From positions 1 to 38,780 of the forward strand of contig JAUNPJ010000021.1 of NCBI GenBank assembly GCA_030536755.1: a DNA stretch of 38,780 bases, read 5' to 3'. The stretch comes from Eubacteriales bacterium (GTDB taxonomy: Bacteria > Bacillota > Clostridia > Lachnospirales > Lachnospiraceae). Under the pieces are notes generated by a model that was not told where the DNA came from, made no database searches, and saw only the letters and a program-made list of their open reading frames with translations. A program made the position numbers and the translations under genes. Positions 1-38,780 of the stretch are shown piece after piece (within the stretch, counting starts at the first letter, position 1; the number at the start of each line of letters is the position of its first letter).

Positions 1-44
1 TCGGTGACTCGACATAATGCGGTCCCACTCGCTCGGTAGTCGTC

Positions 45-203
45 TTATTTGGTTTTCAATTTCAGCACGGCTGCTATGGGGAATTCAATTTTCACAATCC
101 GGTTACAGTGTGGACATTTCATTTCTATAAATACCTTCTCTTTAGAACTTGTCGTTACATCACAAATTCGCCGCTCGCATATCGGGCATAATATCTTGCA
201 CAT
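45..203 (-). CDS. Small zinc-ribbon protein (Com/KTR-like)
   Basis: This is a 52-residue protein. It starts at an ATG preceded by AGGAG with 5-base spacing. Two CxxC pairs are visible, CPIC at residues 6-9 and CPHC at 30-33, the second inside IEMKCPHCNRIVKIEF. The spacing fits a single zinc ribbon. The pattern recalls the phage Mu Com family and the cysteine-rich KTR proteins of conjugative transposons, both short zinc-binding proteins of mobile DNA. Which family applies cannot be decided by eye, and the role (nucleic-acid binding or translational control) is inferred. It stands alone at the left edge, on the same strand as the redox cluster but separated from it by a terminator. Confidence 0.6.
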   Translation of the reverse strand: MCKILCPICERRICDVTTSSKEKVFIEMKCPHCNRIVKIEFPIAAVLKLKTK

Positions 204-524
204 ATGTTCTCCTTTCTTTTAACCTGACCATTCTGTCCTACCGTGATGTATTATTTTATGCCCGCTTATTCAATTAAAAATGAAAATCAACTTCCACTAA
301 CTTCCATGTATATCCGTAGTATGCTCATGTTTTTGATTTTTAACACCTGAGAATCAAAAAATTATACATATTTTTTTGTTCAAAATTTAAAACATCAGCA
401 CCTAATAAAAAGTCCTAAATTAAAAACCTTTTTTCAAGAAAAAAGTCCTGACACCTTTCATGCCAGAACTTTATTTTCGTTTCACATACCATAAAATAAT
501 ATGCTGTTTATATAGCGTTTTTAT
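204..524. other. AT-rich intergenic region
   Basis: This gap of about 320 bases has no convincing reading frame. It holds the upstream region of the zinc-ribbon gene and, at 439-472, the terminator of the redox cluster. No clear -35/-10 pair was found. Confidence 0.5.
439..472 (-). terminator. Rho-independent terminator of the redox cluster
   Basis: Read on the minus strand, TAAAGTTCTGGCA pairs imperfectly with TGTCAGGACTTT around a loop of about 7 bases and runs into a T6 tract. It lies about 50 bases past the stop of the first aldo/keto reductase and would end the left half of the redox cluster. Confidence 0.75.
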
Positions 525-1334
525 CTAAAATGTTTTTGTCCACGGAAACAGAGTCTCATTCCTGTCCAGATTTCTGATCTCCTTCATCTCAGAATCTGTA
601 AGACCAAAATCTAATATGTTTATATTCTCTATCATTCTGGATTCATGTTTTGACTTCGGAATTACTGAAATTCCTCTCTGTACAAGAAAGCGAAGTGCAA
701 TTTGAGCTGCACTCTTTCCGTATTTTCTTCCTATTTTCTCCAGAATCAGATTTCCTGCAATATTATCAATACCACAAGCTAGAGGAGACCATGCTTGCAT
801 CATGGTACCTTCTTTCTTCATCATTTCGTGAAAGTTCCACTTTTGATAATATACATGGGCTTCTAATTGATTTACCGCAGGAATCACATCACATTCTCCC
901 AAAAATCGCATATACCATTCCTCATCGTAATTAGATATACCGATTGCTTTGGCTTTTCCCATCTTCAATGCTTCTTCCAGTGCATGATACATCTCAGATC
1001 CCTGTTTATAGGGTTCATGCAAAAGCAGAAGATCCACATAATCAAGTCCAAGATTTTTCAGAGACTCGTCAATAGATTTCCTTGCCTTTTCATAACTGTT
1101 ACTGTTACGATAAATTTTCGTGGTCACAAAAAGTTCTTTCCTAGAAATTCCACTTTTTATGATACCTGTACCCACCTCTGCTTCATTACCATACATTTGT
1201 GCTGTGTCAATCAAACGATATCCTAGTTTAATTGCCTTTGCAACAGACTGTATACATTCATCGCCACGTAAATCCCAGGTACCAAGCCCTACAAGGGGCA
1301 TTTTTACATTGTTGTTTAAAACGATTGATTCCAT
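525..1334 (-). CDS. Aldo/keto reductase (AKR5-like)
   Basis: A 269-residue NADPH-dependent carbonyl reductase of the AKR superfamily, cytosolic and predicted to reduce small aldehydes, ketones or keto-sugars. The catalytic tetrad is visible as D43 and Y48 (LIDTAQMYGNEAEVG), K73 (TTKIY) and H106 (LLLLHEP). The GISNY and IPKSKH motifs follow, the latter contacting the 2'-phosphate of NADPH in this family. The start chosen is ATG 1334, which has GGAGG about 9 bases upstream. A longer frame to 1388 would overlap the upstream acetyltransferase gene and lacks a ribosome binding site. It is the last gene of the cluster and is followed by a terminator. The substrate cannot be read from the sequence. 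Confidence 0.92.
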   Translation of the reverse strand: MESIVLNNNVKMPLVGLGTWDLRGDECIQSVAKAIKLGYRLIDTAQMYGNEAEVGTGIIKSGISRKELFVTTKIYRNSNSYEKARKSIDESLKNLGLDYVDLLLLHEPYKQGSEMYHALEEALKMGKAKAIGISNYDEEWYMRFLGECDVIPAVNQLEAHVYYQKWNFHEMMKKEGTMMQAWSPLACGIDNIAGNLILEKIGRKYGKSAAQIALRFLVQRGISVIPKSKHESRMIENINILDFGLTDSEMKEIRNLDRNETLFPWTKTF

Positions 1335-1384
1335 ATAAACGTCCTCCGATAGCATCTTAATCTGAGCATCATTACAGGAACGGA

Positions 1385-1954
1385 TCACTCCGAGATGTCC
1401 TGCATTATTTTTGCTGGAACACCACCCACAATGGTATTAGGCGGGACATCTTTTGTCACGACAGCTCCGGCTGCAATAATTGCTCCATTCCCAATCCTCA
1501 CGCCTGGAAGGACTGTGGCATTAGAACCAATCCATACATCTTTTCCAATATGTATAGGTGCCAGGTGCATTGTACTTCTCCGCTCAGGTAACATATCATG
1601 ATTTATGGTTGCCAAAACCACATTATGTCCAATCAGAACTCCATCTTCAATGGTAATACCTCCCTGATCCTGAAATTTATATCCCATATTAATAAAAATA
1701 TTCTTTCCAACTGTGATGTTTTTTCCACAGTCTGTATAAAATGGTGGAAATAATCCAAATGATTCATCAACCGTTTTTCCAATCAGTTCTGAAAACAATT
1801 TTCTTAATTCATGCGGTTCATGATAACTTCCATTGATTTCTGCTGTAATCTTAAGTGCTTCCTGACTGACCTGATGCATAAACAAATGCGTTTCACTACC
1901 ACCCGCAATTGTTCTTCCACTGTTCAATTCCTGTAGAAATTCCTCTAAATCCAT
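1385..1954 (-). CDS. Sugar O-acetyltransferase (maltose/galactoside type)
   Basis: A 189-residue left-handed beta-helix acetyltransferase that transfers acetyl from acetyl-CoA to a sugar or similar hydroxyl. The N-terminal Mac-type segment (about 1-60) is followed by hexapeptide repeats (about 75-180) such as [17 protein letters not shown] and [13 protein letters not shown]. The catalytic histidine is H119 in the ATINHDM segment, and VGGVPAKI closes the coil. The length is normal for the LacA/Maa family. The start has a GAGGTG ribosome binding site. It lies about 50 bases before the downstream aldo/keto reductase and is probably co-transcribed with it. Its acceptor in a redox cluster is unclear. 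Confidence 0.9.
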
Positions 1955-1999
1955 TTTTTTTCACCTCACCATTTTGCTATTTTCCGTGGAATTCATGTA

Positions 2000-2542
2000 C
2001 TAAAATACTTTCTTACCCGTAATATAAGCTTCTTCCAAAGCATGGTGTCCGGTAATATCCCCTTTATCATTTACGCCACCAGCAAAAATAGTTCCTGCAA
2101 ATTTCGCATTTTCATAACAGTCAATCCAGCCCTGAAGTGCCGTCTGTGTACCTGCTACTGTTTCCTCTCCATCTTCTGCAGCCGATGCAAGTAAATAAAT
2201 ATCACGGAAATTATAATCGGTTGTAAACAATGGATTTGCCCGGTCAAGCATCGTTTTGAGCTGTCCACTGACACTGTAATAATAAACCGGAGTTGCAAAC
2301 GCAATGACATCTGCATTTTTCATCTTTTCTGCAATTTCTACTGCATCATCATTTATTACACATTTCTGTGTCTTTCCACACGCAAGACATCCCCTGCAAA
2401 ATCCGATTGTTTTATCTGCAAGACTGATACTTTCCACTTCATTACCTGCTTCTCTTGCTCCATTTACAAACGCTTCCGCTAAAGAATCAGAATTGCCGCC
2501 TTTTCTGAAACTTGATGTAATAACTAATACTTTTTTACTCAT
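2000..2542 (-). CDS. Iron-sulfur flavoprotein-like NAD(P)H reductase
   Basis: A 180-residue flavodoxin-fold protein of the NADPH-dependent FMN reductase family. The FMN phosphate loop is near the N-terminus (TSSFRKGGNSDSLAEA). A compact cysteine motif C49-x2-C52-x2-C55-x5-C61 follows; in iron-sulfur flavoproteins this motif binds a 4Fe-4S cluster. The start at 2542 is preceded by AAAGGAG. A longer in-frame start at 2587 would overlap the neighbouring flavodoxin gene by 19 bases and is rejected. It probably passes electrons between reduced flavodoxin or ferredoxin and a quinone or other acceptor. A paralogue lies at 6653-7198. Confidence 0.88.
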   Translation of the reverse strand: MSKKVLVITSSFRKGGNSDSLAEAFVNGAREAGNEVESISLADKTIGFCRGCLACGKTQKCVINDDAVEIAEKMKNADVIAFATPVYYYSVSGQLKTMLDRANPLFTTDYNFRDIYLLASAAEDGEETVAGTQTALQGWIDCYENAKFAGTIFAGGVNDKGDITGHHALEEAYITGKKVF

Positions 2543-2568
2543 AATTATTTTGCTCCTTTGTTCATTTG

Positions 2569-3042
2569 TTAAAACTGATCTGCCCATGTTTTCAGCTCTG
2601 CTTCTCTTGCATTACTATTAAACCGCTTTCCTTCTTTTAACTTAGCACCTTTACAAGAGGCTTCCAGTTCTGCATTTGTTCTTCCCATGCCACTTCCGCC
2701 GGAAGTAGCGAAAGGTACGATTGTTTTCCCTGCCATATCATAACTTTCCAGAAATGTATTGATAATTGTCGGTGCAATATACCACCAGATAGGAAAACCG
2801 ACATAAACCGTATCATACTGCTCCATGTTATCCACTTTTCCTGTAATAACAGGACGGAATGATTTGTCTGTCATTTCACGGGTGGTTCGGCTGTTTTTAT
2901 TTGTCCAGTCGAGGTCTGCTGTTGTATATGGCTGCTCCGGCTGAATTTCATATAAATCTGCACCTATTGCCTGTGATAATTTTTTTGCTAATTTTGCGGT
3001 TACTCCGCTGGCACTAAAATATGCGACTAATTTTTTACTCAT
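2569..3042 (-). CDS. Flavodoxin (flavodoxin_4 family)
   Basis: A 157-residue cytosolic flavodoxin. The FMN phosphate-binding loop is SASGVTAKLAKKL near residue 10. The pattern VGFPIWWYIAPTIINTFLE and the C-terminal PFATSGGSGMG are typical of PF12682. It is a one-electron carrier with FMN. Its stop lies 26 bases before the start of the iron-sulfur-flavoprotein-like reductase, so the two likely form a pair. The exported flavodoxin lipoprotein at 5381-6046 is close in sequence, sharing the SRT, IWW and SGGSG segments, which suggests duplication inside the cluster. Confidence 0.9.
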   Translation of the reverse strand: MSKKLVAYFSASGVTAKLAKKLSQAIGADLYEIQPEQPYTTADLDWTNKNSRTTREMTDKSFRPVITGKVDNMEQYDTVYVGFPIWWYIAPTIINTFLESYDMAGKTIVPFATSGGSGMGRTNAELEASCKGAKLKEGKRFNSNAREAELKTWADQF

Positions 3043-3073
3043 ACTTCATATCCTCCGATACTTGATACCCTAA

Positions 3074-4240
3074 TTATAAACTGGCTGTCAGAACATTGAC
3101 AACATCTTCATGAGTAAGTACCCGGTAACCGCCCTCCATAATCAACGTGCTGTCTGCAACAGACTCAATCATATCTTTTGTTACACCAAGTTCAGAAATA
3201 TTCATTACAAGACCAATTTCTTTCATGTAGTTTTCCATACATTCCAGACCTTCTAATGCAATCTGTTCATCTGTTTTTCCTGCCGGATTTACATTCCATA
3301 CATTTACCGCATATCTCTTAAATTTCTGTAATCCATCTGCCATGATGTATTTATAGTATGGGATTGATACTGCGGAAAGCGTCATTCCATGTGTCGCATC
3401 CGTATGAGCTCCTACCGCCTGTCCAAGCATATGTACTTCCCAATCCGTAGTTTTTCCCATCGCAATCAGAGTATTTAATGCCCATGTAGCTGTCCACATG
3501 ATATTACTTCTTGCTTCATAATCTTCTGGGTTTTTCACAGCGGCTTTGCTACTGGTAATCAAAGAACGTAAAAGTCCTTCTGCAATATAATCGGATGTAT
3601 TATCATCCTCTCCTGAAAAATACTGTTCCAAAATATGTGACATAATATCAAAGCACCCCGATACCATCTGGTATTTCGGAAGTGAATAAGTAAATTTGGG
3701 ATTCAGGATAGAGAATTTTGGAAATACATTATCTCCAAACACATGACCGATTTTTAATTTCTGTTCGTGGTTTGTGATAACCGCACCACCGTTCATCTCG
3801 GAACCCGTTCCAACCATCGTAAGTACGCATCCAACCGGAATCGTCTTACAGGTTACATCTTCAAAGCGGATATAATATTTTTCCCACGGGTCATCTTCAC
3901 AATATGCAGAAACAGAAACCGCTTTTGAATAGTCGCAGACAGAACCGCCGCCAACTGCTAAGATAAAATCCACCTGATTATCTCTTGCAATCTGACATCC
4001 CTCTGCCAGCTTTTCAACTGTCGGATTCGGCATAACACCGCCATCCTCAAAAATCTCTTTTCCACATTCCTTTAAAACCGAAACTACCTGATTGTAGATA
4101 CCATTTTTCTTAATAGAACCGCCGCCATAAACAAGCTGAATATTCTTTCCGTAGCCTGCCAGTTCTTCTTTCAAATTCTTTAATGAATCCTCTCCAAAGT
4201 ATAACTTTGTCGGATTGGAATACTTAAAATTTCCTAACAT
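3074..4240 (-). CDS. Iron-containing alcohol dehydrogenase (butanol dehydrogenase type)
   Basis: A group III alcohol dehydrogenase of about 388 residues that interconverts aldehydes and alcohols with NAD(P)H and a divalent metal. The N-terminus NFKYSNPTKLYFG is the usual beginning of the BdhA/YqhD branch. The cofactor motif GGGSVCDYSKA is present. Metal ligands are visible in GCFDIMSHILEQYF (Asp and His) and in the segment HMLGQAVGAH followed by THGM (two His). ATG 4240 was chosen because the family starts there. ATG 4252, four codons upstream, is possible but has its AAGGA directly abutting. The upstream frame to 4363 looks non-coding. It may act with the aldo/keto reductases in carbonyl detoxification or fermentation. 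Confidence 0.9.
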   Translation of the reverse strand: MLGNFKYSNPTKLYFGEDSLKNLKEELAGYGKNIQLVYGGGSIKKNGIYNQVVSVLKECGKEIFEDGGVMPNPTVEKLAEGCQIARDNQVDFILAVGGGSVCDYSKAVSVSAYCEDDPWEKYYIRFEDVTCKTIPVGCVLTMVGTGSEMNGGAVITNHEQKLKIGHVFGDNVFPKFSILNPKFTYSLPKYQMVSGCFDIMSHILEQYFSGEDDNTSDYIAEGLLRSLITSSKAAVKNPEDYEARSNIMWTATWALNTLIAMGKTTDWEVHMLGQAVGAHTDATHGMTLSAVSIPYYKYIMADGLQKFKRYAVNVWNVNPAGKTDEQIALEGLECMENYMKEIGLVMNISELGVTKDMIESVADSTLIMEGGYRVLTHEDVVNVLTASL

Positions 4241-4511
4241 TTTTATATCCATTCCTTTCGCTTCACTCAGGCACAAAACGTAATGAAAATGGTTTTCGTA
4301 CCGAGTATTTTGTGTTATAGTAAATTTAATAATTGGGCATCCCGGTATCAATGGCTGATGCACCCACCCGTTAAGTATTGATATGCAGGTGGCCTCTTTC
4401 CAAAGGTGGGAATACCGTAAGTTAGGTTCACTATGTGAGCCTTTTTCTTGTATCCTATTGTCAATTTGGACTCAATTTACTATTTTTCAATCTTATTTCC
4501 TCCTCGTCATT
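4241..4511. other. Intergenic region splitting the redox cluster
   Basis: This 271-base gap separates the two halves of the minus-strand cluster. It contains a plus-strand terminator-like hairpin (4424-4447) and a spaced inverted repeat TATCAAT/ATTGATA at about 4346-4384. On the minus strand TTGATA with 17-base spacing to TAAATT could be a promoter for the alcohol dehydrogenase half. No reliable gene is seen. Confidence 0.4.
4424..4447 (+). terminator. Orphan plus-strand terminator hairpin
   Basis: AGGTTCAC-TAT-GTGAGCCT is followed by TTTTTC, a good terminator read on the plus strand. Both flanking genes run the other way, so it may be left from an earlier gene arrangement or may insulate against antisense transcription. 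Confidence 0.45.
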
Positions 4512-5381
4512 TTATAAACTTGTTAAAACCGGATTTCTCAGATAGTCATATACTCTTTTTACCTCACTCGGTTTTAGGGTATCCAGCATAGAAGGACAAC
4601 CCTTATCCAATGTCGCAATTCTTGCCATATCCTCTACATCTAATTCAAAATCCCAAATTGCAAGATTTTCTTCCATACGTTCTTTATGAACAGATTTCGG
4701 AATGATAATCACTCCATTTTGGATATTCCATCTAAGAATAACCTGTGCAGGTGTCTTTCCATGTTTCTTGGCAATCTCTGCCAGTATCGGTTCTGTAAAC
4801 ATTCCCTTTAACCCTTCTGCAAACGGAGCCCATGCTTCCGGCTGCACACCGAACTCCTGCATGATTTTTAATTCTTCCTCACGCTGATAATGAGGATGTC
4901 TTTCAATCTGGTTAATCTGTGGAATCACCTCTGCGTTATAGCATAAATCTATCAAACGATCCGGCAGGAAATTGCTTACACCGATTGCCCGGATTTTCCC
5001 CGCTTTATATAATTCTTCCATTGCCCGCCATGTTCCATAATAATCGCCGTATGGCATATGTATGAGATACAAGTCCAGATAATCAAGTCCGAGATTATTC
5101 AAAGATTCTTCAAAGGCTTTCATCGTATTTTCATAACCCATCTGCTGAATGTAAGCTTTTGTTGTAATAAATAATTCTTCTCTCGGAACACCGGATTTTG
5201 CAATCGCTCTGCCCACAGCCTCTTCATTCTGATAAGAACTGGCTGTATCAATCAGGCGATATCCTGACCGAATCGCATCTATCACCGCCTGTTCACACAC
5301 GGATAAATCTGTTACCTGAAAGACACCAAAGCCTTCCATCGGCATTTCTACACCATTGTTTAACTTTACTTTCTGAACCAT
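4512..5381 (-). CDS. Aldo/keto reductase (AKR5-like), second copy
   Basis: A 289-residue NADPH-dependent carbonyl reductase. Catalytic tetrad: D45 and Y50 (LIDTASSYQNEEAVG), K75 (TTKAY) and H108 (LYLIHMP). GVSNF and IPKSVH are also present. It is related to the copy at 525-1334 but clearly diverged, for example carrying RHPHYQREEEL where the first has a different segment. Its ATG shares one base with the stop of the upstream flavodoxin lipoprotein (TAATG), so translation is probably coupled. The genomic link with flavodoxins points to disposal of reactive carbonyls or of keto-sugars. The substrate is unknown. Confidence 0.92.
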   Translation of the reverse strand: MVQKVKLNNGVEMPMEGFGVFQVTDLSVCEQAVIDAIRSGYRLIDTASSYQNEEAVGRAIAKSGVPREELFITTKAYIQQMGYENTMKAFEESLNNLGLDYLDLYLIHMPYGDYYGTWRAMEELYKAGKIRAIGVSNFLPDRLIDLCYNAEVIPQINQIERHPHYQREEELKIMQEFGVQPEAWAPFAEGLKGMFTEPILAEIAKKHGKTPAQVILRWNIQNGVIIIPKSVHKERMEENLAIWDFELDVEDMARIATLDKGCPSMLDTLKPSEVKRVYDYLRNPVLTSL

Positions 5382-6046
5382 TATTCTTTTCCCTCCACTT
5401 CAAGTCCGTCTATCCATTCTTCCACAGCTTCCCTTGTCACATCGCTGCCAAACCGTGTTCCTTCTTTCCATGTCGCATTATCTGTACACATTTTCTGTAA
5501 TTCTTCTCCACTGGAGCCAAAACCGCTTCCGCCAGAAGTGCAGAAAGGTACGATAGTCTTCCCATCAAAATCATAACTTTCCACAAAGGAACTGATAATC
5601 CGTGGAGCCTTTCCCCACCAAATCGGATAACCCAAAAGAATTATATCATACTCATCCATATTTTCTACGGAACCATTGATTTGAGGTCTTGCAGTAACAT
5701 CATTTTGTTCTATGCTTGTCCGGCTGTTGTCATCATTATAATCTAAATCTTCCGCAGTATAGGCTTCTGCCGAAGTAATCTCATACAAATCTGCTCCAAG
5801 AATATCGGAAGCATACTCTGCAGCCTTTTTCGTTGTACCAGTACAGGAAAAATATGCAACCAGTATGTTTCTTTCTTCCTCTGACGATTCCTGTTCTGTT
5901 TCGGATTTATCTTTCTTCTCCTGTGTCGTAATTTTTTCCTCACTTTGTTTCTGTATAATGTCCTCAGTCGAACTGCTGCAACCGGAAATTCCGGCAAGCA
6001 ACAGGATTGCACAGAAAATAATTCCTGTTTTTTTTATCCCATTCAT
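5381..6046 (-). CDS. Flavodoxin lipoprotein, surface-anchored
   Basis: A 221-residue protein. It has a lipoprotein signal peptide (KK, hydrophobic stretch, lipobox ISGC with the lipidated cysteine at 23), then an acidic, Gln/Glu/Lys-rich linker (about 25-58) and a flavodoxin_4 domain (about 60-215). The domain shows the FMN loop SCTGTTKKAAEYA, LGYPIWWGKAPRIISSF and PFCTSGGSGFG. It should be anchored outside the membrane. That is unusual for a flavin electron carrier but fits extracellular electron transfer or flavin-dependent reduction at the cell surface. It lies between the cyclophilin-like lipoprotein upstream (16-base gap) and the coupled aldo/keto reductase downstream. Confidence 0.9.
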   Translation of the reverse strand: MNGIKKTGIIFCAILLLAGISGCSSSTEDIIQKQSEEKITTQEKKDKSETEQESSEEERNILVAYFSCTGTTKKAAEYASDILGADLYEITSAEAYTAEDLDYNDDNSRTSIEQNDVTARPQINGSVENMDEYDIILLGYPIWWGKAPRIISSFVESYDFDGKTIVPFCTSGGSGFGSSGEELQKMCTDNATWKEGTRFGSDVTREAVEEWIDGLEVEGKE

Positions 6047-6062
6047 TGCAATTTCCTTTCCA

Positions 6063-6632
6063 TTATTCTACTGTCATAATTTCGATTATGCCGGATAGTT
6101 TTTCAATATCCGCTTTCCCGGAAACAACTTCTCCAAGCTCATATAAACTGTTCCCCTGGCCGAAATGGTCATAGAACATCACAACATCTGCCCACGGAGA
6201 ATAATAGCAAAGACTGCCCTTATCAGCATTTGCCAGTGGAGCATCACTAATATCCAATTCTTCCGGCGGATAGAATGTTTTTTCATTTGTACTAAAATCT
6301 TTTACTTCTAAAGTCAATGGAAGCTGTGCATACAAATCCTTTGCTGCCTGACTTTCATTCAGTTCATATATAATCTCATATTCTTTTGATGTCACCTTGA
6401 TTTTCATCACTTCATCCTCCTCTGTTACAGACAATTTTGAATTTTCTTCTTCCTCATTACTCTGTTCCTGCTTTGTTTCAGTTTCAATAACGAGGATTTC
6501 TTCTGCCTGGTTCAATACATTGTCTTGTTCTGATACAGGATGCTTTTTATTTTTACCAAGCATTTCACATCCCATAAAAGAAAAAATCATCACTATTATC
6601 ACACCTATAAAAATTACGTTTCTTTTTAACAT
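6063..6632 (-). CDS. Cyclophilin-like fold lipoprotein
   Basis: A 189-residue protein. It has an N-terminal signal and lipobox (SFMGC, cysteine 22), then a Glu-rich low-complexity linker (about 35-75). The C-terminal domain (about 76-189) resembles the cyclophilin-like family PF18050: MKIKV near 76, the segment DLYAQLPLTLEVKDF, and SPWADVVMFYDHFG. In this family the domain is a beta-barrel without the usual prolyl isomerase active site. It is commonly encoded beside flavodoxins and aldo/keto reductases, as here. The function is unknown. Its lipoprotein form matches that of the next gene, so the two probably act together at the outer face of the membrane. Confidence 0.8.
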   Translation of the reverse strand: MLKRNVIFIGVIIVMIFSFMGCEMLGKNKKHPVSEQDNVLNQAEEILVIETETKQEQSNEEEENSKLSVTEEDEVMKIKVTSKEYEIIYELNESQAAKDLYAQLPLTLEVKDFSTNEKTFYPPEELDISDAPLANADKGSLCYYSPWADVVMFYDHFGQGNSLYELGEVVSGKADIEKLSGIIEIMTVE

Positions 6633-6652
6633 TTCTTTTGAGCAAAGCCTCC

Positions 6653-7198
6653 TTACATCGTGCTTCCCAAAAGATATGCTCCTTCAAGATGCTTTTCATC
6701 AATATTCCTTTTTCCGGCTTCACCATTACAGCCGCCTGCAAAATACATTCCTATGTCTGTCCAGCCAATCGCTTTTGTAACAAAATGATAATAGGATGCT
6801 GGCTGTTCAAATGTCCAAAACTGATCATCACCCGCAGTCATTAACAAAACACTGTTTTTATGCGGATATTTATCATCCGTTGAAACGGCATACAATCTGT
6901 CAATAAAAGCTTTCGTTCTTGCCGAAATTGACCAGAAGTAAAGTGGAGATGCCAGTACCACTGTGTCGCATTCCTCCAACAACGGATATATCTCCTGCAT
7001 CACGTCATCTATGGCACAAATGTGTTTTCCATTCTGACACGCACCGCATCCACGGCATCCAGCAATTTCTTTATCCCCTAAAAATACTTTTGTTATTTCA
7101 TGTCCGGCTGCTTCCGCACCTTTTATGTATGCATCTGCCAGCTTATCCGTATTTCCATTTTTAATACCGCTTCCTACTATCACTAAAATTTTTCGCAT
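6653..7198 (-). CDS. Iron-sulfur flavoprotein-like NAD(P)H reductase, second copy
   Basis: A 181-residue flavodoxin-fold reductase. The FMN loop is GSGIKNGNTDKLADA. The 4Fe-4S-type motif is C48-x2-C51-x2-C54-x6-C61, followed by ASPLYFWSISARTKAFIDR. The ATG has AAGGAG upstream with good spacing. It is a paralogue of the gene at 2000-2542 with the same cysteine spacing plus one residue. It lies just downstream of the DUF3737 fusion gene and upstream of the two lipoproteins, and is probably an electron-transfer partner for the flavodoxins. Confidence 0.88.
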   Translation of the reverse strand: MRKILVIVGSGIKNGNTDKLADAYIKGAEAAGHEITKVFLGDKEIAGCRGCGACQNGKHICAIDDVMQEIYPLLEECDTVVLASPLYFWSISARTKAFIDRLYAVSTDDKYPHKNSVLLMTAGDDQFWTFEQPASYYHFVTKAIGWTDIGMYFAGGCNGEAGKRNIDEKHLEGAYLLGSTM

Positions 7199-7232
7199 AG
7201 AATTTTCTCCTTCCTGATTGCCTTTTGTAATT

Positions 7233-8417
7233 TTAACAACGCTCTACACAAAATTTCTCATACGCTGTTATTCCATCTTTTAACTGATAAAGATTCTCTT
7301 CCAAAACAGAACGTGAACACGCAGTATTTATCCGTAAAAACTCTTTTTCTCCCCGTCCATTCTGTTTACCATAGGAAAGATACATCCCTGTTTTTTCTTT
7401 GATATAGGAAACTGCTTCCATCCCACTTCCTATCATTCTTACAAAATCCAGTCTTAAAAAACAGGTATCGTAAAATGCTGCAACCTGTACCTGAGGAATT
7501 TCTTCTTGAATAAACTTTTTGACAAATTCCTTATTCTCAGAAACAATCGTTTGAAATTCATCTGTCTGAAAATCAACAGCACTTATCATAACTTTTCCTT
7601 TTGCTTCAGCAACGTCCATAACGATTTCCCCAACTTCCGGAACCTGAATCCATCCTGAAAGCGGATTTTTAATACTGTCCACAGAAGATGTAATGATTGC
7701 CTGAACTTCTGATCTTTCAAAGCAAAGGTCTGTATCCACCATTTCACAGTTAATCAATGTCAGATTTTTGCAGTAACATAGAGGCTGTGTACCAATAATC
7801 TTACAATTTATAAGTGTCAGACCATCTGAATACCACGCCAGATATTCTCCTTTTACTACACTGTTTTTTACGGTCACATTTTCCGAATGCCAGAAAGCAT
7901 CTTTCGTATCCAATACACAGTTATCAAACACAGCATTTTTTATGTACTGGAATGAATATTTACCTTTGAATTGCACATCTGAAAAATTCAAGTCTGTAGC
8001 ACGCATCATAAAATACTCACTCTCGGCGATACTATGTTTCATCTGAATCCCATTTACTGACCAGCCGAATTCCGGGGAGATAATATCGCAATTTTCAATT
8101 ATAACATCGCTGCACTCACGAAGAGCCTTAATCCCATGCATTTTTGCATCTGCGATTTCAATATGTTCGGAATACCATAAGGAAGCTCTGCAAAGTTCTG
8201 TCATTTCACAACCTCGGATTTTCAATCCACTGTCATGCCAAAATGGATAACGAAGATTGAAAAAACAATCTTCCGCTTCAATCCCATGGCACTCTTTAAA
8301 TGCACTTTCTCCATCTGCCGATCCGTCAAATGAACAATTTTTTACCAACAATTCCGTACTTCCATATAATGCTCTTTCCTCATCAAATTTCTGATTTTCT
8401 ATTACATTCATAATCAT
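7233..8417 (-). CDS. DUF3737 beta-helix protein fused to a MalY/PatB aminotransferase tail
   Basis: A 394-residue protein in two parts. Residues 1 to about 278 are DUF3737 (PF12541): the start ENQKFDEERALYGS, then repeated short strands such as VIIENC, VTVKNS and LTLINC, predicted to form a right-handed parallel beta-helix. DUF3737 proteins usually end there. Residues about 286-394 match the C-terminal small domain of MalY/PatB class I/II aminotransferases (EIPQVQV, LRLDFVRM, EFLRINTACSRSVLEENL). The PLP-binding lysine and the large domain are absent, so no transaminase activity is expected. The start at 8417 or the internal ATG at 8411 both fit a GAGG site; the family start favours 8411. The role is unknown. 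Confidence 0.85.
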   Translation of the reverse strand: MIMNVIENQKFDEERALYGSTELLVKNCSFDGSADGESAFKECHGIEAEDCFFNLRYPFWHDSGLKIRGCEMTELCRASLWYSEHIEIADAKMHGIKALRECSDVIIENCDIISPEFGWSVNGIQMKHSIAESEYFMMRATDLNFSDVQFKGKYSFQYIKNAVFDNCVLDTKDAFWHSENVTVKNSVVKGEYLAWYSDGLTLINCKIIGTQPLCYCKNLTLINCEMVDTDLCFERSEVQAIITSSVDSIKNPLSGWIQVPEVGEIVMDVAEAKGKVMISAVDFQTDEFQTIVSENKEFVKKFIQEEIPQVQVAAFYDTCFLRLDFVRMIGSGMEAVSYIKEKTGMYLSYGKQNGRGEKEFLRINTACSRSVLEENLYQLKDGITAYEKFCVERC

Positions 8418-8432
8418 CTGCCTCTTTCTCTT

Positions 8433-8684
8433 TTATCTCTGTTCCTTATTCCGTTTAATCTGATAAACTAAATAATCCAGACAGTCAATCTGTTTTTCTC
8501 TCTCATGTACCATGCCAAGAAGACAGCTTCTGTGGTGTTCCAACAATTTAAGCAGTTCTCCCATGTCATCCTCGTCCAGATGTGTTAAAACGCATTCCAT
8601 CATTTCCTGTGTACAACCGGCATCCTTTAAATTCTGAATGACAGCTTCCCTCGAACCGTAATGTACCGTTTCCTCCAGCTTCAT
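8433..8684 (-). CDS. Small helical protein of unknown function
   Basis: An 83-residue protein that opens the operon. It is predicted to be mostly alpha-helical: TQEMMECVLTHLDEDDMGEL, then LEHHRSCLLGMVHEREKQ and IDCLDYLVYQIKRNK. I recognise it only as a recurrent small protein encoded near oxidoreductase and LysR genes in Clostridia, without known function. It has two conserved-looking cysteines, and no HTH or membrane segment is seen. ATG 8684 is preferred because AGAGG lies 9 bases upstream; a TTG nine bases earlier is an alternative. It is the first gene after the LysR-divergent promoter. Confidence 0.65.
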   Translation of the reverse strand: MKLEETVHYGSREAVIQNLKDAGCTQEMMECVLTHLDEDDMGELLKLLEHHRSCLLGMVHEREKQIDCLDYLVYQIKRNKEQR

Positions 8685-8725
8685 CCCTTCCAACCTCTCT
8701 TTTTCATTTTCCTGTCTTTAATCTC

Positions 8726-8754
8726 ATTATAAATTCCAATCTTTTAATTAACAA
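8726..8754 (-). promoter_or_regulatory. Promoter of the redox operon
   Basis: On the minus strand TTGTTA (8749-8754), a 17-base spacer and a perfect TATAAT (8726-8731) lie about 40 bases ahead of the first operon gene. It is divergent from the lysR promoter. Confidence 0.75.
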
Positions 8755-8760
8755 ATACTT

Positions 8761-8807
8761 ATATCAAATACATATCTATAGTTGAAACCTAGTCATATTT
8801 TTGATAT
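8761..8807. promoter_or_regulatory. Candidate LysR binding site (spaced inverted repeat)
   Basis: ATATCAAA (8761-8768) and TTTGATAT (8800-8807) form an inverted repeat across the space between the two divergent promoters. The right arm overlaps the lysR -10 box. This placement fits LysR-type autorepression with activation of the divergent operon. Binding by this regulator is inferred. Confidence 0.5.
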
Positions 8808-8810
8808 GAT
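8782..8810 (+). promoter_or_regulatory. Promoter of the lysR gene
   Basis: TTGAAA (8782-8787), a 17-base spacer and TATGAT (8805-8810) lie 25 bases ahead of the lysR ATG. Confidence 0.7.
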
Positions 8811-8835
8811 TAAAAAAAACGAAAGGAACTTGCCA

Positions 8836-9732
8836 ATGGAACTGCGGGTACTGAACTATTTTTTAACAGTTGCCAGAGAACAAAGCATTATCCGGGCTGC
8901 TGAATCTCTGCATCTCTCACAGCCAACCCTTTCCACACAAATTCGAAACATGGAAGAGGAACTTGGCAAACAGCTTTTAATTCGGGGAACAAAAGGTTCA
9001 AGAAAAATCATACTGACTGAAGAAGGTATGATACTCAAAAAGCGGGCAGAAGAAATTTTAAACCTGGTAGAAAAAACAGAAAAAGAAATCACCCTTTCAG
9101 ACAGCATCGTTATGGGTGATGTTTACATCGGAACCGGAGAAACCGATGCTTTCAGATTGCTTGCAAAAGCTGCAAAAGAATTGCAAAACATATATCCGGG
9201 AATTCACTATCACATTTCCAGCGGAAATGCAGAATTTGTCATGGAACAATTAGATAAAGGTCTGATTGACTTCGGCATTATATTCGGGAATGTATCCTCT
9301 GAAAAATACAACTCTCTGAAAATGCCTGCAAAAGATATTTGGGGTGTATTGATGCGTTGCGACTCTGAACTTGCAGAAAAGGATTCTATAACTCCGGAAG
9401 ATTTATGGGATAAACCTTTGATTATTTCACATCAGAAAAACCAGGACACAGAACTTAGTGCATGGCTAAAACAGGATTTGTCAAAACTGAATATCGTTGC
9501 TACCTATAACCTGCTTTTCAATGCTTCCTTACTGGTAGATGAAGGATTGGGGTATGCCATCGGTCTTGATAAAATCATAAATATTACCGAAAACAGTAAT
9601 CTTTGTTTCCGCCCCCTCACACCAAAAGTGGAAGCAGAAATGAGTATTATATGGAAAAAATATCAGATATTCTCCAAAGCTGCGGAGAAATTTATGCTGA
9701 AGCTGAAAGAACTGCAGGAATATCTCATCTAA
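8836..9732 (+). CDS. LysR-family transcriptional regulator
   Basis: A 298-residue LTTR. The winged HTH is at about 1-60 (LRVLNYFLTVAREQSIIRAA, then SLHLSQPTLSTQIRNMEEEL), followed by a linker helix and a periplasmic-binding-protein-like effector domain (about 90-295). ATG 8836 has GAAAGGA upstream; a TTG at 8782 overlaps the -35 box and is rejected. It is the only plus-strand gene in this part and is divergent from the redox operon, the classical arrangement for a LysR regulator and its target. The effector is unknown, perhaps an electrophile or carbonyl compound handled by the operon. A strong terminator follows immediately. Confidence 0.92.
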   Translation: MELRVLNYFLTVAREQSIIRAAESLHLSQPTLSTQIRNMEEELGKQLLIRGTKGSRKIILTEEGMILKKRAEEILNLVEKTEKEITLSDSIVMGDVYIGTGETDAFRLLAKAAKELQNIYPGIHYHISSGNAEFVMEQLDKGLIDFGIIFGNVSSEKYNSLKMPAKDIWGVLMRCDSELAEKDSITPEDLWDKPLIISHQKNQDTELSAWLKQDLSKLNIVATYNLLFNASLLVDEGLGYAIGLDKIINITENSNLCFRPLTPKVEAEMSIIWKKYQIFSKAAEKFMLKLKELQEYLI

Positions 9733-9779
9733 AAACGGCGAGGTACAATTCACTCCGAATTGTCCTCACCGTTTTCTAT
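9733..9779 (+). terminator. Terminator of lysR
   Basis: AAACGGCGAGG-TACAATTC pairs with GAATTGT-CCTCACCGTTT across ACTCC, followed by TTCTATTTT. The A-rich left arm also gives T residues on the minus strand, so it may stop the converging recombinase transcript too. Confidence 0.85.
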
Positions 9780-9920
9780 TTTATTATTCGACAAACTTCT
9801 AACCTTTTGCCAAAACGTTCATTTTTCTTACCCCACCTGGGTAACACCAAACAAATTTCAGTCCATCCAAACTGAAAAACACAATCTCATATCTGCCCGA
9901 AATCGCCGAAACCCTTTGAT
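9780..9920. other. Intergenic region, likely element end
   Basis: This non-coding stretch lies between the lysR terminator and the recombinase stop codon. It has short inverted repeats, TTACCC-cacct-GGGTAA near 9829-9845 and TTTCAGT...ACTGAAA near 9856-9877. Large serine recombinase genes usually lie at the end of their element, so an attachment half-site is expected here. The exact core dinucleotide cannot be seen without the empty site. Confidence 0.35.
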
Positions 9921-11603
9921 TTAGCGGTCTTTCTTGGACAGAAGACAAACGGTTTCAACATGTTCATCATTGTCCAAACTTATATTCATGTTTTCCTCAA
10001 TAATCGGAAGTTTGAATTTCATAGATTTCAGCCACTGTCCACTTGGCTGGCGTTCTTCATAAATCTGAATTTCCGAAATAATTGCTTCCATTACCTGACG
10101 CCGCTCCACATCATTCATTACTGAGTACAATTTATCAAAGTAAATCAGAACCTTATAAATATTATCGCCAGTCAGTTTCTCAGCTTCAATCGACTGCCTC
10201 TTTGCTCTCGATTCAATTAACTGAGATTCCTCATCCTCTATCTTATCATACATCCGATAAAGCCGATCATCAAGGTCTGCTTTCCGTTTCAAATAATGCC
10301 GGTCATCTGGATCAAGCGAATCTATCTCATCCATAAGTTTAGACTTTATAGAATAATACTGGCGCAACTGCTTCTCATGGTTTTCAATTTCCTGATCTAA
10401 TGCAGAGGTGTCCACCTTCATATTGATTTTTTCCTGCATCATAGAAGCAAATTTCGGCTTGCTGACCAGTTCTGTAATAACCTCTGCCACAGCATCATCC
10501 AACAGTTCCTCACGAATCTGCTTTCTGTAATCGCATTTATGTCCTCTTGTCATGGTGCGATGTTTACAACCATAGTAATAAAAATCTTTATACTTTGTAC
10601 CATCCTTTTTATGCTTGATACATTTGTTTCCATACATACCAACACCGCAAACAGGACACTTCACAAGACCAGAAAGCAAATGAGTTCGGGTATCTTTTCC
10701 TTTATTTACATGTTCATATTTTTTTGCCTGTGCAAGTAATTTGACCTGAGCTGCCTGCCAAACTTCTTCAGAAACAAGTGGTTCATGCAATCCATCCACC
10801 AACAAGTAATTTTCTTGCTCTACAAGATGATACTCGTTTCTGGTTCCATGGACTTTTTCTGTTTTTCTTCGACCATAAGCAATTTTCCCGGCATATACAG
10901 GATTCTTCAGAATCAAACGGATTAAATGTGCATCAAACAAAGGGTTCTTGCCATTTTGCCGTTGAATTTTTCGTATTCCGTGATTTTCCAAATATTTTGC
11001 GATTCCATTTGAACCAATATCCGTATTAACATACTGCTCAAAAATCACTCGGATAGCAACTGCCTCTTCCTCGTTGATCTCCAATTTTCCGTCAACCAAA
11101 CGATAACCATAAGGTGCAAATCCGCCATTCCATTTACCTTCTCGTGCCTTTTGGATTCGTCCTTCCATTGTTTGGACACGGATATTTTCACGTTCAATCT
11201 CAGCCACAGCCGAGAGAACAGAAATCATAAGTTTACCGGCATCTTTGGAAGAATCAATTCCATCTTCAACACATATAAGATTGACACCAAAATCCTGCAT
11301 GACTTGTAAAGTTGATAATACGTCTGCCGCATTTCTACCAAAACGAGATAACTTGAAAACAAGAACAAAAGAAACATTATCTTTCCCTGATTTAATATCA
11401 TCCATCATTTGACTGAATTGTATCCGTCCCTCAATGGATTTACCTGACTTTCCAGCATCTTCATATTCCTTGACAATTTCATAGTCATTGTAATCAGCAA
11501 ATGCTTTCATTCTGGATTTTTGAGCGTCCAGAGAGTAGCCATCAATCTGCATCGCCGTTGACACTCGTGTATAGGTATATACTTTTATCTTTTCTCTACT
11601 CAT
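9921..11603 (-). CDS. Large serine recombinase (integrase/excisionase of the element)
   Basis: A 560-residue TndX/TnpX-type recombinase that catalyses integration and excision through a phosphoserine intermediate. The resolvase domain is at about 6-150 with catalytic S15 in YTRVSTAMQ and the conserved VFKLSRFGRNAADVL segment. The recombinase domain is at about 160-280 (APYGYR, NPVYAGKIAYGRR). A zinc ribbon (KCPVCGVGMYG, two further Cys) is near 315-360, and a coiled coil at about 410-470. ATG 11603 is preferred with GAGG 6 bases upstream; a GTG at 11615 is an alternative. All regions are intact, so it should be active. It marks one end of the ICE. Confidence 0.93.
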   Translation of the reverse strand: MSREKIKVYTYTRVSTAMQIDGYSLDAQKSRMKAFADYNDYEIVKEYEDAGKSGKSIEGRIQFSQMMDDIKSGKDNVSFVLVFKLSRFGRNAADVLSTLQVMQDFGVNLICVEDGIDSSKDAGKLMISVLSAVAEIERENIRVQTMEGRIQKAREGKWNGGFAPYGYRLVDGKLEINEEEAVAIRVIFEQYVNTDIGSNGIAKYLENHGIRKIQRQNGKNPLFDAHLIRLILKNPVYAGKIAYGRRKTEKVHGTRNEYHLVEQENYLLVDGLHEPLVSEEVWQAAQVKLLAQAKKYEHVNKGKDTRTHLLSGLVKCPVCGVGMYGNKCIKHKKDGTKYKDFYYYGCKHRTMTRGHKCDYRKQIREELLDDAVAEVITELVSKPKFASMMQEKINMKVDTSALDQEIENHEKQLRQYYSIKSKLMDEIDSLDPDDRHYLKRKADLDDRLYRMYDKIEDEESQLIESRAKRQSIEAEKLTGDNIYKVLIYFDKLYSVMNDVERRQVMEAIISEIQIYEERQPSGQWLKSMKFKLPIIEENMNISLDNDEHVETVCLLSKKDR

Positions 11604-11738
11604 ACTTAACCTCACTCATAGTGCCAAGATGATGCACTACTTAATTGCTATTTGTTTTCTCCAACAAATCAAAAAACTCATAAATATCAATTTGTCTATC
11701 GTTTATGGTTTGGACTTTGTAATCACGTAGCAATTATA

Positions 11739-11915
11739 TCATGCAGCTTCTTTATTTTCAATGCTTTCGCCATCACTTTTCCGCATTAAAGTGCAAAATT
11801 TTTCTGTTTTTTTTATTCGTGGCGATTCTGGTAAATGTTCAATATCAAGGTCATCTGCGTATTTTGCAATCAAGTTAGCAAGCAAGTCTGCTAATCCACT
11901 CCATTCATCTCCCAT
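11739..11915 (-). CDS. Small protein upstream of the recombinase
   Basis: A 58-residue protein with an excellent ribosome binding site (GGAGG, 6-base spacer, ATG). The N-terminal half is amphipathic helical (GLADLLANLIAKYADDLDIE) and the C-terminal half basic (SPRIKKTEKF). No known domain is recognised. Its position just upstream of the serine recombinase, on the same strand, suggests a role as a recombination directionality factor or other helper. That is inferred only from location. Confidence 0.65.
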   Translation of the reverse strand: MGDEWSGLADLLANLIAKYADDLDIEHLPESPRIKKTEKFCTLMRKSDGESIENKEAA

Positions 11916-12465
11916 ACGCTACCTCCATGAATAGAGAAAATAATCATTCTCATTTCTAAATATCACTACACCTCTCTATATTAAAGGAGTGCCGTGCCGG
12001 AATATCTCAGCACAGCACCCTTTCTCTTATTTTTTGTATCGTATTATCAGACAGCAGGACTGCCTGTTTGCTCTATCCCCGATACGGGAGTATTCAAGCC
12101 GGTTCCGGGTTTCCAGTAAAACTGCGGAACCGCCGCAACCGCCGATAGGTGGGTAACACCATATTCGCAGTAGTTTTCGGTGAGTAAGCACGGTCTTTTA
12201 TACTGCGGGTCATGGCGCTTTGCAGCCCACCACAGGCCGGCTATCAGCCACCAAATACCGCTCAGCCCCTTTGATGTTATCTTGTTGACGGACGCTCTGA
12301 CCGTCCGCAGGGGGTCTTGGCGTTTGTGCTATGTGACGCTCACCGCAGCATATAAAAACTTGAATACTGATATGAACGGATCTCCCGTTTTTTGTCAAGG
12401 TACTATAAGCGAGAGGGAACCTTTCCCTTTCACTTTATAGGACAGAAAACGGGCAAAAGTTGTTA
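11916..12465. other. GC-rich non-coding region with hairpins
   Basis: About 550 bases without a convincing gene; the frames in both directions lack ribosome binding sites and family similarity. Structure is plentiful: an AGTGCCGTGC/GCACAGCAC hairpin near 11986-12018, CGGTTCCG/CGGAACCG at 12100-12132, and CGGACG/CGTCCG near 12290-12310. It may be a structured leader, a non-coding RNA or a cis-acting DNA site of the ICE. Confidence 0.5.
12100..12132. repeat. Perfect 8-bp inverted repeat with 17-base loop
   Basis: CGGTTCCG (12100-12107) and CGGAACCG (12125-12132) are perfect complements inside the non-coding region between the recombinase helper and the sigma-like gene. Confidence 0.6.
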
Positions 12466-12861
12466 TTATGCCGCCAGCTTTTCCTTAATTTTTTTCAGTG
12501 CCGTCTTTGCAGAACGCATTACCGTGGACTTGTTGCTTCCCTCCATTCTGGCAATCTCCAAGTAAGTATATCCATGAGCGAAATGGAGAAGAAAACGACG
12601 CCGCTGTTTGGGTGTGAACGAAAGCAATGCCTCCTGGATTTCCCGCAGGGTTCGCATACGCTCATAGGTCTGCTCCAACGGTTCCGTTGACAGTTCAAAG
12701 ATCAAGCAGGTTTCCCAGGAACGGGCGTCACGATGACGGTATTCTTCTTTGCGCTGGCGTTCCATCTCACGCTCATAGTCGGCAAAGACCTGATAGATTT
12801 CTCTGGATACCTCAACCGTGATGGGCTTGCCGCTGCCATCAAAAATCGTAACGTAACACAT
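12466..12861 (-). CDS. Sigma-70 region 4-like regulator (ICE regulator 1)
   Basis: A 131-residue protein common in Tn1549-like ICEs. The N-terminus is a small beta-rich segment (MCYVTIFDGSGKPITVEVS), followed by an Arg/Glu-rich helix. A sigma region 4-type HTH is at about 78-128 (LLSFTPKQRRRFLLHF, then GYTYLEIARMEGSNKSTVMR). There is no region 2, so it may act as a region 4-only activator rather than a full sigma factor. AGGAGG overlaps the stop region of the upstream small cysteine-rich gene, so translation is probably coupled. It probably controls ICE excision or transfer genes. Confidence 0.85.
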   Translation of the reverse strand: MCYVTIFDGSGKPITVEVSREIYQVFADYEREMERQRKEEYRHRDARSWETCLIFELSTEPLEQTYERMRTLREIQEALLSFTPKQRRRFLLHFAHGYTYLEIARMEGSNKSTVMRSAKTALKKIKEKLAA

Positions 12862-12870
12862 GGCCCCCTC

Positions 12871-13044
12871 CTATGCAGCGTCATCCAGGCAGAGAAGAGT
12901 GCCATGGGGGAAATGCTCGTCATCAGGAGCAGGAACAGCTCCCGTGCAGCACATACCGCAGGGACAGGGTGCAGGCCCGTCCTCCATAACGATCAGAACC
13001 GCTTCGCCGGGGCGCAGTTTGATTACTCGTACCAATTTTTCCAT
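12871..13044 (-). CDS. Small cysteine-rich protein
   Basis: A 57-residue protein with GGAGG 9 bases ahead of its ATG. A basic N-terminal part (MEKLVRVIKLRPGEAVLIVM) is followed by a cysteine cluster CPCGMCC (residues 27-33) and a single later Cys, suggesting metal binding. Its TAG is directly followed by the ribosome binding site of the sigma-like gene. It is a recurrent companion of that gene in ICEs of this type, as far as I recognise it. The function is unknown. Confidence 0.65.
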   Translation of the reverse strand: MEKLVRVIKLRPGEAVLIVMEDGPAPCPCGMCCTGAVPAPDDEHFPHGTLLCLDDAA

Positions 13045-13157
13045 TTTCAAATACCTCCGAAATTTTATTGAGGGCTTGTCCCTCTACCTATCGGAGATTA
13101 GAAGGGGCAAAAGATGGCGGGGTAGCGAAAATTTTTGAAAAATTTTTGAATAGACAG

Positions 13158-13199
13158 GAGTAACGGCAGTATCCGCTAAATTGGATACTGCCGTTACTC
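13158..13199. repeat. Perfect 17-bp inverted repeat after the sigma gene
   Basis: A 17-base arm beginning GAGTAACGG (13158-13174) is perfectly complementary to 13183-13199 across an 8-base loop. It begins at the base after the stop codon of the 13200-13580 gene. No T tract follows on either strand, so it is not a standard intrinsic terminator. It could protect the mRNA or be a protein-binding or processing site. Confidence 0.85.
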
Positions 13200-13580
13200 T
13201 TATCTACTCAGAAAATATATACGGATTTGCTTGAACGCTCTCTGAAGCAAGTGTGCCACCGAGGACGGGGCACATCCGAGGATAACCGCAATCTCGTTGT
13301 ATTGATACCCCTGCCAGAAATGAAGTTCAATCACTCGCCGCTGCCGGTCGGTCAGGCGGGCCAGAGCAGCCGCTAAATGCTCGTTCTGAACAGACTCCAG
13401 AAAATCCTGTTCCATAGAACGAAAGACAACATCTTCTTGTATGTAGACGGTTCGCTCCTGAAAGACCAGCTCCTCGCTCATGCTCTCCAGCGAATAACAA
13501 TGATACCGGAACTTCCGGTCTGAATTACTTATCAAACGATCTTCCTGTTCTAAGACCGCTACCCAATATTCTTCGGTCAT
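13200..13580 (-). CDS. Sigma-70 family regulator (ICE regulator 2)
   Basis: A 126-residue protein. A region 4 HTH is visible at about 72-122 (LTDRQRRVIELHFWQGYQYN, then EIAVILGCAPSSVAHLLQRA). The N-terminal 70 residues are short and not a clear region 2. It resembles the small sigma-like proteins conserved in Tn916/Tn1549-type elements, which influence excision. Its start is preceded by AAAGGAG. The upstream leader contains an intrinsic terminator (13672-13712), so readthrough control is possible. Confidence 0.85.
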   Translation of the reverse strand: MTEEYWVAVLEQEDRLISNSDRKFRYHCYSLESMSEELVFQERTVYIQEDVVFRSMEQDFLESVQNEHLAAALARLTDRQRRVIELHFWQGYQYNEIAVILGCAPSSVAHLLQRAFKQIRIYFLSR

Positions 13581-13671
13581 AGCCGTTTACTCCTTTCATC
13601 AGTTCGTGGGGTGCGGACTGATGTAGGTGGGCTACGACATCGACAATTCTCATTGTCATTCATCAAATATC

Positions 13672-13712
13672 GAAAAACAAAAACGCCAGGAAGCTTCTTG
13701 GGCTTCCTGGCG
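13672..13712 (-). terminator. Intrinsic terminator in the sigma gene leader
   Basis: On the minus strand CGCCAGGAAG-cccaagaag-CTTCCTGGCG is followed by TTTTTGTTTTT, a very strong terminator. No protein gene is visible upstream of it on that strand. It lies about 90 bases before the sigma-like gene and is therefore a candidate attenuator. Confidence 0.85.
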
Positions 13713-13859
13713 CAATGCGACCGAATATGGTGGTAGGAATGATGATATGTATTGTATAAGAATGATGGTGCGTTTAGTGTAGCAGATAATTCCCACGGCA
13801 AAGTCACACTTTTTTTAACGCATTACCTATCCTTCTTCGTTTGAACATAATAATACCAT

Positions 13860-13887
13860 CCGTGATTTTTACAGACAAATCACGGAT
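13860..13887. repeat. Perfect 10-bp inverted repeat
   Basis: TCCGTGATTT and AAATCACGGA flank 8 bases. It may be a hairpin in the leader RNA or a dimeric operator. Confidence 0.7.
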
Positions 13888-13975
13888 AGCGCACAATTAG
13901 GCCCTGCCGTGAGAAGCTGTTTTTTTTATTGCTTCCCGTCAGGGCTTTGTACATATTAAATCCAAAAAAACGGCA

Positions 13976-14036
13976 CGATAGTACCGAATAGAACACAACT
14001 TCAAGGGAATACCAAAATGGCAATCGGTACGATAGA
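13976..14036. promoter_or_regulatory. Candidate operator of the XRE regulator
   Basis: ACGATAG-TACCGA (about 13976) and TCGGTACGATAG (about 14024) combine an inverted repeat (GTACCGA/TCGGTAC) and a direct repeat (ACGATAG). They lie just upstream of the XRE gene. Binding by that protein is inferred. Confidence 0.45.
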
Positions 14037-14057
14037 ATATATATGAGGTGAGCAATC

Positions 14058-14423
14058 ATGCCGGAAGACAGTTTGAAATTTCTGGGCAGACACATCCGAG
14101 CCGAAAGGGTTCGATGTAACTTGACCCAACAGGAACTGGCGGATCAATCTGGCTTGTCGGTCAAAACAGTTCAGGACATCGAAAAGGGGAGGAAAAATCC
14201 GTCCTATGAAACACTTTCCCGTTTAATTGAACGACTGGGAGTTTCTCCGAATGTCCTGTTTCAATCTTCAAACTCTATTGAGGATGAAGAACTCCAGCGC
14301 TTCTTGGGAAAGTTCCAATCATGTAGCCATAATAATCAACAGCTTTTGCTTAATACATTGGACTTTCTGACAGAACAACTCCTTGACCTTCAACAAAAAT
14401 CTGAATCACACAGTTCTGAGTAA
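14058..14423 (+). CDS. XRE-family (Cro/CI-type) transcriptional regulator
   Basis: A 121-residue protein with an N-terminal HTH_3 domain (about 7-62: IRAERVRCNLTQQELADQSG, then LSVKTVQDIEKGRKNPS) and a helical tail. GAGGTG is well placed. It is the only plus-strand gene of the ICE here and is divergent from the sigma-like gene. This is the usual position of an ICE repressor or switch that governs excision and transfer. It is followed by its own strong terminator, which also marks the border with the cargo island. Confidence 0.9.
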   Translation: MPEDSLKFLGRHIRAERVRCNLTQQELADQSGLSVKTVQDIEKGRKNPSYETLSRLIERLGVSPNVLFQSSNSIEDEELQRFLGKFQSCSHNNQQLLLNTLDFLTEQLLDLQQKSESHSSE

Positions 14424-14468
14424 ACCAGCAAAGCAAGAAGCAACTTGTCTTTGCTGGTTTTCTCTTTT
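14422..14468 (+). terminator. Terminator of the XRE gene
   Basis: AAACCAGCAAAG pairs perfectly with CTTTGCTGGTTT across 15 bases and is followed by TCTCTTTTT. It overlaps the TAA stop. Confidence 0.85.
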
Positions 14469-14545
14469 TATCATCAGTCAAACAATACGTTTTTTCTTTG
14501 CGGTAGTATAATCTCCTCTAAGGGTCAGAATAGATGTGGTTTCGA

Positions 14546-15409
14546 CTACATATCTATCAGATTCATATAGTGCTTGTATAATGCAGAAAATCGGCCTGAA
14601 TATTTCTTCTTCCATGGTTTTTGTTTACCGCAAAAATGAAGAAAAACTGTATTTTGCATGACCCAATCCAAATCAAATTTTCCTTCACTTTTGAGAAGAT
14701 AAGCGGAATAATAGCGGGCATCATAATTCCAGATTTCATCTGCTATCTGCACAGTATAGGAACCATATAGACAATTAAATACATCTTGGTCTGGCAAGAT
14801 AAGTTGGTTTGCTTTGTCAATGACACAACGATAAATTTCTTCCGCCTTTGTAATTGTCCGTGCCCTTTTCAAATCAATCAACAAAACACCTGTATTAAAA
14901 TAATCGTGTTCGGTGCCTAACCTTGCCTTGTTTACTTCATCAATAAACTCATCAAGTACAAAACCATGAGAAGCTGCCGCAAAGGAATAATTTTCCAACT
15001 GCATTTCCCACAATGAACGTATAGAATTAATAACCAATATATCCGGGTCAAGATATAGCACTCGCTCCAATCCATTTGGAAGCATAAGCGGTGCCATCAT
15101 TCGGTAATACATCTCTTGTGGATATTGCTTAGAAACCGGAGCATTTTTGAACAGCTCTCTGTCAATCTCTATGGCTGTCAAGGTTATCTTCTGCTTACTG
15201 CAATACTCTGTCAGGGCAAACAAATCTTCCTGGGGGATTGCACTATGCAAAAGCCAAATATGAAATGTTTCCATAGGATTACTGATCGCCAGTGATTTAA
15301 TCATTACCCGAAATGGATTGATATAATTTTTATCAAAGGTAACCAGAATGTTAATTTTGTTATCTGTCATTTTTTCAGACGATAAATAGTTATTCGTTTT
15401 CATCGTCAT
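14546..15409 (-). CDS. Family 8 glycosyltransferase
   Basis: A 287-residue retaining GT8 enzyme. Visible signatures are NILVTFDKNY near 20, the DxD motif at D121-P-D123 (LYLDPDILV), FNTGVLLIDL (about 171-180) and the HFCGKQKPW element (258-266) that closes the nucleotide-sugar site. No signal peptide or transmembrane segment is seen, so it acts at the cytosolic face, probably on a lipid or cell-wall intermediate with UDP-glucose or UDP-galactose. It overlaps the preceding gene by 20 bases and is the last gene of the membrane/glycolipid operon. Start 15409 has AAGG at 8 bases; the internal ATG 15370 is less likely. Confidence 0.9.
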   Translation of the reverse strand: MTMKTNNYLSSEKMTDNKINILVTFDKNYINPFRVMIKSLAISNPMETFHIWLLHSAIPQEDLFALTEYCSKQKITLTAIEIDRELFKNAPVSKQYPQEMYYRMMAPLMLPNGLERVLYLDPDILVINSIRSLWEMQLENYSFAAASHGFVLDEFIDEVNKARLGTEHDYFNTGVLLIDLKRARTITKAEEIYRCVIDKANQLILPDQDVFNCLYGSYTVQIADEIWNYDARYYSAYLLKSEGKFDLDWVMQNTVFLHFCGKQKPWKKKYSGRFSALYKHYMNLIDM

Positions 15410-15809
15410 TATTTTTACCTTCTTCTGCCGGTTTGGTTTTTATTAAGAGGATATTACTCCCCTGTGCTACTTCCACGGTTTTTTCACTTTTTTCGGAATC
15501 CTCATTAGCTGGCTCCATATCATTATCTGTAAATCCGTCTGTCTTGTCCAACTCTGCCATAGGAGCAGCAGTTATAGTTTCCGCAGCTCTTTCTGCTGCT
15601 CTTTTTCTCGCCAGTTCTCTCCTGCGCTCCACATATTCTTTACTAAGAGTAACGGTATGTTTGACAGCCGTATCTGTTACATCACTCGCTTTGGCAGACT
15701 CCGGTTCACAGTGCTTCGTAGGTTCATGGAAGAATGTGTAAGCAGTCAATCCAGCAATTACAGATCCTGCTCCCAGCAAAAAATACTTCATACTTTTTTT
15801 CATAGTCAT
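15390..15809 (-). CDS. Membrane-anchored protein with charged tail
   Basis: A 139-residue protein starting at ATG 15809 (GAGGAAAG upstream; the frame extends further without support). It has one N-terminal membrane segment (YFLLGAGSVIAGLTAYTFF, about 7-25) followed by a highly charged, Glu/Lys/Arg/Ala-rich region (YVERRRELARKRAAERAAE) and an acidic tail. No domain is recognised. It could be a scaffold or a membrane-tethered adaptor for the glycosyltransferase whose gene it overlaps. The function is unknown. Confidence 0.7.
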   Translation of the reverse strand: MTMKKSMKYFLLGAGSVIAGLTAYTFFHEPTKHCEPESAKASDVTDTAVKHTVTLSKEYVERRRELARKRAAERAAETITAAPMAELDKTDGFTDNDMEPANEDSEKSEKTVEVAQGSNILLIKTKPAEEGKNNDDENE

Positions 15810-15899
15810 CTTTCCTCTCTTTCTGTTAAATAAATGTTGCGTTATGTCCATGTACTTTCATCCGCAAAAACAATATTGAAGAAGATCTTTTTTCCTTTT

Positions 15900-16877
15900 T
15901 CAATCAAAGCTGTTCCAAAATTGTATTACTTCCTGCTCATATGCATCCCGGTTTACCACATAGCTCATTCCATGACCTGCTCCTGGAACAACGAGTAATC
16001 GTTTCGGTGCGGTACAAGCCTTATAGTTTTCATATGTCATTTCGATAGGAACAAAATCATCATCTGTTCCATGAATAAAAAGCACGGGAACTTTACATTT
16101 TGCCATTGCCGAAGTACAAGAATAATCTTTAGGGCCAATCTGAATTTTTCGCCGGCAAATATCCGCAGCAATTTCTCCCTGAATATCATCATAGTAAAGA
16201 CGCAGATTATTCTCCATAACATATTTCCAAATAGCGTTTGGAGAAGTATATCCGCAGTCGGCAATAATACCGTGTACATTTTCTGGCAGATCAAAGCCTG
16301 CTGTCATTAACACAGTTGATGCCCCCATAGAGACACCACATAAATAAATTGGCATATTATCATATCCCTGTTGATTGACCCAACGAATCCAATCAAGACA
16401 GTCATATCTTTCCAACAAGCCAAACCCCATGTAGTTTCCACCGCTATTGTTTTGCCCCCGTTGTTCGACAAATAGAACACAACAACCACTTTGAAACAGA
16501 AAATCAGAGATCAAACCGAAATCCTTAACCCATGATGAACGCCAACCGTGCATAGCAATAATAATTCTCTTAGCATTCTCACAAGAATGCCAGTGACCAA
16601 CCAATCTTTCGCCATCATGTGCTGTGATTTCTATAGCTTCACACCCTGCGTTTTCAAGTTTCTGAGCTGCCTGCTCCTGAATTTCAAAAAATTCTTTCAT
16701 CACAGGTTTACCGGAAAGTTGCTCCCTTGATGCATTCATAATTTCCGGTTCTTCACGATCCAGGGCAACACTAACTAATTTCTTTGTAATCAAAGAAGCT
16801 ACTGTTCCTGCCGTGATAATCGTACCTGCTGTAATTCCTGCTCCAATCAAAGCATTTTTAATGTGTTTATTCATCAT
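15900..16877 (-). CDS. Membrane-anchored alpha/beta hydrolase
   Basis: A 325-residue serine hydrolase. An N-terminal hydrophobic segment (about 8-36) anchors it. The alpha/beta-hydrolase fold shows IIAMHGWRSS (oxyanion region), nucleophile S183 in GVSMGAS, acid D273 in HGTDDDFVP and H302 in GAGHGM. It resembles YqkD/YfhR-type hydrolases, often lipases, esterases or acyl hydrolases. In this operon it would suit deacylation or remodelling of a lipid. AAGGAG lies 6 bases upstream of the tandem ATG start. Confidence 0.88.
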   Translation of the reverse strand: MMNKHIKNALIGAGITAGTIITAGTVASLITKKLVSVALDREEPEIMNASREQLSGKPVMKEFFEIQEQAAQKLENAGCEAIEITAHDGERLVGHWHSCENAKRIIIAMHGWRSSWVKDFGLISDFLFQSGCCVLFVEQRGQNNSGGNYMGFGLLERYDCLDWIRWVNQQGYDNMPIYLCGVSMGASTVLMTAGFDLPENVHGIIADCGYTSPNAIWKYVMENNLRLYYDDIQGEIAADICRRKIQIGPKDYSCTSAMAKCKVPVLFIHGTDDDFVPIEMTYENYKACTAPKRLLVVPGAGHGMSYVVNRDAYEQEVIQFWNSFD

Positions 16878-16910
16878 TCATGACTCCTTTCATCTCGGTT
16901 TATATTGCTA

Positions 16911-17573
16911 TCATACTTGCGATACAGCCAATACTCCTTCGGCTTCTATAAAACTCCAATTGCAGAATTTCTTTTGCATCCATTCATCAGGATATTTTCC
17001 ATCAATAAATCGACTTATCCTGTTTAGTGGTGCTTTCTTTTTATGCCGATTTGCCCACCGTATAATGCATATTGCTGTCCATGTGAGATTGACGATCATA
17101 AATAGTGACAAACCGATGCACGCTATTTCCCATGCAGTTCCGGTCATATGAGAAAGAATACCTTTTAATGGTTGATACAAAACCTGATCAAAGAAAAGTC
17201 CCAACGCTCCCCACATGATTGTCATTTTCGGGCTGATAAGTCCCTGTATATTCAGAAAATGATTTCTGTAATCCCATGCCTTCATACCGATTCCGATGCG
17301 TATCACCAACCCACAAAGATATTCCACCAATGAACCAATCAAGGCAAGTATTACAATACGCAACGACCTGTCAAGTCGGTTAAATAGCATTTCTCCTATG
17401 TAAAGCATCACAATGCCGATTCCATAAACGATATTGAACGGCCCCCAGAGAGCAACTACATGGGTTTGCCATTTACCGTATCGGAATTTACACCATGTTC
17501 CTTCTACGATAACACCTAAAACATTTCCGAACATAAACAACCAAAATAATTCTTGATAACTTAAAGTCAACAT
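16911..17573 (-). CDS. CmpB-like putative ABC-transporter permease (PF06541)
   Basis: A 220-residue integral membrane protein with about five hydrophobic segments. Typical family signatures are visible: ELFWLFMFGNVLGVIVEGTW at the start, VALWGPFNIVYGIG, and EYLCGLVIRIGIGMKAWDYR. No ATP-binding partner is encoded here. The family name is historical and true transport is unproven. ATG 17573 with AGAGG upstream is chosen; an ATG at 17597 would overlap the AI-2E gene's end and lacks a good site. It is the middle gene of the envelope operon. Confidence 0.8.
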   Translation of the reverse strand: MLTLSYQELFWLFMFGNVLGVIVEGTWCKFRYGKWQTHVVALWGPFNIVYGIGIVMLYIGEMLFNRLDRSLRIVILALIGSLVEYLCGLVIRIGIGMKAWDYRNHFLNIQGLISPKMTIMWGALGLFFDQVLYQPLKGILSHMTGTAWEIACIGLSLFMIVNLTWTAICIIRWANRHKKKAPLNRISRFIDGKYPDEWMQKKFCNWSFIEAEGVLAVSQV

Positions 17574-17586
17574 AGTTATACATCCT

Positions 17587-18717
17587 CTATTCAGCATTGA
17601 TTTCTGTATTCTTGCAAAGCCCTCTCTTTTTAGCGCCGTCTTTCAACAGGTCAACGATAACGGAAGCAAGCGGAATGAAGAACAGAATTCCAAGAATGCC
17701 AAATAGCTTTCCGCCAATCATTGCTGCAACCAGCGTATACAGGGGTGGCAATCCTACAGAGCCGCCAACTACTCTCGGATAGATGAACTGATTTTCTCCA
17801 AACTGTACGACGAGGTACACAACCATGCACCGAATCGCAAGTGTTGGATCGATAATCAGTGTAAGAAAAACACTGACTACACAGGAAATAAAAGCACCAA
17901 CATAAGGGATAATTGCGCAAACCGCCGTAAGAACGCCAACCAAACTTGCATATGGAAGTCTGAATATCACAAATGCAAAACTCATTAAAGTGCCTAATAT
18001 CATAGCTTCTCCACATTGTCCCGATAAAAAGTTGGCAAAGGATGTGTTGAACATCCGGAAAATTTGCGAAATTTTATCTGCCCACGAAGGTTTCAAATAA
18101 GAACGCAGAAATTTATTTGAATGCCGGTGTATCCGCTCTTTATCCAAAACCATATAAATGCCGATTATAAATCCGAATGCAGCGTTCGTAACTATACTGA
18201 CAGCCGAGGAGACGGTATCTACAATACTTGCAAGAACCATATCCACATGGTCGGATACGGTGTTCAGCATTTGATCCAGATTAATGTCAGCAAGGAATTT
18301 TTCCAGCCATTCGGCATTAATATTATGTGCGTCGAGATATTGCGTCCACTCCGGGATACGAGTTTCGAGCATGGAAGTAAGGCTTTGCACCGAACGAATC
18401 ATTTCGGGAATAAGCAAAGTAAATACAAGAGAAAGCACCAACACAATGCAAATCAATGTAAGTATAAAGCTGGCAATACGATACGCTTTGCCAGACGACT
18501 GCTTTTTAGATTTCGAAAATAACTTTCTGAGCCGTTTTTCTATCCTGGACATTGGTACATTGATAAATAAAGCCAATATTCCGCCTACAACAATAGGAAG
18601 AATTAACCCGATAATCTTTTTTGCAAAGCCGATAATTGTGGTAAGATGCATTAACGCTGCAAACAAACATATTCCGATAATAACTATCAGCAAATTTTCC
18701 TTTGATTTTTTATCCAT
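17587..18717 (-). CDS. AI-2E family transporter (PF01594)
   Basis: A 376-residue polytopic membrane protein with the family's layout: two N-terminal membrane helices (about 8-52) with the LPIVVGGILALFINVP signature, a large soluble loop (about 95-195), then a bundle of helices. It ends with QFGENQFIYPRVVGGSVGLP, a hallmark of the family, and a final helix pair. Members have been linked to autoinducer-2 or ion/solute export; the substrate is not predictable. The ATG overlaps the stop of a possible small upstream frame (ATGGATAA). The ribosome binding site AAGGAG is at 9 bases. Confidence 0.92.
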   Translation of the reverse strand: MDKKSKENLLIVIIGICLFAALMHLTTIIGFAKKIIGLILPIVVGGILALFINVPMSRIEKRLRKLFSKSKKQSSGKAYRIASFILTLICIVLVLSLVFTLLIPEMIRSVQSLTSMLETRIPEWTQYLDAHNINAEWLEKFLADINLDQMLNTVSDHVDMVLASIVDTVSSAVSIVTNAAFGFIIGIYMVLDKERIHRHSNKFLRSYLKPSWADKISQIFRMFNTSFANFLSGQCGEAMILGTLMSFAFVIFRLPYASLVGVLTAVCAIIPYVGAFISCVVSVFLTLIIDPTLAIRCMVVYLVVQFGENQFIYPRVVGGSVGLPPLYTLVAAMIGGKLFGILGILFFIPLASVIVDLLKDGAKKRGLCKNTEINAE

Positions 18718-18850
18718 ATCTCTTTTCTCCTTGCCTGCTAAAGAGCCTTGTCCATAAGGCTTTCAGCAAAATTTCAGATGCCGGAAACCTTTTAAAAACA
18801 CTGCTGTTTCTAATGAACTTTGAAAATTGTTTCCAGGTATCACAATACAT
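18710..18850 (-). CDS. Possible small protein coupled to the AI-2E gene
   Basis: A 46-residue frame fills most of the 152-base gap between the PAP2 and AI-2E genes. It ends in an 8-base overlap (ATGGATAA) with the AI-2E start, a common coupling arrangement. The sequence is basic and aromatic (FSKFIRNSSVFKRFPASE, LLKALWTRLF), without a known domain. The start is uncertain: GAGGTG is about 13 bases away, and the frame stays open into the PAP2 gene. It could be a real small membrane-associated peptide, a decayed gene tail or chance. Confidence 0.35.
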   Translation of the reverse strand: MYCDTWKQFSKFIRNSSVFKRFPASEILLKALWTRLFSRQGEKRYG

Positions 18851-18869
18851 CAAAGTTCGAAACACCTCA

Positions 18870-19556
18870 TTAAACTGATTTATTCTTTGTGCAATTCCAT
18901 TTTTCACTCCCGTATACAACTACATAGGCAAAAACACAAATTGGAATTGCCGCAAGTATATCCAACACAGAGTGCTGTTTTAGAAATACAGTCGATACTG
19001 ATATAAGGAAAGCGGTAATAGTAAAAACAATCCTCCAACCTTTGGTGCTGAAATGCTTACTGTGCCAAGCACAGAGCATAACGGCCACAGAACCAATGAC
19101 ATGAATGGACGGGCAAACATTCGTGTTCGTATCAAACTGATAAAATCCAGTCATAAATCGAGTGAATACATTATCCCGTTCAAACAGGACTGGCCGAAGC
19201 TCCTGACAGTTCGGGAAAAGAATGTAAATAATCATTGCCGCTGAGTAAGATATAATGATAAATTTCATTAGTTTTCTGAAAGAATCCGTATCAAATAAAA
19301 GAGTATAAATATGAATGCCTACCAGAAATACAAACCAAAATAAGTAGGGAATCAAAAAATACTCGCAAAATGGGATGGCATCATCCAACGAACAGGAAAT
19401 TGGATAATAACTTTCCCTGATCCAAAGCCGTTCGACAGTTAAAAACATCAGTCCGAAAAGCGGCCAGAAGATCAGCATTTTTAAATGCGAAAACTCAGGG
19501 GTATTTAATTTGCTCAACCGAAATTTTCGGTAGTCTACCATTGCTCTTTTTTGCAT
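18870..19556 (-). CDS. PAP2-family phosphatase / phosphotransferase
   Basis: A 228-residue membrane protein with about six hydrophobic helices. The PAP2 active-site motifs are present: CPSIH (148-152) and the S188...H195-x3-D199 element (STVFLKQHSVLD). The first phosphatase motif (KX6RP) is weak, with RPVLFERDN as the nearest segment, as in inositol-phosphoceramide-synthase-like members. It probably dephosphorylates a lipid phosphate such as phosphatidic acid, PGP or undecaprenyl-PP, or transfers a head group. AGGAG is 10 bases upstream. In the operon it could supply diacylglycerol for the glycosyltransferase encoded upstream. Confidence 0.87.
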   Translation of the reverse strand: MQKRAMVDYRKFRLSKLNTPEFSHLKMLIFWPLFGLMFLTVERLWIRESYYPISCSLDDAIPFCEYFLIPYLFWFVFLVGIHIYTLLFDTDSFRKLMKFIIISYSAAMIIYILFPNCQELRPVLFERDNVFTRFMTGFYQFDTNTNVCPSIHVIGSVAVMLCAWHSKHFSTKGWRIVFTITAFLISVSTVFLKQHSVLDILAAIPICVFAYVVVYGSEKWNCTKNKSV

Positions 19557-19601
19557 TTGTTTCTTGCTCCTGTAATCAATAATGATTTATATAACAGTCA
19601 C

Positions 19602-20453
19602 CTATGTACGCTTTGGAATCGGCAGAGCTTTTGAAAGAATAAAAGACTGCAAAATCCCCAAAACAGATTGATAAATCCAGTAAACACCAAGCATTCCCGA
19701 AAATGAAAATGTCATCCAAAGTGTCATCAGAGGCATCATAATCTCCATAAAGTTCATAGGTGATTTACCTTGTACTTCTCCATTACCCACAGGTGCGGTA
19801 GAAACATTGTTCCATTTACGCATCAGATAAGAAGAAAGCCATGTAAGCGCCGCTGCAAGGATGGGGACGAGCCAAAGAATCGAAAATTCGGAAAAGCTCG
19901 GAGTTTGGGCGAGGTTCGCTCCAAAAAGTGTAAAGTCGGGAAGTTTTGTAAGATCAATCCCCGCAAACGCATCAACGCCAAGCTCCTGAATATTTGCAAC
20001 CAATCCTATTTCATCCAGCGCAGGTGTTATCCCTGCGGCTGTGATAATATCCTTAATCTTTGTAATTTCTTCGCCAGTCAACTTGCAGATATAGGAAAGC
20101 GGGCTTCGTATCACCTTATAAAGAAATGTGATAACCGGGAGTTGGAGAAACATAGTCAGACAACCCGATAGTGGGCGAAAGCCTTCCTTTTGCTGAAGCT
20201 CCATAATTTCCTGCTGCTGTTTCTGTATGGAGGCTTCGTCTGTTTTCCCTCGATACTTTGCCTGAATCTTCTCCATTTTAGGGGCAATCTTTGCCATAAT
20301 AATCTGACTTTTTTGCTGTTTTATGGCTGCTGGAAGAAACAACAGCTTAAACAGCAATGCATACAAAAACAAGGCGAGGGCATATTTTCCGAAGAATATA
20401 TTACTGAACCATGAAAGCATAGTTCCGAGCAGGTTATAAATCCAATCTAACAT
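19602..20453 (-). CDS. yidC: YidC/Oxa1-family membrane protein insertase
   Basis: A 283-residue protein with the Gram-positive YidC layout. A first core helix (about 24-44, LFLYALLFKLLFLPAAIKQQ) is followed by the cytosolic helical hairpin (AKIAPKMEKIQAKYRGK). Further core helices are near 100-120 (LPVITFLYKVIRSPL), 190-210 and 240-275. The hydrophilic-groove position usually held by Arg seems to be Lys here (ALLFKLL). There is no lipoprotein signal, unlike SpoIIIJ. It is probably an accessory copy beyond the housekeeping YidC. It may insert the operon's membrane proteins. Confidence 0.9.
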   Translation of the reverse strand: MLDWIYNLLGTMLSWFSNIFFGKYALALFLYALLFKLLFLPAAIKQQKSQIIMAKIAPKMEKIQAKYRGKTDEASIQKQQQEIMELQQKEGFRPLSGCLTMFLQLPVITFLYKVIRSPLSYICKLTGEEITKIKDIITAAGITPALDEIGLVANIQELGVDAFAGIDLTKLPDFTLFGANLAQTPSFSEFSILWLVPILAAALTWLSSYLMRKWNNVSTAPVGNGEVQGKSPMNFMEIMMPLMTLWMTFSFSGMLGVYWIYQSVLGILQSFILSKALPIPKRT

Positions 20454-20467
20454 TCGCTTCTTTCCTT

Positions 20468-21574
20468 TTACTGTAATTCTTTATATATGTACTCCGCTCC
20501 ATTTGGCGGCTTGTGTTCCTGCAAACGTTTTTCCATATCATGTCTTTCTGTAGGAGAACGGAGCAGTTCCAAACTTTTGGCGGCAAGCTTTTTAGGTGTA
20601 TCGGCGGTAATGGCTGCACCCATACTCAAGAAGAAATCCATATTGTACTGTTCACACCCTGCAACAGCGTTGATGAATGCCATAGGCAAACATTTGACAG
20701 CCGCTTCGGTTACGCTGATCCCGCCCGGCTTTGTTAAATATAGGTCGGCGGAATCCATATAAAGCGGCATTTGATTGGTGTAACCTATTACATGGATATG
20801 AGGCTTCCGTTTGTATCTCCGGTCTAACCGCTTAAACAGCCGTTTGTTTGTTCCGCAGATTATGGACACTTCCATATCCTCTGTCATTTCTTTTGAGATC
20901 TGTTTCATCATCTTTGCAATAGGGCCGCATCCCATACTGCCGCACATAACAAGAAGATGTTTGCTATTAGAACGGATACCCAGTAACCGTTTGGCATCCG
21001 CCTTTTCTGTATGCTTATAAAAATTCCGGCGAACAGGAATTCCCGCAGCGATAACGCTTTCCCTTTGAATGCCCATGCTGACAAAATCATCGGTAAAACT
21101 ATCATCAGCGATAAAATATTTCTGTAAATCACAGGCATTTGCACCAGGATAACAGGTATAATCAGTGGCAATAAAAGCGGTTTGTATTGACAAAGGACGC
21201 TTTCGCAGCATATGTGTCAACATCATTGCGGAAAAGATATGTGTGCAGATAATGGTAGTGTAGTTACCCCCGGTAATGTACCGATACATACGGTCTGCAC
21301 CGGAGGTCAAGGCCTTGTATACAAGCGATCCCTCTTTGAATACTGCCGGATGTTTCTCGCTTTGCCGGTATCCCCACTGAAACAGCCAGGGCAAATGACG
21401 ATAAACAAAGCTATGTCCCCATGAAAGAAACTGGGAAATCCGTTTCCCGATAAAATCAAGGGAGTCCTGAATTTCACACTCAATATGCTGTTTCTTATAG
21501 TAATCCATCATTGCCTGCGCACAGGAGTTATGCCCTTGCCCCGTACTGCAGCTTAATATCAGAACTTTCTTCAT
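20468..21574 (-). CDS. MGDG-synthase/UgtP-like diacylglycerol glycosyltransferase
   Basis: A 368-residue GT-B (GT28-type) enzyme. The N-terminal MGDG-synthase domain starts LILSCSTGQGHNSCAQAM. It is followed by the PWLFQWGYR segment, and in the C-terminal half the UDP-sugar signature TKPGGISVTEA. It should transfer glucose or galactose from UDP-sugar to diacylglycerol at the cytosolic membrane face. ATG 21574 has AGGAG with a 7-base spacer; an in-frame start at 21613 has no site. It overlaps the upstream CrtO-like gene by 47 bases, indicating tight coupling of glycosylation and acylation. Confidence 0.88.
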   Translation of the reverse strand: MKKVLILSCSTGQGHNSCAQAMMDYYKKQHIECEIQDSLDFIGKRISQFLSWGHSFVYRHLPWLFQWGYRQSEKHPAVFKEGSLVYKALTSGADRMYRYITGGNYTTIICTHIFSAMMLTHMLRKRPLSIQTAFIATDYTCYPGANACDLQKYFIADDSFTDDFVSMGIQRESVIAAGIPVRRNFYKHTEKADAKRLLGIRSNSKHLLVMCGSMGCGPIAKMMKQISKEMTEDMEVSIICGTNKRLFKRLDRRYKRKPHIHVIGYTNQMPLYMDSADLYLTKPGGISVTEAAVKCLPMAFINAVAGCEQYNMDFFLSMGAAITADTPKKLAAKSLELLRSPTERHDMEKRLQEHKPPNGAEYIYKELQ

Positions 21575-22070
21575 AGGTAATCTCCTGTTTCTTGCTTTCA
21601 ACTGTAGTTTCACGAATCTGCAATCTTTTCAGCAACCGAACCAGTTTTGGACGGTTATATCGCTGAATCAGAATAAAGGGAATATTGCCGAGCAAATAAA
21701 GCACAAATAGAACCCAGCCGCCGATACCTTTCCATATCAGCAGACAGCCCAATCCCATGATACACAGCACGACATGGATGAACTCTGCAACACAGGTTTC
21801 CTGTACCATTCGTTCCATATTTTGAACATTCACTTGTTTTGGCAGTTTTTTTGCCGGCATAAGTGAGAAAAAAATTCTGCTCATATCTGGCAGCTTATTT
21901 TGCCATTTGCGGATTCTGATTTTGTTATAGATCTCTCCGTTTTTTTCAAATCCAAATGATATGTATGGAAAACGAAGATAGTGAAATTTCTTTGGCATTA
22001 ACCTCCCGACAAAAAAGAAACCGAAACTGATTATCACGAGATATAAAAAACATTTAAAAAATACATTCAT
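21528..22070 (-). CDS. CrtO-like glycosyl-acyltransferase, membrane protein
   Basis: A 180-residue membrane protein resembling staphylococcal CrtO (glycosyl-4,4'-diaponeurosporenoate acyltransferase, PF18927), the enzyme that acylates the sugar of staphyloxanthin. Shared landmarks are FEKNGEIYNK, RIRKWQNKLPDM, a central conserved AEFIH and the C-terminal NIPFILIQRYNRPKL. There are hydrophobic segments at about 3-23 and 100-135. No carotenoid genes are nearby, so the likely acceptor is the glycolipid made by the overlapping glycosyltransferase. It is the first gene of the nine-gene operon, downstream of a repeat-type operator. Confidence 0.78.
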   Translation of the reverse strand: MNVFFKCFLYLVIISFGFFFVGRLMPKKFHYLRFPYISFGFEKNGEIYNKIRIRKWQNKLPDMSRIFFSLMPAKKLPKQVNVQNMERMVQETCVAEFIHVVLCIMGLGCLLIWKGIGGWVLFVLYLLGNIPFILIQRYNRPKLVRLLKRLQIRETTVESKKQEITYEESSDIKLQYGARA

Positions 22071-22186
22071 CTCCGATCTGTCCTTTCATTTATCCATTTT
22101 GTTTCCTTATCATTTACCTTTTTATCTCTCCTTTGCGACAACCTTACCGTCTTTTCTGTTTTACATTCATATCCTAATTTTTCAGT

Positions 22187-22214
22187 TACAACTCAACCTC
22201 AACCCAATCTCAAC
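22187..22214 (-). promoter_or_regulatory. Triple direct-repeat operator A (response-regulator type)
   Basis: On the minus strand three half-sites at 11-base spacing: GTTGA-N6-GTTGA-N6-GTTGT. It lies about 120 bases upstream of the glycolipid operon. It matches operator B at 22 of 28 positions. The spacing equals that of SaeR sites (GTTAA-N6-GTTAA). Binding by the island's own OmpR-type regulator is inferred. Confidence 0.65.
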
Positions 22215-22225
22215 AATTCGTAACA

Positions 22226-22262
22226 AAAGAAAAGCGGCTGTTTTTTGCAAAACAGTCACTTA
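22226..22262 (-). terminator. Terminator of the MATE gene
   Basis: On the minus strand AAG-G-CTGTTTT-type arms fold around GCA with AAAACAG-C-CTT (two mismatches) and are followed by TTCTTTTG. It lies between the MATE stop and operator A. Confidence 0.65.
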
Positions 22263-22307
22263 TCTGAATTTCAAATGATTTTATGTAGTTGATTGCTTTA
22301 TGCATTC

Positions 22308-23663
22308 TTACAAATTCTGCATTGCTTTTCTAAACTGGAAGAAGAAAAGTATTATGGTAAAAATAACAGAAATGAAGTCAGCTATCGGTTCGGCTAAATA
22401 TACACCCATTGTCTTATTTGCTACTAAATGCGGGACGATATAAATCAGCGGAACAAGCAAAATGAATTTTCGCATAACAGCTACCATAATGGAAGCTGTT
22501 GCGTTTCCAAGCGAAGTAAATGTCATCTGACAAGCAATCTGCGCTCCGAATATGCCAAGACCGGCGCAATAAATACGCAAAGCCCAGCTCGTGAACTCAA
22601 TTAACTCAGGGTTCGGTACAAAAATTCTGGCAAACATCTGAGGGATTAACATAACCAAAGACCAAACCACCATTGTATATCCAAGCGTGCAGGCAATCAG
22701 CAACTTTACCGTTTTTTTTACTCGATCGCCATTTTTTGCACCGTAGTTATAGCTTGTAATTGGCTGTGCCCCTTGCCCCAGTCCCTGCGCAGGAAGCGAG
22801 GAGAACTGCATAACACTGGTCAGAATCGTCATAGCTCCAACGGCTACATCTCCGCCATATTTCAGAAGCGATGAATTAAAGCAAATTAAAATGACACTTT
22901 CACTGGCCTGCATAATAAAAGAGGACATTCCAAGTGAAAAGGACGGCAGAATAGTCTTTGTTTCCAGCAGGAGATTCTGACGCCGAATGCGGAGAATCGT
23001 TTTCTTGCCTGTCAAAAAACGGAGCACATAGAAAGTTGATACTGCCTGGGAAATAATCGTAGCAAGAGCAGCTCCTTTGACTCCCATATGAAATCCATAA
23101 ATAAATAACGGATCAAGTGCAATATTACAAACTGCTCCAATCAAGACACTGAACATACCGGCGGTTGCAAAGCCCTGTGCGGTAATGAATGCAGTCATGC
23201 CAAGCGTAAGCTGTACGAAAATCGTTCCCATGGCATAGATATTCATATAATCGGTAGCAAATCCGATTGTATTCTCACTTGCGCCAAAAGCCAGCAGAAG
23301 CGGACGATTAAAAATCAGCAACACGGCTGTAAGTATTACAGAAATCAAAATCTGCAAAGTAAGACTGTTTCCTAAAATCTTTTCGGCTTCCTTCTGATTG
23401 CCTCGTCCCATTGCCATTGACGCTCTCGGAGCCCCACCTGTACTAACAAAAGCGGAGAATGCTGACACAATCATAATTACTGACATACAAACGCCAACTC
23501 CTGTGAGTGCCAGATCGCCGTTTTCCGGCATATGACCTATGTATACTCGATCCACAAGATTATAAAGGAGATTGACAATCTGTGCTGCAATAGCAGGCAG
23601 AGATAGTTTCAAAAGAAGCTTTCTAACCGGCTCCGTTCCTAAAAAATTATTATTCTTTTCCAA
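22308..23663 (-). CDS. MATE-family multidrug exporter
   Basis: A 451-residue protein with twelve predicted membrane helices in two six-helix halves, MepA-like. Signatures include the N-terminal PVRKLLLKLSLPAIAAQ, GDLALTGVGV, the ASMAMGRGNQKEAE loop and GLGQGAQPITSYNYGA in the second half. It exports cationic drugs or metabolites using H+ or Na+. The start is a TTG with GGAGG 9 bases upstream. It lies downstream of repeat operator B and so may be co-regulated with the glycolipid operon. Confidence 0.92.
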   Translation of the reverse strand: MEKNNNFLGTEPVRKLLLKLSLPAIAAQIVNLLYNLVDRVYIGHMPENGDLALTGVGVCMSVIMIVSAFSAFVSTGGAPRASMAMGRGNQKEAEKILGNSLTLQILISVILTAVLLIFNRPLLLAFGASENTIGFATDYMNIYAMGTIFVQLTLGMTAFITAQGFATAGMFSVLIGAVCNIALDPLFIYGFHMGVKGAALATIISQAVSTFYVLRFLTGKKTILRIRRQNLLLETKTILPSFSLGMSSFIMQASESVILICFNSSLLKYGGDVAVGAMTILTSVMQFSSLPAQGLGQGAQPITSYNYGAKNGDRVKKTVKLLIACTLGYTMVVWSLVMLIPQMFARIFVPNPELIEFTSWALRIYCAGLGIFGAQIACQMTFTSLGNATASIMVAVMRKFILLVPLIYIVPHLVANKTMGVYLAEPIADFISVIFTIILFFFQFRKAMQNL

Positions 23664-23732
23664 AACAGTGTGCCTCCAAACCGATAATGACTTTGCTCTT
23701 AGTGTATTGAATTTCCATTGTATAGTCTTAAC

Positions 23733-23760
23733 TACAACTGAATATCAACTAAACCTCAAC
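23733..23760 (-). promoter_or_regulatory. Triple direct-repeat operator B (response-regulator type)
   Basis: Minus-strand GTTGA-N6-GTTGA-N6-GTTGT, about 70 bases upstream of the MATE start and in the same orientation as operator A. TTGATA with 18-base spacing to TATACA overlaps its central repeat as a candidate promoter. The distal repeat falls inside the 32-base palindrome at 23747-23778. Confidence 0.65.
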
Positions 23761-23778
23761 AATTGTTGAGGTTTAGTT
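23747..23778. repeat. Perfect 32-bp palindrome at the rsmD stop
   Basis: The 16-base half AACTAAACCTCAACAA is followed directly by its exact complement, with no loop. It includes the stop codon of the rsmD-like gene and part of operator B. No T tract follows. It could be a transcription end, a dimeric operator or both. Confidence 0.85.
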
Positions 23779-24366
23779 TGAGTTCTCGTTATTTAAAACC
23801 GAAGTCTGTGCCTCTACTCGCCTGAAAAAATGCACGCTTGATATTCCATAATGTTTTAACTTGAATCTACGGAGCACTCCTATTTTTTCAGGCATTTCCT
23901 TTTCTCGCCTTGTACGAATCGCAATACACCCGTCTTTATCAAAAATCCCTGCGTTTGACAAGAACTCCATAACAGGCAAAAAAATTTCATCTACTGTAAA
24001 CGGCGGATCGAGATAGATGATGTCAAACACATATCCGTTTTTTGCAAGCCATTCAATCCGTTTGAAAACATCATCCTGATACACTTCATATCCGTCAATA
24101 AATTTACAGTTGGCAAGATTTTTCTTTATCACGTTAATTGCTTTTCGGTCTTTCTCTACAAACACAACTTTTTTAGCGCCTCGACTCATTGCCTCAATCC
24201 CAATGCTCCCACTGCCGGAAAACAAATCAAGGAAGCAGGAATCAGCCATTTGCATTTGCCACATGCTGAATAGTGCCTCCTTGATTTTTGCTGTAACCGG
24301 TCTTGTGTTTATCCCATTCGGAGCAATTAAGGCATGTCCTTTGGCTTTCCCGGCTATTACACGCAA
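23773..24366 (-). CDS. rsmD: RsmD-like 16S rRNA (guanine-N2) methyltransferase
   Basis: A 197-residue SAM-dependent methyltransferase. RVIAGKAKGHALIAP and TRPVTAKIKEALF are the RsmD N-terminus. The SAM motif is FLDLFSGSGSIGIEAMSRGA, and the catalytic DPPF at 120-123 replaces the common DPPY. RsmD methylates G966 of 16S rRNA in the P-site region. It starts at a TTG with GGAGG 8 bases upstream, 16 bases after the mutS2-like gene. As ICE cargo it is probably an additional copy; whether it modifies G966 or another base is open. Confidence 0.9.
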   Translation of the reverse strand: MRVIAGKAKGHALIAPNGINTRPVTAKIKEALFSMWQMQMADSCFLDLFSGSGSIGIEAMSRGAKKVVFVEKDRKAINVIKKNLANCKFIDGYEVYQDDVFKRIEWLAKNGYVFDIIYLDPPFTVDEIFLPVMEFLSNAGIFDKDGCIAIRTRREKEMPEKIGVLRRFKLKHYGISSVHFFRRVEAQTSVLNNENSN

Positions 24367-24382
24367 AACCTATCCCTCCATA

Positions 24383-25936
24383 TTATGTCATTTCACGGTC
24401 ATTTTCAAGAACTACCTTTGCCTCATCAATAATTGCGTCATCCAATCCCAGCCGCTTTGAAATTGCAAAAGCATTGCTTGCACCAACTGCGCCTATCATC
24501 AGGCGGTAGGTGGGACTCAATGTCTGCACATCAAATTCACAGCAGGCATTTTGAACGCCATCGGTTGTGAGCGCAAAGGTTTTGATTTGTGCGTAGTGGG
24601 TCGTGGCAAGGGTTCTAATCTTCTTTCTGTGCAGATTAGAAAGAATTGCGACTGCAAGGGCCGCCCCTTCGTCCGGGTCTGTACCGGAGCCCAATTCATC
24701 AATCAGCACTAGCGAATCCTTATCCGCAATACCGAGAATGCGGATAATATTCGTCATATGTGCGGAAAAAGTGCTTAGGCTTTGGGCGATACTCTGTTCA
24801 TCGCCAATATCCGCAAATACTTCCTTAAATACAGAAAGTTCCGAACCCTCAGAAGCAGGAATATGAAGTCCCGACTGTCCCATAAGAGTCATCAACCCTG
24901 TGGTTTTCATTGTTAATGTCTTTCCTCCGGTATTCGGACCGGTAATTACCAACAAATCATAATCACGCCCGATTTCCAATGTTGTGGGCACAACTTTTTC
25001 TTGATCAAGCAGCGGATGGCGAGCCTGCTTCAGACTAATAATCTTTTTCGTGTTGAATATCGGCTCGGAAGCGTCCATTTGCTGCGAAAGATAGGCTTTG
25101 GCAAAAATAAAATCAAGTGCAGTTAAAATCGCATAATTCTTTTTGACGAATTTAAGTTGAGCCTTTACCATATCAGTCAGTTCACCGAGCACAACCGCAA
25201 TCTCAATTTTCTCCTGATACTGATAATCTTGAAGTTTGCTTGCAGCGGTCGCTACGCTTTTGGGTTCTATAAATACCGTTCCGCCGCTGCCGGACTGTCC
25301 CTGTACTGTACCGGGAACCTTGCTGCGACAGGCATACTTTACGGCAAGGCAGTAAGAACCGTTTCTTTCTCTGATAGAGGTATCCGACAGATAATTTCTG
25401 TATTTACTGCTGATCATCATACGAAGCTGTCCCTGAATACTGTCCTCCGCCGTTTTTATGTTGCGGCGGGCCTTTTCAAGTCCTGCACTGGCTGAATCAT
25501 GCAAATCAGTGTCGGAACGGACGCAGCGCTTAATTTCATCTTGTACTTTGGTAAGCGGTGAAAGCTGGTTGAAGCGGGCATCAAGTAAATCCCGTTCTTC
25601 TTCCGGTATTTCACGGCATCCGTATTTTTTGGCTTTTGTTGCTGCGTCCAGCAAATCCCATATGCGCAGAAGCTCACCAGCAGTCAATGATTCGCCGTTT
25701 TCGAGTTTTTCAAGTACCCGGTCAAGTTTTGTTACCTTGCTGAAAGAAATCTGCGCTCCATGTTTGATACGCTCTTTCGCTGCAGAGGTTTCTCCCTGCA
25801 AATGCTGTATTTTCTCGATTTCGGTTTCAGGAAAAAGGCTTCTGCACAATTCTCTACCTGGTTCAGAAGATGCACATTTTTCAAGCCTCTCCTGTATTTT
25901 ACCAAATTCGAGTATTTCATAAATTTTCTGATTCAT
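24383..25936 (-). CDS. MutS2-like ATPase lacking the Smr/KOW C-terminus
   Basis: A 517-residue MutS2-type ABC ATPase. The core/lever domain (about 1-290) is followed by the ATPase: Walker A GPNTGGKT (333-340), Walker B with signature DELGSGTDPDEGAALA (413-428) and H-loop THYAQIKTF (446-454). MutS2 is usually about 780 residues, with a nuclease Smr domain and a coiled/KOW region after the ATPase. This protein stops cleanly after IIDEAKVVLENDREMT. In Bacillus, MutS2 splits collided ribosomes; clamp-like ATPase action without cleavage is inferred here. It is translated from an ATG with GGAG, directly after marR and before rsmD. Confidence 0.88.
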   Translation of the reverse strand: MNQKIYEILEFGKIQERLEKCASSEPGRELCRSLFPETEIEKIQHLQGETSAAKERIKHGAQISFSKVTKLDRVLEKLENGESLTAGELLRIWDLLDAATKAKKYGCREIPEEERDLLDARFNQLSPLTKVQDEIKRCVRSDTDLHDSASAGLEKARRNIKTAEDSIQGQLRMMISSKYRNYLSDTSIRERNGSYCLAVKYACRSKVPGTVQGQSGSGGTVFIEPKSVATAASKLQDYQYQEKIEIAVVLGELTDMVKAQLKFVKKNYAILTALDFIFAKAYLSQQMDASEPIFNTKKIISLKQARHPLLDQEKVVPTTLEIGRDYDLLVITGPNTGGKTLTMKTTGLMTLMGQSGLHIPASEGSELSVFKEVFADIGDEQSIAQSLSTFSAHMTNIIRILGIADKDSLVLIDELGSGTDPDEGAALAVAILSNLHRKKIRTLATTHYAQIKTFALTTDGVQNACCEFDVQTLSPTYRLMIGAVGASNAFAISKRLGLDDAIIDEAKVVLENDREMT

Positions 25937-25953
25937 CGTTTATTCTCCACTTC

Positions 25954-26397
25954 TTATTCATCTGAAAATTCTCTTTTAAGATTGGCAATATATTTTTCAA
26001 GCATGGAGATACAAATCTGCACTTCCTGCGGTTCTGTTTCTTCCATTGCTTTCTGTTCCGCTTCAAAAATCCACATAACTCTGTTTTTGCCGTATGCGAT
26101 GCCTTCTTTTGACAAACGGATAACCTTGCGGTTCCTTGTTCCCGGTATATGCTCTAACAGGACAAAGCCTTTTTTTACCATACCTGAAATAAGAGAGTTG
26201 ACCGTCTGTTTGGGAAGAGAAAGCATTTCGCAAAGATCCTGTTGCGTGTATTCCTCATCGGAATTAAGCAGAGTAGACCAAATACAGATTTCACCATCTG
26301 CGATACCGGATTTTCCGGCAGCGATATGATAGAGTGCATTCATCTCCTTGATTTTCTGATTGATTATGTCGATTTGATTTTTTATATAGTTATCCAC
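25954..26397 (-). CDS. MarR-family regulator 1
   Basis: A 147-residue winged-helix repressor. The DNA-binding domain is at about 35-105: QQDLCEMLSLPKQTVNSLIS is the recognition HTH and HIPGTRNRKVIRLSKEG the wing. Helical dimerisation ends flank it. It starts at GTG with AAGGAGG 7 bases upstream. It shares SLPKQTVN and IPGTRNRKVIR with the second MarR at 29040-29495, so the two are recent paralogues. It leads the marR-mutS2-rsmD operon behind a consensus promoter carrying two near-identical palindromes, the expected sign of autorepression. Confidence 0.92.
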   Translation of the reverse strand: MDNYIKNQIDIINQKIKEMNALYHIAAGKSGIADGEICIWSTLLNSDEEYTQQDLCEMLSLPKQTVNSLISGMVKKGFVLLEHIPGTRNRKVIRLSKEGIAYGKNRVMWIFEAEQKAMEETEPQEVQICISMLEKYIANLKREFSDE

Positions 26398-26416
26398 ACG
26401 AAAACCTCCTTATAAA

Positions 26417-26428
26417 TCCGAGTTCGGA
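26417..26428. promoter_or_regulatory. MarR1 operator, downstream copy
   Basis: TCCGA-GT-TCGGA lies between the -10 box and the marR1 start, centred 31 bases (about three helical turns) from the second copy. Confidence 0.7.
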
Positions 26429-26440
26429 TGTTTGTTATAT

Positions 26441-26469
26441 ATTATAGTCCGAGCTCGGATGTTTGTCAA
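26441..26469 (-). promoter_or_regulatory. Consensus promoter of marR1-mutS2-rsmD with embedded operator
   Basis: On the minus strand TTGACA (26464-26469), a 17-base spacer and TATAAT (26441-26446) match the sigma-A consensus exactly. The spacer contains the perfect palindrome TCCGAGCTCGGA (26448-26459). A repressor bound there would directly block RNA polymerase. Confidence 0.88.
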
Positions 26470-26497
26470 GGCAACATCAGATCGTCAACAAAGTCAT

Positions 26498-26534
26498 CAA
26501 AAAAGGGCATGACTACCAAACAGCAGCCTGCCCT
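26498..26534 (-). terminator. Terminator of the two-component operon
   Basis: Minus-strand AGGGCA...TGCCCT with a loop of about 24 bases is followed by TTTTTTG, 38 bases after the sensor kinase stop. The stem is short, so strength is uncertain. Confidence 0.55.
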
Positions 26535-26571
26535 CAATATAAATACTCTTTCTGATTGAATTTCCGTATGA

Positions 26572-27612
26572 TCATGACAATATCGGCAACACCACAGTAA
26601 ACTTACAGCCACCCTCCTGGCAGTTCTCAACTTCAATATGTCCCTGATGAATGGAGACAATCCGATTAACTAATGCTAATCCAAGCCCATTGCCCTCATC
26701 CTTATGAGATGTATCTGACTGGTAAAATTTATCAAAAATTCTCTTCATATCTGTTTCAGAAATGCCGCACCCGCTATCTTGAACAGAAATCAGTACATTT
26801 TGCTCAGAGGCTTTTAAACATATTCGCAGACTGCCACCAACCGGATTGAATTTTATGGCATTTCCAATCAAATTCATCCACACATGGAACAGCAATGACT
26901 CGTTTGCCGTATAAGTAACGACTTCTAAATCAGCGGCAAGGTCTATTTCTCTTTCTGCCCATTTGGGTTCTAATACAACGATGGCCTGACGAATCTGTTC
27001 ATCTAACCGAAATGGTCTTGGTTTTGCAGGAATCGCCTGATTTTCGATTTTAGAGAGCAGAAGAATATTGCTTACCAAATCAGATAATCGCTTTGTGCTA
27101 AACAAAATTTTCTCCGTACACTCTTTTTGATTCAGAGTAAGTACAGTATCGCCTTGCAAAAGCGTGGCATACCCTTCAATAGCGGCAAGCGGCGTTTTAA
27201 ATTCATGTGATACATTGGATACAAAATCGGTTTTCAAAGTTTCTGTAGCAGACAATTCTTGAACCATTAAGTTAAAATCCCTATATAGATTCTGCACCTC
27301 ATCAATTTTACTATCGGAAGTCAAGGTGACAGCAAAATCGCCCGATGCAACCTTGCTCATGGCTTTACTCAACGCACTGATAGGTGCAAGAACCTTCCGG
27401 TAAAGAAAAGCAGTTACAACGCCGCCCATCACAATACTGAGTATAACCGTATAAACAGCTTCTGGTATCTGAACGGAAAAATGGAAAAAACGATGCAAAA
27501 GTGCAGAAATACAGGCAGAAATGATCGTTACCCCGGCAAATACGAGAAGATTCATCAAAATAAAATACAAGTTTATACTAAAACTCCACTCACGAAATTT
27601 TTTCTTTTTCAT
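26572..27612 (-). CDS. Sensor histidine kinase with short extracellular loop
   Basis: A 346-residue kinase. TM1 is at about 13-38 and TM2 at about 52-71, joined by only about 13 residues, the layout of intramembrane-sensing kinases such as SaeS and BceS. HAMP is at about 73-125. The phosphoacceptor is H136 in NVSHEFKTPLAAIEGY. The ATPase domain shows LIGNAIKF (N box), DSGCGI (G1) and GNGLGLALV (G2). It overlaps the response regulator gene by 4 bases (ATGA), so the two are made together. The signal is inferred to be membrane perturbation, for example antimicrobial peptides. Confidence 0.92.
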   Translation of the reverse strand: MKKKKFREWSFSINLYFILMNLLVFAGVTIISACISALLHRFFHFSVQIPEAVYTVILSIVMGGVVTAFLYRKVLAPISALSKAMSKVASGDFAVTLTSDSKIDEVQNLYRDFNLMVQELSATETLKTDFVSNVSHEFKTPLAAIEGYATLLQGDTVLTLNQKECTEKILFSTKRLSDLVSNILLLSKIENQAIPAKPRPFRLDEQIRQAIVVLEPKWAEREIDLAADLEVVTYTANESLLFHVWMNLIGNAIKFNPVGGSLRICLKASEQNVLISVQDSGCGISETDMKRIFDKFYQSDTSHKDEGNGLGLALVNRIVSIHQGHIEVENCQEGGCKFTVVLPILS

Positions 27613-28280
27613 CGCCTTACTACCTTATATCCCACACCACGAATCGTTACAATTTGAAAATCGGCGTTATCCTTGAATCGTTCTCTTAGCCTTGCTATAT
27701 GCACATCTACAGTGTGTGTATCGGTATCGGCATCATAACCCCAAATGTCGTCCATAATCTGCTGCCTTGTAAAAATACGACCGGGAGAAGAAGTCATTTT
27801 ATATAGCAACAGGAATTCCTTTTGAGGAAGAACCTGTGCTCCATTCATACTGAGCACCGTCAAGGAATCTGCCAAAAGCTCTGTGTTCCCGATCACCTGC
27901 CTACGGTCTGTAATCATCTGTGCACGCCGAAGCAAAGCACCCACACGCAAAACCATTTCATTTACATTAACTGGCTTTACCATGTAATCATCCGAGCCGG
28001 AAAGAAAGCCCAGTTGCATATCCTCGAAAGCATCTTTGGCTGTAATCATAAGAACAGGGATCTGATAATTTGCCTCTCTGAGCGAGCGTACCAAAGCATA
28101 TCCGTCCATGACAGGCATCATAATATCGGATATAATCAAATCAACATAATCAAGTTCAAGTGCAGCTAAGGCTTCCTCTCCGTTCTCTACACCACGAACA
28201 GCATAGCCATTTTGTGTTAATACCCGCTGAAAAAGCATTCTAAGCTCACGGTCATCTTCTGCTATCAGTATTTTAAACAT
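27609..28280 (-). CDS. OmpR/PhoB-family response regulator
   Basis: A 223-residue regulator. The receiver domain is at about 1-118 with acidic pocket E8-D9-D10, phosphoacceptor D52 (ISDIMMP), T80 and K102 (VKPVN). The winged-helix DNA-binding domain is at about 130-222 with YDADTDTHTVDVHIARLRER as recognition helix and IRGVGYKVVRR at the end. GGAGG is 6 bases before the ATG. OmpR-type regulators bind direct repeats spaced one helical turn. The 11-base repeats upstream of the glycolipid operon and MATE are therefore good candidate targets. Confidence 0.93.
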   Translation of the reverse strand: MFKILIAEDDRELRMLFQRVLTQNGYAVRGVENGEEALAALELDYVDLIISDIMMPVMDGYALVRSLREANYQIPVLMITAKDAFEDMQLGFLSGSDDYMVKPVNVNEMVLRVGALLRRAQMITDRRQVIGNTELLADSLTVLSMNGAQVLPQKEFLLLYKMTSSPGRIFTRQQIMDDIWGYDADTDTHTVDVHIARLRERFKDNADFQIVTIRGVGYKVVRR

Positions 28281-28391
28281 TTTAAACCTCCGGTAACTTA
28301 TTTTTCATCGGTTACTATCAAATTCAAAAATGGGCTGCACGGTTCATATAGAACTTATGCGGCACCGTAAAGTAACTCGAATAACTTGTCT

Positions 28392-29000
28392 TTATTTCGC
28401 TGTACCCTCTGACTGTGGGGCATTGTTTTTGAGACTGTGCTTGAGTGCGTTCCAATTTCTCTGACCATACAGAACCAGCGAAATAATCATCATGGCCATA
28501 CAAATCACAATGCAAATATTAGAAATCATAGGAGGAATATCATGCCACACCACATGGAGAAGCATCATGCCATAGAGTAAGCAGGTGGCAACTTTACCAT
28601 GCCAGTCTGCCCCAGGTACTATCCCTACTTTCCTGATAACCTGAAATCCTGAAATACCCATACACAGTTCTTTGAACAACATTAAGACAATTGGTGCAAT
28701 CATAAGTGGAAAACGGGTTAATAAACAAAACAACATTGTTGCCTGCGTCAGCTTATCCGCAATCGGATCAAGTACCTTTCCCAAATCGCTTACCATATGA
28801 AACCGTCGTGCGATAAATCCATCTATAATGTCCGTCGCACCAGACAGCAGTAAAATATAGGCTGTCCACATGGAATTATGCTCAACACAATAAAGCCATA
28901 TCAGAAACGGAATCAGACAGAGGCGAAAAAAAGAAAGTATATTGGGAATCGTGAATATTTTATTTTGTGTATTGCCTTCTCGGCTTGTTTTATCGTTCAT
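28392..29000 (-). CDS. CDP-alcohol phosphatidyltransferase (PgsA-like)
   Basis: A 202-residue membrane enzyme. The family motif D-G-x2-A-R-x8-G-x3-D-x3-D is complete, beginning at about residue 60 (DGFIARR). About six hydrophobic helices follow the usual pattern, starting FTIPNILSFFRLCLIPF. It should displace CMP from CDP-diacylglycerol with an alcohol such as glycerol-3-phosphate, giving phosphatidylglycerolphosphate, or cardiolipin when the partner is PG. The PgsA/Cls subtype cannot be fixed by eye. It lies 39 bases after marR2. It fits the island's membrane lipid theme together with PAP2 and the glycosyltransferases. Confidence 0.88.
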   Translation of the reverse strand: MNDKTSREGNTQNKIFTIPNILSFFRLCLIPFLIWLYCVEHNSMWTAYILLLSGATDIIDGFIARRFHMVSDLGKVLDPIADKLTQATMLFCLLTRFPLMIAPIVLMLFKELCMGISGFQVIRKVGIVPGADWHGKVATCLLYGMMLLHVVWHDIPPMISNICIVICMAMMIISLVLYGQRNWNALKHSLKNNAPQSEGTAK

Positions 29001-29039
29001 ATATTTCTCCCTATTGTTAATTGGCTTACATCTTCAGAA

Positions 29040-29495
29040 TCATCGTTCCGGCATTCCATTAAGCAAAATATCCTTTAAAAATGTGATATACTTTTCCGTC
29101 AATCCTATGCACATTTCCCGTTCTTCTTCTGACATTCTCTCAAAGGAGTTTTTCTCAGCCCTATAGATTTTTGCGACTATGCTTTTACCGTATTCTTTGC
29201 CTTCTTCAGTTATCCGAATGACTTTACGATTCCGTGTGCCGGGAATAGCTTCCAAAACAAGAAAGCCTTTTTGGGACAGATTAGTGACAATAGTATTAAC
29301 TGTCTGCTTGGGTAAAGACCATAGATCACAAATATCCTGTTGGGAATACTCGCCCTCTAAAACAACTAAAGTATACCAAACCCAGAACTCATTATCAGAA
29401 ATCCCGGCTTTACTAGCTACACCATGATAGATTGCCGCAAGTTCTTTCACTTGTTGATTCATTTTTTCAAGCTGCCCCTTAATGTGTTCATTCAT
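29040..29495 (-). CDS. MarR-family regulator 2
   Basis: A 151-residue winged-helix repressor. The HTH is QQDICDLWSLPKQTVNTIVT and the wing AIPGTRNRKVIRITEEG. It is clearly paralogous to MarR1. Its promoter region at 29742-29770 has the same design with different operator sequence, so the two proteins may have separated specificities. It precedes the CDP-alcohol phosphatidyltransferase by 39 bases. An intervening fragment of a further marR gene (29534-29689) lies between this gene and its promoter. Confidence 0.92.
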   Translation of the reverse strand: MNEHIKGQLEKMNQQVKELAAIYHGVASKAGISDNEFWVWYTLVVLEGEYSQQDICDLWSLPKQTVNTIVTNLSQKGFLVLEAIPGTRNRKVIRITEEGKEYGKSIVAKIYRAEKNSFERMSEEEREMCIGLTEKYITFLKDILLNGMPER

Positions 29496-29533
29496 TTGAA
29501 AATCCCTCTTTCATATTGATTTGTAGAAAATAA

Positions 29534-29689
29534 TTACATCCTCAAATTATGTTGTAAAATAAATGGACTACCATACCACACCCAAAATTCGCCTTCGGAA
29601 ATGCCGAGAGAAGAAACTGCACAGCGGCAAAGGTCAACAAAGTTTTTAAACGGGTGGGGTCGTTTCTTGGACTTATCAGAATAGATCAT
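29534..29689 (-). pseudogene. Truncated marR remnant
   Basis: A 51-residue frame with a plausible site (GGAAG) at its ATG. Its central part SSLGISEGEFWVWY closely matches SKAGISDNEFWVWYTL of MarR2, the segment just before the HTH. The N-terminal part and everything after this point are unrelated or missing: there is no HTH and no wing. It reads as the remains of a third marR copy between the promoter and marR2. It may now be only a leader peptide for the operon. Confidence 0.7.
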
Positions 29690-29713
29690 CCTATCGCTTC
29701 CTCCTTGGCAAGT

Positions 29714-29727
29714 GTCCGAATTAGGAC
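29714..29727. promoter_or_regulatory. MarR2 operator, downstream copy
   Basis: GTCC-GAATTA-GGAC lies between the -10 box and the marR remnant start. It is nearly identical to the copy inside the promoter spacer. Confidence 0.65.
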
Positions 29728-29741
29728 TTTAATGTATTTTC

Positions 29742-29770
29742 ATAATAGTCCGAGTTAGGACTTTTGTCAA
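29742..29770 (-). promoter_or_regulatory. Promoter of the marR2 operon with embedded operator
   Basis: Minus-strand TTGACA (29765-29770), a 17-base spacer and TATTAT (29742-29747). The spacer carries GTCC-GAGTTA-GGAC (29748-29761), giving the same architecture as the marR1 promoter. Confidence 0.82.
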
Positions 29771-29829
29771 GATGATCCAAATACTATTTACACTTTATAA
29801 AAAACAAATTTGTTATACCGAATTCGGGA

Positions 29830-29945
29830 TAAGTTTTGCAAGCAATGGAAAGGGATATCCTTTTCCGCTTGTTGGGGAGTTCCCCAATCCCCCGGCAGAG
29901 TGCTGACGCACCTCTGACCGAACACCACAAAATTTGTGGTGGCTA
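29830..29945. other. Palindrome-rich region beside the relaxase gene, possible oriT
   Basis: Nested inverted repeats occur in about 110 bases. They are a near-perfect 20-base palindrome centred on GATATC (29847-29866) flanked by AAGC/GCTT, TTGGGGA-gt-TCCCCAA (29872-29887), and ACCACAAA-a-TTTGTGGT (29924-29940). The base composition jumps to GC-rich here, marking the return from cargo to ICE backbone. An origin of transfer next to the relaxase is plausible but not shown. Confidence 0.4.
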
Positions 29946-29961
29946 CGCTGCGCTTGAATGG

Positions 29962-30011
29962 CAAAAAAGAAGCTGGAGGTAGAGCAAATCAAATTGCAAT
30001 ACCCCCAGCTT
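29962..30011 (-). terminator. Terminator of the relaxase gene
   Basis: Minus-strand AAGCTGGGGGTA pairs with TACCTCCAGCTT (one mismatch) across 18 bases, then CTTTTTTG. It starts 8 bases after the relaxase stop. Confidence 0.8.
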
Positions 30012-30019
30012 TTTCTGCC

Positions 30020-31423
30020 TTAACGATGCTGTTCCTGTTTCTTTTCCTGCTGTTCTTCATCAATACGGAGCAGGGTATCCACGTTAGATTTGACCGCCTG
30101 CAATTCCTGATTTTCTTTCCGCAGCCGTTTGTAATCTTCATAAGCGGCTTTTTTCTTTGTCAACAGTTCTGTGTACTCTGCTTGCAAAACTTTGACCGTG
30201 GGCAGCTTCTTCACACCCTGAGCGTCAAAGGCTCGTTTAGCCGCTTCATGGAGAAGCAGATCTGCTTCGTGGGCAGTACGGAAAGCCGGTTTGTCTGCCG
30301 CCTTCGTTCTGTGGTAGGCAGCATAGGTATCCCGTGTTTTAGCGTAGTTGATGATATGGGTTTTCAGAGCCGCTATCTGCTCCATGCGGTGTTCCATCTG
30401 TTTGATGGAAGTGGATACAGATTCAAAGTCAGCAACCATTGTTTCAGCTCGTTCCAAAAGCACAGCATACTCTGTAATGCCATGCTCGGTAAGATAGTTC
30501 AGAGTCTTGGACGCTTCCTTCAGATTGTGTATCTTCATCCAGCGTTCCAGACCAGGCCCACGTCCTTGCAGACGAGCCTGAATATCCATAAGTAGATTGA
30601 CCTTGCCGTCCTTTTGCAAATGGATTTTCTTTCGCTTGGGCAGTTGTGTTTTGCCGATCCGTTCTTGCAGAGCTTCCAGCGTATAATCCGTACCCAGCGT
30701 TTTGGAACGGGTAAAACGCTCCTGACCTTGGGCACGGAATTTTAATATCTTCTTACTCTGAACAACTTCATAACCTTCCTGCCGCATGGCTTCCAGAAAT
30801 TCATCAAAGGTTCTGACCTTTGGAAGCACTTTATCAATGGTCTGACGCAGGCGAACTTTCCAGCTTTTTCCCGTTTTCTCAGCCGCCCATTCTGCATAGT
30901 GTTTGCCTTTGTCTTGGGGTTCCTCAATGATATTCAGTCCAAATTCCTGACAGATGCGGTCATTGATTTTCCGCAGAGGAATGAAGCTGTTCTTTACGTT
31001 GTTGAACTTGTGGGAACAGTCCAAAGCGGTACTGTTAAATTCGATGTGGCAGTGGATATGCTTTTTATCTACATGGGTCGCCACTATGAATTGATGTTCT
31101 CCTCCGGTAAATTCCAACGCCATCTGATAGCCCAGCTTATTAGCGTCCTCCGGTGTAATGGTTCCTGGTTCAAAGGACTGTATCAGCAGATAAGAAATCA
31201 CATCTTTGTCCGGGGCACGCCTGCGCCCTGTGGTGGCAGTGTAGATCTGCTTACTGACCATAAATTCCTGCCACGCAGTATCGGGAGAACACTGATAGCC
31301 TGTTACCAACAGACCTCCGTTTGTTTTCTCCGGATTCTTGCCATAGTCAATGCGATCCGCCAGCACAGCAGCGATACTGCGTCCTTCGCTGGCATGACGG
31401 GGTTTGATTTTTGAGATTGCCAT
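30020..31423 (-). CDS. MOBP-type relaxase (MobA/VirD2-like)
   Basis: A 467-residue conjugative relaxase that nicks oriT and stays bound to the 5' end of the transferred strand. The N-terminal relaxase domain (about 1-260) has the early RIDYGKNPEKTNGG segment with the probable catalytic tyrosine Y27. The metal-binding motif HVDKKHIHCH has its histidines at 117, 122, 124 and 126. The C-terminal part is coiled and charged, ending in a Lys/Glu/Gln tail. It closely resembles Tn1549/CTn-type relaxases. AGGAG is 7 bases upstream. It appears intact, so the element may be self-transmissible or mobilisable. Confidence 0.93.
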   Translation of the reverse strand: MAISKIKPRHASEGRSIAAVLADRIDYGKNPEKTNGGLLVTGYQCSPDTAWQEFMVSKQIYTATTGRRRAPDKDVISYLLIQSFEPGTITPEDANKLGYQMALEFTGGEHQFIVATHVDKKHIHCHIEFNSTALDCSHKFNNVKNSFIPLRKINDRICQEFGLNIIEEPQDKGKHYAEWAAEKTGKSWKVRLRQTIDKVLPKVRTFDEFLEAMRQEGYEVVQSKKILKFRAQGQERFTRSKTLGTDYTLEALQERIGKTQLPKRKKIHLQKDGKVNLLMDIQARLQGRGPGLERWMKIHNLKEASKTLNYLTEHGITEYAVLLERAETMVADFESVSTSIKQMEHRMEQIAALKTHIINYAKTRDTYAAYHRTKAADKPAFRTAHEADLLLHEAAKRAFDAQGVKKLPTVKVLQAEYTELLTKKKAAYEDYKRLRKENQELQAVKSNVDTLLRIDEEQQEKKQEQHR

Positions 31424-31443
31424 GTGGCGGCTCCTTTCTGGGT

Positions 31444-31485
31444 AAAGTTAAAGCCGCAGACTTTCCAGTCTACGGCTTTAACTTT
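31444..31485. repeat. 19-bp inverted repeat at the end of the abortive-infection-like gene
   Basis: Arms 31444-31462 and 31467-31485 pair with one mismatch across TTCC. The repeat overlaps the stop codon of the 31484 gene. It lacks a long T tract, so it may be a weak terminator or a boundary left by insertion. Confidence 0.7.
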
Positions 31486-32389
31486 ATCTCAAATACTTTA
31501 TAGCAAGCGCAATTAGTGATAAACAGCGGTTAAATAAATAATCATAATAGCGGGCATCTGTAATATCAATTTTATCTGTTTCGTGATGTCGTATGCGATA
31601 TTTATTTCCAATGTTCGTTAAAGCCTTAAATTCATCATTAAACAAGTCAATAAAATCACTGCTTCCACCTGCCATATCATTCACGATTTTTTCTGATGAA
31701 TGCCTTTTATCTAATGTTGTATAGTAAGTTTTAAGGCGTTCTAACGCATCCCAAATCTTTTCCACTGAATCTTGCCTTGCAGCAGGATTAGGTGTTTTAT
31801 ATAATGCAACAGCATCTTTCAGCAGTTCCCTTGTACCCGGCTCATTTATCGAAACAAAACTATTTTCAATCTCCTGTGTAAGGGGACTGTTCTCAACAAT
31901 TCTTTCTACAATCTCTTCATCCGTTAGTCTATAAAGTAAACCTGCTTCAATAAATATTTCATTTATTTCCTCTTGGAATTTTTCAAATATTTCTGCGGTA
32001 TCAAAGCAGTCTATTGTCTGATAATTCCTATATCTTTCATTATTCCATCGTTCAGAAATATCTTGCATATTTTGTGCCATATATTCAATAAAATCTAAAA
32101 GTGCATACTGATCATATTCATCATCAAATCCCGGTACACAAATCCTTTCATACTCATCTCGAAAAAGAGCTGGTATTCTAATTCTAAGTCTGGTAATAAA
32201 ACCATTTTCATCAAATGCTACATAATCACTATCTGTAAAATCATGATGGCAATTTTTAGTAAAAAGATGTGTTAAATTCTTTTTATATCTTTGACAACAA
32301 TCGAAAAGTAATGAATACATATCTCTACTAATAGAATATGTCTTTTCTTTTGGTGCTCTTATTCCATGTCTTTCCGTATATAATTTCAT
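31484..32389 (-). CDS. Abortive-infection-like (AbiJ/HEPN-type) protein
   Basis: A 301-residue, AT-rich gene between ICE transfer genes. ATG 32389 has AGGAGGAG 7 bases upstream; an earlier ATG at 32425 lacks support. The N-terminus YTERHGIRAPKEKTYSI resembles the AbiJ N-terminal family. The C-terminal part contains NPAARQDSVEKIWDALERLK, YRIRHHETDKI with an R-x-x-H-type HEPN RNase signature, and a final helical DYLFNRCLSLIALAIKYL. HEPN proteins are commonly RNases in phage defence. It is cytosolic with no partner gene visible. The family assignment is by resemblance only and the defence role is inferred. Confidence 0.5.
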   Translation of the reverse strand: MKLYTERHGIRAPKEKTYSISRDMYSLLFDCCQRYKKNLTHLFTKNCHHDFTDSDYVAFDENGFITRLRIRIPALFRDEYERICVPGFDDEYDQYALLDFIEYMAQNMQDISERWNNERYRNYQTIDCFDTAEIFEKFQEEINEIFIEAGLLYRLTDEEIVERIVENSPLTQEIENSFVSINEPGTRELLKDAVALYKTPNPAARQDSVEKIWDALERLKTYYTTLDKRHSSEKIVNDMAGGSSDFIDLFNDEFKALTNIGNKYRIRHHETDKIDITDARYYDYLFNRCLSLIALAIKYLR

Positions 32390-32465
32390 AATCAAACTCC
32401 TCCTATTCTTCTTTTTATTCTGCATTACTAATTATACAGAATTTTTCTTTTCCTGTCCATTAACA

Positions 32466-32508
32466 AAACCGGACACAACAGCCCTTTCTCAGCCGCCGTG
32501 CCCGGTTT
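32466..32508 (-). terminator. Terminator of the small membrane protein gene
   Basis: Minus-strand AAACCGGGCAC pairs with GTGTCCGGTTT (one mismatch) and runs into TTGTTAAT. It separates the ICE backbone gene from the abortive-infection-like insertion. Confidence 0.65.
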
Positions 32509-32519
32509 ATGTATTACTA

Positions 32520-32804
32520 TCAAATTGCTTTCAGCATACTGTTTATATCGTCCACCCGTTCCGTCAGCCAGGACGCCGCCCCCGGCAGTCCGTAGGGGCT
32601 GATTGCCCATGCCAGAAGGGAGAAACCGATGAAGCCCTGCCACTCTCCAATAAACAGCATCAGCACACCGAACAGGAAGAAGGCTCCTGCAATCACGCTC
32701 AGAACCATGCCGGAAAACAGGCAGAAGAACCGGGCGAAAGCTACCAGCAAGGTCAGGGCAAGGGTTATGGGGAACAGCAGCACTTTTATGAAAAATCTCA
32801 GCAT
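32520..32804 (-). CDS. Small ICE membrane protein (CD1845-like)
   Basis: A 94-residue protein with three hydrophobic segments (about 2-24 FFIKVLLFPITLALTLLVAF, 28-50 and 55-75) and a short polar tail (SWLTERVDDINSML). It matches by eye the small membrane protein conserved between mobC and relaxase genes in Tn1549-like ICEs. ATG 32804 has AAGGAGG 8 bases upstream, favouring it over the in-frame ATG at 32837. It is probably part of the transfer apparatus; the precise role is unknown. Confidence 0.75.
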   Translation of the reverse strand: MLRFFIKVLLFPITLALTLLVAFARFFCLFSGMVLSVIAGAFFLFGVLMLFIGEWQGFIGFSLLAWAISPYGLPGAASWLTERVDDINSMLKAI

Positions 32805-32881
32805 ATCGGGAACCTCCTTATCGCTCATTTGTTTCAATTTGACTATACCGCTTTAATGTGTGAAAGTCAAGTCTAAACCTG

Positions 32882-33220
32882 TTATAAATCCTCCAGCTTG
32901 GAGAGCAGGGAGCTAAAGGCTCCCCACAGTTCTCCGTATCTGCTTTTTAAGTCTGCAATGTCCTCCTCATACAAGTGCCCGGTGCTGTTCACACGCTTGG
33001 CGATCTGGTTTAAGTTGTTGGAACAGTTTCGCAACAGTGACGCCAGTTCCTTAAATTCTGTCATGTCCACCCGGACAACGTAGCCGTCCACCGCCATCTT
33101 GCGAAGATACGCCCGCTGGTTGTGAGTGCCGAGCTGCTCCATCTTTTTGTCGATGAGTTCCTTTTCTTCGGGCGATACCTTGAAGTACAGCGGTATGGTA
33201 CGCCCACTTTTCGGGTTCAT
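32882..33220 (-). CDS. mobC: MobC-like relaxosome protein
   Basis: A 112-residue DNA-binding accessory protein of the relaxosome (PF05713). Its N-terminal ribbon-helix-helix-like part (RTIPLYFKVSPEEKELIDKK) is followed by the family core RAYLRKMAVDGYVV and SNNLNQIAKRVNSTG. It helps the relaxase to recognise and open oriT. Its ATG overlaps the stop of the giant upstream gene by one base (TAATG), so the two are translationally coupled. Confidence 0.92.
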   Translation of the reverse strand: MNPKSGRTIPLYFKVSPEEKELIDKKMEQLGTHNQRAYLRKMAVDGYVVRVDMTEFKELASLLRNCSNNLNQIAKRVNSTGHLYEEDIADLKSRYGELWGAFSSLLSKLEDL

Positions 33221-36200
33221 TAAATTGCCACCTCCAAATCATTTTCTTTCTTCGGGACAGAAGCACTGGCAGCGGACTCCACACCCATCCGGCGCAGGAG
33301 CCGCTTGATGGAAGTCTTACCGTCATGCCGCTGGCGTTCCCGGTCTTTGGGAGCGTCCTTGCCGCCGATGTTCAGTGCCACGTTCAGTACATTCAGCCGA
33401 TTGGACTTTTCAGCAAGTTCCGCTTCCTGGGGGAAAGGCCGCTTGACCTCCACCTTGGCGTCCTCGGTCTGCTGTAAGAGGTTCGCCAGCTCCGCCCGAT
33501 GTTTCTGCAAATTCTCTTTCATGCTGTCTAAGGCATTGTCAATTCTCGTGATGTTGCCGGACGGGTCGCTGCCCGGTTCCAGACTGTGAGAAAGTTCGTG
33601 CTTTAAGGTAATCTGAAGCTTCTGGGAAAAGCCGCTGTCAGACACCCAGAGGGTCATCGGAAAGCCCCGGTATTCGCCCAGTTCCACCTTGTCGCTTAAA
33701 TCCTTTAGCTGGTCATAGGCATTGATAATGGCCTGACCTGCTTCTTTGCGCTCGGTGTAGGTCTGCCCCAGAACGGTCATGGAGAAGTGTTCCTTGTCCG
33801 CAGGTGTATGGGCTTCCAGATGTTTAATGTCCGCTTCCAGAGCGGCGATCAGTTCCTGTTCCCGCTTGATTGCCTGGGGATAGAACTTAATCAGTTTATC
33901 CTCCAGAGCATACCGCTGGTTCTCGTGGTTAGCTTTTAACAGCTTCAGCTTTGTGACCTGACCGTCCAGCTCCGTCTTTTCCATAATGCGGGGGTCGCCG
34001 GAAGCCAGGGCTTTGACCTCGGCATAGGACAGAGCCGCCTCGTCCACATCCTCACAGGAACGGGACGGGTTCTTGCCGCTCATAAGCTGACCGATGAATT
34101 TCTGCTTGTTCTCAATCAAGCCCCAGTTGTAGGCGTCAAAGGTGCCCTCGGTCACATACTTGAAAATCTTGACTTTCTTAAAATCGTTGCCCTGGCGGAG
34201 AATACGGCCTTCCCTCTGTTCAATGTCAGCAGGACGCCACGGGCAATCGAGATGGTGCAATGCCGCAAGCCGTTTCTGGACATTGGTGCCTGCGCCCATC
34301 TTGGAGGTGGAGCCTAAGAGGACACGCACCTGACCTTTGCGAACCTTGGAGAACAGTTCCGCTTTCTGGGTTTCGGTCTTGGCGTCATGGATAAAGGCAA
34401 TCTGTTCGGGAGGAACGCCTTGCGCCATCAGTTTCTGCTTGATGTCGTCATACACGTTAAAGGAACCGTCCCCACGGGGCGTAGACAGGTCGCAGAACAC
34501 AAGCTGTGCGCCTTTCTGGGGTTCGGTGTCCTGCCAGACCTGCAACACATTTTTGACGCAGGCATTGATTTTGCTGTCCGGGTCATCGGGCAGTTCCGCA
34601 AAAGCCAGCCGCTGATCCAGAGCCAGCTTGCGCCCGTCCGATGTAATCTTGAGCATATTGTCCTCTTTGGGTTCCACCAGACGGTTTCGTACATCCTCCG
34701 CACGTTCTCCCAGTTCGGCAACCAGTTCCTTTTGAAATTCACTGGGCTTTGTGACCACCGTGATATTTTCCGCTTCGGGAACCGGCAGCTTTAACATCTC
34801 AGCAGTCTGGATGTCAGCCGACTCCTTCCACATGGCCATGAGTTCCGGGAGGTTGAAGAACTTGGCAAACCGGGTCTTTGCCCGGAACCCGCCGCCTTCC
34901 GGTGCCAGTTCCAAAGCCGTGACCGTTTCGCCAAATGCAGCCGCCCAGCTATCAAAGTGGTCTAACCCGGTGCTTTTCAGCAGGTCATACTGGAGGTATC
35001 TCATCATGGTGTAAAGTTCCACCATGCTGTTGGAAACAGGAGTGCCCGTCGCAAAGACAACGCCACGCCCGCCTGTCAGTTCATCGAGATAGCGGCACTT
35101 GGCAAACATATCGCTGGACTTCTGGGCTTCGGACTGACCAATGCCAGCCACGTTCCGCATTTTTGTTGAAAGGAACAAATTCTTAAAACCGTGGGCTTCA
35201 TCTACAAACAGCTTATCGACGCCCAGTTCCTCAAAGGTAATCACATCGTCCTTGCGGGTCTGGTCATTGAGTTTTTCCAGCTTTGCTTCCAGACTTTTAC
35301 GGGTCTTTTCCAGCTGCTTGATGGTATAGCGTTCCCCGTTCTGTGACTTGGCGTCCTCAATGCCATCTAAAATCTGACTGATCTGCTCCTGCAGGAAGGC
35401 TTTCTGCCGTTCCGGGGACAGGGGGATTTTCTCAAACTGAGAGTGCCCGATCACAACAGCGTCATAATCGCCGGTAGCGATACGGGAACAGAACTTCTTG
35501 CGGTTCTGGGGTTCAAAGTCTTTCTTGGTGGCAACCAGCACATTGGCACCGGGATACAGCCGAAGGAAGTCGGCTCCCCATTGTTCCGTCAGATGGTTGG
35601 GAACCACTACAAGGTTCTTCTTGGATAAGCCCAGCCTGCGGCTTTCCATCGCCGCCGCTACAATCTCGAAAGTCTTTCCGGCTCCCACGCAGTGAGCAAG
35701 CAGGCTGTTCCCGCCGTAGAGCATACGGGCAACAGCGTTGCGCTGGTGGGGTCTAAGATTGATTTCCGGCGACATTCCCGAAAAGCGGATATGGCTGCCG
35801 TCATAGGCACGGGGCTTGATGGAGTTGAAAATCTCATTGTATTTCTGGCACAGGGTTTCCCGGCGGGCAGGGTCTTTCCAAATCCAGGACTTAAAGGCTT
35901 CCCGAACCATTTCCTGCTTCTGCTGGGCCAGCATGGTTTCCTTGGTGTTCAGCACACGCTTTTCTGTGCCGTCTATATCGTGGATGGTGTCATAAACACG
36001 GCAGTCACGCAGGTTCAAGCTGTCCTCAATGATGGAATAAGCGTTTTTGCGTTTCGTGCCGTAGGTCACATAAGCAAGGGTGTTGTTGTCGCTGTCCCTG
36101 CCTTTTCCGCTGACATTCCACTCGCCGGTGGCAGCGGAATACCGGGCGGCAATGGTATCTCCCCGAAAACGTCCGGGGGTTTTCAAAAGTTCATAGATGA

Positions 36201-38780
36201 ACTGGGTGTAATAGGACGGGTCAATCCAGGTTGCACCGATCCGCACATCAATCTCGGCAGCTCCCAGTTCCTTGGGCTGGGATTTTTCAAGGGCAGACAC
36301 ATTGACTGCAAAAGCAGGGTCACGGTCTGCGGCTTCCCATGCCGCCTCCAGCTTCTTTCTGACATTGCCGGACAGGTATTCGTCCGCTGTTTCCCACCCG
36401 GCCAGGGCGTCGCCGTGGCTCTTTTCGGGGTTCTGGAAGATGACGCCGGAGAGTTCCGCCGCAATCTCGCTTTCCTGCCCAGGGCGGTCAAGGAGTTCTG
36501 CCATAAAGGACAAATCAACGGACGCCTTTTCTCCGATGGAAACGGCAAGTGCTTCCGTGGGGGTGTCCACATGATCAACGGATTTCTGCTGGTTGATGGT
36601 GCGCTTAAAGAACATATCCGCCTTGCGCTCCAGCTTGCCGTCCTCGTCCAGCACTTCCAGAGAGCAGAGCAGGCAGTAGGAACTGTCCTGTTCAAAGGCT
36701 CGCTTATTTCCTGTGCTGTTGATCAGGCCGTACTTGGCATTGAAGCTGTCATAAGCAGTGTTCAGTTTTTGCTGAAGGTCAGAAATAGTGTCCTCAGACC
36801 TGCCATTTAACTGGGCTTCGATCAGGTCACGGGTAATGTCACGCAGCCCAATCATGCCACGGATACGCTCCGCTGTAATGGCAGGTACTTCCACAGGGGT
36901 CAGGTTCTCGTTTTCCTTGTAGAAAAGTTTGCCGCCCACTTCGGTGTAACTGAAATTGCGGAGTTCCGCAGGGGCTTCCTCCACGGAAGGAGCGGTCTGT
37001 TCCGGCACGGTCTGCAAAAGTGCCGCCCGGTCAGGGGCGTTCAGGTGGGTAATGGCTTCGGCAAGCTGTTCCTTTAGGTCAGCTCCCGGCAGAGGGACAC
37101 AGGCGGTTTCCTGTCCGTACATTCCCGTTTCCCATGCCATGGTGCCTAAGACCATTTCCGGGTGCTGTTCAAAATACTTGTTCACAGGCACACCGTCAGC
37201 GGTCTGGCCAACCTCTACCCAGTCCGGCAGATACTGGGGCGGGGCTTCCCGTTTCTGTAAGAAGATGATGTCACTGGTCACTTCCGTGCCTGCGTTTTTG
37301 CTGAACGCATTGTTGGGCAGACGGACAGCGCCCAGAAGGTCAGCCCGCTGTGCCAGGTATTCCCGGACGGCAGTGTTCGCTTTATCCATGGTGCCCTTGG
37401 AGGTCACAAAAGCAACGATACCACCGGGGCGCACCTTGTCTAAGGTCTTGGCAAAAAAGAAATCGTGAATGAAAAAGTGTTCCTTGTTGTAGCGGGGGTC
37501 GGCAAGCTGATAGTTGCCAAAGGGCACGTTGCCCACAGCCAGATCAAAGCGGTTGTCGGCAAAGTTCACTCGCTCAAACCCGTCCACCGTGATATGGGCT
37601 TCGGGATAAAGCTGCTTTGCGATCCTGCCCGTGATGGAGTCCAGTTCCACGCCGTAAAGGGAAGCGTTCTTCATCTGCTCCGGCAGAAGTCCAAAGAAGT
37701 TGCCCACACCCATGGCAGGCTCCAGCACGGTTTTTGGCTCTAAGCCCATCCTGCCCACAGCGTCATACATACTCTGGATAATGACCGGGGCGGTATAGTG
37801 GGCGTTCAAGGTGGAACTGCGGGCAGCTTCATATTCAGCCGGGGTCAGCAGGTCTTTTAATTCTGCGTATTCCGCAGACCAGCGTTCATTCCCAGCTTCA
37901 AATGCCTGGGGAATGCCGCCCCAGCCCACATAGCGGGATAAGGTGTCCTGTTCCTCGGCGGTGGCTGCACGACTTTCTGTTTCCAACTGCTTTAACAGCC
38001 GGATGGCGGTCACATTCGCCTGATACTTTGCTTTCGGCCCGCCTGCGCCCAGGTCGGGGTCAGTAATGTGGAAGTTTTCTGCTTTGACCTGCTCCGGGGC
38101 AGGTGCGGCAGTGACGGGAACGGAAACAGGAGCCTGTTCTTCCACGGCTGGAGCAAGTAACTCCTGTTCCTGGGTATCCTTGACCCATTCCCGGACAAAG
38201 GCAATGGGTTCGCTTCTGAAAATCGGGAAGCCTGTGCCGCCAGCAAAGGTATAATCCCGCAGACTGACCCTGCCAGTGCTGTAATCCACGCTGTCCACGG
38301 TATAGGTGCGTTCTTTCTCGGTAAGCTTCATGCCCAGGGGGATGAAGTCAGCGGCTTCCAGCTTCTGAATGACTTCATAATCGGCTCCATCAGGCCGTGC
38401 AAAGACCACGCTGTTGTCCTGTGCCCGCAGCTTTTCGCCCAAAGCCTGCCAGCTAAATTGATGACCTGTGACCGTTGTTTCTCCCAGACCGGGGATTTCC
38501 CGTGTCAGAACATGGGTATTCAAGGCAGCTCCGGCAATCTCGGCGTCCTTTCCATAGAACAGGAAATAATCGTCCACCTGTACGCCAATAAGAGCGTCCG
38601 GGTGTTCCGCTTTCAGCTTCAGATATTCTTCCGTAAGCGGGGTAAGGTTCTGTTCCGGTTCGGGGGCTTTTACCTCCTCCGGGTCGCCCGCCCCGGCAGC
38701 TTCGACAGGTTCTTCGGGCTGGGGCTGGGTGTTTCCCTCAGCGGCTTCGGTTTGGGGTTCTGAATTGCCCAGGGCGGTAT
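33220..38780 (-). CDS. Giant methylase/SNF2-helicase conjugation protein, N-terminus cut by window edge
   Basis: More than 1,850 codons remain open to the right edge, so the true start is outside; the GTG at 38577 is internal. In order: a Pro/Glu-rich linker; a MutS domain I-like segment ([18 protein letters not shown], about 38585-38640); an N6-adenine methylase domain with [12 protein letters not shown] (about 37720) and a degenerate NVPFG (about 37530) in place of NPPY. Next comes an SNF2-type helicase: Walker A VGAGKT near 35680, DEAH near 35200, GTPVSNS near 35045 and EGRILRQG near 34200. A coiled tail ends the protein. It is the conserved large DNA-processing protein of Tn1549-like ICEs, possibly an antirestriction or transfer helicase. 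Confidence 0.9.

Follow-up and report, generated by a model that had tools for sequence, protein, structure and literature searches.

Two matching intergenic repeats in a clostridial genome are probably operators through which a response regulator encoded nearby (27609-28280) would activate both a CrtO-MGDG glycolipid operon and the gene of a MATE exporter; the arrangement would represent a likely mobile island's own copy of an envelope-lipid regulon. The DNA in question, here called the window, is a stretch of 38,780 nucleotides from a Eubacteriales bacterium of the Lachnospiraceae (contig JAUNPJ010000021.1). Comparison of sequences shows the repeated motif, its fixed distance to a -10 element, its association with one clade of response regulators and its place before lipid genes. 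The genes on which the argument turns are the following.

14546..20453, minus strand: possible further operon members, encoding YidC, PAP2, an AI-2E transporter, a CmpB-like protein, an alpha/beta hydrolase, a small protein without NCBIfam match, and GT8
20468..21613, minus strand: MGDG-synthase-type glycosyltransferase (PF06925, 1.5e-15; matches to diglucosyl diacylglycerol synthase models stay under the cut-offs)
21528..22070, minus strand: CrtO-family protein (glycosyl-diaponeurosporenoate acyltransferase family; PF18927, 4e-31), the first gene past the glycolipid operator
22308..23663, minus strand: MATE efflux transporter with a TTG start (PF01554, 1.8e-40; TIGR00797, 199.7 bits against a cut-off of 147.4)
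25954-26397 and 29040-29495: MarR-family regulators
26572..27612, minus strand: histidine kinase with two hydrophobic segments, a short loop, HAMP, HisKA and HATPase_c (domain matches)
27609..28280, minus strand: OmpR/PhoB-family response regulator (PF00072 at 4-112, PF00486 at 151-219), the proposed binder of both operators
28392..29000, minus strand: PgsA/cardiolipin-synthase-type CDP-alcohol phosphatidyltransferase (PF01066, 1.1e-34), directly before the regulator gene

Upstream of the MATE gene, on the same strand, stand rsmD, a mutS2-like gene, a MarR gene, the kinase, the regulator, the PgsA-type gene and the second MarR gene; the regulator gene is 4-6 kb from both repeats, and 4.5 kb separate the kinase from CrtO. 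Genes for a relaxase, for a large protein combining SNF2 and helicase domains and for a CcrB-like serine recombinase also lie in the window, so that a mobile island is likely here. The model that best matches the large recombinase (9921-11615) is CcrB, at 212.7 bits and so far under its cut-off of 900. Scans for tRNAs, Rfam families and terminators returned nothing, and plasmid records held no match to positions 20468-28400. The MutS2-like frame (24383-25936), between the MarR and rsmD genes, covers positions 1-516 of a MutS2 model 790 positions long, its C-terminal part being absent.

The two repeats, with their probable promoter elements, are laid out as follows.

22188..22214, minus strand: putative operator of the CrtO-MGDG operon (half-sites 22210-22214, 22199-22203, 22188-22192)
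22171..22176, minus strand: probable -10 of the CrtO-MGDG promoter, TAGGAT
23734..23760, minus strand: putative operator of the MATE gene (half-sites 23756-23760, 23745-23749, 23734-23738)
23717..23722, minus strand: probable -10 of the MATE promoter, TACAAT
23765..23769, minus strand: inverted fourth half-site TCAAC, part of a perfect palindrome and present upstream of the MATE site only

A recount bears out the original prediction that 22187-22214 and 23733-23760 agree at 22 of 28 bases, a match that widens to 26 of 32 (81%; repeat family D2). As it had also proposed, the minus strand of each carries GTTGA-N6-GTTGA-N6-GTTGT with no mismatch, giving four GTTGA and two GTTGT half-sites in all, at an 11-bp period within each site, and each stands upstream of a gene on the minus strand (the CrtO-like frame from 22070 and the MATE frame from 23663). 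Both sites fall in intergenic DNA. The whole-genome scan suggested with that prediction found the exact pattern twice in 3.84 Mb, both times in the window, and 300 order-1 Markov copies of the window contained no exact match; a shuffle figure that counts matches at up to 3 mismatches is irrelevant to the chance of exact ones. We claim no third site in this genome: allowing 2 mismatches adds two matches (four for the motif, four for a reversed-pattern control), and allowing 3 adds five further matches against five in the control. The reversed pattern proved a poor control, as A often precedes GTTGA and true sites, the MATE site itself included, match it; it was dropped and shuffles took its place.

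In each window site TAnnAT begins 17 bases past the start of the third repeat. The same distance recurs among relatives of the regulator, in 23 matches chosen by the repeats alone, with no regard to TAnnnT (the 25 matches of the close-regulator loci described below, less two identical ones): TAnnnT stands at offset 17 in 20 of 23, and at other offsets from 6 to 27 in 0-3 of 23. In the three exceptions the site had been read one repeat too early. The window's two sites and these 20 matches thus appear to share a PhoB-type promoter layout, in which the repeats occupy the -35 region and the distance to the -10 is fixed. A second feature, likewise unused in choosing the matches, is an inverted half-site four bases before the first repeat (T22 C21 A22 A22 C19 of 23). 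The original description of three direct repeats stands, with the correction that most relatives' sites add a fourth, inverted half-site. At the MATE site it falls within a 32-bp perfect palindrome (23747-23778; I2) that spans part of the operator; the glycolipid site is not palindromic and has TTACG in place of TCAAC. In three relatives' loci, sites on opposite strands overlap around a common palindromic core, each with its own -10 as in divergent promoters (L010:623-628 and 9871-9876, L013:5059-5064 and 8305-8310, L022:9713-9718).

The association with the regulator was examined in the best 80 loci among the regulator relatives listed, fetched by regulator similarity alone and without use of the motif; 25 carry a regulator 65-77% identical to that of the window and 55 one at most 60% identical. 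With at most 1 mismatch, the 14-base repeat pattern gave 25 matches in 13 of the 25 close-regulator loci and 2 matches in 1 of the 55 distant ones, and the reversed pattern, which overlaps the true motif, 12 matches in 10 of 25 and 1 in 1 of 55. A 52-column matrix was then built from 21 sites of the close-regulator loci, picked by repeats plus -10 and including no window site. It scores the MATE site at 47.3 and the glycolipid site at 28.4, against a best of 12.9 in 1.4 Mb of Markov sequence. When each tested locus was excluded from the matrix (the near-twins L010 and L013 together), a score of at least 18 was reached by 20 of the 25 close-regulator loci and 1 of the 55 distant ones, the best of 200 shuffled loci being 11.3; the cut-off was chosen after the scores were known, L029 (18.6) is barely above it, and at 20 the count is 19 of 25. 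The original prediction had asked whether the repeats are conserved where the genes are, and for the regulator this holds. The sole distant locus (L030, 21.3) has a regulator 60% identical, and the runner-up scores 8.1; the five close-regulator loci without a site by this score are L012, L014, L019, L027 and L028.

Among 31 further, mostly short loci (L102-L132), seven score at least 18 (L102, L104, L105, L131, L132, L127 and L130); L104 is the same place as in L008, a locus of Blautia schinkii, and L127 and L130 reach 21.2 and 18.4 despite regulators only 52-53% identical. Below 18 fall L103 (regulator 77%; 9.9), L106 (71%) and L107-L116 (65%). By eye, weaker repeats precede the regulator gene in L005, L012, L019 and L106, which are excluded from the counts. 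Two loci on viral contigs, with a regulator 71% identical, each have a site scoring 25.1 before it and are probably one element seen twice. The motif goes with a clade of regulators but not strictly with regulator identity, and the link is not sharp. A near-uniform regulator clade at 65-66% identity (L107-L116, L027, L028) occurs in many genera, and twice in one genome (G232). In genomes of this clade an ATTGA version of the operator plus -10 is found without mismatch in 3 of 11 and with at most 2 mismatches in 5 of 11, against 0 of 16 others and 0 in the control; the pattern was derived from matches in two of those same three genomes, and it is only suggestive that the ATTGA half-site belongs with the 65% clade.

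The exact pattern ending in GTTGT occurs, among 299 sampled genomes of the family, only in the window's own; as relatives' third repeat is often GTTGC or GTTGA, the repeats were scanned for together with the -10. Without mismatch this pattern is present in 3 of 299 genomes (the window's own, G030 and G263), all of which hold a regulator at least 74% identical; 6 of 299 hold one at least 70% identical. The remaining three gave a 2-mismatch site immediately ahead of the regulator gene (G212), a 3-mismatch match 210 bases before it, a class generally near the control level (G198), and no match on the contig carrying the regulator (G065). At most 1 mismatch brings the total to 9 genomes, six beyond the exact ones (G077, G259, G191, G204, G101, G041); since only G191 (65%) and G204 (52%) are on the list of regulator relatives, most one-mismatch genomes are put down to chance.

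What stands behind the sites was surveyed in L005-L084, L097, L100 and L105, which gave 40 site rows scoring at least 18. Nine precede the regulator gene itself. Eighteen precede a lipid or glycolipid gene: CDP-alcohol phosphatidyltransferase (5), PF01553 acyltransferase (4), CrtO (2), CdsA (PF01148; 2), diacylglycerol kinase (2), patatin (2) and GT8-VTT (1). Eight precede other genes (GNAT, MntP, radical SAM twice, ABC transporter, DegV, FtsH and HlyD) and five have no clear gene. Three of the lipid rows (L006 at 11783, L007 at 6988, L097 at 1544) were assigned by hand, the listed frame beginning inside or right after the site, and the start codon of the first is provisional; the near-twins L010 and L013 count CdsA, patatin and radical SAM twice. 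The glycolipid target is conserved in two of the three close-regulator places in which CrtO was seen: L100 and L005 share the order regulator-kinase-site-CrtO-MGDG, with the site directly before CrtO-MGDG, while in L016 the site precedes a PgsA-type gene and CrtO-MGDG comes later with none directly before CrtO. The window looks like the same unit with MarR, mutS2-like, rsmD and MATE genes put between kinase and CrtO.

The MATE gene fared differently. None of 19 fetched MATE relatives (63-68% identical; 32 of the 392 genomes gave a match) has a site, including two (in G263 and G550) that share a genome with a 75% identical regulator. A MATE relative (65-66%) does have a full or partial regulator-type site next to it in L016 and L020, but that site points away from it, and the matrix found nothing in the MATE direction (-2.4 and -4.3). 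MATE as a conserved target is unsupported; given these counts it looks like a local recruit to the regulon. The prediction that the island's regulator controls both transcription units accordingly finds support in sequence comparison for the link between regulator and sites and for the glycolipid genes, and not for the conservation of the MATE target. Nor does the window's regulator gene have a recognisable site upstream: the matrix finds only two matches of at least 10 in the window, and none before the PgsA-type gene.

That gene and a MarR gene lie upstream of the regulator gene, with MarR-type palindromes further upstream, and the supply of regulator may be under MarR control. One MarR gene is preceded by the palindrome pair TCCGAGCTCGGA (26448-26459) and TCCGAACTCGGA (26417-26428), the other by TCCTAACTCGGA (29749-29760) and TCCTAATTCGGA (29715-29726), each likely a MarR operator. 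Before the second MarR gene, a 51-residue open frame (29534-29689) resembles the first part of that gene's own product before it breaks off, apparently an earlier copy of the gene that has been disrupted.

Several other explanations of the two sites can be weighed against this evidence. The same regulator could act on the same sites as a repressor, its occupancy of the -35 region blocking polymerase until a change of phosphorylation relieves the block. The repeats do cover the -35 region, and OmpR-family regulators are capable of either activation or repression; yet a scan for sigma-70-type promoters made no call at either site, and the rigid repeat-to-minus-10 distance in 20 of 23 matches is what an activator touching polymerase needs, whereas repressors tolerate varied positions. 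We regard repression as unlikely. The binder may also be another response regulator of the host genome.

MarR proteins often control efflux pumps, and the MATE site lies within a 32-bp palindrome, so that one of the island's two MarR regulators might be the binder; the palindromes before the MarR genes are, however, of other sequence, on which ground this candidate was rejected, the glycolipid site is no palindrome, and the loci in which GTTGA sites turned up had been retrieved by similarity to the response regulator alone. A MarR binder is accordingly the least probable of these alternatives. Hardly better are the prospects of the view that insertion of the MATE gene left the two copies behind as direct repeats with no regulatory role. 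They flank that gene in direct orientation, 1546 bp apart, and its site-less relatives indicate that it was probably added here; but in relatives single sites with these half-sites, this spacing and this -10 distance stand before other genes, and an operator duplicated along with the insertion would equally suit activation by the island's regulator.

Activation of both units by that regulator would proceed as follows. The kinase, with hardly any part outside the membrane, probably senses membrane state; its two hydrophobic segments with a short loop suggest sensing in or at the membrane. The phosphorylated regulator would bind the tandem 11-bp half-sites in the -35 region and recruit RNA polymerase to the -10 at its fixed distance, switching on the MATE exporter and the CrtO-MGDG synthase operon, whose product would be membrane glycolipids. 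Activation rather than repression is proposed because the repeats lie in the -35 region at so rigid a distance from the -10.

A wider reading, whose chances we put just short of even, is that an unnamed clade of clostridial two-component systems acts as master activator of membrane-lipid synthesis, covering acyltransfer, CDP-DAG, PG or cardiolipin, DAG recycling and glycolipids. Its operator would comprise four half-sites, one inverted and three tandem, with a palindromic core able to serve two divergent promoters, as the matched opposite-strand site pairs of L010, L013 and L022 suggest; the island would have captured regulator, kinase and targets together and added MATE behind a copy of the operator. 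If this is true, a new host would acquire lipid remodelling and export as one response whose wiring does not depend on the host's own regulation. The findings also suggest a mobile island on which regulator, operators and targets travel together, so that the entire response might pass from one species to another.

The nearest relatives in kind are found in the OmpR/PhoB family, to which the regulator belongs by its receiver domain followed by a winged-helix Trans_reg_C domain, and whose tandem operators of direct half-sites about 11 bp apart are matched by both sites. It is not a PhoB equivalog (TIGR02154, 153.4 against a cut-off of 296.2 bits), and none of the 25 models listed, of 94, reaches its cut-off. 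The sections of PMC3798270 on these regulators give three to five repeats for ArcA, three or more for some PhoB and OmpR promoters, and direct polymerase recruitment for OmpR and PhoB; the position of the present repeats over the -35 region and their rigid distance to the -10 fit such recruitment. The sites seen here resemble the pho box and ArcA repeats of those sections in having direct half-sites one helical turn apart and at least three repeats. They differ in the half-site (GTTGA) and in the inverted half-site of most relatives' sites, and, whereas the ArcA sites described there have no conserved location or orientation, these keep a fixed distance to the -10.

The comparison with SaeR of Staphylococcus aureus made in the original prediction is right as to spacing, GTTAA-N6-GTTAA in the relevant part of PMC5083920 being one letter from GTTGA; it is a likeness of operator pattern. 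None of the window's six half-sites is GTTAA, and in that part of PMC5083920 two half-sites make a perfect site and the targets given are for the most part virulence factors, either secreted or at the cell surface, rather than lipid genes. Our survey of titles and abstract openings found no description of this GTTGA motif with its inverted element or of this lipid regulon.

The nearest studied case that we found is HexRK of Clostridioides difficile. In the portions of PMC10128005 drawn on here, HexRK is required for expression of the HexSDF operon, which has an MGDG-synthase-type gene, and HexRK-HexSDF mediates daptomycin and bacitracin resistance; those portions of the 2023 paper identify no signal for HexRK, and the words "motif" and "direct repeat" are absent from its main text. 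The likeness, one of description, is that a two-component system adjoins an MGDG-synthase-type operon in L100 and L005, and stands 4.5 kb from one in the window. HexSDF, as described there, pairs its synthase with a deacetylase and an MprF-like flippase, in contrast to CrtO, YidC and PAP2 here, and the subset of window genes scanned gave no deacetylase or MprF-like match. For a clostridial two-component family of which we found no description, these results provide a candidate binding motif, the layout of its promoters and a list of predicted target genes in membrane-lipid synthesis. The system is known in kind, since the passages on ArcA in PMC3798270 already place three or more repeats in the family; what is unusual is an operator with an inverted element joined to so orderly a lipid regulon.
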